From positions 48,116 to 112,115 of the forward strand of contig JAFQFV010000025.1 in assembly GCA_017398555.1 (NCBI GenBank): DNA of 64,000 nt, written 5' to 3'. Position 1 is the stretch's first letter, and every line of letters begins with the position of its first letter. The translations under genes were made by a program, and so were the position numbers. Shown one piece after another: positions 1 to 64,000 of the stretch. The notes beneath the pieces are model-generated. The model was given only the letters and a program-made list of their open reading frames with translations. It made no database searches and was not told the DNA's origin. This stretch comes from Alistipes sp. (GTDB taxonomy: Bacteria; Bacteroidota; Bacteroidia; Bacteroidales; Rikenellaceae).

Positions 1-248
1 GATGCCACCTTGATAATGAGCTGGTGATCGTCATCGTCAATAATCAGGTTCATACCCGACAGACGGATTACCTCGTGGAGCTGATTGCGGCGCTCATTGA
101 TGCAGCCATAACGCGGCATAAAGGTACGAATCTCGTTACCACGCTCCTGCATTGCCTGCGACAACTCACGACAGAGCTTTGACTCCTCTGTCTCCGGGAG
201 ATAAGGCATTATCTGCTGACAAATATAGAGTATCTTGTGTTTTGCCAT
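1..248 (-). CDS. Glycogen/starch synthase, N-terminal part (cut by window edge)
   Basis: Eighty-two residues of an N-terminus are visible, starting at the ATG at 248; the rest lies before the window. It begins MAKHKILYICQQIMPYLPE and continues with ETEESKLCRELSQAM and TFMPRYGCINERRNQLHEV. This matches the start of the Bacteroidetes proteins annotated as glycogen/starch synthase (GT5-like glucosyltransferase using a nucleotide-glucose donor, cytoplasmic). The catalytic GT-B core is not in view, so activity cannot be judged. It is the last visible gene of the uppP-truB-queA run, 21 bases after queA, so co-transcription is likely. Confidence 0.75.
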   Translation of the reverse strand, partial: MAKHKILYICQQIMPYLPETEESKLCRELSQAMQERGNEIRTFMPRYGCINERRNQLHEVIRLSGMNLIIDDDDHQLIIKVA

Positions 249-269
249 AATTCAACGATAATTTACTTA

Positions 270-1319
270 CTACAAAATCAACATCGCATCACCATAGGTA
301 CCAAAGCGATAGCCCTCAGCAACGGCAACCTCGTATGCCTTCATAACATGGTCATAACCGCCAAATGCAGCCACCATCATAAGCTGTGTAGAGCCCGGAA
401 GGTGGAGGTTTGACACCATTGCATCGGCAACGGTAAAGTCGTATGGAGCAAAGATGAACTTATTTGTCCATCCCGACTGCGGTTTAATCATTCCGTGAGT
501 TGAGACAACGGTCTCAAGTGTTCGCATAACGGTTGTGCCGACAGCAACAATCTTATGGCCTTCGGTCTTGGCAGTATTAATCTCCTCGGCACTCTGCTCG
601 GTTACGAAGAACTGCTCTGAATCGACCTTATGCTTTGACAAATCCTCAACATCTACGCTGCGGAAGTTACCCAAACCTGCGTGCAGAGTGATAAATGAGC
701 GGTCGATGCCCTTAATCTCCATCCACTTAAGCAGATGCTTCGAGAAGTGCATACCTGCGGTCGGAGCCACAACGGCGCCCTCCTTCTCTGCGAAGATTGT
801 CTGGTAGCGCTCGGCATCCTCAGGCTCTACAGTCTTACGCACCCAACGTGGCAGCGGAGTCTCTCCGAGGCGGTAGAGGGTATCCTTAAACTCCTCATAC
901 GAGCCATCATAGAGGAAACGGAGGGTACGACCACGAGAGGTTGTGTTATCGATAACCTCTGCGCCCAGAATATCATCCTCACCGAAGTAGAGCTTATTGC
1001 CGATACGAATCTTACGTGCAGGATCTACAAGCACATCCCACAGACGCAGCTCACGATTAAGCTCACGCAGCAGGAAGATCTCAATCTCGGCACCGGTCTT
1101 CTCCTTATTACCATACAGGCGCGCAGGAAAGACCTTTGTATCGTTGAACACAAAGCGGTCCTTCTCCTCGAAATAGTCCAGAATGTCCTTAAAAATTCGA
1201 TGCTCAATCTCACCTGTATCGCGGTGCACGACAATCAGGCGCGACTCATCACGATTAATCTCCGGATACTGTGCAATCAGCTCCGGCTTAAAATCGAATC
1301 CGTAATTTGAAAGTTTCAT
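270..1319 (-). CDS. queA: S-adenosylmethionine:tRNA ribosyltransferase-isomerase
   Basis: QueA transfers and isomerises the ribosyl part of S-adenosylmethionine onto preQ1 in tRNA to form epoxyqueuosine, the penultimate step of queuosine modification at the wobble base of GUN tRNAs. The 349-residue cytoplasmic protein has normal family length. Visible family motifs are [11 protein letters not shown] near residue 58, PTAGMHF at 186-192, [12 protein letters not shown] at 211-222 and GTTVMRTLE at 261-269. The ATG at 1319 is well placed. It follows truB by 52 bases with no terminator between, so the two RNA-modification genes probably share a transcript. Confidence 0.95.
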
Positions 1320-1371
1320 ATATAGTCTTTTGCGTTTTTACAAAAAGCATATCATTTATTTTACGAAAAAA

Positions 1372-2082
1372 TCATCTTTTTGTTTCACACTCTGACAATT
1401 TTTTCAAAAAATCTTCGAGTTGCCATGCATTTTCCACATTAAACTCGCCACTTGCTGTGCGACGAAGGGATGTCAGGTAGGCACCACTATTTACCGCCTC
1501 GCCAATCTCCTGGGCAAGCGAGCGGATATATGTACCCTTGCTGCACTCTACGCGAATACGGATTTTTGGCAGGTCATACTCCTCCAAAGTGAGCGAATAG
1601 ATGTTGATGAGTGCCTTCTTCAACTCTATCTCCTCGCCCTGACGTGCAAACTCGTAGGCACGCACGCCCTCAACCTTCTTTGCCGAGTAGAGAGGTGGCG
1701 ACTGCAATCGTTCGCCCTCAAGGCTATGCAGAGCCTCCTCCACCATTTGGCGGGTGATGTGCTCTGTGGGGTAGGTCTTATCCACCGGATGCTCCATATC
1801 GAAGCTCGGCGTAGTTGCACCCAGCATCAGCTCGGCAACATACTCCTTACGCTCCGCCTGAAGCGCATCCACGCGCTTTGTCGCACGGCCTATACAGACA
1901 AGCAGAATACCCGTAGCAAGGGGGTCAAGTGTGCCGGCATGGCCGACCTTAATCTTTCGGTAGCCCATACGCTGAAGGCGGAACTTAACCTTGCGGACAA
2001 CATCTGCCGAGGTCCACTCTAACGGTTTGTCGATAACGGCAACATAGCCATCCTCGACCAAATTTATATCTTTTAACTCCAT
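1372..2082 (-). CDS. truB: tRNA pseudouridine(55) synthase TruB
   Basis: TruB makes pseudouridine 55 in the T-loop of tRNAs. The 236-residue protein has the family signature GHAGTLDPLATGILLV at 47-62, in which Asp53 is the expected catalytic aspartate. The N-terminal KPLEWTS motif and a later KGTYIRSLA motif also fit. Compared with E. coli TruB (about 314 residues) the C-terminal PUA-like part is short, which is common in Bacteroidetes. It starts one base after the uppP stop codon, so translational coupling is likely. Confidence 0.95.
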   Translation of the reverse strand: MELKDINLVEDGYVAVIDKPLEWTSADVVRKVKFRLQRMGYRKIKVGHAGTLDPLATGILLVCIGRATKRVDALQAERKEYVAELMLGATTPSFDMEHPVDKTYPTEHITRQMVEEALHSLEGERLQSPPLYSAKKVEGVRAYEFARQGEEIELKKALINIYSLTLEEYDLPKIRIRVECSKGTYIRSLAQEIGEAVNSGAYLTSLRRTASGEFNVENAWQLEDFLKKLSECETKR

Positions 2083-2083
2083 A

Positions 2084-2872
2084 CTATAACAACGATGCTA
2101 CAAGCGCTACAACACCTACCACGCCGCAGTAGATTGCAAACCAAATCAACTTTCCGCGCTTGACAATATCAATCATCCACTTACAAGCGATACAGCCTGT
2201 GACAAATGCCGACACAAAGCCTGCAACAAGCGGTAATATATCCACTCCGCCGCCAAAATCGCCCTTTACAATATCGAGCAGAGCATTTCCCAAAATCGGA
2301 GGCAGAACCATCAGAAACGAGAACTGCGCCACACTCTGCTTCTGATTTCCCAGCAGCAGACCCGTTGCGATAGTGGTACCTGAGCGGGATAGACCCGGAA
2401 GTACCGCCACAGCCTGCGAAAGACCGATAATAAATGAGTCGCGATAGGAGATTGTATCCTTCTGACGCGGCTTTGCGTAGTATGCAAAGGCGAGAAGCGC
2501 CGAGGTTATGAGCAACATAATACCCACCACAACAACAGACGAAAACGCCGCCTCGATATAGTCCTTAAAGAATAGGCCTACAATACCGACAGGAATCATC
2601 GAGATTACAATCTTCAGAATATAGGCCTGCTCCTCGGTAAAGGTACGGCTGAACAGTCCCTTAATCAGTCGCCAAACCTCCGCCCAAAGAACGACGATTG
2701 TACTCAGTACAGTTGCTGCGTGGAGTGTAAGGCTGAAGGTGAGATTGCTCTCGGGATCGAGATTTGTACCAAGCAACTCATTTGCAAGCTGCAGATGGCC
2801 ACTGCTCGACACGGGCAGAAACTCCGTAAGTCCCTGCACAATACCCAATATTATCGCCTGAAGTGTATCCAT
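2084..2872 (-). CDS. uppP: Undecaprenyl-diphosphatase (UppP/BacA)
   Basis: This integral membrane phosphatase recycles undecaprenyl diphosphate to the monophosphate carrier used for peptidoglycan and surface glycans. The 262-residue protein shows both family motifs: [11 protein letters not shown] at 17-27 with the preceding Gln/Glu, and PGLSRSGTT near 159-167, plus about seven hydrophobic segments. I chose the ATG at 2872. An in-frame GTG at 2908 would add 12 residues, but it lies inside the -7 promoter element at 2908-2915 and so should not be translated. First gene of the uppP-truB-queA run. Confidence 0.95.
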
Positions 2873-2907
2873 AGTGGTATCAGTATTCAAAAGGTCGAAA
2901 AATCGCA

Positions 2908-2936
2908 CAAAGGTAGTAAAAATTCAAAAAAACAAA
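2908..2936 (-). promoter_or_regulatory. Promoter of uppP-truB-queA
   Basis: Read on the minus strand, TACCTTTG (2915-2908) matches the Bacteroidetes -7 element TAnnTTTG, and a TTTG lies upstream at 2936-2933 with a 17-base spacer, slightly short of the usual 19-21. Transcription would start near 2900, giving a leader of about 30 bases to the ATG at 2872. The upstream element overlaps the T-tract of the preceding terminator. Confidence 0.6.
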
Positions 2937-2955
2937 AAATCCCGCCGCAGCGGGA
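2934..2955 (-). terminator. Rho-independent terminator after the thioredoxin-lipoprotein operon
   Basis: A six-base stem TCCCGC/GCGGGA with a four-base loop (2940-2955) is followed on the minus strand by TTTTTTG. It lies about 70 bases beyond the stop codon of the gene at 3027-4901 and separates that operon from uppP. Confidence 0.8.
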
Positions 2956-3026
2956 TATTAATAAACAATTCTTAACCTCATTATCAAAGATTTTTGCTTT
3001 CGGGGCTATTGATTGTAAGCGAGTTG

Positions 3027-4901
3027 TTACAAGCCCAGCTCCTTTTTGAGGCTTTTGACCATCTTATTGTGGTCGCGGAACTGGTTTGCAAGGGTGTATG
3101 TTCCGTCTCGTTTCACAAACACATACGATGGAATGGCGTCGATGTTAAACTGCTTGCAGAGGTGCTCCCACTGCTGCTCATTCAGGCGGTAGTGTATGCC
3201 CTTGATGGTCGGAATGGTCTTTACATAGGAGGTGATATCTGAGGTGTGATTTGCGATGTAAATCCACACCATATCCTTATGGGCCAGCTCGCCCGACTTA
3301 AGTGGTTCGTTGTTATTCAGCGCCAGGTTGCACGGGCCGCACCAGGTGTTCCAGAAGTCTACCACCACAACCTTGCCCTTATGCGGTGCCACGATGGCGT
3401 CAAAGAGCTTTGAGAGTGGTACATCAGGTGCAGGGGTGATAAGGTTGCTCGATGTTGCCAGCAACTCTATTGCGCGGGCTTGCGCCTGCTCGCAGACGCG
3501 GGCAAAGTATGGGTTGTCCCAGCCCTTCATCTCTTTAAGGGTCTGGGCGCTAAGCTTGCCAGAGGTAGCATCCTTCAGCGCCATAGAGGCGGGGTTGAAG
3601 TATCGTGCATTGCCATACTTGGCGGCGTTGTTTATATCGAGCTTTGTGGCACTGATAATATTTGAGTGTGGGTGGAGCAACAGCTTAGGGTCGGAGATGT
3701 CGAACAGGTCAGTCACAAGGGCTATATGCTCGTCTGGAATCTGCTCGAGGTTAATCTCGAGGCTGTCGTCGTAGCCATTGTGCGCATAGATGCCATATTC
3801 GCGGTATCCATTGGCAAAGACTACGGCCCGTATTGCAGCAAGCTTGAGGGTTATCTGGTGGTAAATCTTTGCCATTGCGTGAGCCTCAACCTGCTCGAGG
3901 GCATGCATAGCGTCGTGATACTGGGCAATAATCTTGGCGGTATACTCCTCGGCGCTAATGTAGCAATCTTCGACGGTTGATGGTATGCCTGCAAGGCCTA
4001 TCTTTATCTGCTCTAACTGCGGGCAGTCGGGAATATTGTTAAGGTTGTCGTAGATACTGCCCGAGGTGTATATCGGTACAAGATCCATCTTCGGTTTGTC
4101 GGTCTTGCGCTGCTGCGTGAGGTCGCAGTTGATGTAGCTAAGGTCGTGGTATACATCGACAGTCTCGCCCGGTGCAATGCGGAATGCACGCATAGCCACG
4201 CTGTATGGCGCAACGATATTGCAACATACCGTGCCCTGCTGAGTGAAGGTGTAGCTACCTACGCCCGTCTGCGGGTCGATGTTGATTGTCACGCTCTGCC
4301 CACGCGGCGGCTCGAGTGGGTTTAGGAAGATGGCCTTTATGCTTGTTCCCATCTCGGGTTTGTAGCCCAAGAGGTGGAGGTTAATTGTCGACTCGGCAAT
4401 GTCGTAGACATAGTCGGGTATGTCGGTTATATTGTCAGCCGTAATCTTGACACTCTTAGGTAGTCCGCGCTTGTATGGTGAGCTGCTTTTGCCCGTAAGG
4501 TCAATACCGTATAGATTCCAGTTGCCGCGCTCTGTGCCCTCTGAGAGGTCAAACTTCTTTGTCGAGAGTGGCAGTGGCTCGAAGTGTAGCACCAATAGCG
4601 AGTCGCCATCCTCGGGCATATGCAGTTTCTGACCAAGTGTAACACCCTCAGAACCTACAATATTGTAGCGCTGGCCGTCGGCGATAAGCTCTGTCTTGTC
4701 AGAGACAGTTATCCACCACTTTGGCAGGTGGTATGCCCTGATATGCAGCGAGGTGAGGCTGTCGGTAAGCGTAACCTTCTCGATGATAACGGAGTTTGTG
4801 TTTGCCGACTCGAGTGTCGGGAAGTCGATGCACCTTGGTTTAGGGGTGCAGGATGTAAGTGAGAGCAGCAGTGCTGCAAGTGGTAATAATCTTCTCTTCA
4901 T
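3027..4901 (-). CDS. Lipoprotein with C-terminal thioredoxin-like (TlpA/ResA type) domain
   Basis: A 624-residue predicted lipoprotein: signal peptide with lipobox LTSC at Cys18, so it is envelope-anchored. Residues 20-500 have no domain I recognise and look like a beta-rich then helical exported region. Residues 509-624 form a thioredoxin fold: VDFWNTWCGPC with active-site CGPC at 521-524, and a cis-proline in AIPS near 591. The likely role is thiol-disulfide reduction or exchange in the periplasm, with an unknown partner. The large N-terminal extension is typical of Bacteroidetes TlpA-like proteins, whose substrates are mostly undefined. It is last in the operon starting at 8158 and is followed by a terminator at 2934-2955. 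Confidence 0.8.
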   Translation of the reverse strand: MKRRLLPLAALLLSLTSCTPKPRCIDFPTLESANTNSVIIEKVTLTDSLTSLHIRAYHLPKWWITVSDKTELIADGQRYNIVGSEGVTLGQKLHMPEDGDSLLVLHFEPLPLSTKKFDLSEGTERGNWNLYGIDLTGKSSSPYKRGLPKSVKITADNITDIPDYVYDIAESTINLHLLGYKPEMGTSIKAIFLNPLEPPRGQSVTINIDPQTGVGSYTFTQQGTVCCNIVAPYSVAMRAFRIAPGETVDVYHDLSYINCDLTQQRKTDKPKMDLVPIYTSGSIYDNLNNIPDCPQLEQIKIGLAGIPSTVEDCYISAEEYTAKIIAQYHDAMHALEQVEAHAMAKIYHQITLKLAAIRAVVFANGYREYGIYAHNGYDDSLEINLEQIPDEHIALVTDLFDISDPKLLLHPHSNIISATKLDINNAAKYGNARYFNPASMALKDATSGKLSAQTLKEMKGWDNPYFARVCEQAQARAIELLATSSNLITPAPDVPLSKLFDAIVAPHKGKVVVVDFWNTWCGPCNLALNNNEPLKSGELAHKDMVWIYIANHTSDITSYVKTIPTIKGIHYRLNEQQWEHLCKQFNIDAIPSYVFVKRDGTYTLANQFRDHNKMVKSLKKELGL

Positions 4902-4959
4902 GTGCTTGTTTTAATGCGTTTGTCTGTGTATAAGACTGAAAAAAAGGCGAAATATTACA

Positions 4960-6519
4960 TCACTGCTCAAAATTTTTCATACGCAGCAGGGCGCAGACGG
5001 AGTCGTAGGTGCAGTTAATCCAGTACGAAGGCTCTACATTGAATCTCACGCGCCAAGATGTGAGGATTTTACCTGTATTGACGCACTGAATAACGGTGAT
5101 ATTATCAATAAGTGCCGTAGCCTTTGCCTTCATCAGTTCATCGCCCGTAGCCTCGTAGATATCGAGCATCGCATTTGCGACATTACAAGCACTGTTATCA
5201 ATCGGCATTTGATACTTATACTGTTCAAAGACACACGGAGTGCTATCAAGTTTATAGCCGTTCTCCCCTATCGGCATATCCCAATAGACAAACTGATCCT
5301 CGCTGAAACGGACAAGTTCGTAGGCAGTTTCAATATCTCCCTGCGCAATACCACGATTAAGGATATACGAAGCATAAGGAGCTGCTGTACAGTTAGTTAA
5401 ATTCTCATACGGCTGAAGATTGAGCACCGAAACATCCTCGAACTGACCTGTCATATCAAACTTATCGAGGATATGGGTTGCCATCCACTTCTCGCCACGA
5501 ATACGAGCGTCGGTGTATTTGGCCTGTCCGTACTCCTTTTCAAGGCGGAGGAAGTAGTTGAGAAGTGGGTGGAGCATCGCTTTGCTGTTATTTACAGGTT
5601 CGCCCGTCGCAAAGTCATACTTGATATGCCATGAGCCATCCTCGCACTGCAAGCGAAGATATGTATCGGCAATGCCGAGGGCCTGCTGCAGGTATAACTC
5701 ATCTCCCGTAGCGTCGTACAAGTCGAGGTATGCCTGACCCGCTGATGCAGCCTCCATAGCCATCGTTTTACCCTGATTTTCAGGAAATTTCGACGCCATA
5801 TACTGCTTGTAGTATGTCGGAGGGAAGTATGCAAGCGGCTCGCCAGGTTTGCGTGCCTGATTGATAAGGAATTGAGCCGCATTTTTTGCTATGGCGAGTG
5901 CATTTTCTGCATAGGCAGGGGCAGTCTTGGCGAGCAGGGTCTCCACCTGCACAACGGCGCCGATGATTTTACAAGGATAGGTAAAATAGACATAGCTCAT
6001 ATCGGGCTCTGCGGAGGATGCGAAGCTCTGCACCTGAGGCATTGTATGAACATAGAGCATACCCAAAATTGCAGCCTCACGATAGCCGCGAACTGCCCCC
6101 GTATATGGCGGATTAAAGCCGTAATCACGCCAAAAAGTACGCTCACCGGCCTTGTCTAAAATGTTACCCGACGCATCTATGCCTTCGACGGTGAGTGTGA
6201 CGTTTGTGCCCTGTGGAATTTCGTTCCAAATCGGAGCGAGTGAGCACTGCGGACTATCTGCCTTAAAGCTCCACTCTCCGACCTCGGATGTGACCTTATA
6301 GAGATACTCCGTTGCGCCCTCAACTGCCTGAAAATCAAAGGCTGGCGCATAGATAAACTTCTTGGCAAAGCCATTCCAGAATGGGCGCTCAGAACTACCC
6401 GGATGAACGGGTGTCAGATACTCCTCTGCCGCCTGCTCTGCAAGGCGCTGATTGGCATCTTTTGGTGCGCACGAAACCATCGCACAGAGAAGTGCGATGA
6501 AGAGAATACTGTTTTTCAT
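4960..6519 (-). CDS. Secreted lipoprotein with probable alpha/alpha-toroid carbohydrate-active domain
   Basis: A 519-residue predicted lipoprotein (lipobox MVSC, Cys17). Residues 50-130 look like a beta-sandwich, after which the chain becomes repeated helical hairpins with patterns such as DLYDATGDELYLQQALGIA, QCEDGSW and IYEATGDELMKAKATALI. These resemble (alpha/alpha)6-barrel polysaccharide lyases, glycosidases and epimerases. No family can be named from the motifs seen, and catalytic residues are not assigned. It lies between tatA and the thioredoxin lipoprotein and downstream of a sugar-type oxidoreductase, which fits periplasmic carbohydrate processing, but that is inference from fold pattern and context only. 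Confidence 0.55.
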   Translation of the reverse strand: MKNSILFIALLCAMVSCAPKDANQRLAEQAAEEYLTPVHPGSSERPFWNGFAKKFIYAPAFDFQAVEGATEYLYKVTSEVGEWSFKADSPQCSLAPIWNEIPQGTNVTLTVEGIDASGNILDKAGERTFWRDYGFNPPYTGAVRGYREAAILGMLYVHTMPQVQSFASSAEPDMSYVYFTYPCKIIGAVVQVETLLAKTAPAYAENALAIAKNAAQFLINQARKPGEPLAYFPPTYYKQYMASKFPENQGKTMAMEAASAGQAYLDLYDATGDELYLQQALGIADTYLRLQCEDGSWHIKYDFATGEPVNNSKAMLHPLLNYFLRLEKEYGQAKYTDARIRGEKWMATHILDKFDMTGQFEDVSVLNLQPYENLTNCTAAPYASYILNRGIAQGDIETAYELVRFSEDQFVYWDMPIGENGYKLDSTPCVFEQYKYQMPIDNSACNVANAMLDIYEATGDELMKAKATALIDNITVIQCVNTGKILTSWRVRFNVEPSYWINCTYDSVCALLRMKNFEQ

Positions 6520-6544
6520 CGTAAGTTGAACTATCTAAAGGTCT

Positions 6545-6724
6545 CTATTTCTCCTCTGTCTTATCATCCTCAGGCTCTGCCTTTCCATCCATACCGTCAC
6601 GGAAAGACTTTACACCCTTACCGATACCGCGCATAAGTTCAGGAATCTTCTTGCCACCAAAGAGCAGAAGGACAAGCACTACAATAAGTACAATTTCAGT
6701 ATAACCAATCATCAACAATTTCAT
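6545..6724 (-). CDS. tatA: Twin-arginine translocase subunit TatA (59 residues)
   Basis: A short gene read directly from the sequence: MKLLMIGYTEIVLIVVLVLL, then LFGGKKIPELMRGIGKGVKSF and an acidic tail ending DDKTEEK. This is the TatA/TatE plan: one transmembrane helix, the FGGKKIPEL hinge, an amphipathic helix and a charged tail. TatA oligomers form the pore for folded proteins carrying twin-arginine signals. Met5 (at 6712) is an alternative start and would bring the helix nearer the N-terminus. It sits 12 bases after a Gfo/Idh/MocA gene with a Tat-like leader; no tatC is in the window. Length is normal for a minimal TatA. Confidence 0.9.
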   Translation of the reverse strand: MKLLMIGYTEIVLIVVLVLLLFGGKKIPELMRGIGKGVKSFRDGMDGKAEPEDDKTEEK

Positions 6725-6736
6725 AGTTGTAATATT

Positions 6737-8158
6737 TTATCCAATTTTAACTTTCTTCATTGACAGTCGGCTCTTCTCCGCCTTAAAGCCGATGATATGG
6801 CTCTCGATTGAGGCGTCGATAGTGCTCGACAGTTTTGTAGGGTCTTGAGCGGCAACAGCCTCGACAAAGTCACGAGCAAGAGCGTGGTCACCGCCACCAT
6901 GGCCGGCGTGTTTATACTCCGCCATCTCCTTTACGCTCTTATACCAAACGCGCCTCTTATTATCGCGGAAGGTATAGAGGGTAAATTTAGTTCCATCGCC
7001 CTCGATATAGCCCGTAGTACCCATAATACGAGTTCGACGACCACCCCACGGAGTAAATGCATCCATAGTAAAACTTGCCGTAACACCGCCCTCAAAGAGC
7101 ATTGTAGTTACATAGTGGTCAGGCTGATTATTGTCGCACTTATAGACACAACGACCGAACATTGTAGTACGTATCTTCTCCATAATCGCCGCCTCATCCT
7201 TGCGGTCAGGCAGGTCGAAAACGCCCAAGTGACGCTTGCGACGAACATAGATATCTATCGCTGAATATGGACAGGTAGCCTCATGCGGGCAGCCATCTGT
7301 ACAGCGTGCAGGGGCACCCTCAGGGGTATTTTCAGCCTTAAAGTGCATCAGCGTACCCTCGGCAGCAATCTGGATACACGGCTTATCGACTATCCAACGG
7401 ATAATATCGAGGTCGTGGCAACTCTTGGCAAGGATAATAGGCGTGGTCTGCTTACTATCACGCCACTTACCACGAACGTATGAGTGAGCCATATGGGCAT
7501 ACTGAATAGGCTCCATATGTTGGATACTCACAAGGTCACCAATCATACCCGAATGTACCGCCTCACGCATAGCGATAAAGTATGGAGCGTAGCGCAGAAC
7601 GTGGCAAATAGCAACGATGCGATTATACTTTTTCGCCTGTGCAAGGATTGCCTTACACTCCTTCTCAGTCTGCGCTGCAGGCTTCTCAAGCAGAACATCA
7701 TAACCCATCTCCAACGCCTTCATACAAGGCTCGAAGTGCAAATCATCAGGGGTGGCAATAACCACTGCATCGGCAAACTTTGGACGAGCAAACACCTCAC
7801 TCCAATCCCCAAAGCAGTTCTCTGCAGGGATATTATGAGCCTTTGCAGTGCGCTTTTTACGGAAATTATTGATATCTGACACACCAACCACCCTCATAAC
7901 ATCAGGGAATTGGGATGCATACTTGCCGTATGTTGTTCCTCGACTACCCGCACCAATGATAATGGCTGTAATTGCCCTATCCGCCTTTGCCTTCAGAGGT
8001 CGTACAGGAAAGTCGAGGTCGGGGTGGGTCTTATTACCACCATTTGCAACAGGCTCTGCTGCAGCAGATTCAGCCGCCATAGCCTCTAAATCTACGCCGA
8101 CAAGCGAAGCACCTACGGTAAGCATACCGAGTCGTTTGAGAAACTCTTTTCGATTCAT
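6737..8158 (-). CDS. Gfo/Idh/MocA-family NAD(P)-dependent oxidoreductase, exported
   Basis: A 473-residue protein with an N-terminal leader (NRKEFLKRLGMLTVGASLVG) that resembles a Tat signal but has Arg-Lys instead of Arg-Arg. The Rossmann fold starts with GAGSRG at 69-74. EKP at 158-160 and the KSCHDLDI segment at 235-242 are the conserved cofactor and catalytic motifs of the family, which acts on sugars and inositols; some exported members are GH109-type glycosidases. A Cys-rich insert (C276, C280, C286) may bind a metal. First gene of its operon, with a good promoter at 8190-8221 and tatA directly downstream. Substrate unknown. Confidence 0.85.
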   Translation of the reverse strand: MNRKEFLKRLGMLTVGASLVGVDLEAMAAESAAAEPVANGGNKTHPDLDFPVRPLKAKADRAITAIIIGAGSRGTTYGKYASQFPDVMRVVGVSDINNFRKKRTAKAHNIPAENCFGDWSEVFARPKFADAVVIATPDDLHFEPCMKALEMGYDVLLEKPAAQTEKECKAILAQAKKYNRIVAICHVLRYAPYFIAMREAVHSGMIGDLVSIQHMEPIQYAHMAHSYVRGKWRDSKQTTPIILAKSCHDLDIIRWIVDKPCIQIAAEGTLMHFKAENTPEGAPARCTDGCPHEATCPYSAIDIYVRRKRHLGVFDLPDRKDEAAIMEKIRTTMFGRCVYKCDNNQPDHYVTTMLFEGGVTASFTMDAFTPWGGRRTRIMGTTGYIEGDGTKFTLYTFRDNKRRVWYKSVKEMAEYKHAGHGGGDHALARDFVEAVAAQDPTKLSSTIDASIESHIIGFKAEKSRLSMKKVKIG

Positions 8159-8189
8159 ATAGGAAATTTAGGTTGCCACAGTTATTTGA

Positions 8190-8221
8190 CAAAGATAAAA
8201 AATTTTATCTTAAATAGCAAA
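8190..8221 (-). promoter_or_regulatory. Promoter of the oxidoreductase-tatA operon
   Basis: On the minus strand TTTG (8221-8218) and TATCTTTG (8197-8190) are separated by exactly 20 bases, the textbook Bacteroidetes arrangement. The start site would be near 8184, giving a leader of about 25 bases to the ATG at 8158. Confidence 0.75.
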
Positions 8222-8295
8222 AATATCCTGTATATATCCCATTTCTGACCATTCATCTGCAAATTTCCGTCTGTGAATAAACTAACAGCAAAAAA

Positions 8296-8328
8296 TTTAG
8301 GAAGTAAAAAAAAGAGTTACTATTTTTG
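8296..8328 (+). promoter_or_regulatory. Promoter of nifJ
   Basis: TATTTTTG at 8321-8328 matches TAnnTTTG, with TTTA (one mismatch to TTTG) at 8296-8299 and a 21-base spacer. Transcription would begin near 8335, leaving about 78 bases of leader before the ATG at 8413. Confidence 0.6.
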
Positions 8329-8412
8329 CAACGCTGAAAAAAGGCGCTTATTATAAATAAGGTGTGTTAGGTACGAAATTTGATAAAAACAATAAAACAA
8401 ATAGAGTTAATT

Positions 8413-11400
8413 ATGGCAGAAAAGAAGTTTATCACATGTGACGGTAACTACGCTGCAGCACATATTGCATATATGTTCTCTGAGGTTGCCGCCATCTACC
8501 CTATCACCCCATCTTCGACTATGGCGGAGCTGGTGGATGAGTGGGCTGCGCAGGGTCGCAAAAATATCTTCGGTCAGACCGTAAAGGTTGTTGAGATGCA
8601 GTCTGAGGCTGGTGCAGCTGGTGCTGTACACGGCTCTCTTCAGTCAGGTGCTCTCACATCTACATTTACAGCTTCACAGGGTCTGCTGTTGATGATTCCG
8701 AATATGTACAAAATCTCAGGTGAGTTGCTCCCTGGTGTATTCCACGTTTCAGCACGTGCACTTGCTGCACAGTCACTCTCAATCTTTGGTGACCACCAGG
8801 ATGTTATGGCTGCTCGTCAGACAGGTTTTGCAATGCTGGCAACATCTTCTGTACAGGAGGTGATGGACCTTGCCGGTGTTGCTCACATCGTTGCACTGAA
8901 GGCTCGCGTTCCTTTTGTACACTTCTTTGACGGTTTCCGTACCTCACACGAGATTCAGAAGGTCGAGATGATGGATGCAGCATCACTGACTGCTATGTTC
9001 GACCGCGAGGCGCTTGCTGCATTCCGCAACCGCGCACTCAACCCTGAGCACCCTGTATCACGCGGTACTGCTCAGAACCCTGATATCTACTTCCAGACTC
9101 GTGAGGCATCTAACAAGTTCTACGATGCTGTCCCTGAGATGGTTGCAGAGGCTATGGAGCAGATTTCGACTATCACAGGCCGCGAGTACAAGCCGTTTGT
9201 ATATTATGGTGCTGAGGATGCAGACCGCGTAGTGATTGCTATGGGCTCTGTAACCGAGACTCTAAAGGAGACTGTGGATTATCTGAATGCACGCGGCGAG
9301 AAGGTAGGTGTTGTAACTGTTCACCTCTATCGTCCATTCTCAGCCAAGTATCTGTTCAACGTACTTCCAAAGAGTGCAAAGAACATTTGCGTTCTCGACC
9401 GTACAAAGGAGCCGGGTGCAAATGGTGAGCCACTCTACCTCGATATCGTAGATGCATTCTACTCTGAGGGTGTTGAGGCTAAGATTATCGGCGGTCGCTA
9501 TGGTCTCTCTTCAAAGGACACTACCCCTGCTCAGATGCTTGCAGTATATGAGAATATGACTCTTGCTACTCCGAAGAACCACTTTACCGTTGGTATCGTT
9601 GATGACGTTACAAACCTCTCTCTGCCTGTTGGCGAGGAGATTTCAATGGCTAAGGAGGGTACTTTCGAGGCGCTATTCTTCGGTCTGGGTGCTGATGGTA
9701 CTGTAGGTGCTAACAAGAACTCAATCAAGATTATCGGTGGTTCTACAGACAAGTACTGCCAGGCATACTTCAGCTACGACTCAAAGAAGTCAGGCGGTTA
9801 TACATCTTCACACCTCCGTTTTGGTGACAAGCCAATCACTTCACCATACTTGGTAACAACTCCTGACTTTATCGCTTGCCACGTACCATCTTATGTTGAT
9901 AAGTACGATGTGCTGAAGGGTCTGAAGAGGGGCGGTTCATTCCTGCTCAACTCTGTAGGTGATGTTGAGACCACTTGCGCTACCCTGCCTGACCACATGA
10001 AGGTATATCTTGCAAAGAACAACATCAACTTCTACATCATCAACGCTACAAAGATTGCTGCAGAGCTCGGTCTTGGCAGCCGTACAAATACCATTATGCA
10101 GTCTGCATTCTTCAAGATTGCTAATGTTATTCCGTTCGAGAAGGCTGTAGAGGAGATGAAGAAGGCTATCTACAAGTCTTATGGCAAGAAGGGCGAGGAT
10201 ATCGTAAATATGAACTACGCAGCTGTTGATGCAGGTGCTACAGCAGTTGTTAAGGTTGAGGTGCCTGCTGAGTGGGCAAATATCGTTGTAACAGAGGCAG
10301 CAGAGAGCGTTGATAACTCTCGTCCTGAGTTTGTTCGCAACGTGGTTGATCCAATCAACGCACTTAAGGGCGATATGCTCCCTGTATCTGCATTCAATGG
10401 TCGCGAGGATGGTACTTGGGACAACGGTACTGCTGCTTGGGAGAAGCGCGGTATCGCTGTAAATGTTCCGCAGTGGGATGTTGATAAGTGTATCCAGTGT
10501 AACCAGTGTTCTTATGTATGTCCTCACGCAGCTATCCGTCCGTTCCTTGCAACTGAGGAGCAGGTAGCAGCCGCTCCGGAGGGTACTGCTTTCAAGCAGG
10601 GTCTGGGTAACACCAAGGCTTACAAGTTCCGCATACAGGTATCTCCACTCGACTGTACAGGTTGCGGTAACTGTGTGGATGTATGTCCTGCAAAGGAGAA
10701 GGCGCTCGTTATGCAGCCACTCGGCAGCCAGATGGGCGAGGTTGAGCGTTGGAACTACCTCCACAACAAGGTTGGTTACAAGGATCTTGACCGCGCAAAG
10801 ATGGTTAAGAACAGCCAGTTTGCACAGCCGCTCTTCGAGTTCTCAGGTGCTTGCGCAGGTTGTGGCGAGACTCCATATATCAAGACTATCACACAACTCT
10901 TTGGTGAGCGTATGATGGTGGCAAATGCTACAGGTTGTACATCTATCTACTCTGCATCTGCACCATCTACTCCATACTGCACAAACGAGAAGGGTCAGGG
11001 TCCGGCTTGGGCTAACTCTCTGTTTGAGGACAATGCTGAGTTCGGTCTTGGTATGCACATCGGTATCGAGAAGCTCCGCGACACACTCGCAGACACTATG
11101 GCACCTGCCATTGCAGAGTGCAACTGCTGCTCTGCTGAGCTGAAGGGCGTAATGCAGGAGTGGATTGACAACCGTCACCTTGCTGCTGCATCTGCAGAGA
11201 TTACAGCTCGCCTTATTCCACTTTGCGAGGCTTGCGACTGCGACACTTGCCGCAAGATTCTTGAGAACAAGCAGTTCCTTGTAAAGAAGTCACAGTGGAT
11301 TATCGGTGGCGACGGTTGGGGTTACGATATCGGCTTCGGCGGTGTAGATCACGTACTTGCATCAGGTGAGGATGTAAATATCCTTGTTGTTGATACCGAG

Positions 11401-11943
11401 GTTTACTCAAATACAGGTGGTCAGTCATCAAAATCAACTCCTATCGGTGCTGTAGCGAAGTTCGCATCTAACGGTAAGCGTATCCGCAAGAAGGATCTGG
11501 GTGCTATCGCGATGACATACGGCTATGTATATGTTGCACAGGTATCTATCGGTGCTTCACAGACACAGCTCTTCAATGTACTTAAGGAGGCTGAGGCTTA
11601 CCCAGGCCCATCACTCATCATCGCTTATGCGCCTTGTATCAATCACGGTATCAAGGGCGGTATGAGCCGCACACAGACCGTTGGTAAGCAGGCTGTTGAG
11701 TGCGGTTACTGGCACTTGTGGCACTACAACCCACTGCTTGAGGATGAGGGTAAGAACCCATTTGTTCTCGACTCAAAGGAGCCAGATTGGAGCAAGTTCC
11801 GCGACTTCCTGCTCAAGGAGGTACGTTACACTTCACTCCAGAAGACCTTCCCTGCAGAGGCTGACGAGCTCTTCGCAGCAGCTGAGGAGAATGCTAAGTG
11901 GCGTTACAACTCTTACGTTCGCAAGAGCAAGATGGAGTACTAA
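8413..11943 (+). CDS. nifJ: Pyruvate:ferredoxin (flavodoxin) oxidoreductase
   Basis: A single-chain PFOR of 1176 residues, normal for the family, which oxidises pyruvate with CoA to acetyl-CoA and CO2 and reduces ferredoxin; a core enzyme of anaerobic fermentation. Seen in order: pyrimidine-binding domain I with YPITPSS near residue 30; two ferredoxin-type 4Fe-4S clusters, CIQCNQC...CP from residue 693 and CTGCGNC...CP from 748; the proximal-cluster motif CAGCGETPY from 814; and the thiamine-diphosphate motif GDGWGYDIG near 966 ending in NTGGQSSKSTP. The ATG at 8413 (MAEKKFITCDGN) matches family N-termini; an in-frame upstream ATG at 8380 would add 11 atypical residues. Monocistronic, with two hairpins downstream. 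Confidence 0.97.
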   Translation: MAEKKFITCDGNYAAAHIAYMFSEVAAIYPITPSSTMAELVDEWAAQGRKNIFGQTVKVVEMQSEAGAAGAVHGSLQSGALTSTFTASQGLLLMIPNMYKISGELLPGVFHVSARALAAQSLSIFGDHQDVMAARQTGFAMLATSSVQEVMDLAGVAHIVALKARVPFVHFFDGFRTSHEIQKVEMMDAASLTAMFDREALAAFRNRALNPEHPVSRGTAQNPDIYFQTREASNKFYDAVPEMVAEAMEQISTITGREYKPFVYYGAEDADRVVIAMGSVTETLKETVDYLNARGEKVGVVTVHLYRPFSAKYLFNVLPKSAKNICVLDRTKEPGANGEPLYLDIVDAFYSEGVEAKIIGGRYGLSSKDTTPAQMLAVYENMTLATPKNHFTVGIVDDVTNLSLPVGEEISMAKEGTFEALFFGLGADGTVGANKNSIKIIGGSTDKYCQAYFSYDSKKSGGYTSSHLRFGDKPITSPYLVTTPDFIACHVPSYVDKYDVLKGLKRGGSFLLNSVGDVETTCATLPDHMKVYLAKNNINFYIINATKIAAELGLGSRTNTIMQSAFFKIANVIPFEKAVEEMKKAIYKSYGKKGEDIVNMNYAAVDAGATAVVKVEVPAEWANIVVTEAAESVDNSRPEFVRNVVDPINALKGDMLPVSAFNGREDGTWDNGTAAWEKRGIAVNVPQWDVDKCIQCNQCSYVCPHAAIRPFLATEEQVAAAPEGTAFKQGLGNTKAYKFRIQVSPLDCTGCGNCVDVCPAKEKALVMQPLGSQMGEVERWNYLHNKVGYKDLDRAKMVKNSQFAQPLFEFSGACAGCGETPYIKTITQLFGERMMVANATGCTSIYSASAPSTPYCTNEKGQGPAWANSLFEDNAEFGLGMHIGIEKLRDTLADTMAPAIAECNCCSAELKGVMQEWIDNRHLAAASAEITARLIPLCEACDCDTCRKILENKQFLVKKSQWIIGGDGWGYDIGFGGVDHVLASGEDVNILVVDTEVYSNTGGQSSKSTPIGAVAKFASNGKRIRKKDLGAIAMTYGYVYVAQVSIGASQTQLFNVLKEAEAYPGPSLIIAYAPCINHGIKGGMSRTQTVGKQAVECGYWHLWHYNPLLEDEGKNPFVLDSKEPDWSKFRDFLLKEVRYTSLQKTFPAEADELFAAAEENAKWRYNSYVRKSKMEY

Positions 11944-11946
11944 TAG

Positions 11947-11974
11947 AAAAGGGAGCAATTGCTCCCTTTTTTTA
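11947..11974 (+). terminator. Terminator of nifJ
   Basis: GGGAGC AATT GCTCCC (11951-11966) is flanked by A and T runs that extend the stem, and a run of seven or more T follows. It begins a few bases after the nifJ stop codon. Confidence 0.9.
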
Positions 11975-11979
11975 TGCAC

Positions 11980-12020
11980 AAAATATGGGTGCCCAAAAAC
12001 ATATTGGGCACCCATATTTT
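11980..12020. terminator. Second hairpin between convergent genes, probably bidirectional
   Basis: A perfect 17-base inverted repeat (11980-11996 and 12004-12020; core ATATGGGTGCCCAA) with a seven-base loop lies between nifJ and the convergent nuclease gene. It has A and T runs on both sides, so it can end transcripts from either strand. It backs up the nifJ terminator and serves the minus-strand gene ending at 12031. Confidence 0.75.
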
Positions 12021-12030
12021 TATCTCTTCT

Positions 12031-12846
12031 CTACTTAAAAATCTCGTTAAACAGAGCTGCCAAACGGTAACCCGCCTTACGAATCTGCTCCTCTGCCAAA
12101 GGTGCGTACTCATTCAGATAGAGGCGCTTATCGAGCTTTGCCCCCTCCTTAATATCGTGCACCTTACGAGAGGCCTTGGCTGAATCATAGCCCCAATCGT
12201 ATGGAGAGCCTGCTGTAACCTCGGCAATCTGCTTCTTTGTATATGTATCGAGCAGTGCGGCAGTATCCGAGAAGCCCCATGGGTTGCGTGCTGCAATGAT
12301 AGGGGTATCCCAAAGGGTATGATAGCGAACCTTATCCTTACCAAAGTAAACAGGATAGTAGCCGATAGTCTGATCATCCGGGTAGCGGATATGCTCAGGG
12401 CAGTGCATATCGCCCACAAAGTGCACGATAAGCGCGATAGAGGCTACACGGACAGAGTCTGAGAGGTTCTCTACGTCCTTCAAATCCTCTGCCATCTTCT
12501 CGATATAGTAGATGCAGTTCTTCACATACTTATCGCCCTTGCGGATGCCACGATACGGAGTGCAATCCTCATTTGCCTCAAAGGTGTGAGGATAGGTAAT
12601 AAAACGCTTTGCATCAGATGGTTCAAAGCCCAAATCGACAAGCAGTTCAGGCTTATAATCGTCAGCATAAGATGCCCACTTGACGATTGACTCGCCGTGC
12701 ATGTACTCTGTAATCTGCTTTTTTGCTTTTTTTGTCAGATGGTTCTCTGCAATCTTCGCTACGGTTGCATGACCGAGTCTGCCCCACGCCGATGCTGTTG
12801 ATACAACAAGCACCACAGCGCACATAAGTGTTAAGATTCGTTTCAT
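12031..12846 (-). CDS. S1/P1-type zinc nuclease (copy B)
   Basis: A 271-residue exported protein. Signal peptide 1-20 ends in TASA so the mature chain begins with Trp21 (WGRLGH), as in the S1/P1 nucleases, where the N-terminal Trp amine and His help bind the tri-zinc site. The other ligands can be traced: Asp in YADD, His in YPHTF, HFVGDMHCPEH, and YHTLWD. The family cleaves single-stranded DNA/RNA and removes 3' phosphates; here it would scavenge nucleic acid in the periplasm. The ATG at 12846 was preferred over an upstream TTG at 12855. It lies 9 bases after a close paralogue, about three-quarters identical by eye. Confidence 0.9.
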   Translation of the reverse strand: MKRILTLMCAVVLVVSTASAWGRLGHATVAKIAENHLTKKAKKQITEYMHGESIVKWASYADDYKPELLVDLGFEPSDAKRFITYPHTFEANEDCTPYRGIRKGDKYVKNCIYYIEKMAEDLKDVENLSDSVRVASIALIVHFVGDMHCPEHIRYPDDQTIGYYPVYFGKDKVRYHTLWDTPIIAARNPWGFSDTAALLDTYTKKQIAEVTAGSPYDWGYDSAKASRKVHDIKEGAKLDKRLYLNEYAPLAEEQIRKAGYRLAALFNEIFK

Positions 12847-12855
12847 AATATTCAA

Positions 12856-13674
12856 TTAATCAAAAATGTCATTTAGCAATGCTGCAAGACGATAACCAGC
12901 CTTACAAATCTGCGACTGAGCGATAGGTGCATACTCATTAAAGTACAGTCGCTTATTAAACTTATCGCCCTCCTTAACCTGATGCACTTTACGCGTTGCC
13001 ACAACAGAGTCATAGCCCCAATCGTATGGAGTTCCCGCTGTAACCTCCGCAATTTGAGCCTTTGTATATGTATCAAACAGCTCTGCCGTATCAGAGTAGC
13101 CCCACGGGTTATGCGCCGCTATAATTTTAGAGTCCCACAAACTATGATAACGCACTCTATCCTTATCCAGATGGATATAGAAGTCGCCTGCTGTAGGGTC
13201 CTCCGGGCAACGTATATGCCCCGGACAGTGCATATCGCCCACGAAGTGTACTAACAGTGCGATTGAGGCAACACGCACAGAGTCCGACATATTATCGGCA
13301 TTAGCCTTAAGATCGTCAGCTATCTTCTCGACATAGTATATGCAATTTTTAACATACTCATCTCCCCTACGGATATCACGATATGGAGTACCGTCATCAT
13401 TGGTAACAAAGGTGTGAGGATAGGTGATAAATCGCTTGGCATTTGACGGCTCAAAGCCCAAATCAACAAGCAGCTCCGGCTTGCTATCGTCAGCATATGT
13501 TGCCCACTTGACGATTGACTCGCCGTGCATATACTTGGTAATCTGTTTTTTAGCCCTTTTTGTCAGATGATTCTCTGCAATCTTTGCTACGGTTGCATGT
13601 CCAATTCTACCCCATGCAGCTGCCGAGCCAACGGCCACGACTGCGACCATCAAAAGTGTAAATAGTCTTCTCAT
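12856..13674 (-). CDS. S1/P1-type zinc nuclease (copy A)
   Basis: A 272-residue exported nuclease, upstream twin of the gene at 12031. Signal peptide 1-20 (VGSAAA) leaves mature Trp21 (WGRIGH). All expected zinc ligands are present: WGRIGH, YADD, YPHTF, HFVGDMHCPGH and YHSLWD. The usual HFVGDxHQPLH motif reads HCPGH here and HCPEH in the neighbour, so both share the same unusual Cys. The two genes are tandem duplicates, probably co-transcribed; divergence is spread along the chain and strongest around residues 85-100 and 150-165. No clear promoter was found between 13675 and 13748, so transcription may come from the ZIP gene upstream. Confidence 0.9.
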   Translation of the reverse strand: MRRLFTLLMVAVVAVGSAAAWGRIGHATVAKIAENHLTKRAKKQITKYMHGESIVKWATYADDSKPELLVDLGFEPSNAKRFITYPHTFVTNDDGTPYRDIRRGDEYVKNCIYYVEKIADDLKANADNMSDSVRVASIALLVHFVGDMHCPGHIRCPEDPTAGDFYIHLDKDRVRYHSLWDSKIIAAHNPWGYSDTAELFDTYTKAQIAEVTAGTPYDWGYDSVVATRKVHQVKEGDKFNKRLYFNEYAPIAQSQICKAGYRLAALLNDIFD

Positions 13675-13748
13675 CTATCTATTGTTTTTAAGTTTGCTAT
13701 CTATATTATGACACATTAAATGGTTTTTTGTCCCTACTCTCCGTAAAT

Positions 13749-14534
13749 TTATCCGAGAGCAGTATCAAGTACCATCATTATCACAAAGCCGATAGCAAAA
13801 CCGATAGTGGGGATATTCGAGTGTTTATCCTGATGTGATTCAGGTATAAGTTCCTCAATAACGACATATATCATAGCACCTGCCGCCGCTGCAAGCAGAT
13901 ATGGGAAGATGCCTACAAGTTGCTCAACCAACAGTATTGTCACCGCAGCCGACAGAGGCTCAACAATACCCGACAGCGCGCCATAGCCGAAAGATTTAGC
14001 GCGAGATGCCCCCTGAGCACGCAGTGGCAACGATATTATAGCACCCTCAGGGATATTTTGCAGTGCCATACCGGCAGCAAGAGCCACCGCCGCAGCCACG
14101 CCCAAATCGGCCTGCCCGGATAGTGTTCCCGCCACCACAACACCTACAGCCATACCCTCCGGAATGTTATGCAGCGTTACGGCAAGCATCAGCATTGTCG
14201 AACGACCGAGCGACGAAGGCAGTCCCTCCGGAGTATCGCTATCTAAATGCAGGTGCGGTGTAAAGTGGTCCAAAAGCAGCATAAATGCCATACCGCACAG
14301 AAAGCCGACAGAGGCCGGCAACCAACCGATACCGCCACTCTGCTCCGAAAACTCTATGGCCGGAATAAGCAGCGACCATACAGCTGCGGCAACCATTACG
14401 CCCGAGGCGAAACCGAGCAGAGTCTTCTGCATCTTTGAGGCTGTGCTCTCGCCAAAGAGCAGTGCACTTGCCGAGCCGAGAACAGTTCCACAAAGTGGAA
14501 TTATTAGTATTGTTACAATCTGAAGTGGTGTCAT
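13749..14534 (-). CDS. ZIP-family metal transporter
   Basis: A 261-residue inner-membrane protein with about eight hydrophobic segments and the ZIP metal-site motifs LHNIPEGMAVGV in TM4 and LQNIPEGAIISLPL in TM5. These proteins import Zn2+ and sometimes Fe2+ or Mn2+. A short His-containing loop (LDHFTPHLHLDSD) precedes TM4, as usual. It lies 74 bases upstream of two zinc nuclease genes in the same direction with no visible terminator between, which suggests a zinc-related unit, though that link is inference. A -7 element abuts its ATG. Confidence 0.9.
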   Translation of the reverse strand: MTPLQIVTILIIPLCGTVLGSASALLFGESTASKMQKTLLGFASGVMVAAAVWSLLIPAIEFSEQSGGIGWLPASVGFLCGMAFMLLLDHFTPHLHLDSDTPEGLPSSLGRSTMLMLAVTLHNIPEGMAVGVVVAGTLSGQADLGVAAAVALAAGMALQNIPEGAIISLPLRAQGASRAKSFGYGALSGIVEPLSAAVTILLVEQLVGIFPYLLAAAAGAMIYVVIEELIPESHQDKHSNIPTIGFAIGFVIMMVLDTALG

Positions 14535-14541
14535 AGTGTTA

Positions 14542-14549
14542 CAAAGATA
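14542..14549 (-). promoter_or_regulatory. -7 promoter element of the ZIP transporter gene
   Basis: TATCTTTG on the minus strand ends only seven bases before the ATG at 14534. No matching TTTG was found about 20 bases upstream. If used, the mRNA would have essentially no leader. Confidence 0.45.
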
Positions 14550-14667
14550 TGTATTTTGTCCGAGAAATCATCACTTGCAAGAACTATTTTATATCCTAAC
14601 ACAATCTATTTTTATGTAGAAACCATAAAATAATATTCAATATCGGCTATTTCTCAACCTTTTTTGT

Positions 14668-14675
14668 TATCTTTG
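14668..14675 (+). promoter_or_regulatory. -7 promoter element of the WecA-like gene
   Basis: TATCTTTG ends four bases before the ATG at 14680, so a start at the usual distance would fall on the A of the start codon. No good -33 TTTG is visible, so this is only a partial promoter match. Confidence 0.4.
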
Positions 14676-14679
14676 TTTT

Positions 14680-15843
14680 ATGAATACCTTTTTACTGACC
14701 CTGATAACCTTTGCTGTTGCTTTTGTCGGCGTGGCGGTGATACATCCGTATCTCGTGCGCTTTGCCAAGGCAAAAAATATTGTGGATAACCCCAATACAC
14801 GTAAAATTCAAATTCGCCCCGTACCTGTCTTGGGTGGTCTTGCCATCTTCTTCGGAATTGTCGTGGGCATTCTCGCTGCGCATACTATTGTACCTTGTGC
14901 CGATATGTTTGTCATTCTGGCCTGTATGATGATTATGACCTATGTCGGTGCGTTAGACGATGTATTGGATATCTCTCCGAAGATTCGCCTTATATCTGAG
15001 GTGGCTGTTATTCTGATTCTCATATACATCGGCGGCTTCTCGCTCAACAATTTCCACGGGCTTTGGGGCATCGGAGCACTACCTGAATGGGCAACAGTTT
15101 TGGTGACGATTGTCGCCGTAACGGGAATTATCAACGCCATAAACCTTATTGACGGCGCAGATGGTCTGTTCTCAATATTCTGTATGAGCGTCTGCGCGAT
15201 ATATGGCACACTCTTCCTCGCCGTTGGTGATTATCCGCTCTTTGTGCTTGCTGTAGCCGCTATAGGTGCTGTAATTCCGTTCTTGCTACACAACGCATTC
15301 GGCATTGAGTCCAAGATGTTTGTAGGCGATGGTGGCTCGTTGCAGATGGGTGTCGTGCTCTCTGTTTTCGTTATGGAGGCTATTTGCAAACCCGAATATA
15401 CAGCTATTGCCGAGGCGCAAAACCTCGCACTCGTTCCATTTGTGCTGGCAACACTCTCGATACCTGTTTTCGATACTCTTAGAGTGATGATTGCCCGCAT
15501 TGCCCGCGGTATCTCTCCGCTCATTGGCGATAAGACACACCTCCACCACCTCTTTATCGGTCTGGGAATATCACATATCGGTACGGCTGTACTCATTACA
15601 CTGCTCAACTTCTGCGTAGTACTTATATGGCACGCCGCAGCCCGCGGAGGATGCAGTGCCGATGTGCAGCTGTACGTGGTTATCGGCGCAGCGCTGCTGC
15701 TCGATTGGGGCATCTACTACCTTGTTGCGCTGCTCGATAAAACTATTCCACAGAGGATGAACCGCTTGAGAGAGTGGAAGATAAATCACCGCCCAAACCG
15801 CCGATTATTCGACTTTATGAGAAAAATAGTTGATAAGATGTAG
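14680..15843 (+). CDS. Undecaprenyl-phosphate sugar-1-phosphate transferase (WecA/TagO/MraY family)
   Basis: A 387-residue polytopic membrane enzyme of glycosyltransferase family 4 type. It transfers a sugar-1-phosphate, usually GlcNAc-1-P from UDP-GlcNAc, to undecaprenyl phosphate to start surface polysaccharide synthesis. Visible motifs are ALDDVLD at 91-97 (Mg-binding Asp pair), NLIDGADGL at 155-163, FVGDGGS at 214-220 and THLHHLF at 286-292, the WecA-type His motif. The last is closer to WecA/TagO than to MraY. A basic tail follows the last membrane segment. The exact sugar is not determined. tRNA-Arg follows 60 bases downstream on the same strand. Confidence 0.88.
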   Translation: MNTFLLTLITFAVAFVGVAVIHPYLVRFAKAKNIVDNPNTRKIQIRPVPVLGGLAIFFGIVVGILAAHTIVPCADMFVILACMMIMTYVGALDDVLDISPKIRLISEVAVILILIYIGGFSLNNFHGLWGIGALPEWATVLVTIVAVTGIINAINLIDGADGLFSIFCMSVCAIYGTLFLAVGDYPLFVLAVAAIGAVIPFLLHNAFGIESKMFVGDGGSLQMGVVLSVFVMEAICKPEYTAIAEAQNLALVPFVLATLSIPVFDTLRVMIARIARGISPLIGDKTHLHHLFIGLGISHIGTAVLITLLNFCVVLIWHAAARGGCSADVQLYVVIGAALLLDWGIYYLVALLDKTIPQRMNRLREWKINHRPNRRLFDFMRKIVDKM

Positions 15844-15903
15844 GCAAATTGGAAAAAATATATTACTTTTGCGGAGCATTTTAGCCAAATGCTAATCACG
15901 GCT

Positions 15904-15977
15904 GGTTCCGTAGCTCAGTTGGATAGAGCAACAGCCTTCTAAGCTGTGGGTCGTGGGTTCGAATCCCGCCGGAATCA
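15904..15977 (+). tRNA. tRNA-Arg (anticodon UCU)
   Basis: A 74-base cloverleaf: acceptor GGTTCCG pairs with CGGAATC (one G-U), D-arm GCTC...GAGC, anticodon stem ACAGC/GCTGT with loop CTTCTAA giving anticodon TCT, T-arm CGTGGGTTCGAATCCCGCC, discriminator A. CCA is not encoded. It reads AGA and AGG codons. A -7-like TACTTTTG lies at 15864-15871 but without a well-spaced -33, so it may also be read through from the upstream gene. Confidence 0.96.
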
Positions 15978-16021
15978 CGAGTGCAGAGAGAGCGCAAGCA
16001 GCACCGCAGGTGCAAAACGAG

Positions 16022-16065
16022 AAAGAGAACGAGTTGAGTTTACTCAAACATCGTTCTCTTTTTGT
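16022..16065 (+). terminator. Nested hairpin terminator downstream of tRNA-Arg
   Basis: An 11-base stem AAAGAGAACGA/TCGTTCTCTTT (16022-16032 with 16051-16061) encloses a smaller hairpin TTGAGT/ACTCAA (16034-16039 with 16042-16047) and is followed by TTTGTTTTG. It is the likely 3' end of the tRNA transcript. Confidence 0.75.
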
Positions 16066-16265
16066 TTTGTATTGCCACAGGCAATGCTTGCGCTCCCTAT
16101 GCCGAGGACTCCAAGGGAAAGACGCAGTAAAGCGAAGCGGCTGCGTCAATCCCGACATCAAACAATGCCTTTGGTCGCTTCTCCGAGCCGACGCAGTAAA
16201 AGACGAGCTAAGCGAAGTCAATCCCGCCTATCCTTCTTTTGCAGTCGCTTCCCAAACGAGAGAGC

Positions 16266-16299
16266 AAAAATAAAGGAGTTCCTTGTGGAGCTCCTTTAT
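16266..16299 (-). terminator. Terminator of the 23.4-16.3 kb surface-protein operon
   Basis: TAAAGGAGTTCC/GGAGCTCCTTTA form a stem with a four-base loop; read on the minus strand it is followed by ATTTTTGC. It lies 20-54 bases beyond the stop codon of the gene at 16320. Confidence 0.8.
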
Positions 16300-16319
16300 G
16301 TGATGTTTATGCGATGCGA

Positions 16320-17774
16320 TTAAAAGTTAATCACTTCAATCTGTTTGCCGAGGCGAAGTGGGGTCGGCGAAGTGGTTAAGCCGCGTTTGCTGAACGGTAT
16401 GTGCAGTGGTGTTGCACTTGCGGTTGCCGAGGCAGGTGCAAGTTCGGCAACGCCGTTGAATGACGGAATATCCTCGCTCAAAGTGTAGTACTCACCACCC
16501 ACATAAGCAGCCAACATCATTGCCACGAACTTTGGATAGTTCGGCTCTCGTAGTCCATAGCGTACAATTGCGCGATTACCATTTTCGAGAACGCCCGCAA
16601 TAGCGATACCATAGTTGCCATTATCGAGTCCGTAGGTATTACCCTCATCGTTGAGTCCGAGAAGGTGGATATCGCCCACGCTACCATCGCTAAACTGGTA
16701 GTTTTGATATGCAATCTGCGCTGCAAAGACGATGTCGTTACGCTCTGCTGAATACTCGCCCACAATTGAGAATGGGAGGCCCTGCAGACCCATCAGGTTT
16801 ATCGACCTATTTGCCACATTGCGACCAATAACAACATTATTCGAGATATTGTTATCGCCCTTGAGAATCCAATCGCCGAGCCATGAAGAGTAGAGCGTTG
16901 TAGGCGCTTGCTCCTCGATATGGAAGGTCTGCGATACGGCATACAGGCCACTCACCTCGCCCTTTGAGGTAATTCCCACAGCCACAGCGATATAGTAGCC
17001 CGGATAGAGGTCGTCGAAGGCATCTATGCCGTTACCGCGGAAGAGCATATCATTGAGCACAAACGAGGTACCGTATGCTGTGTTGTAGGCCTCGAGGTAC
17101 TCCAACATGCTACTTACCAACTCCTCGCCCAAATCGCGCAACTTTGACGGGTCATACTCGCTGGCATAGACAATGGCAATGGTATAAGGGTTATTATCTG
17201 TGCTATTGACCGTTACGGTATGCTGGCACTCATTACCATTAACTGTTCCCGCACCCGTATAGGCGATACTCCACGCCGGATTTGGGAGCATATTCTCATA
17301 AACCTCATCCTCACCATCCTCAGGCGCTGCGCCGCCACTCGACAAGGTGGTAAACTCAACCGAAGAGTGCTCACCGTAAACAACCCCATCCTCGGTAAGA
17401 CCGAAGGCGATATATTTATAGGTAGTCTCTGGCGAGAGCGGAGAGAAGATTTTTGTATAGTTCTTATTGAATATCAGCAGCGAACCGAGCTCTTCCCCCG
17501 CAAGTGCAGTCACAGCCTCATCGATAAGCACATCTTCACGAGTTGAGGTGTCGGTAGTGAGCAGACCATACCAACTATCAGCTGTTTTTCCGTTGTGAGA
17601 AACCTTAATCTTTGCAGATGTAGCGGTGATATTATCGACATCAACCGAGAGGACAAAGTCGCTGTTATCATCGCCATTGTTCGGCTGCTCAGGCGATTCA
17701 CAAGCCGATAAGGCTATGGCAGCAAACGCCACCATAGCCAATCGGAAGATATTTTTCACAAAGTTCATAACCAT
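16320..17774 (-). CDS. Surface lipoprotein of unknown function with Fn3-like segment
   Basis: A 484-residue predicted lipoprotein with lipobox ALSAC at Cys25 and a short acidic linker (SPEQPNNGDDNSD). Residues 40-150 read like a fibronectin III-type domain (ITATSAKIKVSHNGK, LSPETTYKYIAFGLTEDG). A second such segment may follow (residues 165-280). The C-terminal 200 residues have alternating beta-strand patterns with no recognised motif. ATGs at 17774 and 17768 are both possible starts. It begins three bases after the stop of the multidomain lipoprotein upstream, so it is the last gene of the operon. Probably an outer-membrane surface protein; function unknown. Confidence 0.6.
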   Translation of the reverse strand: MVMNFVKNIFRLAMVAFAAIALSACESPEQPNNGDDNSDFVLSVDVDNITATSAKIKVSHNGKTADSWYGLLTTDTSTREDVLIDEAVTALAGEELGSLLIFNKNYTKIFSPLSPETTYKYIAFGLTEDGVVYGEHSSVEFTTLSSGGAAPEDGEDEVYENMLPNPAWSIAYTGAGTVNGNECQHTVTVNSTDNNPYTIAIVYASEYDPSKLRDLGEELVSSMLEYLEAYNTAYGTSFVLNDMLFRGNGIDAFDDLYPGYYIAVAVGITSKGEVSGLYAVSQTFHIEEQAPTTLYSSWLGDWILKGDNNISNNVVIGRNVANRSINLMGLQGLPFSIVGEYSAERNDIVFAAQIAYQNYQFSDGSVGDIHLLGLNDEGNTYGLDNGNYGIAIAGVLENGNRAIVRYGLREPNYPKFVAMMLAAYVGGEYYTLSEDIPSFNGVAELAPASATASATPLHIPFSKRGLTTSPTPLRLGKQIEVINF

Positions 17775-17777
17775 TTA

Positions 17778-20543
17778 CTATTCGTAGAATTTGTACAGAC
17801 ATACAGCACCAAATGAGCCATCGGTACAATAGAATGCCGGAGATGAAGTCGATTTATTGTTGTACTGCATGTGGTTACGAGTGTTGGTGCCCTGTGCGAT
17901 AATGGTTGCCGCACCATCGCTGTCGATTGCAATGGTAAACTTACCATTATCGTCAAGAGTTGAAGTAACCTTCATATAATTGCTTGAAGAGCTTGATGCA
18001 TAGATATACTTATCTGCATCTGTGCCAAGCGTACCCTTGAATGAGTAGAGATTGTTCTCGTCAACCTCAAGCGCATACTGCTGTACATCCTCGCTTACAT
18101 TCTCAAGTGCAGAGCCTACCTTGGTAATAGCGGTAGATTTACGATTATTAGTGTTTGTTGCAGTACTAATTGCATAGTCCAGACCTGTAGCAGCGATGAT
18201 TATCTTATCTCCAGCCTTAAGGTCATTCACATCTGTAACAAGGAACCAACCCTTCTTAAGAGCAGGGTTTACATCCTGCATAACGGTAACAGTAGTAGAA
18301 ACTGCCAATGGAGAACCTGCTGAGAATGTCAGTTCAGCCTTACGAGAGCCGCCTGTAGTATTCTCGCTGAAGCTAACAACTGCTGTTGCAGTGCCGTTAC
18401 CATTGTCAGTAAAGTTATAAGCAGAGATAGGGTTACTATCGGTTGCGACTTCAGCGCTACTGATAGTTGTAGGCGCGTTGATGTGGCCATTCTTAACAAC
18501 CTCAACACTAATTGTAACATCACCACCCTGATACTCTACAGAGCCGCTTGCAGTAGCTGCAATGCTGTAGTGACCCTTGTAGATTGATGGATTTGCACTG
18601 TTACCACCAAGACCTGCGGTAGTTGTCGCAACAACGGTAGTAAGAGAGATTACATCGCCGACCTTAACGTCGATATTTCCCTTAACATAACTGCCTGCTT
18701 CAGTCTTAAAGTACTGAACCTGTACCTGATTTCCATTCTCATCTTCAATCTTGAACTTGCCTGATGTAGAACTTGGAATCTCAGCAAGGATACCGGTAAG
18801 TTTATAAACGGTATTCAAATCCTGTCCCTTAGTCTTGAAATCAGCGATAGAGATCTCTACCGGTGCGCCCTTCTGAAGAACGTTGAATGTCCAAGAGAGT
18901 GGCTGCTGACCCTCCAAAGTAGCGGTGATAGTCGCTACTGCTGTACGTACAGCACCACTATTTGCCTCTGCGGTATAAGTAAGGTTGTTATTTGCCTTAT
19001 CATAAGCGAGTGTAAGCCACTGAGCATCGCTTGTAGCTGAGATTGTCCAATCGCCAACGTAGTTGAATACAACATCCTCGATTGCAGTTGCACTCTGTGC
19101 GCCCTCCTCAGCGATAACTACCTGCTCATCGCTCTCCGGAACGGTTACATTTGCCGCAACAACAGGGATCTGGCCTACAACACCGCCACGGCGGTAGATA
19201 CATACATCTTTGTAAGTAGTAGAGGTATTTTTGTTGCTGACAAAGTAACCATTTGAGTTGTAGCGCAACATATTACCTGCATAATCGCCCTCGATATTGG
19301 TAATAGTGGCAATTGCTGTTGTATTGTCAATTGTAATTGCAAACGAAGTATCCTCATCGCAATAAGCGCGATTGATAAGGTATGTAGAACTTGTAGAGGT
19401 AGATACAAGGAACTTCTGACGAGCCTCATCATAGAGACTGAATGTGCCCGCTACTACGCCATCTACCAAGATAAGCTGCTGAACATCGCTATTGCTGATT
19501 AAATAATCACCGACCTTTGTAATTTCAGTTTTATCACGCTTTGCGCTTGTCGAAGTCTCTGAAACATTGTTATAGAGTTTAGTACTCAAAGCCAGATCGT
19601 AATCCTTAGCCACGATAGCCACAACATCGCCCTGCTTAAGAGAAGATGCGTCATAAACAAGCTCCCACTTCTCGGTAGCCACAGCATCAGCCATATTTAC
19701 GCTAAAGCGAGAGACATTACCCGCCTCGAATACAAGCGACTTCTCTGCCGGAATTACGCCCTGCTTAGTGTGGGTATTCTTGTTTGTGGTAACGACAACG
19801 CTATACGCATCGCCCGCAGCAAGAGTTGCAGGGAGTGTAGTGAAATATACATCGCTTGCAGAGTTTGTAGCAACCGCGATGCTGCTAACGCCCTCACTTA
19901 CAGTAAACTCGTGCGGATTCTCAAGGTTAGCTGCAATGCTACCGGCAAGAGCCTTACCGTCAGCAGCAAACTCAACCTTCTCAACAACTTCTCCCTCTGT
20001 GAGGTTGAGGTTATTGATAGTCATCTTGGCAACTGCAACCAAACGGGTAAAGCGCAGATACTGAGCCTCTGTAGGCTGCGCGGCGGTTACGACCGGCCAT
20101 GACACCATAAGGTCGGCATTAGGGTCATAAGAGCCCTCAGCCATACTCTGTGCAGATGACAGAGCAAGAGTTGCGTTGTTGATATTCTCGGCAGCAGTAT
20201 AGCCACTTGCAGGATAGATAGCGATATACTTATACTCGCCCTTATCGGCATTGATTGGGAACTGAGCATCAATCTTTGCCTTGCCATCGACCTTTGCGTA
20301 TGCTACCGAAGTGGCCTGAGCAAGGGCGTCAGTCTGCTCGAGAACAGCGAAAGTCTCGTTATCACTCCAAGAGAAGAGCGGAGCGGAGCCCGATGTATCC
20401 ACTGCTGTTCGGGTCTGCTCGGCTACAAAGCTGACAGTCACGTTGTTATCTACATTTGCCTGCTCCTCAAAACCTATTTGGCACGCTGTAAGACCCATTG
20501 CAGCTACTGCAACGACGGTCAGAAGTTTCATCATTCTTTTCAT
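17778..20543 (-). CDS. Multidomain lipoprotein: fimbrillin-like N-terminus, BACON and OB-like domains, duplicated module
   Basis: A 921-residue predicted lipoprotein (lipobox GLTAC, Cys21). Residues 30-285 resemble fimbrillin family N-terminal domains (VTVSFVAEQTRTAVD, then FSWSDNETFAVL and YKYIAIYPASG). A roughly 160-residue module occurs twice: about 292-455 (WELVYDASSLKQGDVVAIVA) and 763-921 (GWFLVTDVNDLKAGDKIII). Between them are a BACON-like domain (about 460-565), an OB-fold-like stretch (ISIADFKTKGQDLNTVYKLTG to VGDVISLTTVVA, about 568-680) and a second BACON-like domain. BACON domains are linked to mucin or carbohydrate binding. Likely a surface adhesin or glycan-binding protein. A short peptide gene starts the pair 15 bases upstream. 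Confidence 0.7.
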   Translation of the reverse strand: MKRMMKLLTVVAVAAMGLTACQIGFEEQANVDNNVTVSFVAEQTRTAVDTSGSAPLFSWSDNETFAVLEQTDALAQATSVAYAKVDGKAKIDAQFPINADKGEYKYIAIYPASGYTAAENINNATLALSSAQSMAEGSYDPNADLMVSWPVVTAAQPTEAQYLRFTRLVAVAKMTINNLNLTEGEVVEKVEFAADGKALAGSIAANLENPHEFTVSEGVSSIAVATNSASDVYFTTLPATLAAGDAYSVVVTTNKNTHTKQGVIPAEKSLVFEAGNVSRFSVNMADAVATEKWELVYDASSLKQGDVVAIVAKDYDLALSTKLYNNVSETSTSAKRDKTEITKVGDYLISNSDVQQLILVDGVVAGTFSLYDEARQKFLVSTSTSSTYLINRAYCDEDTSFAITIDNTTAIATITNIEGDYAGNMLRYNSNGYFVSNKNTSTTYKDVCIYRRGGVVGQIPVVAANVTVPESDEQVVIAEEGAQSATAIEDVVFNYVGDWTISATSDAQWLTLAYDKANNNLTYTAEANSGAVRTAVATITATLEGQQPLSWTFNVLQKGAPVEISIADFKTKGQDLNTVYKLTGILAEIPSSTSGKFKIEDENGNQVQVQYFKTEAGSYVKGNIDVKVGDVISLTTVVATTTAGLGGNSANPSIYKGHYSIAATASGSVEYQGGDVTISVEVVKNGHINAPTTISSAEVATDSNPISAYNFTDNGNGTATAVVSFSENTTGGSRKAELTFSAGSPLAVSTTVTVMQDVNPALKKGWFLVTDVNDLKAGDKIIIAATGLDYAISTATNTNNRKSTAITKVGSALENVSEDVQQYALEVDENNLYSFKGTLGTDADKYIYASSSSSNYMKVTSTLDDNGKFTIAIDSDGAATIIAQGTNTRNHMQYNNKSTSSPAFYCTDGSFGAVCLYKFYE

Positions 20544-20558
20544 AGTCCAATCAATTTT

Positions 20559-20708
20559 TTAGAGCTCAAAATCACTGTCAAGGTAGCCGGAATCCTGTCC
20601 CGCGTCACCATTACCACCATAGATAGAGCTTAAAGAGAAGCCCCTCTCTACCTCCAATTCCTGCATCTGAAGCATAGGAACTGAATACTTTTTCTCTCCT
20701 TTTTTCAT
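20559..20708 (-). CDS. Short peptide, 49 residues, MKK..Y..P...E.GF type
   Basis: A small gene read from the sequence: MKKGEKKYSVPMLQMQEL, then EVERGFSLSSIYGGNGD and tail GQDSGYLDSDFEL. It has no signal peptide or membrane segment; the tail is acidic, Gly-rich and aromatic. The N-terminal half matches the 41-residue gene at 37953 (KxYxxPM, ExGFxxS). Both lie directly upstream of a lipoprotein gene with a fimbrillin-like N-terminus. Spacing of 15 bases downstream and 32 upstream supports translation within the operon. Family members of this look are annotated only as hypothetical in Bacteroidales; function unknown. Confidence 0.65.
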   Translation of the reverse strand: MKKGEKKYSVPMLQMQELEVERGFSLSSIYGGNGDAGQDSGYLDSDFEL

Positions 20709-20740
20709 AGTAGAACTGAATTATATTGTTTATTTGTTTA

Positions 20741-23419
20741 TTACTGTACTGTAACCCACTCCTCGGGCATAGTAGCATAGTCTGATAATCTTGTACAACC
20801 CTTGAAGCAGCCCTCGTGGGCAGTTCTATTGCTTGGTATGCGAGGGAAATCATCACCCTGCACGCGCTCGTAGAGGTGAATCTTCTCCCCACCAATCATC
20901 GTGTAAGGGCTCTCCCCTATAAGCGAAGTACAACCCTCGAAGCAACTATTGATAAAGCTGATACGACGCACGGTATCGAACAAACCGGCAGGGAGGCTTC
21001 TCAATGCCGAGCAACCATAGAAACATCTCGCAAAGGTTATACCCGTAGTTGTGGTACCGATAGATGCAAAGAGTTTCTCAGGGATAGTCTCAAGTGCTGT
21101 ACAGCCAGAGAAGGTCTCCTCGAAGGTAGTAATCTTTGGATTGCCCGCAAAGAACTTCTCCGGAACGCTCTTGAGCGCAGTGCAGCCGGAGAACATCTTA
21201 TTGACATAAGTCAGATTTGCACACGATGCCAATAGGTTTTCAGGCACGGACTCCAAGGCAGTGCAATCGATAAATGCGCCGGCAAAGTGGGTAGTTGCGG
21301 TATTTGCAGCGAACAACCCCTCCGGAATACTCTTCAGCGATTTACAACCCTCAAAGGTCTGCGAGAACTTCAATTTTGCTGTACCAAATGGCTTAAACAG
21401 ATCGGCAGGTATGCTCTCCAGGCTTGTGCAGTTATAGAATAGCCCCTTCATAGAGGTTACCGAAGTAGTTTCAGGGAAGATTGAGCCCTCAACACTCTTC
21501 AACTTCGGACAACCCATAAATGCAGTTTCAAATGCTGTTGCAGGCACATTGACACAAGATGTAAAGAGTCCCGCAGGGATAGTCTCAATACCCGACTTAT
21601 AGAAGAGGCAGTTAAAGCCATCAGATGCCACATCGGTAACATGGTCGAAGAGTGTGGCAGGTACAGTCTTCAAGTTCGGGCACTCCGCGAAGATGTATGA
21701 GTAGTTTGCCAAATCGTAATCTCGCACCTCATCGAACAGGTTTGCAGGCACAGAGGATATAGCTGTATTGGCAAACATCGACTCAAACTCGTATGCGGTA
21801 GTCATACCCCTCAACAGACCGGCTGGGATAGTTCGCAATGATATACAGTCGGCAAAGCAGTATGGGAATGATTTTACTGCTGTCAAGCCATCAAATAGAC
21901 CCTCCTCAACAGTTGTGAGCGAGCTACAACCCTGGAATACCGAGCCGATAGTCTTAACCTTAGAAAGACCCTTAAAGGTATCCTTCTTTACGCTTCTGAT
22001 ATTAGTCGATAGGTAGAAGAGCGCCTCCAGATTAGTCACCTCTGTACAATTCTCAAACATCGCTACAGGAATCTCGGTAAGCGAAGTACAACCTGCAAAC
22101 ATATATTTGATATTGGTAGCCGAAGTCGCCTTCTCCATAAGTTTTGCTGGGATACTTGCCAAGTTCATGCAGGCATAGCATACACCCTCATAGTTGGTCG
22201 CTGCGCTATTATTGGCAAAAATCTTCTCCGGAATAGAGGTAATAGCTGTTGCGCCAAATACATACTCAAAACGGGCAGCATTTGGGTTGTTGGCAAACAG
22301 ACCTTCAGGAATAGAGCGAAGTTTTCCCTCTGCAATAGACTCTTCAAGAGAGGCAGGATAGCTGGCAAGATAGTTTCCGGCATTTATTGCCAACGACTCG
22401 TTAGTAATCTCGAAGTTACTACCTGTACCATAGAATGTATAGTAAAACTCCTCTGCCAATGGAGAGGCTGCGAAGAGATTTTCAGGAATCTGGCTAACAG
22501 AAGCGGTATAACGGAAGCAGTTTGCAAACTTCTTCGCCTTGGTTGCATACTGGAATAACCCCTCAGGGATGGCTTTGAGCTTCTCACAACCCAAAAATGC
22601 CGCTACAAATGAGCCCACATCCGCAAACGAGCCCGCAAAGTCGGCAGGAATAGACTCCAAGTTGATACAGCCCTTACACATATTGGCTGCATTCTTATAG
22701 CCCATCTTTCCCCACGAAATGATACGCTTAAGCTCCGGACATATTGTGTTGTTATAGCTAAACTCAAGATTGTGGATATCCTCACCAGAGATAATGATAG
22801 TGTAGAGACCCGGCTCGGCGTAATCCTTATAAACTCGCTGTCCCTCGTAAGTACCTACCTGGCCACCATCGCCAAAATCGGCAGTCATCTTACCGCCATT
22901 TTGGAGTGTCAGAACAGGAGCAGCAATAACTCGCTGATTTGGTTCGGTGGTCTCAACCTGATAGATAAGCTCTTCAGTATCAGCACCTATCTGCCATACA
23001 ACAACTGAATCCTCAGCAACATTTTCACCCTCACCGACCTTTACTGTAATCGTTCCCTTGCGCTCCAGCTTATCGCTACTCTGGCTGAGTGTTACCACCA
23101 ACTTATTGTCGATGCGCTCAGCCGAAAACCACTCCTCGCCAGAGGTGGTAATATCCCACTCCAAAGCTGAATCAACCTCCACAGAGAGGTTTTCTACACC
23201 ACCGTTGTAGTCGGCAAAAACATAGTCGGCATCAAACTGAATAGATGCAGGTTCTGTCGGCTCGGATGGCTCTGATGGGTCTGAAGGGTCTGAAGGATTT
23301 GATGGTTCCTCAGTATCGTCACCTCCACCCTGATTTGGCTCGTCTATCGGGCCTGATGGTGTACAAGAGAGCACAACCGCCGCAAATAATACGGCATACA
23401 AAAAACTCTTAATCTTCAT
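20741..23419 (-). CDS. Leucine-rich-repeat (BspA-like) surface lipoprotein with BACON-like domain
   Basis: An 892-residue predicted lipoprotein with lipobox VVLSC (Cys15) and a Pro/Ser/Glu-rich spacer of repeated SDP/SEP units. Residues about 50-130 form a BACON-like domain (WDITTSGEEWFSAE, RKGTITVKVGEGE). After a beta-rich linker, about 20 repeat units of alternating spacing follow, with consensus FxGCxxLxxIPxxLF, as in BspA-type LRR surface proteins that bind host or bacterial ligands. The Pro in the IPEGLF core is notable. The ATG at 23419 gives a proper signal peptide; an in-frame TTG at 23431 is less likely. First gene of a four-gene operon. Confidence 0.85.
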   Translation of the reverse strand: MKIKSFLYAVLFAAVVLSCTPSGPIDEPNQGGGDDTEEPSNPSDPSDPSEPSEPTEPASIQFDADYVFADYNGGVENLSVEVDSALEWDITTSGEEWFSAERIDNKLVVTLSQSSDKLERKGTITVKVGEGENVAEDSVVVWQIGADTEELIYQVETTEPNQRVIAAPVLTLQNGGKMTADFGDGGQVGTYEGQRVYKDYAEPGLYTIIISGEDIHNLEFSYNNTICPELKRIISWGKMGYKNAANMCKGCINLESIPADFAGSFADVGSFVAAFLGCEKLKAIPEGLFQYATKAKKFANCFRYTASVSQIPENLFAASPLAEEFYYTFYGTGSNFEITNESLAINAGNYLASYPASLEESIAEGKLRSIPEGLFANNPNAARFEYVFGATAITSIPEKIFANNSAATNYEGVCYACMNLASIPAKLMEKATSATNIKYMFAGCTSLTEIPVAMFENCTEVTNLEALFYLSTNIRSVKKDTFKGLSKVKTIGSVFQGCSSLTTVEEGLFDGLTAVKSFPYCFADCISLRTIPAGLLRGMTTAYEFESMFANTAISSVPANLFDEVRDYDLANYSYIFAECPNLKTVPATLFDHVTDVASDGFNCLFYKSGIETIPAGLFTSCVNVPATAFETAFMGCPKLKSVEGSIFPETTSVTSMKGLFYNCTSLESIPADLFKPFGTAKLKFSQTFEGCKSLKSIPEGLFAANTATTHFAGAFIDCTALESVPENLLASCANLTYVNKMFSGCTALKSVPEKFFAGNPKITTFEETFSGCTALETIPEKLFASIGTTTTGITFARCFYGCSALRSLPAGLFDTVRRISFINSCFEGCTSLIGESPYTMIGGEKIHLYERVQGDDFPRIPSNRTAHEGCFKGCTRLSDYATMPEEWVTVQ

Positions 23420-23463
23420 ATATTTATTCAAATCTTTGCAACTATTCGACTACGTAAGTTATT

Positions 23464-23516
23464 GAAATACAAATGGGATGAATGTGTCGCCGCAGCGAAA
23501 TACATTCATCTATTTC
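23464..23516 (-). promoter_or_regulatory. Hairpin in the 5' leader of the LRR operon
   Basis: GATGAATGT/ACATTCATC (23477-23485 with 23502-23510) is extended by an outer pairing GAAATA/TATTTC (23464-23469 with 23511-23516), and the loop holds CGC CGCA GCG. It lies between the putative -7 element and the start codon, so it would be in the mRNA leader. Role unknown. Confidence 0.4.
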
Positions 23517-23553
23517 AAAAACAATTTCGTGATTTATCTCACCTAATATTTTG

Positions 23554-23561
23554 CAAATATA
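23554..23561 (-). promoter_or_regulatory. -7 promoter element of the LRR operon
   Basis: TATATTTG on the minus strand matches TAnnTTTG. The upstream TTTTGTTG (23580-23573) is closer than the usual 19-21 bases, so the -33 is uncertain. It would give a leader of about 130 bases. Confidence 0.45.
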
Positions 23562-23661
23562 TGCTTTTTAAGCAACAAAAAAAATAATTTTTGTAATTTT
23601 TTAATTTCGATTTACTCTCAAGTTATTCTATTGGCACTTAGAGACTTAAAGAAGAGGATAT

Positions 23662-23692
23662 AAAAAATGACCCCAAAAATTTGGGGTCATTG
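23662..23692 (-). terminator. Terminator of the polysaccharide utilization locus
   Basis: AATGACCCC/GGGGTCATT with an A/T loop is followed on the minus strand by TTTTTTATA. It lies about 30 bases beyond the GH3 stop codon. Confidence 0.88.
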
Positions 23693-23718
23693 CTGTTTTC
23701 AGTCTTATCTTTTTATCG

Positions 23719-26181
23719 CTATCTATTAGCCTCTCCGTTGAGGTATATCGCCTCAGCAGATGCTCCAACATAGATAGTGATATCCTTTGATGCATCAACA
23801 AAGTTATGTGAAACAATGTCGTAGTACTTAAGCTCACTATATGGAAGCTCTATTGCAAAGTGGTGTGTAGCGCCCTTAGCAATATTCTTCTTATCATAAC
23901 CCTTAAGTTGCTTTACAGGCTGGATGACACTCTTGTCGTTATAGCCAACATATACCTGTGCAACCTCTGCGCCATCAACCTTACCTGTATTTGTTACATC
24001 GAACTCTACAAGGTAGCCATTTGCGCCATTTGTAACCTTCAGATTATCATACTTAAAGGTTGTATAGCTGAGGCCGAAACCGAATGGGAACATAGGCTTA
24101 ACATCCTTGCGGTCATAGCCACGGTAGCCAAGGAACAGACCCTCCTTATAGTTCACACGCTTATAAGGGTTGCTTCTCACCTTAACATCAAGGTTGTGGT
24201 AGTAGCTACCCCAAGTTGGATTATCCTCAAGCTTGCGCTCGATAGAGATTGGCAGACGTCCGTTTGGATTTAACTTACCGGAGATAATCTCAGCAATAGC
24301 CTGACCACCCTCCTGACCAGGATACCAAGCAAGCAGAACAGCCTTTGCGCTATCAATCCAACTCTCCATCTCAAAGCCACCACCTGCATTGACAACAACA
24401 ATCACATTTGGATTGATTGCAGCAATCTGGCGAATCATCTCGCTCTGAGCGTAAGGGAACTCGAATGTACGATCAGCATTCTCCTTCTCTGTATTTGAAT
24501 CAAAGCCAACGCAAGCCACAACGGCATTTGCAGAGCGAATAATATCTGCATTATTAGCCACGTAGCCCTTATCAAACATACGTAACTCTACTCGAGCATC
24601 GCCAGAGTGGTCGAAGTACTCAATACGAATATCGTAGTTCTGAGAAGCCTTTGCCTCAAAGATATAGCTACCCTGAGTAGTTGAGTGGTTGCCCCAATCA
24701 CTAATAACCTCCTTATTGTCAATAAACATACGATAACCGTCATCGCCACGCAGGATAAACTCAATCTTCTCATCTTTATCACTACGGAACACTCCGCTCC
24801 AACGGATAGAGAACTGATTGTGGTTGACAACAGACTTCTTTGGCGAGTTACCATTTTTCCACGAGTGGTTGATAGTGGTCTCCACACGACTCATTACCGG
24901 AGAGCCTGACATTTTTTTATTGTTGAAGTACTCTGCATACAATCCTGCTCGGCTAAGATCCTTAGAGGTAAAGAACTTACCCTCTAACGACTTAGTAAAT
25001 GCCTCATCGGTAGTAAATACCTTAAAGCCCTTCATCTGTGACATACCCTCAGATACAGAGCAGGTCTCAAATGGGTGAACAAAGCCACTACCACCACCTG
25101 TAGGCACTGTGTTGGCCTGCATACCGACAACTGCAACTTTACCCTTCTTAAGTGGCAGAATACCATCATTCTTAAGCATCACAACGCCATTACGAGCAAG
25201 CTCCAACGAAGCATTGTCAGAGAATGGGTTGCGCTCCGAGATGCTCTCATCCTTCTGTGGACGATCAAAGAAACCAAAGCTGATAAGGGTCTGAAGAATA
25301 TGCTGCACCTTTGTATCGATAGTGCGAATATCTACAATACCGTCAGCAATAGGCCCTGCAAGGTGCTTGTAGTTCATCAACTTACCGCTTGGCATCTCAA
25401 GGTCAAGACCACCATTGGCAGCATTGATAGCCGAGTATGTAGCATTCCAATCGGACATCAGAATACCCTCAAAGCCCCACATATTACGCAACACCTCAAT
25501 ATTGAGATAGCTATTCTCTGAGGCGTGAACGCTATTAATCAGGTTGTATGAACACATAACGGCACCAACGCCCGCCTGCTCTATTGCCGCATAGAAAGCC
25601 GGCAGATATATCTCGTGCAATGTGCGCTCATCAATATCTGAAGAGACATTGTGGCGATCCCACTCCTGATTATTGGCTGCATAGTGCTTGATACAAGCCA
25701 TAACACCCTGACTCTGAACACCCTTGACATACTGAACTGCAGTCTGTGCTGCAAGGTAAGGGTCCTCACCAAAGTACTCAAAGTTTCGACCACAGAGTGG
25801 CGAACGATAGATATTCACACCCGGGCCGAGCAGGATATGCACACCACGAGCGCGGCTATCCTGACCAAGACCTACACCCATATTATATACCGCATCGCGG
25901 TTCCAAGTTGCCGCAGCAGCAATACCTGATGCGAACATAGTACTCTGGGTATTATTTCTCACACCCTGCGGGCCATCGGCCATACGAATCTCAGGAATAC
26001 CAAGACGCGGAATGGCGCGAATATAGAACTTGTTATATCCACCGATGTAGTCAAGTTTCTCCTCAAGGGTCATCTTTGCAACAAGCTCCGCCGCACGGGC
26101 CTTCGCCTCATCTGTAATATTCTGTGCCCCGACCGCAGCAACTGCAAGCAGAGCAAAAAGTGATAAAATTACTCTCTTCAT
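23719..26181 (-). CDS. Glycoside hydrolase family 3 with inserted PA14 domain
   Basis: An 820-residue exported protein (signal peptide ending VGAQ). The GH3 N-terminal barrel carries IKHYAANNQE at 164-173 and the nucleophile region GILMSDW with Asp244. A PA14 carbohydrate-binding domain (about 400-540; LYAEYFNNKKM, LRGDDGYRMFIDNK) is inserted in the C-terminal domain, which resumes with VVVNAGGGFEMESW and PFGFGLSYT, followed by an Fn3-like tail. This layout is typical of beta-glucosidases and related exo-beta-glycosidases that release terminal sugars in the periplasm. Last gene of the PUL; it is the only clear glycosidase there, so the substrate is probably a beta-linked oligosaccharide, but this is inference. 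Confidence 0.93.
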   Translation of the reverse strand: MKRVILSLFALLAVAAVGAQNITDEAKARAAELVAKMTLEEKLDYIGGYNKFYIRAIPRLGIPEIRMADGPQGVRNNTQSTMFASGIAAAATWNRDAVYNMGVGLGQDSRARGVHILLGPGVNIYRSPLCGRNFEYFGEDPYLAAQTAVQYVKGVQSQGVMACIKHYAANNQEWDRHNVSSDIDERTLHEIYLPAFYAAIEQAGVGAVMCSYNLINSVHASENSYLNIEVLRNMWGFEGILMSDWNATYSAINAANGGLDLEMPSGKLMNYKHLAGPIADGIVDIRTIDTKVQHILQTLISFGFFDRPQKDESISERNPFSDNASLELARNGVVMLKNDGILPLKKGKVAVVGMQANTVPTGGGSGFVHPFETCSVSEGMSQMKGFKVFTTDEAFTKSLEGKFFTSKDLSRAGLYAEYFNNKKMSGSPVMSRVETTINHSWKNGNSPKKSVVNHNQFSIRWSGVFRSDKDEKIEFILRGDDGYRMFIDNKEVISDWGNHSTTQGSYIFEAKASQNYDIRIEYFDHSGDARVELRMFDKGYVANNADIIRSANAVVACVGFDSNTEKENADRTFEFPYAQSEMIRQIAAINPNVIVVVNAGGGFEMESWIDSAKAVLLAWYPGQEGGQAIAEIISGKLNPNGRLPISIERKLEDNPTWGSYYHNLDVKVRSNPYKRVNYKEGLFLGYRGYDRKDVKPMFPFGFGLSYTTFKYDNLKVTNGANGYLVEFDVTNTGKVDGAEVAQVYVGYNDKSVIQPVKQLKGYDKKNIAKGATHHFAIELPYSELKYYDIVSHNFVDASKDITIYVGASAEAIYLNGEANR

Positions 26182-26187
26182 ATCTGT

Positions 26188-26655
26188 CTATTTTTCAATC
26201 AACAACAAAACATACCCCTTCTCACTGTTCACAACAGCGTTATCAGACTCCAAAGCCAGCGCAACAGCATAGTTACCCTTCTCAAGCGCATCAATCTGCT
26301 CCTGAGCAAAGGTAATAGTGAACTGCTGTCTATCTAAATCCTCTTCAAAGCTCAAGCTGCTCTCTGAGAGGCTATAGCACTCAGCCGGCAGTGGGATATA
26401 GTTCAAATCGTTAGAGATATTGTGTTTTACAATCAGTCGTGTATCCTCTACCAGAGATACCTGTGCTGTATAATGAGCATCGCCACCCTTAACCACGGTA
26501 AAGGTCAAATCGGTCTGTAAATCATCTACAGCCACAACTCCCGACTCAGATATATAGAAGGCTGCAGGGATATTTTCGTACACCACATAATCACTCTTTG
26601 AGCAAGAGAGGGTGCAGAGTGCAGCAGCCAAAAATAACATTACTATCTTTTTCAT
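26188..26655 (-). CDS. DUF1735-type SusE-position lipoprotein
   Basis: A 155-residue predicted lipoprotein (lipobox TLSC, Cys18). The sequence FYISESGVVAVDDLQTDLTF, then TARLI-like and YIPLPAECYSLSESSLSFEE, matches the DUF1735 beta-sandwich seen at the N-terminus of surface glycan-binding or glycosidase lipoproteins encoded after SusD. Here the domain stands alone, without the usual catalytic or binding C-terminus, which is unusually short. Position between susD and GH3, 12 bases after susD, supports a role in glycan capture at the outer membrane. Confidence 0.75.
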   Translation of the reverse strand: MKKIVMLFLAAALCTLSCSKSDYVVYENIPAAFYISESGVVAVDDLQTDLTFTVVKGGDAHYTAQVSLVEDTRLIVKHNISNDLNYIPLPAECYSLSESSLSFEEDLDRQQFTITFAQEQIDALEKGNYAVALALESDNAVVNSEKGYVLLLIEK

Positions 26656-26667
26656 ATCGTCATAAAA

Positions 26668-28572
26668 TTAGTAACCAGGATTTTGTACCAGGTTAGGGTT
26701 AATCTGAATCTCTGCAAGTGGATAAGGGAGCAGATAGTGACGAGGAACCTGCAGCGTACGCTGACCCTCGTGCTGGTCAAAGTCCTCCCACTGCTTGATT
26801 GTGTAGTACTCCTCGGCAGTCTGACCCCATACATTCCAACACTTCCACTCCTTGAGCATATGCTTCTCGGCATCCATCCAACGGCGCATATCGCGGTAGC
26901 GGTGACCCTCAAACATCAGCTCATTATTACGCTCACTGTGAAGCACCTGACGCAGTTTCTCACCTGTAGGAACACCACCGGCCATTGCCCAAGAGTCCTG
27001 GAATGTTGGCAGACCGCAACGCTCACGCACCATATTAAGGTACTCAAAGCTCTTGATGCTCAGCGAGCCATTGTACTCAAAATCTGCCTCAACATAGCTC
27101 AAATAGAGCTCTGCCATACGGATAAGCGGCCAAGCGTAGTTGTGGAAAGCAAAGGTCTTTGTCGATACATCGTAAGAGCTATCTTTGTGGATAAACTTAC
27201 GAAGGAAATATCCTGTCTCATTGTTATACTCCTTTGACATATCAGGAGAGTTGCCATTCATAGTATATCCGTGAATCTCACCAGCCTTTGCCTGCACCTT
27301 ATAGATAGTACCATCCATTGGGAACTCACCTCCATCATAAGTCACACAAGCATAGAAGCGTGGCTCACGGTTAAGGTTAAGCTCAGCAGTACCTTCAACA
27401 GCATTATATACATAGAGGTTACGACCCTTTGTCATCGGATCATCCTCAAGAGGCAGACCATTCTTTGTATAGTAAGACTCAACGGCTGGGAAGAGCACCT
27501 GGAAGTTGGTCATCCAACCATTAGTAGAGTATGGTGTTGTGGTGCGAATACCACTACGCTTCTGAAGCTCCTCCTGTGAATTATTATGACAGAATGCCCA
27601 GAGGAACTCCACATCGTTATATCGCATCTCAACAAGCTGGTCGTGGAAGTCTGCCACACCGCGCTCAAAGGTATCAAGCGTACCATTTGCAGCGTTCTTA
27701 TAGAGTGCATAACCATTCTGCTCACAGAACTGAATTGCCTCCTCAGCAGCATCCATTGCTCTCTTCCACTTCTCCGGGTCGTACTTTGTATTTACCAGAG
27801 CCTTACCATCGTGGTTCTTGAGGTCTGCATAGAATTTTGCATTTCCATTGAACAGAGGAGAGGCTGCAAAGAGCAGTACTCGCGCCTTGAAGGCGTATGC
27901 TGCAGCAGATGTAGCACGACCATACCACTTAATATTCTGCTGGCGTGCAGGCAGATACTCAATAGCCTTATCAAGGCAGTCGCAGATAAAGTTGATACAC
28001 TCGTCAAACGATGAGCGTGGAGCATAGAGCTCTGCCTCCGATGCGTTGAGAGATATCTCACGATCTACAATAACAATAGGACCATAGTACTCAACCATCC
28101 ACCAATGGAACATACCAATCATAAACCAAGCCTCACCCTGCCACTCACGCAGATTCTGCTCCGAGATATCTGGAATAGTGTTGATGTTATTGAGCAGCAT
28201 ATAGCAGTAGCGGATAGCGGTGTAGTAGTCATAGCTCACACCACCTGTAGGCGCGCCTGTAGCACGCATAAAGTTGTGGTAAGTGGTATTTGGAGTCTCC
28301 TCACCATAAATCATACTCTTGTAGGCAAACCAACGGGTAGTACCCTTTGAGTTTGTCGCACAATCGTCTCCACCAAATATCTGACCTGGCATCCAGTAGC
28401 GGTTCATATTGCCAATATGGCCATAGATGGAGTAGATGAACTTCTGAGCATTCTCCTCATTCTTAAAAGCATCCTCCAGCGTTGCTGTATCATCAGGCAC
28501 AACATCCAGATAGTTGCACGAGCTGAAATTAAGCGCGAGAAGTGACAATAAAACTATATATAATTTTTTCAT
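26668..28572 (-). CDS. SusD/RagB-family glycan-binding lipoprotein
   Basis: A 634-residue predicted lipoprotein (lipobox NFSSC, Cys19, followed by NYLDVVPDD, the classic SusD start). Helical TPR-like pairs run through the middle, and the C-terminus has the family pattern RNNELMFEGHRYRDMRRW near 545-565 and RHYLLPYPLAEIQINPNLVQ near the end. It forms the lid of the SusC transporter on the outer membrane surface and hands glycan fragments over. It follows susC by 21 bases. Confidence 0.95.
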   Translation of the reverse strand: MKKLYIVLLSLLALNFSSCNYLDVVPDDTATLEDAFKNEENAQKFIYSIYGHIGNMNRYWMPGQIFGGDDCATNSKGTTRWFAYKSMIYGEETPNTTYHNFMRATGAPTGGVSYDYYTAIRYCYMLLNNINTIPDISEQNLREWQGEAWFMIGMFHWWMVEYYGPIVIVDREISLNASEAELYAPRSSFDECINFICDCLDKAIEYLPARQQNIKWYGRATSAAAYAFKARVLLFAASPLFNGNAKFYADLKNHDGKALVNTKYDPEKWKRAMDAAEEAIQFCEQNGYALYKNAANGTLDTFERGVADFHDQLVEMRYNDVEFLWAFCHNNSQEELQKRSGIRTTTPYSTNGWMTNFQVLFPAVESYYTKNGLPLEDDPMTKGRNLYVYNAVEGTAELNLNREPRFYACVTYDGGEFPMDGTIYKVQAKAGEIHGYTMNGNSPDMSKEYNNETGYFLRKFIHKDSSYDVSTKTFAFHNYAWPLIRMAELYLSYVEADFEYNGSLSIKSFEYLNMVRERCGLPTFQDSWAMAGGVPTGEKLRQVLHSERNNELMFEGHRYRDMRRWMDAEKHMLKEWKCWNVWGQTAEEYYTIKQWEDFDQHEGQRTLQVPRHYLLPYPLAEIQINPNLVQNPGY

Positions 28573-28593
28573 ATCCTAAACCAAAATTAGCTG

Positions 28594-31500
28594 TTAGAAA
28601 TTGTACTGCAGACCCACCTTAACCTGACGCTGAAGCGGATACTTAAGTCCATTACCGCTACCCAACTCAGGGTCCCAATACTTAAATGGAGAGAGGGTAA
28701 ACAGGTTTGTTGCCGATGCATAAACTCGGAATGACTTGATGGTATAACCCAACTCCAAGTTCTTCAGACGCAGGTATGAACCATCCTTAATCCAGAACGA
28801 TGAAGTCTGGGTATTATTTGTATTCCAAGTAGCCGACAGACGAGGATAAGCAGCATTTACATTCTGATTCTCAACAGTCCAGTGATCCTTTGCAATCCAC
28901 TCCTGCATATTGTAGCCAGAATAGACATTGGTAACAAATGGGTGGTGATTCTTCATCTCAATAGCCACATTCGTTACACCCTGGAAGAAGAATGAGAAGT
29001 CAAATTTCTTCCACTGTATAGAGGCACCCAATCCGTAAGTAATCTCCGGAATGGTCGGATAACCGAGCGATGTCATATCATTTCCGTCAATAACGCCGTC
29101 GCCATTAAGGTCCTTATACTTAATATCACCCGGACGGATAATAGCACCAAACTCCTGCCTTGCTGAATTGTCGATATCCTGCTGATCTACAAACAGACCA
29201 TCTGCAACATAGCCATAGATAGAGTTAATTGGCTTACCGACAAGTTTCTGATAGTCATACTGATACTTTGGCTCATCCTTCTCGGTAACCTCGTTGTGTG
29301 CGTAGGTAAATGTTCCCTGAACAGAGATGACAAGGTCACTATTGATTGCCTTGTTATATTCCAACGACATATCAACGCCTCGGTTGAGTACTGCACCGAT
29401 ATTTGCATATGGTGTGGACTCCTGGAAACCGGATGAAGCCGGAATAGAGCGGCGGAGCATAAAGATATCGTTACGCTGCTCGTGGAAGAAGTCTGCCATA
29501 ATGGTCAAATCGTTAAACAGACCAATCTCGAGTCCGATATTGAGCTTACGGCTAACCTCCCAACTTGCATCAGCGTTACCCCAACGAGTAACCTGAATAC
29601 CGTTGTAAATCTTAAAGGTATCACCACCAAAGTAACCTTTGAACTCGTTATCTGTAGAGTTCATATTTACAAGTGTAAGGTATGCAAATCGCATAGGCAG
29701 CGAGTCGTTACCCACAAGACCATACGAAGCACGAATCTTGAGCAGTGACAGCACATCCTTAACACCGTAGAAGAATGGCTCGTTAGAGATTACCCAACCT
29801 ACAGCCACCGATGGGAAGAAGCCCCAACGATTCTTGGCGTAGAAGTTCTCCGAACCGTTATAACCGAAGTTTGCCTCAAAGAGGTAGCGAGAGTCAAAGG
29901 CGTATGTCACACGACCGGCAAAGCCCTGCTCACGGTAAGGCAGAATCTTATTCTGCTCAGCTGTTGGCACATTGGCGATAGTCTCGCGCTGGTGATATAC
30001 GAGTGTAGCTGCCACATCGTGACGACCAAAGCTGCGAGAGTAGTCGGCTGTAACCTGGAAATTGAAGATACGGTTACCACTGTTAGATACGCCCGGAGTG
30101 AGGTAGTTTGTACCTGTGGTACCAATCTCCATCATATCATATACATAGTTACCATCAGCACCCATCCAATAGTCTGTAAGGTTATAATAGTATGGGTTGA
30201 GCTGGTTCCAAGTATTTGAGTATGTATAGTTCTTGAACGAAGCAAGACCGCCAATCTTCAAGCCCTCGGTGATAAAACTCAAGTCCTGATCAAGGGTAAA
30301 TGTTGCGAGCACATTACCCCAGAACTTATTGCAATATCCGCGGTTGAGAATAGCCAGCGGGTTTATCTGCGCTGCACCACCATCCCAACCAGGGGCATTA
30401 CCATAGCGGACATGCTCATCGCCATCCTGTGCAGGGAAGAATGCAGGGAAATCTACAGGGTTTACGGTCATTGTATAGCCGAACAGATCCTCAGCCACTG
30501 CCGCGGTACCCTTACGATTCATCAGCTGTGTGGTCAGCTTCAGAGCGGCCTTTGTAGTCTTGGTTACAGATGCCGAGATATTGCTCTGGAAGGTGTACTT
30601 CTGCATATTCTCGCTTGTTCTGTAGTTAGACATCTTGGTATTTCGAAGCATACCGCCCTCGTTATGTACCGAAACATTGAGGAAGTAGTCAATCTTACTG
30701 CTACCACCACGGATGTTGGCATTAACATTCTGATTCATCGAAAAATCCTTGAACAACATCTCGTACCAGTTGTTGTTAGGATAGATGATTGCGTTTGTAC
30801 CGAGCTTGGTGTTCTCTATCTTCTCCGGCATAAAGTGCTCCGCCATGTCACGCATACGGCGAGCCTCGTTATAGTTCTCCATATATGTCACACCATCTGC
30901 GATAGGAGTAATACGGGTAGGCATAGACCAGCCATTCTCCACGCGAACGTTGATTGACATACGCTCCGAGTTCGCACCGCTCTTTGTAGTGATGAGCATA
31001 ACACCATTTGCACCACGAGAACCATAAAGAGCTGTAGATGTCGCATCCTTAAGGATAGAGAACTGCTCGATAGTCTCCGGAGCAATAGAGTTGAGGATTG
31101 TCTTGTCAATCTCCACACCGTCGAGGATAATCAGTGGTTCCTTATTAGAACCGAAGGTACTAATACCGCGAATCCAGAAGCTTGAGCCATCAGCTCCAGG
31201 CTCACCAGAGGACTGCACAGAGACAATACCTGCAACCTTACCGATAAACGAAGAGGAGAGGTTTGATGAGGTCATCTTCAACTTAGAGGGAGCGATAGTA
31301 GAGATTGAGCCTACGAGTGACTCCTTCTTCTGACGACCGAAACCGACAACCACAACCTCATCCATAGCTGTATTCTGCTCGATAAGAGTTACAAGCGAGA
31401 AGAGCAGTGGCTGCGAGAGCGGAATTGTCTTATCCTCAAAGCCCATATATGAGAAGCATACCTCAGTAGTACCGGCAGGAACGGCAAGGTTATAGCGACC

Positions 31501-31986
31501 CTGCTCGTCAGTAAGGGTACCGACAGTGGTACCATCGACATAAACACTTACACCCAAAATAGGCTTGTTGTCTGTCGATGAGATAACGACTCCCGACACC
31601 TCATTACTTTTACTACTTACAGGAGCTACCTGCTGCTCAGCTTTAATTACAACCTGCTTCTCAATAATCTTAAATGTAAGTCCTGTGCCGGATAGTTTTG
31701 AGCTGAGAACCTGCTCAATAGGCACCTTAACCACATCCACAGAGACTCTGTGCTGTAATTTGGAGTTAAGCTTCTCATCCCAGATGAATGAGTAACCATT
31801 TTGACTCTCTATGGCATCAAACAGTTGCACAAGGGAGACTGAGTTGAGACGGAGAGTGACCAAATTACTATTTTGTGTAGTTTGGGCCTCTGCGCCTCCC
31901 ATTAGCAACAGAGAGAAGGCTGTAACCAACGCACAGAGGCGCAGTCGCTTTGCCAACTCATTGCCGAAAAGGAACAGTTGTTTCAT
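28594..31986 (-). CDS. SusC/RagA-family TonB-dependent receptor with STN domain
   Basis: An 1130-residue outer membrane transporter. After the signal peptide (ending GGAEAQ) comes an STN domain (about 40-115), then a carboxypeptidase-regulatory-like domain (about 128-205; GVVISSTDNKPILGVSVYVD), the TonB box and plug (MDEVVVVGFGRQKKESLVG, about 208-330) and a 22-strand barrel ending QVKVGLQYNF. It imports glycan fragments using TonB energy. The STN domain is found in receptors that signal through an anti-sigma factor, and the FecR/sigma genes are directly upstream, so substrate binding probably activates the sigma factor. Confidence 0.96.
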   Translation of the reverse strand: MKQLFLFGNELAKRLRLCALVTAFSLLLMGGAEAQTTQNSNLVTLRLNSVSLVQLFDAIESQNGYSFIWDEKLNSKLQHRVSVDVVKVPIEQVLSSKLSGTGLTFKIIEKQVVIKAEQQVAPVSSKSNEVSGVVISSTDNKPILGVSVYVDGTTVGTLTDEQGRYNLAVPAGTTEVCFSYMGFEDKTIPLSQPLLFSLVTLIEQNTAMDEVVVVGFGRQKKESLVGSISTIAPSKLKMTSSNLSSSFIGKVAGIVSVQSSGEPGADGSSFWIRGISTFGSNKEPLIILDGVEIDKTILNSIAPETIEQFSILKDATSTALYGSRGANGVMLITTKSGANSERMSINVRVENGWSMPTRITPIADGVTYMENYNEARRMRDMAEHFMPEKIENTKLGTNAIIYPNNNWYEMLFKDFSMNQNVNANIRGGSSKIDYFLNVSVHNEGGMLRNTKMSNYRTSENMQKYTFQSNISASVTKTTKAALKLTTQLMNRKGTAAVAEDLFGYTMTVNPVDFPAFFPAQDGDEHVRYGNAPGWDGGAAQINPLAILNRGYCNKFWGNVLATFTLDQDLSFITEGLKIGGLASFKNYTYSNTWNQLNPYYYNLTDYWMGADGNYVYDMMEIGTTGTNYLTPGVSNSGNRIFNFQVTADYSRSFGRHDVAATLVYHQRETIANVPTAEQNKILPYREQGFAGRVTYAFDSRYLFEANFGYNGSENFYAKNRWGFFPSVAVGWVISNEPFFYGVKDVLSLLKIRASYGLVGNDSLPMRFAYLTLVNMNSTDNEFKGYFGGDTFKIYNGIQVTRWGNADASWEVSRKLNIGLEIGLFNDLTIMADFFHEQRNDIFMLRRSIPASSGFQESTPYANIGAVLNRGVDMSLEYNKAINSDLVISVQGTFTYAHNEVTEKDEPKYQYDYQKLVGKPINSIYGYVADGLFVDQQDIDNSARQEFGAIIRPGDIKYKDLNGDGVIDGNDMTSLGYPTIPEITYGLGASIQWKKFDFSFFFQGVTNVAIEMKNHHPFVTNVYSGYNMQEWIAKDHWTVENQNVNAAYPRLSATWNTNNTQTSSFWIKDGSYLRLKNLELGYTIKSFRVYASATNLFTLSPFKYWDPELGSGNGLKYPLQRQVKVGLQYNF

Positions 31987-32011
31987 AGATAGATTTCTAT
32001 TATTTAATTAA

Positions 32012-33169
32012 TTAGTTAGATTCTACGTAGAGTGTTTTACCTCTCCATTCATAGCGAATAGGTGTAATGCTTGTCAGCACCTCAAGAGTCTTGTTGATAT
32101 CGTCAAAGAGCACCAGTCGACCAGAGCAACATATTTTTGACACTCTGTTTGCGCACGATGCCTCAATGCCATAATAGTCACTCAATGAGGCAATTACCTC
32201 AACAATGCTATTGTTGTTTATCACAATACTCTCCTCGCGCCAACCTATATAAGAGCTTACATCGGCTGTGGTTGTCATGTAGCTGTTGTTATTGTAGTTC
32301 AACACCTGCTTTGGAGCAAGGGTAACCCTCTCACCAATTGTAGGCATATCCACATCTACACAACCATCAATAAGCACAACATACTGTCTTAGGTTCGGAT
32401 TAGAGCTACTGCAGATATCAAAGGTAGTACCCTTGACCACAGCCGCAATCTCCTGACCACTAACTACAAATGGGTCGTCAGGGTTGTGTGTCACCTTAAA
32501 AAATCCCTCTCCGTCAATCTCTACCGAGCGAGCCGAAGTACCACTTTGTGAAGATATACGGATTTTGGTATTCTCATTTAGCCAAATCTTTGTATTGTCA
32601 GCCAGCGTTACTGTCGCACGAAAAGTCTTTGGCACAAGCAGGTCAAAACTCTCACTGCTATTTACAGCCATCTGCTCTCCATTGACAACAATTTCGCCCG
32701 TACTGCTACACTCTACTCGCGCCATAAGTGTAGTAGAGATTGCTATAGCTGTATTGTCGCTGATGATAGTCACCTGCTCAGGCATCTCAACACTGCTCAG
32801 TGGCAGCGGGCGCACATCGGCAACCTCGGTCTTGTTGTGGTCATAGCTCCTCAAGCCAAACCAGACCGCACTACCAACAAACAATGCACACACCACCACA
32901 GCAGCCACACGACTTACAATACTAATCACCCTCTTTCGAGTTGTCTTAGAGCCTATGCCGTTCTGGGCAATGATAGAGTTGTACAACCCTCTTTTCTCAT
33001 CCTCCTTCATCTCCGGTTTATTGAAGGATAGTCTGCTCATTACCGACAAAGCTCTTATAAACTGCTCATCCTCAGGGTGTTTATCAGCATATTTGCTCCA
33101 TTTGGAGCTCGAAGGTCTGCCTCGAAGGCTCCAGAGAACAAAATCTATATTTGCAAGATACTTTATCAT
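32012..33169 (-). CDS. FecR-family anti-sigma factor
   Basis: A 385-residue inner-membrane protein: cytoplasmic part 1-80 that should hold the ECF sigma factor, one transmembrane helix at about 81-106, a periplasmic FecR domain (about 130-270) with IWLNENTKIRISSQ, EIDGEGFFKVTHNPDDPFVV and VKGTTFDI, and a C-terminal DUF4974-like/STN-binding region ending in YEWRGKTLYVES. It relays the signal from the STN domain of the adjacent SusC. It starts six bases after the sigma gene. Confidence 0.95.
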   Translation of the reverse strand: MIKYLANIDFVLWSLRGRPSSSKWSKYADKHPEDEQFIRALSVMSRLSFNKPEMKEDEKRGLYNSIIAQNGIGSKTTRKRVISIVSRVAAVVVCALFVGSAVWFGLRSYDHNKTEVADVRPLPLSSVEMPEQVTIISDNTAIAISTTLMARVECSSTGEIVVNGEQMAVNSSESFDLLVPKTFRATVTLADNTKIWLNENTKIRISSQSGTSARSVEIDGEGFFKVTHNPDDPFVVSGQEIAAVVKGTTFDICSSSNPNLRQYVVLIDGCVDVDMPTIGERVTLAPKQVLNYNNNSYMTTTADVSSYIGWREESIVINNNSIVEVIASLSDYYGIEASCANRVSKICCSGRLVLFDDINKTLEVLTSITPIRYEWRGKTLYVESN

Positions 33170-33175
33170 TAATTC

Positions 33176-33733
33176 CTAATTTTTAATCCATTTACCAAGT
33201 TCACTCTGATACTTACGAAGGTTTGCAAGTCCCTTTGATACAAATTTTCGGGCAGCGTGCTCTGTACAGTTTAATATGGCCGCAATCTTGCTATACTTCA
33301 TATCGCACATAATCCTCAAATAGACAGCACTGCGCTGATTGTATGTCAGCTTTTGCATCACCTGATTAAGATGCGAAGCCATCTGGGTAGCGATATACGC
33401 CTCATCAATATGCTCCGCCTGCGTAGGCTCTACACTAACCGTGACCAGAGCCTCTACATTCACCTCGTTAGGTTGCGTACGCCAGCTGTCGATAATGCGG
33501 TTATTGAGCGAGCGAAAAAGGTAAGATTCTATGTCGCGGATTTGAGATAAATCACGCTTTTTGGTAAGCATCGCTAAAAATACATCGTGTATGGCATCCT
33601 TAACAAAGGTGTGGTTAGCACCCATACTCACACCAAAGGCATAGAGGTCGTCTATATATGTGTTATAGAGTAGCCCAAAACTCTCGTTTGCGCTCTTGCC
33701 CTCTAATTGTGAGTGTAAAATTTTCTTTGCCAT
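33176..33733 (-). CDS. ECF-type RNA polymerase sigma factor
   Basis: A 185-residue sigma-70 family protein. Region 2 spans about 20-85 (LYNTYIDDLYAFGVSM, VKDAIHDVFLAML, IRDIESYLFRSLNNRIID) and region 4 about 125-175 (LTYNQRSAVYLRIMCDMKYSKIA, ILNCTEHAARKFVSKGL). The arrangement ECF-FecR-SusC(STN)-SusD is the standard trans-envelope switch of Bacteroidetes glycan loci. Expected targets are this PUL's own promoters. It begins 29 bases after the phosphoesterase stop codon; no separate promoter is obvious there. Confidence 0.95.
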   Translation of the reverse strand: MAKKILHSQLEGKSANESFGLLYNTYIDDLYAFGVSMGANHTFVKDAIHDVFLAMLTKKRDLSQIRDIESYLFRSLNNRIIDSWRTQPNEVNVEALVTVSVEPTQAEHIDEAYIATQMASHLNQVMQKLTYNQRSAVYLRIMCDMKYSKIAAILNCTEHAARKFVSKGLANLRKYQSELGKWIKN

Positions 33734-33762
33734 AACGTTATATCTAACAGCTTACAATATAA

Positions 33763-35415
33763 CTATTTACCGCCGTTCTGAAGACCTGTAACCTCATTCG
33801 CGAGCGAGGTTGTCATCTCTGTCACCCAATACTCGCGACCAAGCCAATCGACAAGACGCATCTTCTTTTGAGAGCTCTTGCTCTTTGGGGTTGCTTTATA
33901 AAGAGTCACTGACGCTTGGGAAGCCGTAAGTTTTGATAAATCAGTTGCATTGATACAATCAAATACAGCATAATCCAGACCCTTGTAGCGAGTCATTACA
34001 GTAGAGAACTTATCATCCTCCCACAGCTCAACAGTCCACTGGTCGGTCATAGAGAAGTAGGTCTTATCGAATACAACGCCCACAACCTTGTCTTTCCAAG
34101 CTATGCCGTCACTATCCTTCTCGCTCTTCCAATGGGTAAAACAAGAGGTGTCGTACATTCTGCCCTGCGTATCGCGGTTGACGTATGCGCCCTTGTAGTA
34201 GCGGTCAATAACCTCGGTACCACTAACAGTCACTACGCCATAACCAGCAGGCTCGCTGGTCTGGTTAATATCTGCACGATAGAAGGTTCCCATTGGCGTT
34301 GCAAGCACCCACTCAGTCATCTTTCCACCCTTAGGGTCATCAATGTTTGGCTTGAAGTCATTGACGTGGCTATGTCCAATAAAGAGCCACTTATTTGCAT
34401 ACGGAGCAAGAAGAGAAGCAAACTCCTCCTTGTTCTGCATATTGCGGCGATAGTAAGAGGCGTGCAGGCTGACAAATACTGCCATAGTTGTAGGCACATA
34501 GCTCAAATCCTGACGCAGCCACTCAATCTGCTCATCTGTAAAGCCAATATCGTATGATGAAGGGCCATAGTAGCGGATGTTATCCATAATAACAAAGTGA
34601 ACGCTACCATAGTTGAACGAGTAGTCCACAGGGTTAAATGCCTTCTCAAACGCAGCTACTGATGCATCGTAGTAGTCATAGTAATCCTTTGTAGCTGTCC
34701 CTTCCGCCTTCGGCACAGAGTGCGACTTGTCGTGGTCGTGGTTACCCGCGCAGTGGAACATCGGGAAGCTGAGTGCTCCATAGCAGTCCGCAACTGTCTG
34801 ATAGGTCATATCCTCGCCATCGCGCTTCTGATGCCACAAGTTATCATCGCCATCATCACCGCAAGTGATACCTACTGTCGGCAGATTTGACTCGGCAACA
34901 GTCTTATTGACATCCGGACAGAAGTCATTCGAGAAGTGCTCGCCAAAACTCTTAAGGCGAATCTGACTATCTGCAAAGACAATAAGCTGGAAGCGACGAG
35001 GTACTGCGCCCTTACGCTTTACAATGGTAAAGTCGTGGCGGATAACGCCATTAGCCTTCGCATTGATAGAGTGGAAGAAGTCAGGCACCTGATTCTTCTT
35101 TACAGTAATCTCTGCCATCTGCGGGAAAGATAAAAATACATTGCGGGCGCGAATATTGCGTGTCAGCTGATAGATACCGTTCTCATCTGTAGCGGTACAA
35201 CTGAAACCATCACTGACAACAACCCCCTTTGCCGGTGAACCATCATCCCACAGCACATAACCTATCAGGTCCTTGCCCTCGGCAACCTCAATAGCCCCCG
35301 GCTTTGGAGTGTTTCCTGTGCCGGTGCCACCTGTATCACCGCCGCCCTTTGTGCAGCCCCCAACCAGCAGGGCTGCAACAGCGAGCATTGAAATTAATTT
35401 TTTACCTATTTTCAT
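33763..35415 (-). CDS. Calcineurin-like metallophosphoesterase lipoprotein
   Basis: A 550-residue predicted lipoprotein (lipobox VGGC, Cys21, then a Gly/Thr-rich linker). Residues 45-130 form a carboxypeptidase-regulatory-like/MetallophosN domain (LIGYVLWDDGSPAKGVVVSDG). The phosphoesterase core has CGDD at 185-188, GNHDHD at 224-229, a later SLHASY, and GHSHVN. The first metal motif, normally DxH, reads DSQ (149-151), so one ligand is changed. A C-terminal domain (about 400-540) follows. It probably cleaves phosphate esters or phosphodiesters at the cell surface; substrate unknown. It lies between a GLUG lipoprotein and the ECF sigma gene and is probably co-transcribed with both. Confidence 0.82.
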   Translation of the reverse strand: MKIGKKLISMLAVAALLVGGCTKGGGDTGGTGTGNTPKPGAIEVAEGKDLIGYVLWDDGSPAKGVVVSDGFSCTATDENGIYQLTRNIRARNVFLSFPQMAEITVKKNQVPDFFHSINAKANGVIRHDFTIVKRKGAVPRRFQLIVFADSQIRLKSFGEHFSNDFCPDVNKTVAESNLPTVGITCGDDGDDNLWHQKRDGEDMTYQTVADCYGALSFPMFHCAGNHDHDKSHSVPKAEGTATKDYYDYYDASVAAFEKAFNPVDYSFNYGSVHFVIMDNIRYYGPSSYDIGFTDEQIEWLRQDLSYVPTTMAVFVSLHASYYRRNMQNKEEFASLLAPYANKWLFIGHSHVNDFKPNIDDPKGGKMTEWVLATPMGTFYRADINQTSEPAGYGVVTVSGTEVIDRYYKGAYVNRDTQGRMYDTSCFTHWKSEKDSDGIAWKDKVVGVVFDKTYFSMTDQWTVELWEDDKFSTVMTRYKGLDYAVFDCINATDLSKLTASQASVTLYKATPKSKSSQKKMRLVDWLGREYWVTEMTTSLANEVTGLQNGGK

Positions 35416-35432
35416 ACCGTTAAGATAGTAAA

Positions 35433-37931
35433 TTATTCGCTAACTGCAAAAGAACAATCGGTAACAGTTACGCCATTCTTGGCATCACCGCCAAAAATGT
35501 AGTCTGCATAGGTCTCGGCAGTAATAGCAACAGCCTTTGCCACACCCATATCTGTATCGGTATCTACGCAAGAGCCGAGAGCGCCACCAACCTTACAGTT
35601 TTTAATAGTAACGGCAGCGTTACAACCACCCCAACCAACGATAGAGCCCTTAGCATTAATATACTCTGCTGCGCCAAGAGAAGCATCGTAGTCGTTACCC
35701 AAAACAACGCCATAGTTCTCGCAGTTGTCAATAACACCCTTGTTCATCAGGCCAGCGATACCGCCCTGACCAACAATACCTTTATTGGTATTGGCACCAC
35801 CAAAGCCCTTACCATTATATACAATAGTACCATAGTTCTTACAGCCAGAAACTGTTACAGCGTCATTAAGACGAGATACAATACCTCCGGTACCGCTAAA
35901 GTAGTCTTTGTGTGCATCTGTTGAATAGATTGTACCATAGTTTATACAGTTAGTAACATTACACTGACACTGAGAGATGATACCACCCGGATTTGAACGG
36001 CTCAATGTTGCAACAGTTACATCACCACGGTTGATACAGCCGTTAATAGAGGTCTTGTCGTGTGTAGTACCACCCACAACACCTCCAACGTGTACCCAGT
36101 TTTTGTTTGCAGGAGAGTTCATACTAACAGCACCTGTGTTAGTACAGTTGTTTATCTGAGAACCGTTCACAGGCTTTGAGCTACTTGTTTTTGCTATCAA
36201 ACCTACGATACCTCCAGCAGCTGAGCTAGCACCCTGCTTTGTAAGGGTTATTGCACCGCTATTAGAGCACTCCTCAACCTGTACATCAACAAGATAGAGA
36301 TAACCAACAACACCACCAAGCAGAGTATCCTTTGTCACAGCCTTATTGATTGTAATTGAAGCTGAGTTAGTACAGTTAGTATATTTATAGAACGAACCAT
36401 CTCCAGGAGCGGAGTTACCCTCTAATGCGCCAAAGCAACCACCTACATACATAGAGGCGTTACCGGTAATATTATCAGAGATAATAATCTCACCTGTATT
36501 GCTATTATTAGATATAAAACCACGATAAGAGCTAGCGATAAGACCACCTGCCCAGATGTGGTTGGCATCACGAACATCAACAGTCACAGTACCTGTATTT
36601 GTACAGCCACTCATAACAACATCACCTGCACCACCAGCAATACCGCCTGCCTTGTTGTACTTATTTCCACTATTAGACTTATTTGTCACAGTTCCTGCAT
36701 TGGTACAATTCTCAATAGTCACACCTGTCTCTGTCTGACCAACGATACCGCCAATTACAATATTTGCATTAGCAGCAGCCTCCGGATAGAGAACAGCACC
36801 GTTATTTATCAAATTCTTAAAGAGGATATCGCCCTTCTTAAGATCTGCAGCACCACAAAAACCACCCATGAAGTTACCACCGCTAACAGTTGCAGAGCTT
36901 GTGATATTCTCCAGTGTTGCGCCAGTAAGAATACGAGCCACAACAGCCGCAACATAAGTATTGTTATTGCTATCAAGACCAGAAGCTGAGAAGCTACAAC
37001 CCTCACCAAATACAAGATTCTGAACAGTTGCATCGCTCAGGTTCTTGAACATTGCTGCGCTTGACTCGGTAGTAGCAACAACAAGGTTGTCGATAGTGTG
37101 GTTGTTACCCTCAAGTGTACCTGCAAAGTTTGAAATTGGTGTCCAAGCAACATCCTTCATATCGATATTTGCAAGGATATTTACAACACCATTTGCATCC
37201 TTAAACTTACCGCCATCAGGTGTCTGCTCGGCTGCAATCTGCGCCTCAATCTCGGTTGCAAAGGCAACGAGATCATCTGCGGTATAGATGCCTATAGCGG
37301 GTTGCTCAACAAGACCAAGGTTATAGATATGGCCATTAACAGCCTCAAGAGTATTCTGACTGCTCTTTACAACAACATCATCTACCTTTACCTCAATATT
37401 ATATGTACCTGCTGCAACTGCAATATAGTAGGTCTTGCCCTGCTCAATATTACCTGCCAGAGTATAACCTGCGACCTCAACCTTTGATGCGCTCTGCGGC
37501 AAAGAGAACTTAAGCAACGCGTGCTTGTGCTCAAAAAGGATATTATTGAGAGTAGCACTTGTTCCTGAAGCCAATGCTGCAACCGGGTCAAAGCTACCCG
37601 CAACAGCGCTCTGTGTAGTTGGAACAGCTGTTACGCCTGCAGGATATGTAGCTACATAGCTCTCTGCATCAGCAAGACGCTGCTCTGAGACAAAAACGGC
37701 AGTCGCCTCTCCTGCACCCTGAGAGAGAGTGAAGGTTGTGCCATTGACCTCAATCTTATCATCTGCACTCCAAACACTCTTAACACCCTCAGAAAGAGCT
37801 GTACGACTATCTACGAATGATGCTGTAACTGTTGTATTATTGCCTATAATCTCCTCTACAGGAGCAGTACTACAAGCAATTGCTCCGAACATTGCCAGAG
37901 CAGCAACTGAAATATTGAATATCTTTCTCAT
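35433..37931 (-). CDS. Fimbrillin-like N-terminus plus GLUG-repeat beta-helix lipoprotein
   Basis: An 832-residue predicted lipoprotein (lipobox AIAC, Cys20). Residues 32-215 resemble fimbrillin domains (VTASFVDSRTALSEGVKSVW, then VATYPAGVTAV). From about 220 (IYTADDLVAFATEIEAQI) a GLUG-type repetitive beta-helix begins: repeated units of the form GGIVGxxxxxxIxxCxNxGxV to the end. The last 150 residues are very similar to those of the gene at 38150. Such repeats occur in large surface adhesins. A short peptide gene lies 21 bases upstream and the phosphoesterase 17 bases downstream, so this is an inner operon gene. Ligand unknown. Confidence 0.75.
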   Translation of the reverse strand: MRKIFNISVAALAMFGAIACSTAPVEEIIGNNTTVTASFVDSRTALSEGVKSVWSADDKIEVNGTTFTLSQGAGEATAVFVSEQRLADAESYVATYPAGVTAVPTTQSAVAGSFDPVAALASGTSATLNNILFEHKHALLKFSLPQSASKVEVAGYTLAGNIEQGKTYYIAVAAGTYNIEVKVDDVVVKSSQNTLEAVNGHIYNLGLVEQPAIGIYTADDLVAFATEIEAQIAAEQTPDGGKFKDANGVVNILANIDMKDVAWTPISNFAGTLEGNNHTIDNLVVATTESSAAMFKNLSDATVQNLVFGEGCSFSASGLDSNNNTYVAAVVARILTGATLENITSSATVSGGNFMGGFCGAADLKKGDILFKNLINNGAVLYPEAAANANIVIGGIVGQTETGVTIENCTNAGTVTNKSNSGNKYNKAGGIAGGAGDVVMSGCTNTGTVTVDVRDANHIWAGGLIASSYRGFISNNSNTGEIIISDNITGNASMYVGGCFGALEGNSAPGDGSFYKYTNCTNSASITINKAVTKDTLLGGVVGYLYLVDVQVEECSNSGAITLTKQGASSAAGGIVGLIAKTSSSKPVNGSQINNCTNTGAVSMNSPANKNWVHVGGVVGGTTHDKTSINGCINRGDVTVATLSRSNPGGIISQCQCNVTNCINYGTIYSTDAHKDYFSGTGGIVSRLNDAVTVSGCKNYGTIVYNGKGFGGANTNKGIVGQGGIAGLMNKGVIDNCENYGVVLGNDYDASLGAAEYINAKGSIVGWGGCNAAVTIKNCKVGGALGSCVDTDTDMGVAKAVAITAETYADYIFGGDAKNGVTVTDCSFAVSE

Positions 37932-37952
37932 AGTTTGTTCTTTTTTAGATAT

Positions 37953-38078
37953 TTACCACTGGTAGTCCTCTTCTACATAATCATTAAACGCTCCACCCGC
38001 AGGATTGCTCACAGTAAAGCCTTGTTCCGCCACAACGAACTCCTCTACAATCATAGGAGTAACATAACTCTTTTTCAT
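37953..38078 (-). CDS. Short peptide, 41 residues, MKK..Y..P...E.GF type
   Basis: A small gene read from the sequence: MKKSYVTPMIVEEFVV, AEQGFTVSNPAGGAF, tail NDYVEEDYQW. No signal peptide or membrane segment. It shares KxYxxPM, ExGFxxS, a Gly-containing middle and an acidic aromatic tail with the 49-residue gene at 20559, and like it precedes a fimbrillin-like lipoprotein gene by about 20 bases. The repeated context argues for a real gene. Function unknown; a structural partner, regulator or secreted peptide are all possible. Confidence 0.65.
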   Translation of the reverse strand: MKKSYVTPMIVEEFVVAEQGFTVSNPAGGAFNDYVEEDYQW

Positions 38079-38149
38079 AACTATTTGTCATTAGAAGGGC
38101 TGGTCGCTTGCCAACCCTTGATTACTTAAAATTATTTATCTATCTATTA

Positions 38150-40669
38150 TTATTGAGCAAATGAACAACCACTGACAGTGACACCGTTCTTTGCATCACC
38201 GCCATAGATAAGGTTCGCATAGTTCTCGGCAGTGACAGCCGTAGCCTTACTTGCGCCCATATCTGACTGACTATCATCACATACGCCTACAGCACCGCCA
38301 ACCTTACAGCCACTAATAGTGACAGCCGAGTTAGCACCGCCCCAGCCGATAATAGCACCCTTGGCATTGAGATAAGAGGCCATGCCGTGAGAAGAGTCAT
38401 AGTCGTTACCCAAAACTGTTCCGTAGTTCTCGCAATTCTCTACTGCACCGGCATAGAGCAGACCACAGATACCACCCTGACCAACAATACCCTTATTGGC
38501 ATTTGCCTTTCCAAATCCCTTACCGTTATAGATGATGGTTCCGTAGTTCTTACAATCTCTAATTACCTTACCTGCTGTCTGATAACGAGAAACAATACCT
38601 CCTGTACCACTATAGTAATCTTGGTGCCAAGCGGTTGTATAGACTGTTCCGTAGTTTGTACAGCCAATAACATCGCAGTTAATCTCCGAGCCGATACCAC
38701 CCGGATTTGAACGGGTAGTATTGTCCGCAGTTATATCTCCACGGTTCTCACAGCCCTCAATACCAAAGTCAACAGTACACTTACCAACAATACCCGCAGG
38801 GGCGTTCCAAGCGCTATTGCTCTCTGTACCGGTATAGGTGATATTTCCTGTATTAGAGCAGTTTACGACCTTTGACAGAGTCTTAATATTAGAATCTGCA
38901 AGGGTGCTTGTCTGTACAGTTACAATACCCGCAGCGTACGAGCCGGTTACAGCAGAGGTCATTGAGATATTTCCGCTATTTGTACACTCGCTAATCTCAC
39001 AACCAGAGACCTTAATCCAACCAATAATACCACCTGCCTGTACATCCTTTGTATTATTACACTTAGCTGTGATATTTCCGCTGTTACTACATTTGTAAAT
39101 CTCAGTTTCACGTGTAGCAGTACCCTCAAGAGTACCCAAACAGCCACAGATATAGAGTGATACACATTCAGAGCTCTCTGTAATAGAGATATTTGCACTA
39201 TTTGCACAATTCTCAGCGTGCATACGATGAGCGCGAGCTACTATACCTCCCATATAGACATTGTTTGCACCGCGGCAGTTGACTTTCAACTCACCCTCAT
39301 TTGTACAGTTGAACATATCGTGGTCAGAACCAATACCAACAATACCACCTGTATAGAGATACTTATTACCACCGGTAGCATTTAATGTAAGCGCACCATA
39401 GTTAGCACAATCCTCATAGGTAACACCAGTCTCATTGGCTGCGCAGATACCTCCGAGAGATACATTTGCCACAGCAGTAATATCCGGGAATGTAAGCGCT
39501 CCATAGTTCTTACAGCCCTTAAAGAGTACATCGCCATCCTTATACGCTGCTGAGCCGACAATACCACCTATATATGTTGCGCCTGTAATTGTCGCCTTTG
39601 ATGTGATATTCTCAAAGGTACAATTACCGTGAATAGCACCTGCAACAGCACCTGCGTTTGATGCACCAGAGAGATTTACAACTGAAATCACACAGCTCTC
39701 GTCGAAAGTAAGGTTGCGAACTGTTGCATCTGTCAAAGTGGCAAACAGACCTGTATTCTCGCCATAAGTCGATAACTTCAAGTTGCTGATAGTAAAGCCA
39801 TTACCATCAATTATGCCTGTAAATGCAGAGATTGGGGCGAGTTCAATACCGGCAAAATCGATGTTATCCTTGATATTGACAACGCCACTCTCATCTACAT
39901 AGTCAAGACCAAAAGCAGTTCCGGTCTCGGCATACTCAGCCTCAAGTGCTTGAGCGAAAGCAACAAAATCAGAAGCAGTAAAGATACCTCCACCACGCAT
40001 CTTGGTCTTTGCAACGAGTGTAGAGCTGTACTGCGAATCATACTCCTCGCCTGAACGAGAACGCGCCTTGACCTTGATGTCATACTCTGTATCAGGATCA
40101 AGACCACGAATAGTAACGCTTGTCTGTTCAGTAAACTCAGCAATCTCTGCTCCGGTGTTCTTTGCTGTACAAGTTACAACATAGCCGATAGCATTCTCCA
40201 CAGCGTCCCACTCCACAAGCAATGACGATGAGGTAACTTTACCATCCACAAGGCGAACATTTGTCGGTGCAGTTACAATATATACAATAAGTGTCTGCTG
40301 CTCGACATCTGATGTGTAGTCCGAATGAAATTCGTCACCATGATACGACAATGCACGCAGACGAACATAGTAGAGTGACGAGTGACTCAAGCCTGTAACC
40401 TTGCAAGAGTTACTATAAACACTCTGCTGAGTGTACTGCTCCTCATCAGAACGCTTATACTCAATCTGATAGGATGACACATCATTGCTATCAATGGCAT
40501 CCCAAGTGATAGAGAATGATGTAGAAGTTACCGTTGCCTGATCAATTACAAGACCCGCCGGGGTCTCAAGTTTCTCAGGGATCTGCTTCTCTATCTCAGG
40601 AATCCCGCTATTGTTACAAGCGGTAAAGAGAGAAGAGAGACAGAATAAAATAAATAAAATCTTCTTCAT
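38150..40669 (-). CDS. Fn3 plus GLUG-repeat beta-helix lipoprotein
   Basis: An 839-residue predicted lipoprotein (lipobox LFTAC, Cys18). Two fibronectin III domains follow: about 38-115 (TSTSFSITWDAIDSNDVSSY, GLSHSSLYYVRLRALS) and 120-205 (TSSSLLVEWDAVENAIGYVV, GLDPDTEYDIKVKARS). A GLUG-type beta-helix then fills residues 210-839 with GGIVG/CxNxGxI units. The ATG at 40669 gives a standard lipoprotein signal; an in-frame ATG at 40750 would add 27 residues that spoil it. The beta-helix is homologous along its length to the gene at 35433, but the N-terminal domains differ. Likely a surface adhesin. Probably first gene of the long minus operon. Confidence 0.78.
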   Translation of the reverse strand: MKKILFILFCLSSLFTACNNSGIPEIEKQIPEKLETPAGLVIDQATVTSTSFSITWDAIDSNDVSSYQIEYKRSDEEQYTQQSVYSNSCKVTGLSHSSLYYVRLRALSYHGDEFHSDYTSDVEQQTLIVYIVTAPTNVRLVDGKVTSSSLLVEWDAVENAIGYVVTCTAKNTGAEIAEFTEQTSVTIRGLDPDTEYDIKVKARSRSGEEYDSQYSSTLVAKTKMRGGGIFTASDFVAFAQALEAEYAETGTAFGLDYVDESGVVNIKDNIDFAGIELAPISAFTGIIDGNGFTISNLKLSTYGENTGLFATLTDATVRNLTFDESCVISVVNLSGASNAGAVAGAIHGNCTFENITSKATITGATYIGGIVGSAAYKDGDVLFKGCKNYGALTFPDITAVANVSLGGICAANETGVTYEDCANYGALTLNATGGNKYLYTGGIVGIGSDHDMFNCTNEGELKVNCRGANNVYMGGIVARAHRMHAENCANSANISITESSECVSLYICGCLGTLEGTATRETEIYKCSNSGNITAKCNNTKDVQAGGIIGWIKVSGCEISECTNSGNISMTSAVTGSYAAGIVTVQTSTLADSNIKTLSKVVNCSNTGNITYTGTESNSAWNAPAGIVGKCTVDFGIEGCENRGDITADNTTRSNPGGIGSEINCDVIGCTNYGTVYTTAWHQDYYSGTGGIVSRYQTAGKVIRDCKNYGTIIYNGKGFGKANANKGIVGQGGICGLLYAGAVENCENYGTVLGNDYDSSHGMASYLNAKGAIIGWGGANSAVTISGCKVGGAVGVCDDSQSDMGASKATAVTAENYANLIYGGDAKNGVTVSGCSFAQ

Positions 40670-40693
40670 AGTTTTTAGATTAGCTATTATTTC

Positions 40694-40701
40694 CAAAATT
40701 A
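40694..40701 (-). promoter_or_regulatory. -7 promoter-like element before the Fn3/GLUG gene
   Basis: TAATTTTG on the minus strand matches TAnnTTTG and ends 24 bases before the ATG at 40669. No TTTG at the expected -33 distance was found. Confidence 0.35.
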
Positions 40702-40932
40702 TTTTATATATAAGACGAATTTTAACACTATTTGTCCTCATAAGAGGCAAAAAAGAGCAATTTTGGAGTATCCAAAGGAGTTGAGTGCGAGTTTTTAATG
40801 TTACCTCTTTTGACGACTTATTATTTTTAGGTTTCTTGCGTAATCTTGACAGAACCTACAGACAGCGGCACTAATTAACATAGGACTGTTGGTTATATGT
40901 CACACAGTTACGATTGATATAATCAATATTGT

Positions 40933-40963
40933 TTTGCGACTACTAATATTTTTATTACCTTTG
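40933..40963 (+). promoter_or_regulatory. Promoter candidate 1 of the fimbrial operon
   Basis: TTTG at 40933-40936 and TACCTTTG at 40956-40963 are 19 bases apart, a full match to the Bacteroidetes promoter. It would give a leader of about 530 bases before the first gene. Confidence 0.65.
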
Positions 40964-41173
40964 TTATATATAGGGCATTTGATAGAGATGCGTTTGCAAA
41001 AATATAATCGGTCATAAATATCGATTGGTATCTACTTTGTTGTGATGTTGATAAAACCTATTAGAAGATAAAGAATTTACGGCATATAATATAAAAAACA
41101 CATTTAGACTATTACTGGGAGATGAAAAATTGCCATTTGTAGCAAAAAATGTTGCGATATCCCACTATGAGTG

Positions 41174-41204
41174 TTGTTTATTTGCGAAATAATTACTACA
41201 TTTG
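41174..41204 (+). promoter_or_regulatory. Promoter candidate 2 of the fimbrial operon
   Basis: TTG at 41174-41176 and TACATTTG at 41197-41204 are 20 bases apart. This would give a leader of about 290 bases. Confidence 0.5.
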
Positions 41205-41498
41205 TGTTGGAATCGGAGTTTTTACTCTATTCATACATAATTTGAAAGTGTTTTCGCACTGTCCTTACGTGAAAATGTGGAAGTTTTCTAAGACAACGGG
41301 ACAACGAACAGCACTCATTTCTTGTGTAGTTATGTGTAGATACCACATACTATTCAAGTGTGGGGTATCGTAGTCGTTTATCGTTGTATAGGTCTTTCCA
41401 CAACCTTCACGTAGATAGTCGAGAGTCAACTCCACACTTTCTGTTTTTGTATCTACGCCACTGAGGAGTTGGGTGACGGGAAAAGACACACAAAAAAA

Positions 41499-43265
41499 AT
41501 GAGAAGAATCCTATTCTCGCTGTTTGTAACTCTGACTCTTTTGGTGTCATGTACAACCGATCATGAGTCAGCTGCCTCTAAGGAGACCGTAGATGTTACA
41601 TTTGCACTGGATGTTGATTGCATCCCTTCAACCCGAACTATTAGCGATGGTACGGGTGCCACACAGCTTATGTATGGCGTATTTAATGATGCCGGTGAGC
41701 TTATTATCGGCAAGGCTGTTAAGAATGATGTCACTTCGTTGCTTAGCGACGCCGGTTACACTATGGCAATTTCGTTGCCTAAGGGTCAGTCATACCAAGT
41801 AGTATTCTGGGCGCAGAATCCGAATTGTGATGCTTATACCGTATCGGATGATATGCAGCTGACAATCAACTATGAGGGTGTAAATAATGATGAGTCACGT
41901 GATGCCTTCTTTGGTGTTACCGAGATCTTCAAGGTTGAGGGTAACCGCACCGTAACTGTAGTGTTGAAGCGACCTTTTGCACAGGTTAATGTCGGTGCAT
42001 TCCCATTTGACTTGGAGCACGTTAAGGAGCTGGGTGTAGATATCGCAGCTTCATCTGCTACAATTCAGGGTGTTGCCAACCAGCTCAATATGCTTACAGG
42101 CGAGGCTACAGGCGAGGTTGAGGTAAATTACACTCTCAACGCTATCCCTACAGAGGATTTGTTGGTCGATGTAGATGAGGACGGCAATAGCGAGGTATAT
42201 TCATACCTCTCAATGTCATATCTGTTGGCATCTGCCTCAACAACAACACACGATATGGCCTTCGTATTCGCTGAGGCAGACGGTAGCTGTCCGGCCGATT
42301 TCAACAACGGTCTTGACTTTGTGCCTATTCAGCGAAATTGGCGTACAAATATCGTAGGTCAGATTCTTACAGGCGATATTGCATTCAATGTAAAGATTGA
42401 CCCTATCTACGAGGGTGAGACTATCAACTCCGGTGGCCTGTATTATAACTTCAGCGAGGATACACTGATCGAGGATAAGTATTTTGCATTTAATACTGCC
42501 GAGGCTGCAACATTCACCTCGGAGAATAATAACAAGCTCACCTTCAACAACGTAACATTCTCAGGTGCAGTACAATACATCGCCTTTGGCGACTACATCA
42601 AGAAGGATGGTAAGGTGGTTGTTCCTTTCGTAAATGAACTGAACAACGTTGTGGCAAAGGATATGATGATTACCCACTCAAAGGGTATCACCAATGTCGA
42701 GCCTATCGACTATATGGCTCCGCTTGTATTCTTACGTGGCGAGAGTGTAATCAACGATTGTGTATTCACAGGTGCATATTGCCGTCCAGACCTGCCTCTC
42801 TATCCGGATTATTGGGGAGATCTTCACGAGGTACTCCCATATGATTGCGGTGTGCCAAATGACGGTGTTGCAGTATTCAACAACTGTGAGATTTCGAGAA
42901 TGTATGCATGGAGCCATGTTAAGATAACTATCTTGAACAGCCATATTGAGTATATCCGTTGCAGCACCCACAACCAGACAATGAAAGACTCACATCTGAC
43001 AATCGGCGAGGGTTCTGTAATCGATACAATCTGTGTATCAAGCTCTTCTACAGCTAAGAGAATCAAGGACGAGAATGGTAAAACTCATTGGGATCCGAAT
43101 AATATGTGGTCTCCAAGCATTATCATCAAGGCTGGTGCTGAGGTAAAGTTGCTCGATATGAATGGTCGCAGCCGCTATGATAGTAACGGCAATCTTGACG
43201 TGATTATCGAGGATGGCGCCGTTGTTGGTGAGATTCTTAATGAGGGTCCTAACCCTACTTTGTAA
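41499..43265 (+). CDS. Fimbrillin-like (DUF6562 type) lipoprotein with beta-helix-like C-terminus, copy 1
   Basis: A 588-residue predicted lipoprotein (lipobox LLVSC, Cys18). Residues 30-310 follow the fimbrillin/DUF6562 pattern: VTFALDVD, TRTISDGTGATQLMYGVF, VVFWAQNPNCDAY, ESRDAFFGVTE, LKRPFAQVNVG and the linker ending VKIDPIYEGE. Arg46 precedes ISDGT at the place where type V pilins are cut after an arginine. Residues 320-588 instead carry short imperfect beta-helix turns (LTFNNVTFSGAV, VFNNCEISRMYAWSHVKI, VIIEDGAVVGEI), a layout more like an adhesin cap than a simple pilin. The ATG at 41499 gives a good signal; an upstream TTG at 41469 does not. First of five operon genes. Confidence 0.8.
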   Translation: MRRILFSLFVTLTLLVSCTTDHESAASKETVDVTFALDVDCIPSTRTISDGTGATQLMYGVFNDAGELIIGKAVKNDVTSLLSDAGYTMAISLPKGQSYQVVFWAQNPNCDAYTVSDDMQLTINYEGVNNDESRDAFFGVTEIFKVEGNRTVTVVLKRPFAQVNVGAFPFDLEHVKELGVDIAASSATIQGVANQLNMLTGEATGEVEVNYTLNAIPTEDLLVDVDEDGNSEVYSYLSMSYLLASASTTTHDMAFVFAEADGSCPADFNNGLDFVPIQRNWRTNIVGQILTGDIAFNVKIDPIYEGETINSGGLYYNFSEDTLIEDKYFAFNTAEAATFTSENNNKLTFNNVTFSGAVQYIAFGDYIKKDGKVVVPFVNELNNVVAKDMMITHSKGITNVEPIDYMAPLVFLRGESVINDCVFTGAYCRPDLPLYPDYWGDLHEVLPYDCGVPNDGVAVFNNCEISRMYAWSHVKITILNSHIEYIRCSTHNQTMKDSHLTIGEGSVIDTICVSSSSTAKRIKDENGKTHWDPNNMWSPSIIIKAGAEVKLLDMNGRSRYDSNGNLDVIIEDGAVVGEILNEGPNPTL

Positions 43266-43292
43266 CATTATCTATCCACTTAAATATTTGTA

Positions 43293-45017
43293 ATGAGGTT
43301 TTTAACAAAATATCTCATAGCCCTTATTGGTATAGTGGCGGTGTCGTGTACCCAAGACAATATTACAGATTCGTCGTTGGGTGGCGGGCAGAGTGTTGCT
43401 ATCAACTTCGTGCTTAGCACCGAAGATGCTCAGAGCAACCCTACTCGCGCGATAAGTGACGGTACAAGCGTCAATCAGCTGTACTATGCCGTATATACCG
43501 AGAGTGGAGAGATAGTTATTCCTAAGGCACTTAAGCGCAATGCGACCGGCTTGGCATCGCCGAGTGGTCTGTCTATGACCATATCCCTGCCGTCAGGACG
43601 CAACTATAAGGCTGTGTTCTGGGCGCAGAGTAGCGATACCGAGGCTTACACGCTTACCGACGAGATGGTGGTAAGTGTAAACTACGCTTTGGCTTGCAAT
43701 GACGAGAAGCGTGATGCCTTCTATGGTGTCACCGAGCTCTTTGCCACCTCGAATGATAAGGTAGAGGTGACTCTCCATCGTCCATTTGCTCAGCTCAATG
43801 CCGGTGCATACCCATTTGATTGGGAGTATATCAAGGGCTTCCACAACTTCGATATTACAAAGTCGTGCGTGCGTGTTCGTGACGTTGCCCACACCCTCAA
43901 TCTGCTTACAGGCGAGCTATCAGACTATGGTAGTGCGTCATTTAAGCCGGGTGTGCTGCCTACGGAGTATTTAGAGGTAGATGTGGATGAGGATGGCGCA
44001 ACTGAGCAGTACGTCTATGTAGCTATGGCATATCTTTTAGCCGATGCAACACCTTCAACACACACTGCGGAGTTCTTCTTCCTCAACGGCGAGAATAAGG
44101 CTGTGATGTTCGAGAAAGAGACATATAACTATGTTCAGCTTCAGCGTAACTGCCGCACCGATTATGTAGGTCAGGTAGTTACCGACAACGGCGAGATAAA
44201 TATCCGCGACTATGTCGATGAGCCGAACACCGACTACGGATATGTCTATTTCAACTCCGAGGAGGATACCACCTTTGAGAATACAATCTACAACATGTCA
44301 AGCCACGAGACAGGACTCCAATTTGCGAGCGTTTCGGGTCAGACAAATACCTACAACAACCTGCTCTTTACGGGCGACATCTGGGTAATTGAGTTGGGAG
44401 AGTATCGCGGTGGTGGATATGTCAATTACAACAATGTGTTGAACAATGTTGAGCTTCGTAACCTCTCTGTATCATCGTGCATCGAGTGTCATGAGTGGTA
44501 CTTCTCGCCGGCGACAATCGCCTACGGCAAGACTACACTGAACAACTGCAAGATGACCGGTGCGACCACCATTCGCGACACTGTAACCGACAAACATGGT
44601 GTTGTACACAAGGTTATACCGTGCGATATCGGTGTGCGTAATGAGTCGGACGCTTGGTTCTATGGAGGTGTGTACGGAACAGTCTTCGCCTGGACACACG
44701 CAGTGGTAGAGTTGTATGATGTAACTATCGACACACTCTACTGCGGTACGTGTGACTCTACAAAGCACTCGTGGATGACCATTGGTGCCGGCACTACTAT
44801 CGATAAGGTTATCTGCTGCGAGCCTCGATGCCCGTATGGCGGCAAGGAGTACTCAACAACTATGACAATCAAGAAGGGTGCTAAAGTGGGCTCTTTGCAG
44901 CTTGTCTCTACAGATGTGGAGTTCTTGATTATCGAGGATGGAGCAACGGTAGGCCCTATCACCTGCGAGGGTGTAGAGTACACCTACCAAGAGTTAAGAG
45001 AGGCTATGGGCCTATAA
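43293..45017 (+). CDS. Fimbrillin-like (DUF6562 type) lipoprotein with beta-helix-like C-terminus, copy 2
   Basis: A 574-residue predicted lipoprotein (lipobox AVSC, Cys19), a clear paralogue of the gene before it along its whole length: NPTRAISDGTSVNQLYYAVY, AVFWAQSSDTEAYTLTDEM, KRDAFYGVTELF, LHRPFAQLNAGAYPFDWEY, then the beta-helix-like tail (YNNLLFTGDIWVIELGEY, TLNNCKMTGATTIRD, LIIEDGATVGPI). Arg52 precedes AISDGT. Both tails share Cys-rich turns (CGTCDS, CCEPRC here). Likely a pilus or surface-fibre subunit. Spacing from the previous gene is 27 bases. Confidence 0.8.
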   Translation: MRFLTKYLIALIGIVAVSCTQDNITDSSLGGGQSVAINFVLSTEDAQSNPTRAISDGTSVNQLYYAVYTESGEIVIPKALKRNATGLASPSGLSMTISLPSGRNYKAVFWAQSSDTEAYTLTDEMVVSVNYALACNDEKRDAFYGVTELFATSNDKVEVTLHRPFAQLNAGAYPFDWEYIKGFHNFDITKSCVRVRDVAHTLNLLTGELSDYGSASFKPGVLPTEYLEVDVDEDGATEQYVYVAMAYLLADATPSTHTAEFFFLNGENKAVMFEKETYNYVQLQRNCRTDYVGQVVTDNGEINIRDYVDEPNTDYGYVYFNSEEDTTFENTIYNMSSHETGLQFASVSGQTNTYNNLLFTGDIWVIELGEYRGGGYVNYNNVLNNVELRNLSVSSCIECHEWYFSPATIAYGKTTLNNCKMTGATTIRDTVTDKHGVVHKVIPCDIGVRNESDAWFYGGVYGTVFAWTHAVVELYDVTIDTLYCGTCDSTKHSWMTIGAGTTIDKVICCEPRCPYGGKEYSTTMTIKKGAKVGSLQLVSTDVEFLIIEDGATVGPITCEGVEYTYQELREAMGL

Positions 45018-45027
45018 ATTTACCGCT

Positions 45028-46317
45028 ATGCTTAGAGAATTAAAATATAGCATATTGATAGTCGTGACAGCGCTATTTGCAGTCCACGATCTATCGGCTC
45101 AACGCGTAGTGGAGCGACGCACAGAGAGTTCTGAGCTTAGGCGCGATCAGATGCACATCCGTTATCGTGTTGCCAAGTGGAATATCGACCCTCACTATAT
45201 GAATAACACCGATTCATTGGCCCATATAGTCGATTGGATTGATGGTGTGAAGCGCGATAGTACGGTTGAGCTTGTGAGCGTTGAGTTCTGCGGAGCTGTA
45301 TCGCCTGAGGGTAGTGTGAGATTTAACCGCTGGTTGAGTAATGCACGTCTTCAGACCCTTGAGAGATATGTCCGCTCGCGCATCAAGATTCCGGAGAATA
45401 TTATTGTGCGCAACGACCACTATATCGCTTGGAGCGAGCTGTACGATATGGTCGCAAAGTCGAACTATGCCAATAAGGAGGAGATTCTGGCAATTATCAG
45501 CAGCGAGAATCGCTCCAAAGGCGAGGTACTCGACAGCCGTATCGGAGATCTGAAGCGCTTGGATAATGGTATTACATGGCGTAAGCTGTTCCGCGACTAC
45601 TTTATCCACATGCGTAATGCCTATACCGTATTGGTAACAAAGAGAAAGATTGTCAATGTCGAGTATATGGAGCAGCAAGAGGGGCTACAAGTCAAGCCAC
45701 TCTCTTTCCCTGGTCCTCAGATGGATGTGACAGCGCCACACTTCACCTCACCTTTGGTGGAGGCTGTTGCGCAGGCAGAGCCTGAGAAGCGATACATGTA
45801 CGTTAAGACAAATGCCACAAGTTTAGCCCTTTTGCAGGCTAATATTGGCGTTGAGTTCGATATGGGACGCTACCTCTCGTTCTATCTCCCTGTCACATAT
45901 TCGGCATTAGACTACTTCTCCCCTACCGTGAAGTTCCGTACATTCGCTCTTCAACCGGAGTTGCGTGTATGGCCGCTAAAGAATCAGGACAAGCTCTTTA
46001 TCGGTGCTCACTTGGGCTTTGCTTACTACAATTACGCATTTAATGGCACCTATCGTTATCAGGACCGTGATGGTACCTCTCCAACACTCGGTGGAGGTCT
46101 TTCATTGGGCTATCGTCTGCCAATTAGCCGTAATAAGAATTGGAAATTGGAGTTCGCTTTGGGTGTAGGTGCATATCCTCTGGATTACGACCTATTCATC
46201 AACGAGGTCAATGGCCCGCTGCATGAGAGTCGTAAGAAGACCTATATCGGTCTGGATAATGCCCTTATCGGCATATCATACCGCATCCCAATAAAGACGG
46301 TACACCCCAAGAAGTAA
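45028..46317 (+). CDS. DUF3575-type outer membrane protein of a fimbrial operon
   Basis: A 429-residue exported protein (signal peptide ending LSAQ). Residues 35-215 resemble an OmpA-like/DUF3868-type periplasmic region with VELVSVEFCGAVSPEGS and NARLQTLERYVRSRIKIPE. Residues 240-429 form an outer-membrane barrel of DUF3575 type, with strands such as FRTFALQPELRVWPL, FIGAHLGFAYYNYAF and GGGLSLGYRLPI, ending YRIPIKTVHPKK. DUF3575 proteins recur in Bacteroidales fimbrial operons and probably anchor or export the fibre. It starts 10 bases after the previous gene. Confidence 0.75.
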   Translation: MLRELKYSILIVVTALFAVHDLSAQRVVERRTESSELRRDQMHIRYRVAKWNIDPHYMNNTDSLAHIVDWIDGVKRDSTVELVSVEFCGAVSPEGSVRFNRWLSNARLQTLERYVRSRIKIPENIIVRNDHYIAWSELYDMVAKSNYANKEEILAIISSENRSKGEVLDSRIGDLKRLDNGITWRKLFRDYFIHMRNAYTVLVTKRKIVNVEYMEQQEGLQVKPLSFPGPQMDVTAPHFTSPLVEAVAQAEPEKRYMYVKTNATSLALLQANIGVEFDMGRYLSFYLPVTYSALDYFSPTVKFRTFALQPELRVWPLKNQDKLFIGAHLGFAYYNYAFNGTYRYQDRDGTSPTLGGGLSLGYRLPISRNKNWKLEFALGVGAYPLDYDLFINEVNGPLHESRKKTYIGLDNALIGISYRIPIKTVHPKK

Positions 46318-46348
46318 CCTTTGGTAGAACACTTATTTATCTGAATAA

Positions 46349-47380
46349 ATGAAGACATTACGATACATACAACTATTTGGAGCCATCTTATTGGGTGCGT
46401 TCCTATGTTCTTGTGATGTCCACGAATTTCCATATCCTGTATATCGAGAAGTACCATTCTTGTTGCATCTGAATTACGATACAGAGTTGCCGTTATACAA
46501 GACTCTTACATACGACAATGAGTCACGTGCAGGCGCGCCTGAGGATTACGATATCCGCTATACAATCAATGTATATTCGGCCGATGAGCAGGCTGACGAG
46601 CGCGAGATTGTACGTAGCTTTGTCGTTACAAAGGACGATGTATCAAGCTATGATAACAGTGTAGAACTTATGCTTGAGCCGGGTAACTACACCTTCAGAG
46701 TGTGGTCTGACTTTATCGAGGCTGGCGGTGGAGATTTGCACTATTCGACATCAAGTATCGAGGCAATTCGCATCTTGGGAGATTCTCATCCGGGCTCTAA
46801 CGATTTGAGAGATGCATTCCGTGGATATGTCACATCGGAGGTGTCAGATGCCGTTGCAGAGGCTACCGTGGTGATGCAACGACCTATGGCCAAGTACAAC
46901 TTTATATCGGTAGATTTGCACGAGTTTATCAACAACGTGATTAACAGTCGCGCCTCAAGACTGCAGGCTATGGGATTCTCTGCCGAGGAGCAGGTTGAGC
47001 CAAAGACTGTGAGTATCAACGATTTTGAGGTTGTACTACGCTATGGTGGTTTTATGCCTACCGAGTACAATATGTTTACAGACAAACCATCTGATTCGCA
47101 GGCAGGAATAAGCTACAAATCAAAGATGCGTCTGCTTGATAATGGTGAGGTAGAGCTTGGCTTTGACTATGTCTTTACCAATGGTGCAGAGTCAGCTGTA
47201 AATGTATCTATTGAGGTATATGACTACGACGGAGAGCTGCTCTCTACATTCCGCTCTGTCAATGTACCTCTGCTGCGTAGCCATCTGACAACTATCAGAG
47301 CGAAGTTCCTAACATCGGGAACAGGTGGTGTGACAGTTATGCCGGAGTTTGATGGCGAGTATAACTATTTAGTGGACTAA
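46349..47380 (+). CDS. Fimbrial minor-subunit or anchor lipoprotein (Mfa2/FimB-like)
   Basis: A 343-residue predicted lipoprotein (lipobox FLCSC; Cys20 or Cys22). Two beta-sandwich regions are suggested: one with ELMLEPGNYTFRVWSDFIE and LRDAFRGYVTSEV, VVMQRPMAKYNFISVDL, and a second with SVNVPLLRSHLTTIRAKFLT and a C-terminal VTVMPEFDGEYNYLVD. This matches the Mfa2/FimB-like anchor or DUF6562-like accessory proteins. Unlike the three subunit-like proteins it lacks the TR-x-x-DGT site and the beta-helix tail, which fits an anchor or tip role. Fourth operon gene. Confidence 0.65.
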   Translation: MKTLRYIQLFGAILLGAFLCSCDVHEFPYPVYREVPFLLHLNYDTELPLYKTLTYDNESRAGAPEDYDIRYTINVYSADEQADEREIVRSFVVTKDDVSSYDNSVELMLEPGNYTFRVWSDFIEAGGGDLHYSTSSIEAIRILGDSHPGSNDLRDAFRGYVTSEVSDAVAEATVVMQRPMAKYNFISVDLHEFINNVINSRASRLQAMGFSAEEQVEPKTVSINDFEVVLRYGGFMPTEYNMFTDKPSDSQAGISYKSKMRLLDNGEVELGFDYVFTNGAESAVNVSIEVYDYDGELLSTFRSVNVPLLRSHLTTIRAKFLTSGTGGVTVMPEFDGEYNYLVD

Positions 47381-47420
47381 CAATACATTTCTATAAACTA
47401 ATCTTTTAAACCCTTAAATT

Positions 47421-48866
47421 ATGAAGAAGATTATTCTTTCAGTTGTTGCAGTTGCAGCATTGCTCGCAACTTCATGTCAGAATGAGGCAGAGGTTGCAAC
47501 AAACAGTAGTGAGTCTTTAGTTACTTTCGTAGTAGAGACTCCTGAGATTGGTACCCGTGTATTTGGTGATGGCACATCGGCTACTGACCTCTATTATGGT
47601 ATCTATGATGTTGATGGCAATCTGATCAGCGCTATCTCAAAGGTTGATGAGGCAGCAAAGGAGAGCATCAATATCTCAACTACAGTAAACCTTAACCTTG
47701 TTACAGGCAACACCTATAGCCTTATCTTCTGGGCTGACAATGCCGATGATGTATGCGAGGTTGATTTCGCTGCTAAAACTATGACATACAGCCCTGTTGC
47801 TGCTAATGCGGAGGCTTATGATGCATTCTGGGCTTATGTAGAGCCGTTCGTTGTTACAGGCAACCTGACAAAGACCGTATATCTCTATCGTCCTTTCGCT
47901 CAGCTCAACATTGGTACTGATGACATCGCTGCTGCAACCGCCGCAGGTATGACTGTCAGCGTATCGAAGATTTCGCTTACCACCCCTACAACTTTGAACC
48001 TTGTGGATGGTGCGGTATCTAATGATGTTGCGCTTGTTTATGACTACACTGCAATCCCTACAGGTGAGACATTCCCTGTTGCCGGTTATGAGTATTTGGC
48101 TATGAACTACCTGCTCATTGGCGCAGATAAGGCTACAGTAGATGTTAAGTTTGAGTATGGCAATGGCACTAACGAGTATGCTCAGGACTACACATTTGTA
48201 CCTGTTCAGCGTAACTATCGTACCAATATTATCGGTTCTCTGCTTACCAGCGCTGTAAATGTCAATATTATAATCGACCCTATCTTCGAGGAGCCTGATT
48301 ACAATGTATATGGTGCATTTCAGGTAGGTGGTGCGGCTACTCTTGCAGAGGATCTTGTAATCGACGAGCCACTTGTTGTTAAGGCTGGTGTAAATGCAGT
48401 TCTCAACCTCAACGGCAAGAGCATTACCAACAAGGTAGATAACACTGCTACCGATGCAATCATTGTTGAGGCTGGTGCTACACTTACTATCAATGGCGAG
48501 GGTACTATCGAGGCTGTTACAGGCAACGATGGATATGCTGTTATTGCTGATGGTGTAGTTATTATCAACGGTGGTACTTTCAAGGCGGGCGTAGATAGTG
48601 CCGGAGAGGCAAATGCAGTTGTCTATGTACGTGGCAATGGCGAGGCATACATCAATGGCGGAGTATTCCCTAACGAGAACAACAGCGCATTCGTACTCAA
48701 TAAGAAGGATGCAGACCGTGCGACTACTAAAATCGAGGTTCGCGGTGGTGAATTTACCGCATTCAACCCTGCAAACAACGCAGCTGAGGGTGCCGGTACA
48801 AACTTTGTAGCAGAGGGCTATAAGGTTGAGCAGAGTGGTGACGTTTATACTGTTGTTGCGCAGTAG
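47421..48866 (+). CDS. Fimbrillin-like (DUF6562 type) lipoprotein with beta-helix-like C-terminus, copy 3
   Basis: A 481-residue predicted lipoprotein (lipobox ATSC, Cys19). N-terminal fimbrillin pattern: EIGTRVFGDGTSATDLYYGI with Arg46, SLIFWADNADDV, YLYRPFAQLNIGTDD, VPVQRNYRTNIIGSLL. From about 300 the chain turns into a compact beta-helix typical of pectin-lyase-like folds (VVKAGVNAVLNLNGKSI, VEAGATLTINGEGTIEAV, VVIINGGTFKAG, AYINGGVFPNENN, IEVRGGEFTAFN). Its tail is more regular than those of copies 1 and 2. Likely the last-encoded fibre subunit or tip adhesin. A terminator follows 20 bases downstream. Confidence 0.82.
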   Translation: MKKIILSVVAVAALLATSCQNEAEVATNSSESLVTFVVETPEIGTRVFGDGTSATDLYYGIYDVDGNLISAISKVDEAAKESINISTTVNLNLVTGNTYSLIFWADNADDVCEVDFAAKTMTYSPVAANAEAYDAFWAYVEPFVVTGNLTKTVYLYRPFAQLNIGTDDIAAATAAGMTVSVSKISLTTPTTLNLVDGAVSNDVALVYDYTAIPTGETFPVAGYEYLAMNYLLIGADKATVDVKFEYGNGTNEYAQDYTFVPVQRNYRTNIIGSLLTSAVNVNIIIDPIFEEPDYNVYGAFQVGGAATLAEDLVIDEPLVVKAGVNAVLNLNGKSITNKVDNTATDAIIVEAGATLTINGEGTIEAVTGNDGYAVIADGVVIINGGTFKAGVDSAGEANAVVYVRGNGEAYINGGVFPNENNSAFVLNKKDADRATTKIEVRGGEFTAFNPANNAAEGAGTNFVAEGYKVEQSGDVYTVVAQ

Positions 48867-48886
48867 GCAAGCCGCTTAGTAAAAAC

Positions 48887-48918
48887 AATAGGGGTGCAAT
48901 GTTGCATCCCTATTTTTA
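48887..48918 (+). terminator. Terminator of the fimbrial operon
   Basis: AATAGGGGTGCAA/TTGCATCCCTATT (one G-U pair, two-base loop) followed by TTTATT; it starts 20 bases after the last stop codon. Confidence 0.85.
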
Positions 48919-49183
48919 TTGTCATAACATTATGCGTATGGGTGCATATCGCCAAGAATGGGGGCTACGCAAAGTAGGTTCTCTGTACCGTCAATACACC
49001 TACAGCGGGCAGGAATAGAGCCAAATAGAGCATAGTATTGTCACATCCTGCAGATATTCCACATCTTTGACATAGTTACGGCAAGCATATCGCAGAACAA
49101 CAGCCGAGGCTCTATCTCGAACAAGTTGTGACATTTAGAGAATGATATAGCGATGCGGAATAACTCTGCATCGCTATAAAAAC

Positions 49184-49217
49184 AAAAAAGGAGGAGCATT
49201 GCGCCCCTCCTTTTTTT
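49184..49217 (-). terminator. Terminator of the esterase operon
   Basis: AAAAAAGGAGG-GC/GC-CCTCCTTTTTT with a five-base loop and A and T runs on both sides. It lies about 14 bases beyond the esterase stop codon on the minus strand and can work in both directions. Confidence 0.85.
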
Positions 49218-49230
49218 GTGTGACATCTGC

Positions 49231-50097
49231 TTACTCTGTCATATACTTCTTGAAGAACTCCATAATGACGCGGCAAGAGTCAAATGAGTCTGTTGCCCAG
49301 TTGTGACCACCGTTGCGAACCTCATAGAAGTGTACCTCCTTGCCATATGGTGAGCCATAGTAGCGGTGGAAGATAACCTTATTCTTAATCTGAGGAAGCT
49401 CTGTAGTCTCCTGATACATACACTTATTTGCTGCTGCAACAGCGCCTACAGCAACAGGTACTGCAAGGTAAGCACCCCAACCAAACTGGTTGATAGGGTC
49501 ACCCTCCCAACGAGAGGTCATATCGCCTGTACCGTGAACCTCCATAAATGCGATAGGAGTCTCGTAGTTGTGGCGATTAGCCATCTCTGTAAGTGTCAGA
49601 CCTGCCATAGAGGCGATAGCTGCGAACTCGCTCGCCTTACGATAAGCCATCAGGTAGCACATCTCACCACCATTTGACATACCTGTAAGGAAGGTATTCT
49701 TTGCAGACAAGTTATACTTTGTGTGCAGGTGCTTTGCAAGGTTGCAGATGAACTCACAGTCATCAATCTTCATCTTGTCAATCTGCCAAGGATAGTAAAC
49801 ATTCCAACCTGTATTTGGACGTGGGTCGGTAGTTGCCTGTGGGTAGCAAAGTGCCACCTTATACTCCTCAGCAAGCTCCTTGAATGTAAGTGACGAGTTA
49901 TTTACATACGCCTGTGCGCTACCACCATATCCGTGAAGGATAAACACCAGCGGTGCATTTGCAGGAAGGTCTGCAGGAAGGTAGATATAGTATGATCTTG
50001 TAACACCCTGATCCTGAATAGACTCAGACTTAAGTGTACCAGCGCTCGCTGCATGGCAGATAAAGAGCGCCGCAAGTAAGAATATAAACTTCTTCAT
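49231..50097 (-). CDS. Secreted alpha/beta-hydrolase esterase (CE1/LpqC-like)
   Basis: A 288-residue exported protein (signal peptide ending ASAG). It has the feruloyl-esterase/polyhydroxybutyrate-depolymerase-like pattern: oxyanion region VFILHGYGGS at 51-60, nucleophile GMSNGG with Ser141, acid Asp192 in VHGTGD, and His265 in NGGHNW. The predicted role is removal of acyl or phenolic esters, for example feruloyl groups on plant polysaccharides; the true substrate is not known. It starts five bases after its upstream paralogue, in which all three residues are changed. Confidence 0.85.
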   Translation of the reverse strand: MKKFIFLLAALFICHAASAGTLKSESIQDQGVTRSYYIYLPADLPANAPLVFILHGYGGSAQAYVNNSSLTFKELAEEYKVALCYPQATTDPRPNTGWNVYYPWQIDKMKIDDCEFICNLAKHLHTKYNLSAKNTFLTGMSNGGEMCYLMAYRKASEFAAIASMAGLTLTEMANRHNYETPIAFMEVHGTGDMTSRWEGDPINQFGWGAYLAVPVAVGAVAAANKCMYQETTELPQIKNKVIFHRYYGSPYGKEVHFYEVRNGGHNWATDSFDSCRVIMEFFKKYMTE

Positions 50098-50102
50098 ATT
50101 GA

Positions 50103-50906
50103 TTAATGATTTTTAAAGAAATTCCAAATTTGGTTATATACCTCAAATTCTGCATCGCACCAGCCGTTGCTCTTACCATCAACAGAGTAGAGTACCACCT
50201 CGTGGCCATTCTTACCACCAAGATACTTAGTGTAAGATACAAGACCCTTACCCTGACGTGGGAGAAGCTCACCGGTTGTGTAGTGTGTGCACTCGTTGAT
50301 AGCAACGATAGCACCTACGCTGAGTGGCACAGAGGCTGACTTACCCTCAACGCCTGTCCAGCTGTAAACAGAGTTCTCTGTAGCGTGTACGTGAACGAAT
50401 GATACAGGCTGAGTGAAGTTGTTTGCCTTATATGCCTCAACCTCGATTGTACCTGAAACGCAACCGAAAGCTGCAAACTCAGACGGCATCTGCATAGCTG
50501 CTGTATAAGCGTGGCCATTGCAGTAGCTGAGCAGATAGAACTTAGAAGCGTAAGGGAAGCCCTCCTTAAGAGATGTCAAGAAAGAGAGATCCTCACCTGC
50601 AGCAACCTCAACAACGCAGAGTGTATAACCACCGATAAGGCAATGCTCGGCAGCCTTAAAGTTGATATCAAGCTGCTCCGCTGCGCGAGTTTTAAGCTCA
50701 AGATCATCGGTAAGTACAACTACAACAGGTGCACCAGACTTAGCCTCTGAAGGCTTTACAATAACCACATTGTGGTCAGCAATAGTCTCCGCAACAACAA
50801 CGAGCGATGATGACTCACTCTTCACTGGTGTTTCGCTGTCCGGACCCTTCTCACAAGAGGCAGCAAACAGCAAACACAGACTTAAAATACAAAATATCTT
50901 TTTCAT
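50103..50906 (-). CDS. Esterase-like lipoprotein lacking the catalytic triad (probable pseudo-enzyme)
   Basis: A 267-residue predicted lipoprotein (lipobox AASC, Cys18). It aligns by eye along its length with the esterase at 49231, but the nucleophile motif GMSNG reads SYCNG (Cys129), the acid position HGTGD reads HATEN (Asn178), and the His motif GGHNW reads GKSNGW (Ser246). The oxyanion HGYGG is also lost. It is unlikely to be an ester hydrolase of the same type. Surface-anchored ligand binding is plausible; a Cys nucleophile is possible but without Asp or His support. The ATG at 50906 gives the lipoprotein signal; a TTG at 50921 is an alternative. It starts four bases after the upstream stop. 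Confidence 0.72.
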   Translation of the reverse strand: MKKIFCILSLCLLFAASCEKGPDSETPVKSESSSLVVVAETIADHNVVIVKPSEAKSGAPVVVVLTDDLELKTRAAEQLDINFKAAEHCLIGGYTLCVVEVAAGEDLSFLTSLKEGFPYASKFYLLSYCNGHAYTAAMQMPSEFAAFGCVSGTIEVEAYKANNFTQPVSFVHVHATENSVYSWTGVEGKSASVPLSVGAIVAINECTHYTTGELLPRQGKGLVSYTKYLGGKNGHEVVLYSVDGKSNGWCDAEFEVYNQIWNFFKNH

Positions 50907-50910
50907 AGTT

Positions 50911-53900
50911 TTATTCTCCAAATTTTACGTGAACAGTAAATGGCTTGCTACCAGACTTACCACCGGCAGAGCTGTGGTTAGTGTACTGGGTGTAGTTCTC
51001 TGCAGTAACCTGAGTTGTACCGCCTGAGTATGTCATGCTACCACCAAGAACGATGATAGGCTCATCCTCAGTACCCAGAACAACTGTATGAGATGTTGAC
51101 CAGAAGTAACCCAGAAGCATACCATACCACTTCTCATTGCTATAGTCATAAGAGATGTCGCACTTAACCTTACAACCGCGACCCTCACCTGGGCAGCTGT
51201 CATAGTTACCGTGCTGACCGATAAGGCCACCAACCTCTGAAGTACCGCTTGTTCCAGGAGCACGTGTATTAGACAGTGTACAATAGCTCTCGTTGTACTC
51301 AAACTTGTGACCCTTATCCAACCAACCGATAATACCACCGATATTACCATCCTCAATAGAGAGGTGACCATCGATTGTACCGGTATTCTTACAGTAAGTA
51401 ACGCTACCTGAACCACCAGAGATACCACCAACGCGAGCAATAGTAAATGTAGTTGCGGTGATTGAACCGGTATTCTCACAACGAGTGATTGTATTTGTCT
51501 GTGTAGCATCCTCATAACCTGGATGAGCAACGATACCACCGCAAGTAGGGATTGTACCCTTACAGTAAGTAACGCAAGTAATTGCACCGCTGTTTGTACA
51601 AGATGTAATATCAGCACCTGAAGCACCTGAAGCATCTACAGGAGCACCACCAGAGATACCACCAACGTTGATAGGATAGTTCTTACCTGAGAATATAGAG
51701 CTGTCAGATGTAACAACATTAACATCAACAATACCCTCATTAACGCTTGATGTGATTGAGCTCTGAGTAAGACCTACGATACCACCCATACGAGGACGGT
51801 TTGTCTCACAAGATACTGCGAGATTCTCAACCTTAGTGATGTCGTAATCAACAATACCTCTATTTACAGACTCTGTTACAGGGGCATTTGCACCAAGCTG
51901 AGCTGCAAGACCACCGATGTGGATAGGCAGATTGTCAATGCTCTTAACAACACCGTATGCAGAGAGAGACTCAACTGACATAGTGACATTACCGTGGTTC
52001 TCGCACTTGTTCATAGCACCGTCGTTGTAACCTGCAAGACCACCAACAAGGGCACCGTATGATGCACCGGCAGTATAGGTTACATTACCGTAGTTCTTAC
52101 AGCCGTCCATCTTAGACTCACCAACTGCAACAAGACCACCAACAGCAACTGTTGCATCACCGGCACCGGCGATAACTACAGAGACGTTAGCCTTATTTAC
52201 AACATTTGTAAATGTACCTGTTGACTCAGCAGCAAGAGCAGCAAGGAAACCAGCCTTGGTAGCTGCGAAGGTACAGCTCTCATCGATAGTAAGGTCAGAT
52301 ACACTACCTACAGATGCGAAGATTGCGTGATCTGAAGTAATACCGCTGATAGTATTGCCATTACCTACAAGGGTACCTGGGAAGATAGGGCCTGCAGGGA
52401 GTGTCTTGCCTGTAAAGTCGAGGTTAGCCTTAATCTGAATCTCATCAGTTGCGCTTGCTGAACGCAGACCATCTGCATTGCTAAGGATTGCGATAAACTC
52501 GTCAGCGTTATTTGCAACCATTGGGAACTCAGCCTTTACAAGGGTTGTAACCTCCTTAACATCTGAGTACTCAGACTCGCTCTCGGTTGTCTTCTCAACA
52601 GCCTTAAGACGGATCTGATAAGTTACAGCGCTCTTCAGACCTGTAATCTTGTGCTCAAGCACCTTATCAAGCTCTACTGCTGTATAGCTCTCAGCACTTG
52701 CCTCCTTATACTCCAGAACATAGCCTGTAGCATCCTCAACCTTATTCCACTTAACCATAATCTCATCAACTGTAGATACGGCAGAAGTGATAACAGGCTT
52801 CTCAAGCTCAGTCTTAGTCACCTCGTAAGCAACAACCTTAATAATAACGTTATCAAGGAACATACGGTGCTGTGAAGAGCCAGGAGTTGAACCATCCTTA
52901 CGGATAGGGCCGATACCGATACGTGCACCTGGGAATACGTTCTTCAGAACAATCTTCTCGGTTGTAAATGTACGACCTGCCTTAAGAGTAAACTCTGCTG
53001 CAGGAACAAGGCTCTCCATTGCAGGGGTGATAGCAGATGCGCCAGCCTTACCTGCGTGCTGTGAGTCGTTGATAATATAGACAGCAGCGGTCTTAGGGTC
53101 AGAGCTATAGAGTGCCTGGTCAAACTGTACCTCGATAGTAGCAGCTGACTTGAGGTTTACAAGCTCAGGAGTACACATCAGACCTGTCTTGCTGCTTGCA
53201 CCCAACTTAAGGTGACCGATACGGCCGCAGAGTGGAGATGTCTGATCGCCATTAACCTCATTACAGCAACCCCAAGTTGCCAGACGAGAGTTCTCAATAG
53301 CGTTCTTCATTGTTGTAAACAGACCAATCTCTACGCTTGGCTCAACAAGATACCACTTCCAAGGACCACCGCCAACAGGATTTACACCCTCTGCCTTGTC
53401 AAATGCAGTTGCAAGGTTACGGTCGTCAGCAGAGTAAGCAGCAGAGCCACGGAGGTAGTTAGCACCCCAAACAAGCTCACTGAAGTCCTCAGCAAGTACA
53501 ACGTCACCAACCTCTGCCATTGTTGTAGCGCTTGGTTCAACAACAGTAAAGTCAAGTGTCTTGCCCTCGATAGGGTCAGCAACTGTCTTATTTGTAAGAT
53601 CCTCAACTACAAACCAGTAGCTGGTATTCTTATCCAAACCAGAGAACTCAAACTGTGGGAAGCCATCTGCAAGATCCTCCCAAATTGGCTCATTTGGCTT
53701 AGTCTCCCAAGATACAACAAGGTCTGAGCAAGCCTCATCACGATAGATACCGAAGCTGTAGGCAACCTTCAAATCCTTTGCTACATCCTTAAATCCGCTT
53801 GCACTCCAAGAGAAGGCGAGGGTTGAAGATGTTGCATAAGCAAACTTAACCGCCAAGTTTGAACCGGCAAGCTTGAGCTGTACAATGTTACCCTTAGAGT

Positions 53901-54267
53901 CGGTCAGATATACAGGATCTGTATTTGTACCGTCAGGGTAAGTTGCGAATACAGATGCCTTATAGACGCCTGTCGCAAGATTCTTAAACACGTGCTTGAA
54001 AGCATCTGCAGCGCCTGCATCACGTGTGATTACAATCGGCTCACCAGAACCAGGGGTCAGAGTCGATGTAAAACTTGTTGCTCCGGCCTTAACAGCAGCG
54101 CTACCGTCAAAAAGGAGCGTAATAGTACTACCTCCACAAGCGTCATCATCTACGAAAACCGCCTCAGGAGATGGATAGAGAGGGTCGTTTGTATCAAGAC
54201 CTTGCTGTTCGCAAGCGATAAAACCGACTCCCAACATCAGAGTTAGAAATAAAGCTAATTTTCTCAT
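50911..54267 (-). CDS. Large Fn3/GLUG-repeat lipoprotein
   Basis: An 1118-residue predicted lipoprotein (lipobox FIAC, Cys19). Residues 20-245 contain two or three beta-sandwich domains; 250-500 look like a jelly-roll or lectin-like region (VVLAEDFSELVWG, KLGASSKTGLMCTPELVNL, MFLDNVIIKVVAYEV). An Fn3 domain follows (about 495-585; VDEIMVKWNKVEDATGYVLEY). From about 590 the GLUG-type beta-helix begins (KANLDFTGKTLPAGP, GCKNYGNV, CENHGNV, CTNSGAI, CENTGSI). It is related in fold to the proteins at 35433 and 38150 but much more diverged. Probable surface adhesin or glycan binder. First of three genes, with a good promoter. Confidence 0.75.
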   Translation of the reverse strand: MRKLALFLTLMLGVGFIACEQQGLDTNDPLYPSPEAVFVDDDACGGSTITLLFDGSAAVKAGATSFTSTLTPGSGEPIVITRDAGAADAFKHVFKNLATGVYKASVFATYPDGTNTDPVYLTDSKGNIVQLKLAGSNLAVKFAYATSSTLAFSWSASGFKDVAKDLKVAYSFGIYRDEACSDLVVSWETKPNEPIWEDLADGFPQFEFSGLDKNTSYWFVVEDLTNKTVADPIEGKTLDFTVVEPSATTMAEVGDVVLAEDFSELVWGANYLRGSAAYSADDRNLATAFDKAEGVNPVGGGPWKWYLVEPSVEIGLFTTMKNAIENSRLATWGCCNEVNGDQTSPLCGRIGHLKLGASSKTGLMCTPELVNLKSAATIEVQFDQALYSSDPKTAAVYIINDSQHAGKAGASAITPAMESLVPAAEFTLKAGRTFTTEKIVLKNVFPGARIGIGPIRKDGSTPGSSQHRMFLDNVIIKVVAYEVTKTELEKPVITSAVSTVDEIMVKWNKVEDATGYVLEYKEASAESYTAVELDKVLEHKITGLKSAVTYQIRLKAVEKTTESESEYSDVKEVTTLVKAEFPMVANNADEFIAILSNADGLRSASATDEIQIKANLDFTGKTLPAGPIFPGTLVGNGNTISGITSDHAIFASVGSVSDLTIDESCTFAATKAGFLAALAAESTGTFTNVVNKANVSVVIAGAGDATVAVGGLVAVGESKMDGCKNYGNVTYTAGASYGALVGGLAGYNDGAMNKCENHGNVTMSVESLSAYGVVKSIDNLPIHIGGLAAQLGANAPVTESVNRGIVDYDITKVENLAVSCETNRPRMGGIVGLTQSSITSSVNEGIVDVNVVTSDSSIFSGKNYPINVGGISGGAPVDASGASGADITSCTNSGAITCVTYCKGTIPTCGGIVAHPGYEDATQTNTITRCENTGSITATTFTIARVGGISGGSGSVTYCKNTGTIDGHLSIEDGNIGGIIGWLDKGHKFEYNESYCTLSNTRAPGTSGTSEVGGLIGQHGNYDSCPGEGRGCKVKCDISYDYSNEKWYGMLLGYFWSTSHTVVLGTEDEPIIVLGGSMTYSGGTTQVTAENYTQYTNHSSAGGKSGSKPFTVHVKFGE

Positions 54268-54327
54268 AATTGAAAGTATTGGTTAGATTGATTTATGATT
54301 TTTTGTAAATTTATCCATACTTAAATA

Positions 54328-54359
54328 CAAAGGTAAGAAAAATTTTACCAAAAACCAAA
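54328..54359 (-). promoter_or_regulatory. Promoter of the GLUG-esterase operon
   Basis: On the minus strand TTTG (54359-54356) and TACCTTTG (54335-54328) are 20 bases apart. Start site near 54321, giving a leader of about 55 bases to the ATG at 54267. Confidence 0.75.
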
Positions 54360-54420
54360 TTTAGACATCTGTATTTTGCTATACAGATTTTCATATCACA
54401 CGCTATCTTTCAGGAATACA

Positions 54421-54449
54421 AAAAAATAGCAGCTTTTCGCTGCTATTTT
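54421..54449 (-). terminator. Terminator of the DUF1501/DUF1549 operon
   Basis: AAAATAGCAGC/GCTGCTATTTT with a five-base loop, followed on the minus strand by a run of seven T. It begins five bases beyond the phosphoesterase stop codon. Confidence 0.92.
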
Positions 54450-54453
54450 CTTG

Positions 54454-55308
54454 TTACATATATCGCCATTCGTATTCTACCCCTCCATCAGATAGGGTAA
54501 TGAGCAGATATTCAGGCTTTTTTGCCTCATCGCGGATAGTCCCGACGACAGTATATCGCACCCCGCCGAGCGTCAAGTCCTCGCGGAAGTGGTCGTGACC
54601 CTGCAAGCAGAGGGTTACATTATATCTACTAAAGAGCTCAACAAGTGTATGGGTCTCCTCCATAGCCATATTGCCAGAGCTTGTCTGCGAATTATCGGTA
54701 TAGAAGAGGTTTGTATGGGTCAGCACGGTACAATGGCGGTAATTTTTACGGTTTGCTGCAAGAAAATCCTTCAGCCACCTCATCTGCTTACCACCCAGCG
54801 TACCACTTGCCGAATCCAAGGCGATAAACAGGTCACGTCCCGAGCCATAATCAACCTCAAACCAATATACCGACGGGCCTAAAAGCTCCCTAAAGTCATC
54901 CCAACCCGAAAAGAAGAGGTCATGATTGCCGATTATAGAGAACATCGGTTTATCCCCGTCGCTCTCTATCGCCTCAACGTAGGTCGCCATAGCATCGCGT
55001 CTATCGGTGCAGTCCCCAAGCACGATACCGAACGATGCGGCAGCATCTGTCTGCATCAGTTCCACAAAACTCTGCAAATTATCGTATGTATAGCCGATAT
55101 GAGGGTCTGCTGCAACATAGAACATATATGACTCTGTCGCCTCAACCGTAGCAATACTCTTTCCGCCATTTAGCGACATACTACTTTGAAAACGGCTATT
55201 CACAACATCGCCCGTAGGGGCCACTAACCCCCTAATATCGAGGGTATTACAGCCCGCAAAGAGCAGTGCAGCAACAGCTACCGCAAATTGTTTTACCATC
55301 TGTAACAT
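54454..55308 (-). CDS. Calcineurin-like metallophosphoesterase lipoprotein
   Basis: A 284-residue predicted lipoprotein (lipobox FAGC, Cys20). All five metallophosphoesterase motifs are intact: DPH in YVAADPHIGY, GDC in VLGDCTDRRD, GNHD in IIGNHDLFF, LTHTN, and QGHDH. It should hydrolyse a phosphomonoester or phosphodiester at the envelope; substrate unknown. Last gene of the six-gene operon; its start (ATG at 55308, or 55299) overlaps the end of the barrel gene, so translation is coupled. The terminator follows directly. Confidence 0.88.
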   Translation of the reverse strand: MLQMVKQFAVAVAALLFAGCNTLDIRGLVAPTGDVVNSRFQSSMSLNGGKSIATVEATESYMFYVAADPHIGYTYDNLQSFVELMQTDAAASFGIVLGDCTDRRDAMATYVEAIESDGDKPMFSIIGNHDLFFSGWDDFRELLGPSVYWFEVDYGSGRDLFIALDSASGTLGGKQMRWLKDFLAANRKNYRHCTVLTHTNLFYTDNSQTSSGNMAMEETHTLVELFSRYNVTLCLQGHDHFREDLTLGGVRYTVVGTIRDEAKKPEYLLITLSDGGVEYEWRYM

Positions 55309-55961
55309 ACCCCTACATTTCCATAGATTTGATAATAGTCGCTCGACAGGTTGAACATACCTGCAGGCTTATAATTTACCCCAAGCTGCACACCTAAACG
55401 CTCCAATGGATAGTACCACCCCTCAACGGCAAGGGATGGCTGATAGTGTCGCTCAAGCTCTAAAGCCTGACTATTCGAGAAGATAACATTCAAATCCCAA
55501 CGTTCCCGATTAGGCAGGCAATGCACAGCGAGCTTATAGTATATATTAAACGGCTCAAAGAGTCTATCCGCCGCCATTGTCATCACTCGGCAGTAGTAGC
55601 CAAGTGCCGCACTGATATACTTGGTATCAAGCAGCAGTCCGCAACCAAACGCATAGTTGCTCACCCTACTCTGATAGGCATAGTTAAAGAGTAGTTCCGC
55701 CGATAGTCTGCCGATATTAAAGTCGTGAAAATAGGCGGGTCGCACCTCTGCTGTCACCCTTGAAATGGTACTATACTGCACACCACCTCGCAGAGCAAAG
55801 TACTCTTTAGCAGAGTATTCCGCCTCCACAGCAAATGCAGAGAATGCTCCATACAGAGTACTCCCGCCACCCCTTATGCCGAGAGTCACCTCACCTTGCT
55901 GCGCCCGCGATGTCCCTATACCCACAAGAAGAGTAAATATTAGTGCAACTACCCTATTCAT
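55293..55961 (-). CDS. Predicted outer-membrane beta-barrel protein
   Basis: A 222-residue exported protein (signal peptide ending SRAQ) made almost wholly of amphipathic strands of about ten residues, e.g. EVTLGIRGGGSTLYG, YFALRGGVQYSTISRV, NYAFGCGLLLDTKY, LGVQLGVNYKPAG, with a C-terminal aromatic residue (VGVCYRW), as expected for a barrel of eight to ten strands. No named family recognised. Its start is two bases after the upstream stop and it overlaps the phosphoesterase gene. It may give the operon products an outer-membrane anchor or pore. Confidence 0.65.
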   Translation of the reverse strand: MNRVVALIFTLLVGIGTSRAQQGEVTLGIRGGGSTLYGAFSAFAVEAEYSAKEYFALRGGVQYSTISRVTAEVRPAYFHDFNIGRLSAELLFNYAYQSRVSNYAFGCGLLLDTKYISAALGYYCRVMTMAADRLFEPFNIYYKLAVHCLPNRERWDLNVIFSNSQALELERHYQPSLAVEGWYYPLERLGVQLGVNYKPAGMFNLSSDYYQIYGNVGVCYRW

Positions 55962-55963
55962 AA

Positions 55964-58048
55964 CTATCGTGTAAGTTTGATAACGAAGAATGGGGTTATC
56001 TCGCGGTACTTCGCATTTTGGAAGGTACGTTTACCCTGCTTTACAATCTCTCCCTTAACCGTACCAGCGATACTCATCTGCCAATAAGGGAGATTCTTGC
56101 GTCTCTTATACCTCTCCAACAGTTCGTGGTTGAGCCTGATATATATCACCTTCTCCTTCTCACCCGGAAGCAGTGTAATAGGTTCAAGCGAGAAGATTCT
56201 GTTCTTATTGCCCAAAATAAGTTCTACAGGGTCATCAAAGCCCGCATCCCTATCTATCTTTATCTTTATAGGGATTACCTCATCCTGCATTCTGACTGTC
56301 ACCTCCTGCTCCGTATCAAAGCCCAGCAACATACGATATGGCGAGGCATGGGTAACATCTACAGCCAGCTCTGCCGCCTGTATGTGGTGTGTGTAGTAGA
56401 ATGCCTGCATCATATTGTCCGCAGGCACAACATCCGCCTGCATAGGGCCATCAGGTGTCGAATACTCTATCTTTACCTCTATTGGGAAGCGCTCAATATC
56501 TGCACCCTTCGGAGCTGTAACAGAGACATTCCACTTTCTTGTGCCGCGAATCTTCAGGCTACTTGTTGTAAAGCCACTTGGCAGACCATCCACAATCAAA
56601 TCGACAGGCAGCTTAACCTTACCCTCTATATCGACGCGGAATGAGGAGGTACCACCTGCCGGAACGGTTATATTTGCAGGGGATACAAAGGCATTGAATG
56701 ACGGCATCTGCTTATGACGACGAAGCAGATAGTGGTAATCCTCGCCATATCCCTGATGCAAGTCCTCCACCTCAAGAATAAGTACCTCGGTTCGCTTTGG
56801 CTTATACTTAAGCACAGGGTCGGCATGGAAGGTCATAAGTCCCTGCATAGGATCCTCTGTATCATCAGCCTTGGCGACGACCTTTCCATACTGATCGCGC
56901 AAACGCATCACAGCATCTATTCTTGAGCCATTTCTGCGGCCTATCAGTTCGACAATAACAGGCTGTTTTGCCTCAGCGTAGAGTCTATAGCGCTTAATCT
57001 TCGCGTTCGATGTCAAAGAGTCCGATATAGCCGACGAGAAGGTAAGCAGAGCACCCTCCTTAGGGTTCTGAACGAGCTTGACACCCTTTGGCAGAGCGTA
57101 GAATGGTACTGCATTTGACGCGCCCTTACTATCGGTGTATATCAACTGATTATAACCCTCCTTTTTAACCTTTACCTTCGCCGTTGTCGCATCAAGATTA
57201 ACACCCGCAAGGCGCTGCTTTACGCTCTTGCCGACCGTACCATAAGCGGGATAACGGCCTGTAACAAAAGGGATTACGCCAAGATGTATGCGATAGTTGA
57301 AATCCTCGCGACCACGATAGATGGCATCGTGAATAAAGATGGTATAATTATCATCTTTCGGCAGCGTTGTGATAATTACAGGGTCCACGTTATGGTGGTA
57401 ATCATCCGAATATGCCACCTCACGTCCCTGCGAATCGACAATCTTCAACACAGGCTGAAACCAACCCGGCACAGCATCAGCGATATACGGCACAAGCTGG
57501 CGAGCCTTAACCGATGCCACGATAGTCTGCCCCTCACTACCTGAGAATGTAAAATAATCGACACCTCCCGGTGTAACATATCCACACAGCACAGCAGGGA
57601 GCGTCTTGACCTCATTCGGCTTTTTGAGCGACGACTTACCGTCCTCAACAAAGTTAGGATATGACGCCACCTCAAACGGAAGCATATTTGAAACACCGCT
57701 TGCACCCTGCAGACGCAAATCATACATACCACACGGCACATCTGCATCGATAGTAATACGTATCTTCACCCTATCGGCAAGCTGCGGGCTACTCTGGTCA
57801 TTGAGCCTTCTGCGCTTGCGCTTTGCCGCGGCACTCTCCTTGACAGGTGTAACTTCGCCCTTGATGCCGGGGTGGTTAAACAGCACCTTGGTCGCCTTAT
57901 TTATATTCAATCCACCACCCTCTATCTCAACGGTAGTACCCACCTCTCCACCTGCGGGATAGAGAAAACCGAGCGATAGCTTCTGTGCATATAGCGGAGT
58001 GGCTAACAGAAGGGATAGTATAAACAGTAGTACTCTTCTATTTTTCAT
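55964..58048 (-). CDS. Large exported PPC/TIG-like protein of planctomycete type
   Basis: A 694-residue exported protein (signal peptide ending YAQ). Residues 25-130 look like a TIG/IPT-type domain (LYPAGGEVGTTVEIEGGGL, VPCGMYDLRLQGASGVSN). Residues 145-255 resemble PPC (bacterial pre-peptidase C-terminal) domains (GGVDYFTFSGSEGQTIVASV, LPKDDNYTIFIHDA). The pair recurs downstream (VTGRYPAYGTVGKSV). The order and wording match proteins encoded beside DUF1501 and DUF1549 genes in Planctomycetes. A basic stretch KRKRRRL near residue 78 is odd for an exported chain. No catalytic motif seen; probably a binding or scaffold protein. Its start overlaps the DUF1501 gene by 11 bases. Confidence 0.7.
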   Translation of the reverse strand: MKNRRVLLFILSLLLATPLYAQKLSLGFLYPAGGEVGTTVEIEGGGLNINKATKVLFNHPGIKGEVTPVKESAAAKRKRRRLNDQSSPQLADRVKIRITIDADVPCGMYDLRLQGASGVSNMLPFEVASYPNFVEDGKSSLKKPNEVKTLPAVLCGYVTPGGVDYFTFSGSEGQTIVASVKARQLVPYIADAVPGWFQPVLKIVDSQGREVAYSDDYHHNVDPVIITTLPKDDNYTIFIHDAIYRGREDFNYRIHLGVIPFVTGRYPAYGTVGKSVKQRLAGVNLDATTAKVKVKKEGYNQLIYTDSKGASNAVPFYALPKGVKLVQNPKEGALLTFSSAISDSLTSNAKIKRYRLYAEAKQPVIVELIGRRNGSRIDAVMRLRDQYGKVVAKADDTEDPMQGLMTFHADPVLKYKPKRTEVLILEVEDLHQGYGEDYHYLLRRHKQMPSFNAFVSPANITVPAGGTSSFRVDIEGKVKLPVDLIVDGLPSGFTTSSLKIRGTRKWNVSVTAPKGADIERFPIEVKIEYSTPDGPMQADVVPADNMMQAFYYTHHIQAAELAVDVTHASPYRMLLGFDTEQEVTVRMQDEVIPIKIKIDRDAGFDDPVELILGNKNRIFSLEPITLLPGEKEKVIYIRLNHELLERYKRRKNLPYWQMSIAGTVKGEIVKQGKRTFQNAKYREITPFFVIKLTR

Positions 58049-59309
58049 GGCGCGGTGCTTTTATGTCAATAATTTCATAGAGAAGTCCGTTGCTCTTCTT
58101 CTCGTCGAGCAGCGACGGCAATATCGGCAACTCTCCCTCCGAAACGTGAGGCAGAGTGCCATACGGGTCTATTCCCATAAGCAGATAGACCGTTCCTATC
58201 AAATCACACGGGCTTACAGGTCGCTCTGCCACCTTTTCGCCTGTTTTATCACTCTTGCCGACCACCTTACCGCCGTGGAAACCTCCTCCGGCAACCAGAT
58301 AGCTGAACGCTGCGCCAAAGTGCGCACGGCCACCATTCCACGGAGCCTCCCACAGCACCTTTGGAGAGCGGCCAAACTCGCCACCACAGAGAACAATAGT
58401 ACTATCGAGTAGTCCACGTGCATCCAAATCTGCAAGAAGCGCAGAGAGTGCCCTATCCAAATCAGGAAGCATAGTATTCATCTTCTGGAAGTGCTTTTTA
58501 TGGGTATCCCAACCCGTTGTACGGACATTGACAAATGGAACACCCGCCTCAACAAGGCGTCTTGCAACAAGGCACGACTGACCAAGGCGCGACTTGCCAT
58601 ATCGCGCTCTAACAGAGTCCGGCTCGGTGCTGAGATTGAAAATCTCTCTGGTATCACCCCAGATAAACTCCATATTCACATCGCGCAGAGAGTCAAGCGT
58701 CTGCTTGGCCATCGGCTTATTCTCAAACTTATCAAGCAGAGCAACCCTTTGATCCATCCTCTTACGATCGACAGACCTATTTACCACGCCCTCGACCTCG
58801 TACTCTTCAGCCTCAGGCTTGCCGCCCGTATCGAAAGATTTGTACTCATTGCCTAAAAAACCGCCCTCATTGAAACGGCTGTTTGCACTCGTTACAGAGA
58901 TATAGCTCGGCAAAATACCCTTATAACTATCTCTCTTCATATACGATATTACCGCGCCAAACGATGGATAGACAACAGCGCCACCCGAAGTGTCGCCCGT
59001 AATCATTGCGTAGTGTCCCGTCTCGTGGGCGTTACTGCCGTGTGTAAGGCTGCGAATGAGGGTATATTTATCCGCCATAGATGCAAGCAGAGGCAGTTTC
59101 TCGCCAATCTCAATGCCCTCGACATTGGTCTTGCACACACCACTATAGCTACCGTGGTAGTTTCTACCCATCTCCGGCTTGGGGTCAAATGTATCTGTCT
59201 GCGCAGGGCCACCATCCAAATAGACCAAAATCACAGACTTTGCCCTCTGTGCATCGGCAGCAAAACAGATGGCAAGCAGCAGCGTTAATGTAAGATATAT
59301 CCTTCTCAT
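58038..59309 (-). CDS. DUF1501-family exported protein (alkaline-phosphatase-like fold)
   Basis: A 423-residue exported protein with a Sec-type signal (ending AADAQ); many family members elsewhere use Tat. Family marks: VILVYLDGGPAQTDTFDPKPE at 26-46, LTHGSNAHETGHYAMITGD, YGKSRLGQSCLVARRLVEAG, TTGWDTHKKHF, LCGGEFGRSPKV and GGGFHGGKVVGKSD. DUF1501 proteins are related to sulfatases and alkaline phosphatases by fold and conserve metal-site Asp/His residues, but their reaction is not established. In Planctomycetes they are encoded next to DUF1549/DUF1553 proteins, as here. Confidence 0.9.
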   Translation of the reverse strand: MRRIYLTLTLLLAICFAADAQRAKSVILVYLDGGPAQTDTFDPKPEMGRNYHGSYSGVCKTNVEGIEIGEKLPLLASMADKYTLIRSLTHGSNAHETGHYAMITGDTSGGAVVYPSFGAVISYMKRDSYKGILPSYISVTSANSRFNEGGFLGNEYKSFDTGGKPEAEEYEVEGVVNRSVDRKRMDQRVALLDKFENKPMAKQTLDSLRDVNMEFIWGDTREIFNLSTEPDSVRARYGKSRLGQSCLVARRLVEAGVPFVNVRTTGWDTHKKHFQKMNTMLPDLDRALSALLADLDARGLLDSTIVLCGGEFGRSPKVLWEAPWNGGRAHFGAAFSYLVAGGGFHGGKVVGKSDKTGEKVAERPVSPCDLIGTVYLLMGIDPYGTLPHVSEGELPILPSLLDEKKSNGLLYEIIDIKAPRHEK

Positions 59310-59320
59310 ACTATTACCTC

Positions 59321-60733
59321 TTAGTGGTTATAAAGAAACTCGTTGCTGTTTATCTGCATCCACATTATATCAACAGCAACATCCATCAAAGACAGCTCGG
59401 TCTGCTCCATATACTCTTTATAGAGCTCTTTCTCCGCAGCTGTAGCCCTTCGAGAGAGGGTCAGCAGGGTTATCTTATCTGCAATCTGCTCCAAAGAGCC
59501 ACTATTGACATATATTCTCTGCAAAACAGGACTCTTGCGAATACGGCGTTCCAGAACAGAGGAGTTCATCAAATAGAGCAGCTGTCGGGATGTAATGGAG
59601 TTATTTCTCTGGCTCTCCAACGAGACATCACGCGACACCTTTCCAAAGAGCTCCAACTCTGACGAGGATACTGTCGCATCGCCTAAATGTGTAGCCCTTG
59701 TCTTTGGCGGATAGAATGTAAACGGCTCCGGCACGCGACTGCTATATGTGCTCCAAACGCCTGTAACAGAGGCTATTGCATCGACAATTACCTCGGCAGG
59801 CAACCTCTGCGGCACATATCCACCCTCAGGTGCCATCTTGGCGTTAAACTGCTCCGAGAGCAAAATTTTCTTCATCAACGCCCTCATATCGAAGTTATGC
59901 TCAAGGAAGTAGTCTGTCAGTTCGCCAAGCAGTTCGGGGTCTGATGGTTTATTGGAGGCTGACCAATCATCCGGCTCATGGACAATGCCTCGACCGAAGA
60001 CCCAATACCACATTCTATTTACCATAACCTCGGCAAAACGCCTATTTTTGCTCGACGTGAGCCACGAAACATACCCCTCTCGCCAATCGCTATCTGCACG
60101 CAGCTTGATAATAGTATAGTCCTCCAGCTCAATATCCTGATACGGGACCTTTTTGTGAATATCGAGATAGACAATCTCCTCCTTCCACTCCTTGGTCGAT
60201 TTGAACTTTATCTGCGAGAAGCATATATGCCCATTATCGGTACAATTTCTATTGCCGAGGAAGAGCAGATTGATGTTGGCATAGAAGTTTTTGGCACTCT
60301 TATTCTGAAAACCTCGATAGAAGTTTGCTGCAGGTGCACGGAAGTTACTTCCAGACGAGAGCAGCAGACCTCTGACCATCTTGTCATAGGGCACATTGTG
60401 GAGCAGTTGCTCGTATATCCATCTGTTATAGGCCTGCACACCATTGGGCCACAAGTTGCTCGGGAACTCCGACTTTATACGCAGGATATCGCCCCAACGC
60501 ATCTGCATATACTTAAGTCCCAACTCACTCTCAAGCAGTTGGTCGATAAGCACCTCGCGTTTATTCGGATTGCTCTCATCAAGAAACTCTACGCACTGAT
60601 TCGGCGTCGGCAGAGCACCCGTTACCGTAAGATAGGCCCTTCGCAGAAAGACCTCATCCGTGCATCTGTCCGAAGCTGTTGCCTGCATTGCGGAGAATAA
60701 CAGGCAGACAATAAACATCAGAATAGCTCTCAT
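59321..60733 (-). CDS. DUF1549/DUF1553-family exported protein
   Basis: A 470-residue exported protein (signal peptide ending QATAS). The N-terminal half is DUF1549-like (FLRRAYLTVTGALPTPNQ, RWGDILRI, YNRWIYEQLLHNVPYDKMV, RGFQNKSAKNF, FLGNRNCTDNGH with a Cys-His element). The C-terminal half is DUF1553-like (RRFAEVMVNRMWYWVFGRGI, HEPDDWSASNKPSDPELL, QRLPAEVIVDAIASVTGVW, RQLLYLMNSS). The usual planctomycete protein is longer and often carries a cytochrome-c-like domain with CxxCH; none is present here, so this is a shortened version. Function of the family unknown. It starts 11 bases upstream of the DUF1501 gene. Confidence 0.9.
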   Translation of the reverse strand: MRAILMFIVCLLFSAMQATASDRCTDEVFLRRAYLTVTGALPTPNQCVEFLDESNPNKREVLIDQLLESELGLKYMQMRWGDILRIKSEFPSNLWPNGVQAYNRWIYEQLLHNVPYDKMVRGLLLSSGSNFRAPAANFYRGFQNKSAKNFYANINLLFLGNRNCTDNGHICFSQIKFKSTKEWKEEIVYLDIHKKVPYQDIELEDYTIIKLRADSDWREGYVSWLTSSKNRRFAEVMVNRMWYWVFGRGIVHEPDDWSASNKPSDPELLGELTDYFLEHNFDMRALMKKILLSEQFNAKMAPEGGYVPQRLPAEVIVDAIASVTGVWSTYSSRVPEPFTFYPPKTRATHLGDATVSSSELELFGKVSRDVSLESQRNNSITSRQLLYLMNSSVLERRIRKSPVLQRIYVNSGSLEQIADKITLLTLSRRATAAEKELYKEYMEQTELSLMDVAVDIMWMQINSNEFLYNH

Positions 60734-60734
60734 A

Positions 60735-61847
60735 TTATTGTGATATTAAAATTCCCTCTATCTCGACCAAAAGTTCGGCACGGCACACATCCGCAATGGT
60801 ATATACCACAGATAGCTGCGGATATGCCTGCTCTACCACCTGTTTTACCTGCTGATAATCCTCGGCATACTTTACAAACACCTGCAACTGAGCATACTTC
60901 AGTTCATACGGCTGGCAGCCATACCGCACCAGATTCTCTTTGGATACAAGGTGCTCGATATTCTCGATGGTCTTAATAGTCTGTTCTCTTACCGATGAGG
61001 CATCCACGCTCTGCTCACCTCTGATTGCTGCCGTGCCAGAGACAAAGCAGACTGCCCCGCGATTGGTCTGAATAACCTTTGCTCGCTCAAACTTCGGAGT
61101 GCTCTTCATCGCATCTGCCGCACTATCAATCAACACACGCTCCGAGTAGATGTGTGCCGCCACTTGCAGTGGATTATCAATGGCAAAGATGGCTCTTGCT
61201 GCCGACTTGAAGGCTATACAGCCGACAATTATACCCTCACCCGACGCACCTATACCCGTAGCTGCTGGGTAGCCATTCTGCCACTGCCCCTTTGCGTAGT
61301 ATCGGGTACGCGCATCGTTAAACTCCTGATAGTTTTGTTTGCCATCTCTGCACGAGACAATGTTGCCGATGTAATTCCATTGGCGCACAATATCATCGAC
61401 AGCAAAGCCGTGCATAGTCAATATTTCATCTAACTTACTAAAAACCTCTTCGCTCTGCTGGCAGACACTATTCGTAAAATCTGATGCAGGAATACCCTCT
61501 ATAAAGAGCAAAGACTCCTCGCCGCCACGAATTGCACCATAGCAGACTCCGTTTTGCTCACCTATTTCGATTGTAGTATCACCATCAAGAGTATAAATAT
61601 CGAGCGACAGACCGCCATTTGGCAGCAGATATTGAGGGATGAGGGTTACAGGCACTTGTCGCCCTAACAAGCGATAAACTGCGACCTTAAGAGTACTAAG
61701 GAGCTGACTATACTCCATAGAGCTATCTACTCCGCAGAATACCATGCCGCAGATTCTATCCACCTGAAGGCCCTCAAGAGAGTTCTTGATCTCTTCCGAA
61801 CAGGTTTTAGTCCGTCCAAGTGTCGAAGAGTAGATCTTTAATCCCAT
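60735..61847 (-). CDS. Chorismatase (FkbO/Hyg5)/RidA-like protein
   Basis: A 370-residue protein with no signal peptide, so cytoplasmic. The middle carries the chorismatase-type pattern: RQWNYIGNIVS, NYQEFNDARTRYYAKG, GYPAATGIGASGE and IVGCIAFKS. The C-terminal 100 residues read like a RidA/YjgF fold. FkbO and Hyg5 hydrolyse chorismate to dihydroxy- or hydroxybenzoates; many relatives in Bacteroidetes have no assigned substrate. It is first in an operon of envelope proteins, one base before the DUF1549 gene, which is unexpected. It may make or modify a small aromatic compound, but that is inference. Confidence 0.75.
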   Translation of the reverse strand: MGLKIYSSTLGRTKTCSEEIKNSLEGLQVDRICGMVFCGVDSSMEYSQLLSTLKVAVYRLLGRQVPVTLIPQYLLPNGGLSLDIYTLDGDTTIEIGEQNGVCYGAIRGGEESLLFIEGIPASDFTNSVCQQSEEVFSKLDEILTMHGFAVDDIVRQWNYIGNIVSCRDGKQNYQEFNDARTRYYAKGQWQNGYPAATGIGASGEGIIVGCIAFKSAARAIFAIDNPLQVAAHIYSERVLIDSAADAMKSTPKFERAKVIQTNRGAVCFVSGTAAIRGEQSVDASSVREQTIKTIENIEHLVSKENLVRYGCQPYELKYAQLQVFVKYAEDYQQVKQVVEQAYPQLSVVYTIADVCRAELLVEIEGILISQ

Positions 61848-61874
61848 AAGTCAAAGGTTAGTCTTATTATAGGA

Positions 61875-61906
61875 TAAAGTTACGGATAAAAAGTTAAATT
61901 GGCAAA
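61875..61906 (-). promoter_or_regulatory. Promoter of the DUF1501/DUF1549 operon
   Basis: On the minus strand TTTG (61906-61903) and TAACTTTA (61882-61875; one mismatch to TAnnTTTG) are 20 bases apart. Start site near 61868, leader about 20 bases. Confidence 0.55.
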
Positions 61907-62253
61907 TTATTTTTTCTCATAAGATTCAAGTGGTGGCAGAAGCCGAGAGCAGACCGAGCATAGGTGGGACAATCGCAGATTGTTTGGGTTTGGCTAACGA
62001 TATCTGAAAATCTATTTTCGGGATAATCGTTAGACAAAGACAAGTGATTGCTTTAGCAATGCCTCCTTGCGAAGAGTAGTCTGCCGAGGCGCAACAAACT
62101 GAACGAATTCCCTATCCACGAAAAAGAAAAGCAGTCAATTTCTTTGAAATGGGATTGGCTACTTCGCAAGCATAGCTTGCTCCGTAACGCCTTTCCCCTC
62201 CGCTCGCCACGGGGGCCTAAACAAAGAAAGTCAGCTAAAGGGCTATGCCCTAT

Positions 62254-62309
62254 TTGTTTTAGAGCATCTACTGCTGCAAATAAATTTGCGCATAGATGCT
62301 CTAAAACAA
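62254..62309. repeat. Perfect 17-base inverted repeat with nested hairpin
   Basis: TTGTTTTAGAGCATCTA (62254-62270) and its exact complement (62293-62309) enclose a loop that itself folds as GCAAAT AA ATTTGC (62276-62289). It lies just beyond the tRNA-Glu terminator. It could be a second terminator, a structured RNA or a recombination site. Confidence 0.8.
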
Positions 62310-62333
62310 AAAAAGGTGTCATCTGACACCTTC
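62303..62333 (-). terminator. Terminator of tRNA-Glu
   Basis: AAGGTGTCA/TGACACCTT with a two-base loop (62313-62332) is followed on the minus strand by a run of eight T, about 17 bases after the tRNA 3' end. Confidence 0.9.
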
Positions 62334-62349
62334 TTGCTGACTTTCTTCG

Positions 62350-62421
62350 TAGTGGATAGGGGATTCGAACCCCTATGTCGTGCGTGAGAGGCACGTATCC
62401 TAGCCCTTAGATGAATCCACC
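62350..62421 (-). tRNA. tRNA-Glu (anticodon CUC)
   Basis: A 72-base cloverleaf on the minus strand: acceptor GGTGGAT with ATCCACT (first pair G-U), D-arm ATCT...AGGAT, anticodon stem CGTGC/GCACG with loop CTCTCAC giving CTC, T-arm AGGGG TTCGAAT CCCCT, discriminator A. CCA is not encoded. It reads GAG. It has its own promoter and terminator. Confidence 0.93.
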
Positions 62422-62440
62422 ATTGGTCTTATTGCGAGTG

Positions 62441-62471
62441 CAAAGATAGAGCAAAATTTTCAATCTCCAAA
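62441..62471 (-). promoter_or_regulatory. Promoter of tRNA-Glu
   Basis: TTTG (62471-62468) and TATCTTTG (62448-62441) on the minus strand are 19 bases apart. The start would lie about 13 bases before the tRNA 5' end. Confidence 0.8.
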
Positions 62472-62547
62472 CTTTTTTGCAACTTTTTTGCAAAAAAATT
62501 TACATTCGCAAAGTGATTTTTACCATAACTTACTATAAACCACCTAC

Positions 62548-63333
62548 TTACCTATGTTCTGCCACCCAATTGGTAAGTTCTACAAATTGTGCTACCGAGA
62601 GCTGTTCTGCGCGGGTTGTGAAGAGCGGATGCTCTGCTCCACCGAAGTTTCCGAAGGCCGCCTTGAGCGAATTTCGGAGCATTTTGCGGCGCTGACCGAA
62701 CGAAGCCTTGACAACCTTGACAAACAGAGTCTCATCGCAGCCGAGTTTTGTGGTACCATTGCGACGCAGGCGAATAACGGCGCTCTTGACCTTTGGCGGC
62801 GGATTAAAGACCTTCTCCGAGACGGTAAACAGGTACTCTATATCATACCACGCCTGCAGCAGTACGCTCAGAATACCGTACTCCTTCGAGCCCGGCGGTT
62901 CAGCGATACGGACAGCCACCTCCTTCTGAATCATTCCGACACACTGTGGAACGAGGTCGCGATTTTCGATAATCTTAAAGAATATCTGTGACGAGATATT
63001 ATACGGGAAGTTACCGATAACGCGCACACCATCCGGGAAACGTTCCTGAAGGTTCATCTTCAGAAAGTCGCCCTCGATAAGGCGCGGTGTAAAATCGGGA
63101 TAGTGGACGTTAAGGTACTCGACGCTCTCCGAATCAATCTCTGCGCCATAGGTGATAATATCGCTACGCTGCAGCAGATACTGAGTAAGCACACCCATAC
63201 CGCAACCCACCTCCAGAACTGCCTCAGGCTCACCCGCGGCACGTTCTGTAAGTGAATCACATATCTTCCTGGCGATATTAAGGTCTGTCAGAAAGTGCTG
63301 ACCTAACGCCTTTTTCGCTCTAACTTCAGGCAT
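62548..63333 (-). CDS. rsmA: 16S rRNA (adenine1518/1519-N6)-dimethyltransferase RsmA/KsgA
   Basis: RsmA dimethylates two adjacent adenines near the 3' end of 16S rRNA during 30S maturation. The 261-residue protein has the family start KKALGQHFLTD near residue 8, the SAM-binding motif VLEVGCGMGVLTQYLL and the catalytic NFPYNISSQIFF (the NxPY motif), followed by the C-terminal helical domain (SFGQRRKMLRNSLK). The ATG at 63333 is preferred over a TTG two codons upstream. It starts seven bases after the small lipoprotein gene's stop codon, so the two may be co-transcribed. Confidence 0.96.
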   Translation of the reverse strand: MPEVRAKKALGQHFLTDLNIARKICDSLTERAAGEPEAVLEVGCGMGVLTQYLLQRSDIITYGAEIDSESVEYLNVHYPDFTPRLIEGDFLKMNLQERFPDGVRVIGNFPYNISSQIFFKIIENRDLVPQCVGMIQKEVAVRIAEPPGSKEYGILSVLLQAWYDIEYLFTVSEKVFNPPPKVKSAVIRLRRNGTTKLGCDETLFVKVVKASFGQRRKMLRNSLKAAFGNFGGAEHPLFTTRAEQLSVAQFVELTNWVAEHR

Positions 63334-63339
63334 TGACAA

Positions 63340-63834
63340 CTACAGATAACGAACAATGTCAAACATCTCCTCGCCACGAGTAGTCATAACAACTGCACTC
63401 GACTTAATGTCGCTTGGGATGGTGCACTGCTCATAGACAGAGATATCGTCCTCCTTATCCAAACTTGAGAGGGTAAGAGTAACTCGTGTGCCATTTGCCA
63501 CAACCTCAGCCTTATAGCCACTTGGAGAGCCCCAATTCTTACCATCAGAGTACTTACCTGTAACAACACCGCCCTCGCCTACGACATACGAGCCCTTATA
63601 TACATTATAATATATAGGTGCGTTGAAATCCTTCTGATAGAGGGTAAATGTTCCGTCTAACTTGAACTCTACATAGACATCGATAATATCCTCAGTGCTA
63701 TTGCTGATAAGCGGGTTATCTACAAGGTGCCACTGATCAACAATATCCTTTGCAAGTGTATCCTGATGCTTCGGAGTACAGCCTACTGCAAGAACGCAGA
63801 ACAATAACGCTACTACAATTTTAATCTTTTTCAT
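63340..63834 (-). CDS. Small lipocalin-like lipoprotein
   Basis: A 164-residue predicted lipoprotein (lipobox LAVGC, Cys19). The chain reads as one small beta-barrel or lipocalin-like domain (QWHLVDNPLIS, VYVEFKLDGTFTLYQKD, VYKGSYVVGEGGVVTGKYSDG, AEVVANGTRVTLTLSS), similar in pattern to the lipocalin-like domains common in Bacteroidales lipoproteins. No active site seen. An ATG at 63849 would add five residues. It is followed directly by rsmA and preceded by another gene ending at 63866, so it lies inside an operon. Function unknown. Confidence 0.65.
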   Translation of the reverse strand: MKKIKIVVALLFCVLAVGCTPKHQDTLAKDIVDQWHLVDNPLISNSTEDIIDVYVEFKLDGTFTLYQKDFNAPIYYNVYKGSYVVGEGGVVTGKYSDGKNWGSPSGYKAEVVANGTRVTLTLSSLDKEDDISVYEQCTIPSDIKSSAVVMTTRGEEMFDIVRYL

Positions 63835-63865
63835 ACCTTTTATTATCATTTTAATCTATTAATTC

Positions 63866-64000
63866 TTATAACCAGCCACCGTTTGTCGCAAAGCCACGTG
63901 AGAGGATTGCCACCTCACGAGTTACGGCCATACCACCTGTAGCCTCATCTGAGCCGAGCTCCGAGCCACCGGCAATAAACGATATCTTTACGATTGCCGA
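63866..64000 (-). CDS. C-terminal end of an unidentified gene (cut by window edge)
   Basis: The last 44 residues and the stop codon of a minus-strand gene that continues past the window. It reads ISFIAGGSELGSDEATGG and ends REVAILSRGFATNGGWL. The reading frame is open to the edge and the stop lies just upstream of the small lipoprotein gene. The tail is Gly-rich with a terminal aromatic, faintly like the short peptides at 20559 and 37953 (xRGFxxxGG), but there is too little to assign a family. Confidence 0.45.
   Translation of the reverse strand, partial: SAIVKISFIAGGSELGSDEATGGMAVTREVAILSRGFATNGGWL

Follow-up and report, generated by a model that had tools for sequence, protein, structure and literature searches.

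Six closely spaced open reading frames (ORFs) in an Alistipes sp. genome raise the question of whether they form a single envelope system, as proposed in an earlier note on this DNA, or whether a smaller unit is inherited together. In the ORF listing of the window, that is, the whole 64-kb stretch of DNA that was analysed, all six are present on the minus strand within 54454-61906, at the place first reported:

G1, 60735..61847, minus strand, 370 aa: FkbO/Hyg5-superfamily chorismatase with an FkbO_Hyg5-like N-terminal part and a C-terminal Rid fold
G2, 59321..60733, minus strand, 470 aa: exported PSCyt2(DUF1549)-PSD1(DUF1553) protein, short form
G3, 58038..59309, minus strand, 423 aa: exported DUF1501 protein
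G4, 55964..58048, minus strand, 694 aa: exported protein, PPC match under the curated cut-off
G5, 55293..55961, minus strand, 222 aa: exported protein, possible barrel
G6, 54454..55308, minus strand, 284 aa: metallophosphoesterase with lipobox
Intrinsic terminator, 54418..54454, minus strand, directly after G6: called from folding energy and z score

The spacing also agrees with the earlier description (gaps of 1, 11 and 2 bases, overlaps of 11 and 16 bases), and the proposed terminator is borne out by a strong hairpin at 54454-54418 with a T run after G6 (-22.4 kcal/mol, z=-8.2). The single promoter of that description stays a candidate: a sigma-70 scan, the model of which does not cover Bacteroidetes promoters, found no minus-strand site at 61848-62300. 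A known anti-phage defence system was considered and rejected, as the six proteins have no PADLOC-DB model match at E<=0.01.

The planctomycete-type DUF1549/DUF1553-DUF1501 core proposed for this Bacteroidales genome is supported by Pfam profile searches, which confirm each assignment. G2 carries PSD1/DUF1553 (E=2.8e-34, 119.1 bits, cut-off 28.5) and PSCyt2/DUF1549 (E=2.4e-21, 77.1 bits, cut-off 29.8) in one protein, and its N-terminus is hydrophobic with an AxA site, as judged with a simple script. G3, which lies 11 bases from G2, matches DUF1501 (E=3.6e-86, 290 bits). The PPC match of G4 falls below the curated Pfam cut-off (16.4 versus 25.9 bits), and the protein is kept here as PPC-like. 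Among solved structures, G3 has weak, non-significant matches to sulfatases and LtaS (E=0.03 or weaker), and it may be distantly related to the alkaline phosphatase/sulfatase superfamily; PSD1 has no match at E<=1. DUF1800 is matched at E<=0.01 by 12 of 26 PSD1 rows (best 3.6e-6), and thus may be the PSD1 counterpart.

When recurrence of the six-gene order was examined, as the earlier note had suggested, only G1-G4 were found to recur. The order chorismatase, PSCyt2/PSD1, DUF1501, PPC-like is seen at all 13 other same-genus PSD1 loci of a 200-genome family sample (the PPC gene being cut by a contig end at one of them, L021), and two or more other families of Bacteroidales have it as well. Quartets make up 17 of 80 loci; one locus (L145), with no G1 match among its ORFs, was left out before counting. 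Within the genus, a quartet-class chorismatase (E<=1e-138) is present in all 13 PSD1-positive genomes and in no other genome up to G199. This recurrence in other genomes is more than a chance arrangement: in Bacteroidales, G1-G4 are inherited as a unit of four genes, which is a variant form of the PSCyt2/PSD1-DUF1501 module. The link of the chorismatase to the trio G2-G4 is well supported, and the coupling of the DUF proteins to a chorismatase/RidA-like protein holds.

G5 and G6 behave differently. The gap of 2 bases, the overlap of 16 bases and the single terminator would fit a six-gene envelope system with both as integral parts. However, tblastn found no match to either at any of the 13 same-genus quartet loci, of which L021 ends inside PPC and L031 about 850 bases past it, so that little downstream is visible at these two. 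G5 has strong matches (E<1e-50) in only 3 of 100 other same-genus genomes and G6 likewise in only 3, and the pair lies away from quartets, in a genome without PSD1 (G146) and on a different contig from the quartet in another (G198). G5-G6 are a separate pair, appended to the quartet in this genome, and the six-gene system is highly improbable. G5 has no Pfam or NCBIfam match, so its naming as an outer membrane barrel is unsupported. G6 has a Metallophos match (E=1.3e-10) and a lipobox; its place in a six-gene system is not retained.

G1 matches FkbO_Hyg5-like_N (E=6.5e-13) and Ribonuc_L-PSP (E=3.7e-11), and no signal peptide was seen with a hydropathy script. In excerpts of PMC7170507, Hyg5-type residues are given as the catalytic E334 and the CH-II residues G164, G231 and C318 of Nat-hyg5. 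With a numbering shift of 9 from Nat-hyg5 to Hyg5, taken from E325/E334, an alignment of 96 rows places E362, G198, G271 and C355 of G1 at the conserved equivalents of Hyg5 E334, G173, G240 and C327. Loci were fetched with the patterns RQWNY and CRxELLVEIE, so part of the conservation at these two sites follows from the selection itself. The product type of chorismatases is not predictable from alignment alone, according to excerpts of PMC3949708. Chorismate synthase was found in 13 of 13 genomes tested, which bears on substrate supply only. One related chorismatase gene (L255) lies directly upstream of genes reading as aromatic amino-acid synthesis. A second one follows genes of the SCP2 and U32-peptidase types, of which one carries an annotation for ubiquinone synthesis. 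Two third-class loci were fetched; one of them (L256) has no chorismatase ORF listed, probably hidden by ORF picking.

As the earlier note had described, the DUF1549 protein is short (470 aa) and lacks a cytochrome domain: PSCyt1 is missing from G2, and the CxxCH stretch of PSCyt2 is deleted. The motif is present at 22/22 haem-type comparison loci and in L037. Of the many haem-type PSD1 places listed, 20 regions from 20 genomes were fetched, hand-picked for spread. Of 5 plasmid records, 2 were fetched. Among near-full-length Bacteroidales PSD1 proteins, CxxCH has been lost by deletion in 28 of 29, G2 included (many same-genus rows are near-copies). The same 16-column gap is seen in 27 rows and a 9-column gap in L036, and only L037 keeps the motif. 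L082, which has a split PSD1 frame, was omitted for length from this count and from the PSD1 tree, for which 51 of 52 distinct rows were used. The "minimal core" proposed earlier is better read, from the deletion in the alignments and the PSD1 tree, as a derived, haem-stripped form. All 23 haem-bearing PSD1 loci examined are without a chorismatase at the locus, and 48 other phylum-sample genomes with PSD1 gave no full-length match to the chorismatase profile, with weak partial matches in G706 and G921.

The chorismatase tree had 83 rows, with six near-copy quartets (L084, L086, L087, L089, L093, L100) left out, and the careful tree 42 of these, hand-chosen. Approximately unbiased (AU) tests reject a single clade of all quartet chorismatases (p=3e-5) and one of the main group with L036 (p=4e-4), which shows two or more separate acquisitions of the chorismatase gene by the unit. 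A clade uniting the main group with the second genus is not rejected (p=0.055), and the same gap is common to both, so a single event may account for these two. The case for linked haem loss and chorismatase gain therefore has two or three events behind it. An independent contrast, in the expected direction, comes from two loci that are sisters in the G2 tree (support 99/94) and have the closest sequences, by identity, in G3 and G4 as well: L036 has a chorismatase and no haem, and L037 has haem and no chorismatase at the locus, its genome (G263) carrying one elsewhere. Counts of haem and chorismatase labels do not separate gain from loss, and one haem loss with regain in L037 is formally possible.

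A second context is found in the same genus and elsewhere, where related chorismatases lie between genes for an exported dihaem propeller and HZS_alpha. These chorismatases coexist with c-haem proteins, so the chorismatase is not a simple haem replacement; as a general rule, such replacement was rejected because c-haem motifs are retained there.

The preferred reading, with a probability of about 0.4, is that the quartet joins a haem-free variant of the PSD1-DUF1501 module to an enzyme that forms a hydroxybenzoate in the cytosol, the aromatic being a partner of the exported machine. G1 is predicted to act in the cytosol on chorismate, giving pyruvate and a hydroxybenzoate, which by the Hyg5-like residue signature would be 3-HBA, although it could also be 4-HBA or a mixture. 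The exported proteins G2, G3 and G4 would assemble into a complex in the envelope, with the DUF1501 protein as the part that probably acts on a glycan or a glycan-linked ester. This trio would have the hydroxybenzoate as its small-molecule partner (ligand, donor or substrate), standing where haem-bearing relatives use c-type haem chemistry. This role is the weakest step of the model; no aromatic-acid-using gene was recognised by eye beside quartets in the neighbour listings. A bolder and quite doubtful extension is that Bacteroidales repeatedly made a haem-c exported machine haem-free under a cytosolic chorismatase, with a chorismate-derived phenolic acid in the role once filled by covalent haem, as redox mediator or prosthetic ligand, and serving as mediator for the YncE/MauG-HZS_alpha systems too. 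If so, chorismate-derived small molecules would be a general partner of such exported machines.

Somewhat unlikely, as an alternative, is that G1 has changed substrate, its chorismatase fold hydrolysing an imported enol-ether or enol/imine product of the exported machine, such as an unsaturated or keto-sugar derivative. Bacteroidota members share residues unlike those of either Hyg5 or FkbO (R148->Q in 96/96 rows, A219->E in 95/96), but position 148 is variable in other homologues too, and the named Hyg5-type positions are retained. Also in its favour, some second-context loci carry DhaK, DhaL and LsrF-type sugar-phosphate genes, and in Verrucomicrobia PSCyt/PSD genes are reported close to sulfatases and together with carbohydrate-binding modules (excerpts of PMC5615132); some homologues, however, adjoin the aromatic-pathway-like genes described above. 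Haem loss might instead follow merely from life without cytochrome c maturation, the chorismatase being an unrelated neighbour held by operon inertia. Three of the 11 haem-less genomes (G091, G018, G036) have no PF01578 match, whereas 6/6 others tested have one, so that the loss of cytochrome assembly may play a part in some genomes. As a full cause it was rejected, since PF01578 is matched in 8/11 haem-less genomes, that of the window included; in four same-genus genomes, CxxCH proteins are also encoded next to a second-class chorismatase of the genome's own. Two or more lineages acquired the chorismatase separately and the gene position differs in g19, both of which argue against inertia, and the explanation as a whole is unlikely. 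Lastly, XanB2/ArcB-type chorismatases feed envelope pigments (excerpts of PMC3949708), and G1 could supply a 3-hydroxybenzoate starter for an aryl-polyene or resorcinol pigment, handled by the trio as an envelope complex. This is very improbable, as no ketosynthase, ligase or glycosyltransferase was recognised by eye among the listed neighbours.

Planctomycetes and their relatives have many PSD1, PSCyt2 and DUF1501 proteins, for which to our knowledge no biochemistry is known. Excerpts of PMC5615132 and PMC4452313 agree on their abundance there. If the preferred reading is right, a short haem-free form tied to an enzyme with a predictable product would be a first chemical handle on this large uncharacterised family, and L036/L037 are a paired natural experiment that indicates which change to look for. 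New here are the CxxCH deletion, the repeated chorismatase acquisition, the kept Hyg5 signature and the second chorismatase context.

Among the closest known systems is the planctomycete-type PSCyt1-PSCyt2-PSD1 plus DUF1501 module, as seen in haem-bearing Bacteroidota. As in the quartet, PSCyt2 and PSD1 are in one exported protein beside a DUF1501 gene (22/22 comparison loci), but its open frames have 619-1288 residues, longer than G2, which is without PSCyt1 and CxxCH. The quartet adds the chorismatase and the PPC-like partner, neither of which is found at those 22 loci. DUF1800-DUF1501 gene pairs beside bacterial chitin synthases have the DUF1501 partner in common with the quartet, with no chorismatase or PPC-like partner named in excerpts of PMC5122149. 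G1 has by profile the same fold as the FkbO/Hyg5 chorismatases (CH-I to CH-IV; Hyg5 5ag3, FkbO 4bps), and its catalytic Glu and its Gly and Cys positions are of Hyg5 type. It differs in several common substitutions, in a TIGR04444 (NCBIfam) score of 144.1 bits, under the cut-off of 325 bits, and in lying among genes of exported proteins instead of in a natural-product cluster. In the YncE/CCP_MauG dihaem - chorismatase - HZS_alpha/FGE operon of Bacteroidota (e.g. L251-L254 and a Parabacteroides distasonis plasmid), the partners have other Pfam domains than those of the quartet and keep CxxCH; however, here too large exported proteins are encoded on both sides of a related chorismatase, and the arrangement occurs in the genus studied here.

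Six minus-strand ORFs, with the gaps and overlaps given in the earlier note, were found in the ORF listing at 54454-61847:

60735-61847, minus strand: G1, chorismatase
59321-60733, minus strand: G2, PSCyt2 (DUF1549)/PSD1 (DUF1553) protein
58038-59309, minus strand: G3, DUF1501 protein
55964-58048, minus strand: G4, PPC-like exported protein
55293-55961, minus strand: G5, 'barrel' ORF
54454-55308, minus strand: G6, metallophosphoesterase

Pfam confirmed the earlier DUF1501, PSD1/DUF1553, PSCyt2/DUF1549 and metallophosphoesterase assignments, and the first gene, read as chorismatase/RidA-like, has a chorismatase-type N-domain and a Rid domain. The PPC assignment scored under the curated Pfam cut-off, and the proposed outer membrane barrel has no Pfam or NCBIfam match. 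The predicted terminator is a strong one directly 3' of G6. By a simple script that scored hydropathy and the lipobox, G2-G5 begin with Sec-like N-termini and lack a lipobox, G6 carries a lipobox, and G1 showed neither feature. Elsewhere in the window, three mutually related lipoprotein-like ORFs (41469-43265, 43293-45017 and 47421-48866) cluster together within 41469-48866; a 429-aa ORF amid them (45028-46317) clusters with proteins near the four-gene units (described below) of loci L023, L028 and L030, and adjacent related ORFs of 274 and 272 aa at 12031-13674 are tandem duplicates.

The six genes had been described as one system; same-genus relatives keep a four-gene order alone. PSD1 was found in 16 of 200 sampled genomes of the window's family: the window's genome itself, 13 congeners and two members of a second genus, g19. 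The order chorismatase-PSD1-DUF1501-PPC (the quartet) is identical in 13/13 same-genus loci, with spacings, from profile matches, of -4 to 22, 10 to 19 and -11 to 4 bases (1, 11 and -11 in the window); in G196 the contig end falls within the PPC gene. Searched by tblastn, none of these 13 loci gave a match to G5 or G6; L021 and L031 extend little or not at all past PPC. The G5-G6 pair is present in G146, a genome negative for PSD1 in the family search, and in G198, where it lies on contig C7 and the quartet on C15. Strong matches (E<1e-50) to G5 and to G6 occur in 3/100 other genus genomes each. Thus, the window's genome has the four-gene unit with a separate two-gene pair appended behind it.

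The quartet recurs more widely. Besides the window's genome, PSD1 was found in three of 393 order-level genomes: G257 and G395 share the window's four-gene order, and G263 (locus L037) has PSD1, DUF1501 and PPC, with no chorismatase at the locus. In g19, the chorismatase of G018 is at the far end of the unit, after PPC, and in G036 two contig ends carry the parts, PSD1-DUF1501 on one and PPC-chorismatase on the other. A chorismatase-profile scan of named genomes gave 556 confirmed places, and the four-gene order is found at 17 of the best 80 (in L089, L093 and L100 the locus end truncates PPC), under the record titles Alistipes, Rikenellaceae, Paludibacter, Bacteroidales and Bacteroidetes; among the 17 PSD1 proteins, six are identical to sequences already in the comparison set. 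In the L082 quartet a stop interrupts the PSD1 frame (11156-12514) between profile positions 166 and 169, possibly the mark of a pseudogene or an assembly error.

PSD1 proteins are long in the Bacteroidota loci compared from outside Bacteroidales. One or two CxxCH motifs are present in PSD1, and DUF1501 adjoins it, at all 22 comparison loci (20 regions from 20 such genomes, plus two plasmid loci, one of Bacteroidota and one of Pseudomonadota), and neither a chorismatase nor a G4-type protein was found in the stretches read there (mostly 13 kb). The motif has been lost in Bacteroidales: CxxCH is absent from 28/29 near-full-length PSD1 rows, 27 of which have a 16-column gap where L037 has a CARCH stretch, and L036 has a 9-column gap at this stretch. 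Among loci found through PSD1 rather than chorismatase, a chorismatase is present in 18 haem-less genomes (in G036 as inferred from contig ends) versus an adjacent one at 0/23 haem-bearing loci (the 22 plus L037). When the phylum-level PSD1 and chorismatase searches were crossed (taken by handles as the same 395 genomes), only G706 and G921 among 48 other PSD1 genomes matched chorismatase profile A1, both weakly and partially; profile A2 also gave weak Rid-part matches in G891 and G856.

The 51-row PSD1 tree joins all 29 Bacteroidales rows in a single clade (99/99), within which L036 and L037 are sisters (99/94); in DUF1501 and PPC, too, these two are the closest pair by identity. Two changes of the haem label are required on this tree, and three of the quartet label on the chorismatase tree (42 rows), counts that cannot tell gain from loss or gene displacement. 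Quartet chorismatases form one group in 0% of 200 bootstrap trees (42 rows), and AU tests rejected a single clade of them all (p=3e-5) and a clade of the main group with L036 (p=4e-4), and did not reject the main group with g19 (p=0.055). Pairwise identities of G1 correlate with those of G2-G4 at 0.94-0.97 (23 loci), much of this probably driven by the many close same-genus rows. The trees and AU tests show that the exported trio G2-G4 is inherited together, with at least two separate entries of the chorismatase gene into the unit; one was in the L036 lineage, whose sister L037 keeps haem without a chorismatase at the locus.

The chorismatase also occurs beside other systems. Near ORFs were defined as same-strand, >=150 aa and within three ORFs of the chorismatase. 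Among the best 80 of 556 places, 32 of 62 non-quartet loci have CxxCH in a near ORF and 30 have none, the 17 quartets have none, and by ORF the motif is found in 47/224 near versus 12/228 far (odds ratio 4.8; Fisher p=5e-7, indicative at most, the loci being related). Thus, the chorismatase is repeatedly found next to exported systems that often bear haem, and the quartet is a haem-free form. Within the genus, a chorismatase-profile search of 180 genomes gave matches in 57. Quartet-class matches (E<=1e-138) number 31, the window's own included; 13/13 PSD1-positive genus genomes have one, and among genomes with handles up to G199 they are the only ones. At four inspected loci of a second class (E about 1e-90 to 1e-107; L251-L254), the chorismatase is flanked on either side by a protein carrying two CxxCH, the pair resembling YncE/CCP_MauG-like and HZS_alpha/FGE proteins (BLAST clusters; Pfam on L251 alone). 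In L255, of a third class, it is directly upstream of putative prephenate dehydratase, aminotransferase, prephenate dehydrogenase and DAHP synthase genes (read by eye).

Several further neighborhoods were seen. In G137 (L022 1694-7463), the same four putative functions follow about 300 bases downstream of the quartet on the same strand (by eye). A second Bacteroidota chorismatase operon (L069, L121, L151, L152, L161, L251-L254 and others) often reads IclR, YncE/CCP_MauG dihaem protein, chorismatase, 230-aa protein, HZS_alpha/FGE, partly with CcsA, DhaK, DhaL and LsrF genes, and is also found on a Parabacteroides distasonis plasmid and two Aureibacter plasmids; in the literature searched, mostly non-subscription, no report was found of a chorismatase with YncE, hydrazine synthase or a c-type cytochrome in Bacteroides. 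Distant chorismatase/Rid proteins are near PD40 propellers in L074, L075, L076 and L255, as is a closer homologue in L244, with DUF6057 also nearby in L075 and L076; several propellers near these chorismatases share a 'PDYAGVTIPxNIAPLNF'-type N-terminus, some with CxxCH. In L137, L138, L140, L144 and similar loci the neighbor is a short protein (with a Pfam tRNA_SAD domain in one, from L137) and/or an Hsp20-like protein.

In profile comparison G1 groups with Hyg5 and FkbO. Hyg5 G173/G240/C327/E334 align with window G198/G271/C355/E362; subfamily residues and the catalytic Glu of Hyg5-type chorismatases are named in PMC7170507. FkbO has Ala at the Hyg5 Cys327 and Gly240 positions. This pattern fits a hydroxybenzoate-forming enzyme of Hyg5 type, a fit limited by substitutions that Bacteroidota rows share among themselves (window Q174, E254) and by conservation at two fetch patterns of the scan being partly built in; the product cannot be predicted by alignment, according to PMC3949708. 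Chorismate synthase is present in 13/13 genomes tested. An Acidiphilium plasmid homologue, 26% identical, is preceded by an SCP2 gene and a pair of U32 peptidase genes, of which one carries a ubiquinone-biosynthesis annotation; read as UbiT/UbiU/UbiV, these neighbors would fit 4-HBA supply. On plasmid pACMV3 (L164, NC_015179.1 36271-47134) the homologue lies upstream of pdxS/pdxT, and is a candidate 4-HBA source for oxygen-independent ubiquinone synthesis.

G3 matches sulfatases and lipoteichoic acid synthase so weakly (E=0.03) that kinship of DUF1501 with the alkaline-phosphatase superfamily is possible at most, and 12/26 PSD1 rows match DUF1800 at E<=0.01. Published accounts describe a DUF1800-DUF1501 pair beside bacterial chitin synthases (PMC5122149) and, in Verrucomicrobia, PSCyt genes with sulfatase neighbors and carbohydrate-binding modules (PMC5615132). 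A glycan-related envelope role is our best guess for the trio. On our preferred reading, cytosolic G1 would convert chorismate to hydroxybenzoate, which would feed a haem-free exported PSD1-DUF1501-PPC machine. The analysis establishes the four-gene unit, its recurrence, the haem loss and the repeated gain of the chorismatase, whereas the activity of G1, a complex of the trio and a use for the aromatic are inferred. No report of a chorismatase paired with PSD1-DUF1501 was found in the largely non-subscription literature on DUF1501/DUF1549/DUF1553 and chorismatases. The quartet is a haem-free variant of the already known PSD1-DUF1501 module, coupled to a chorismatase.
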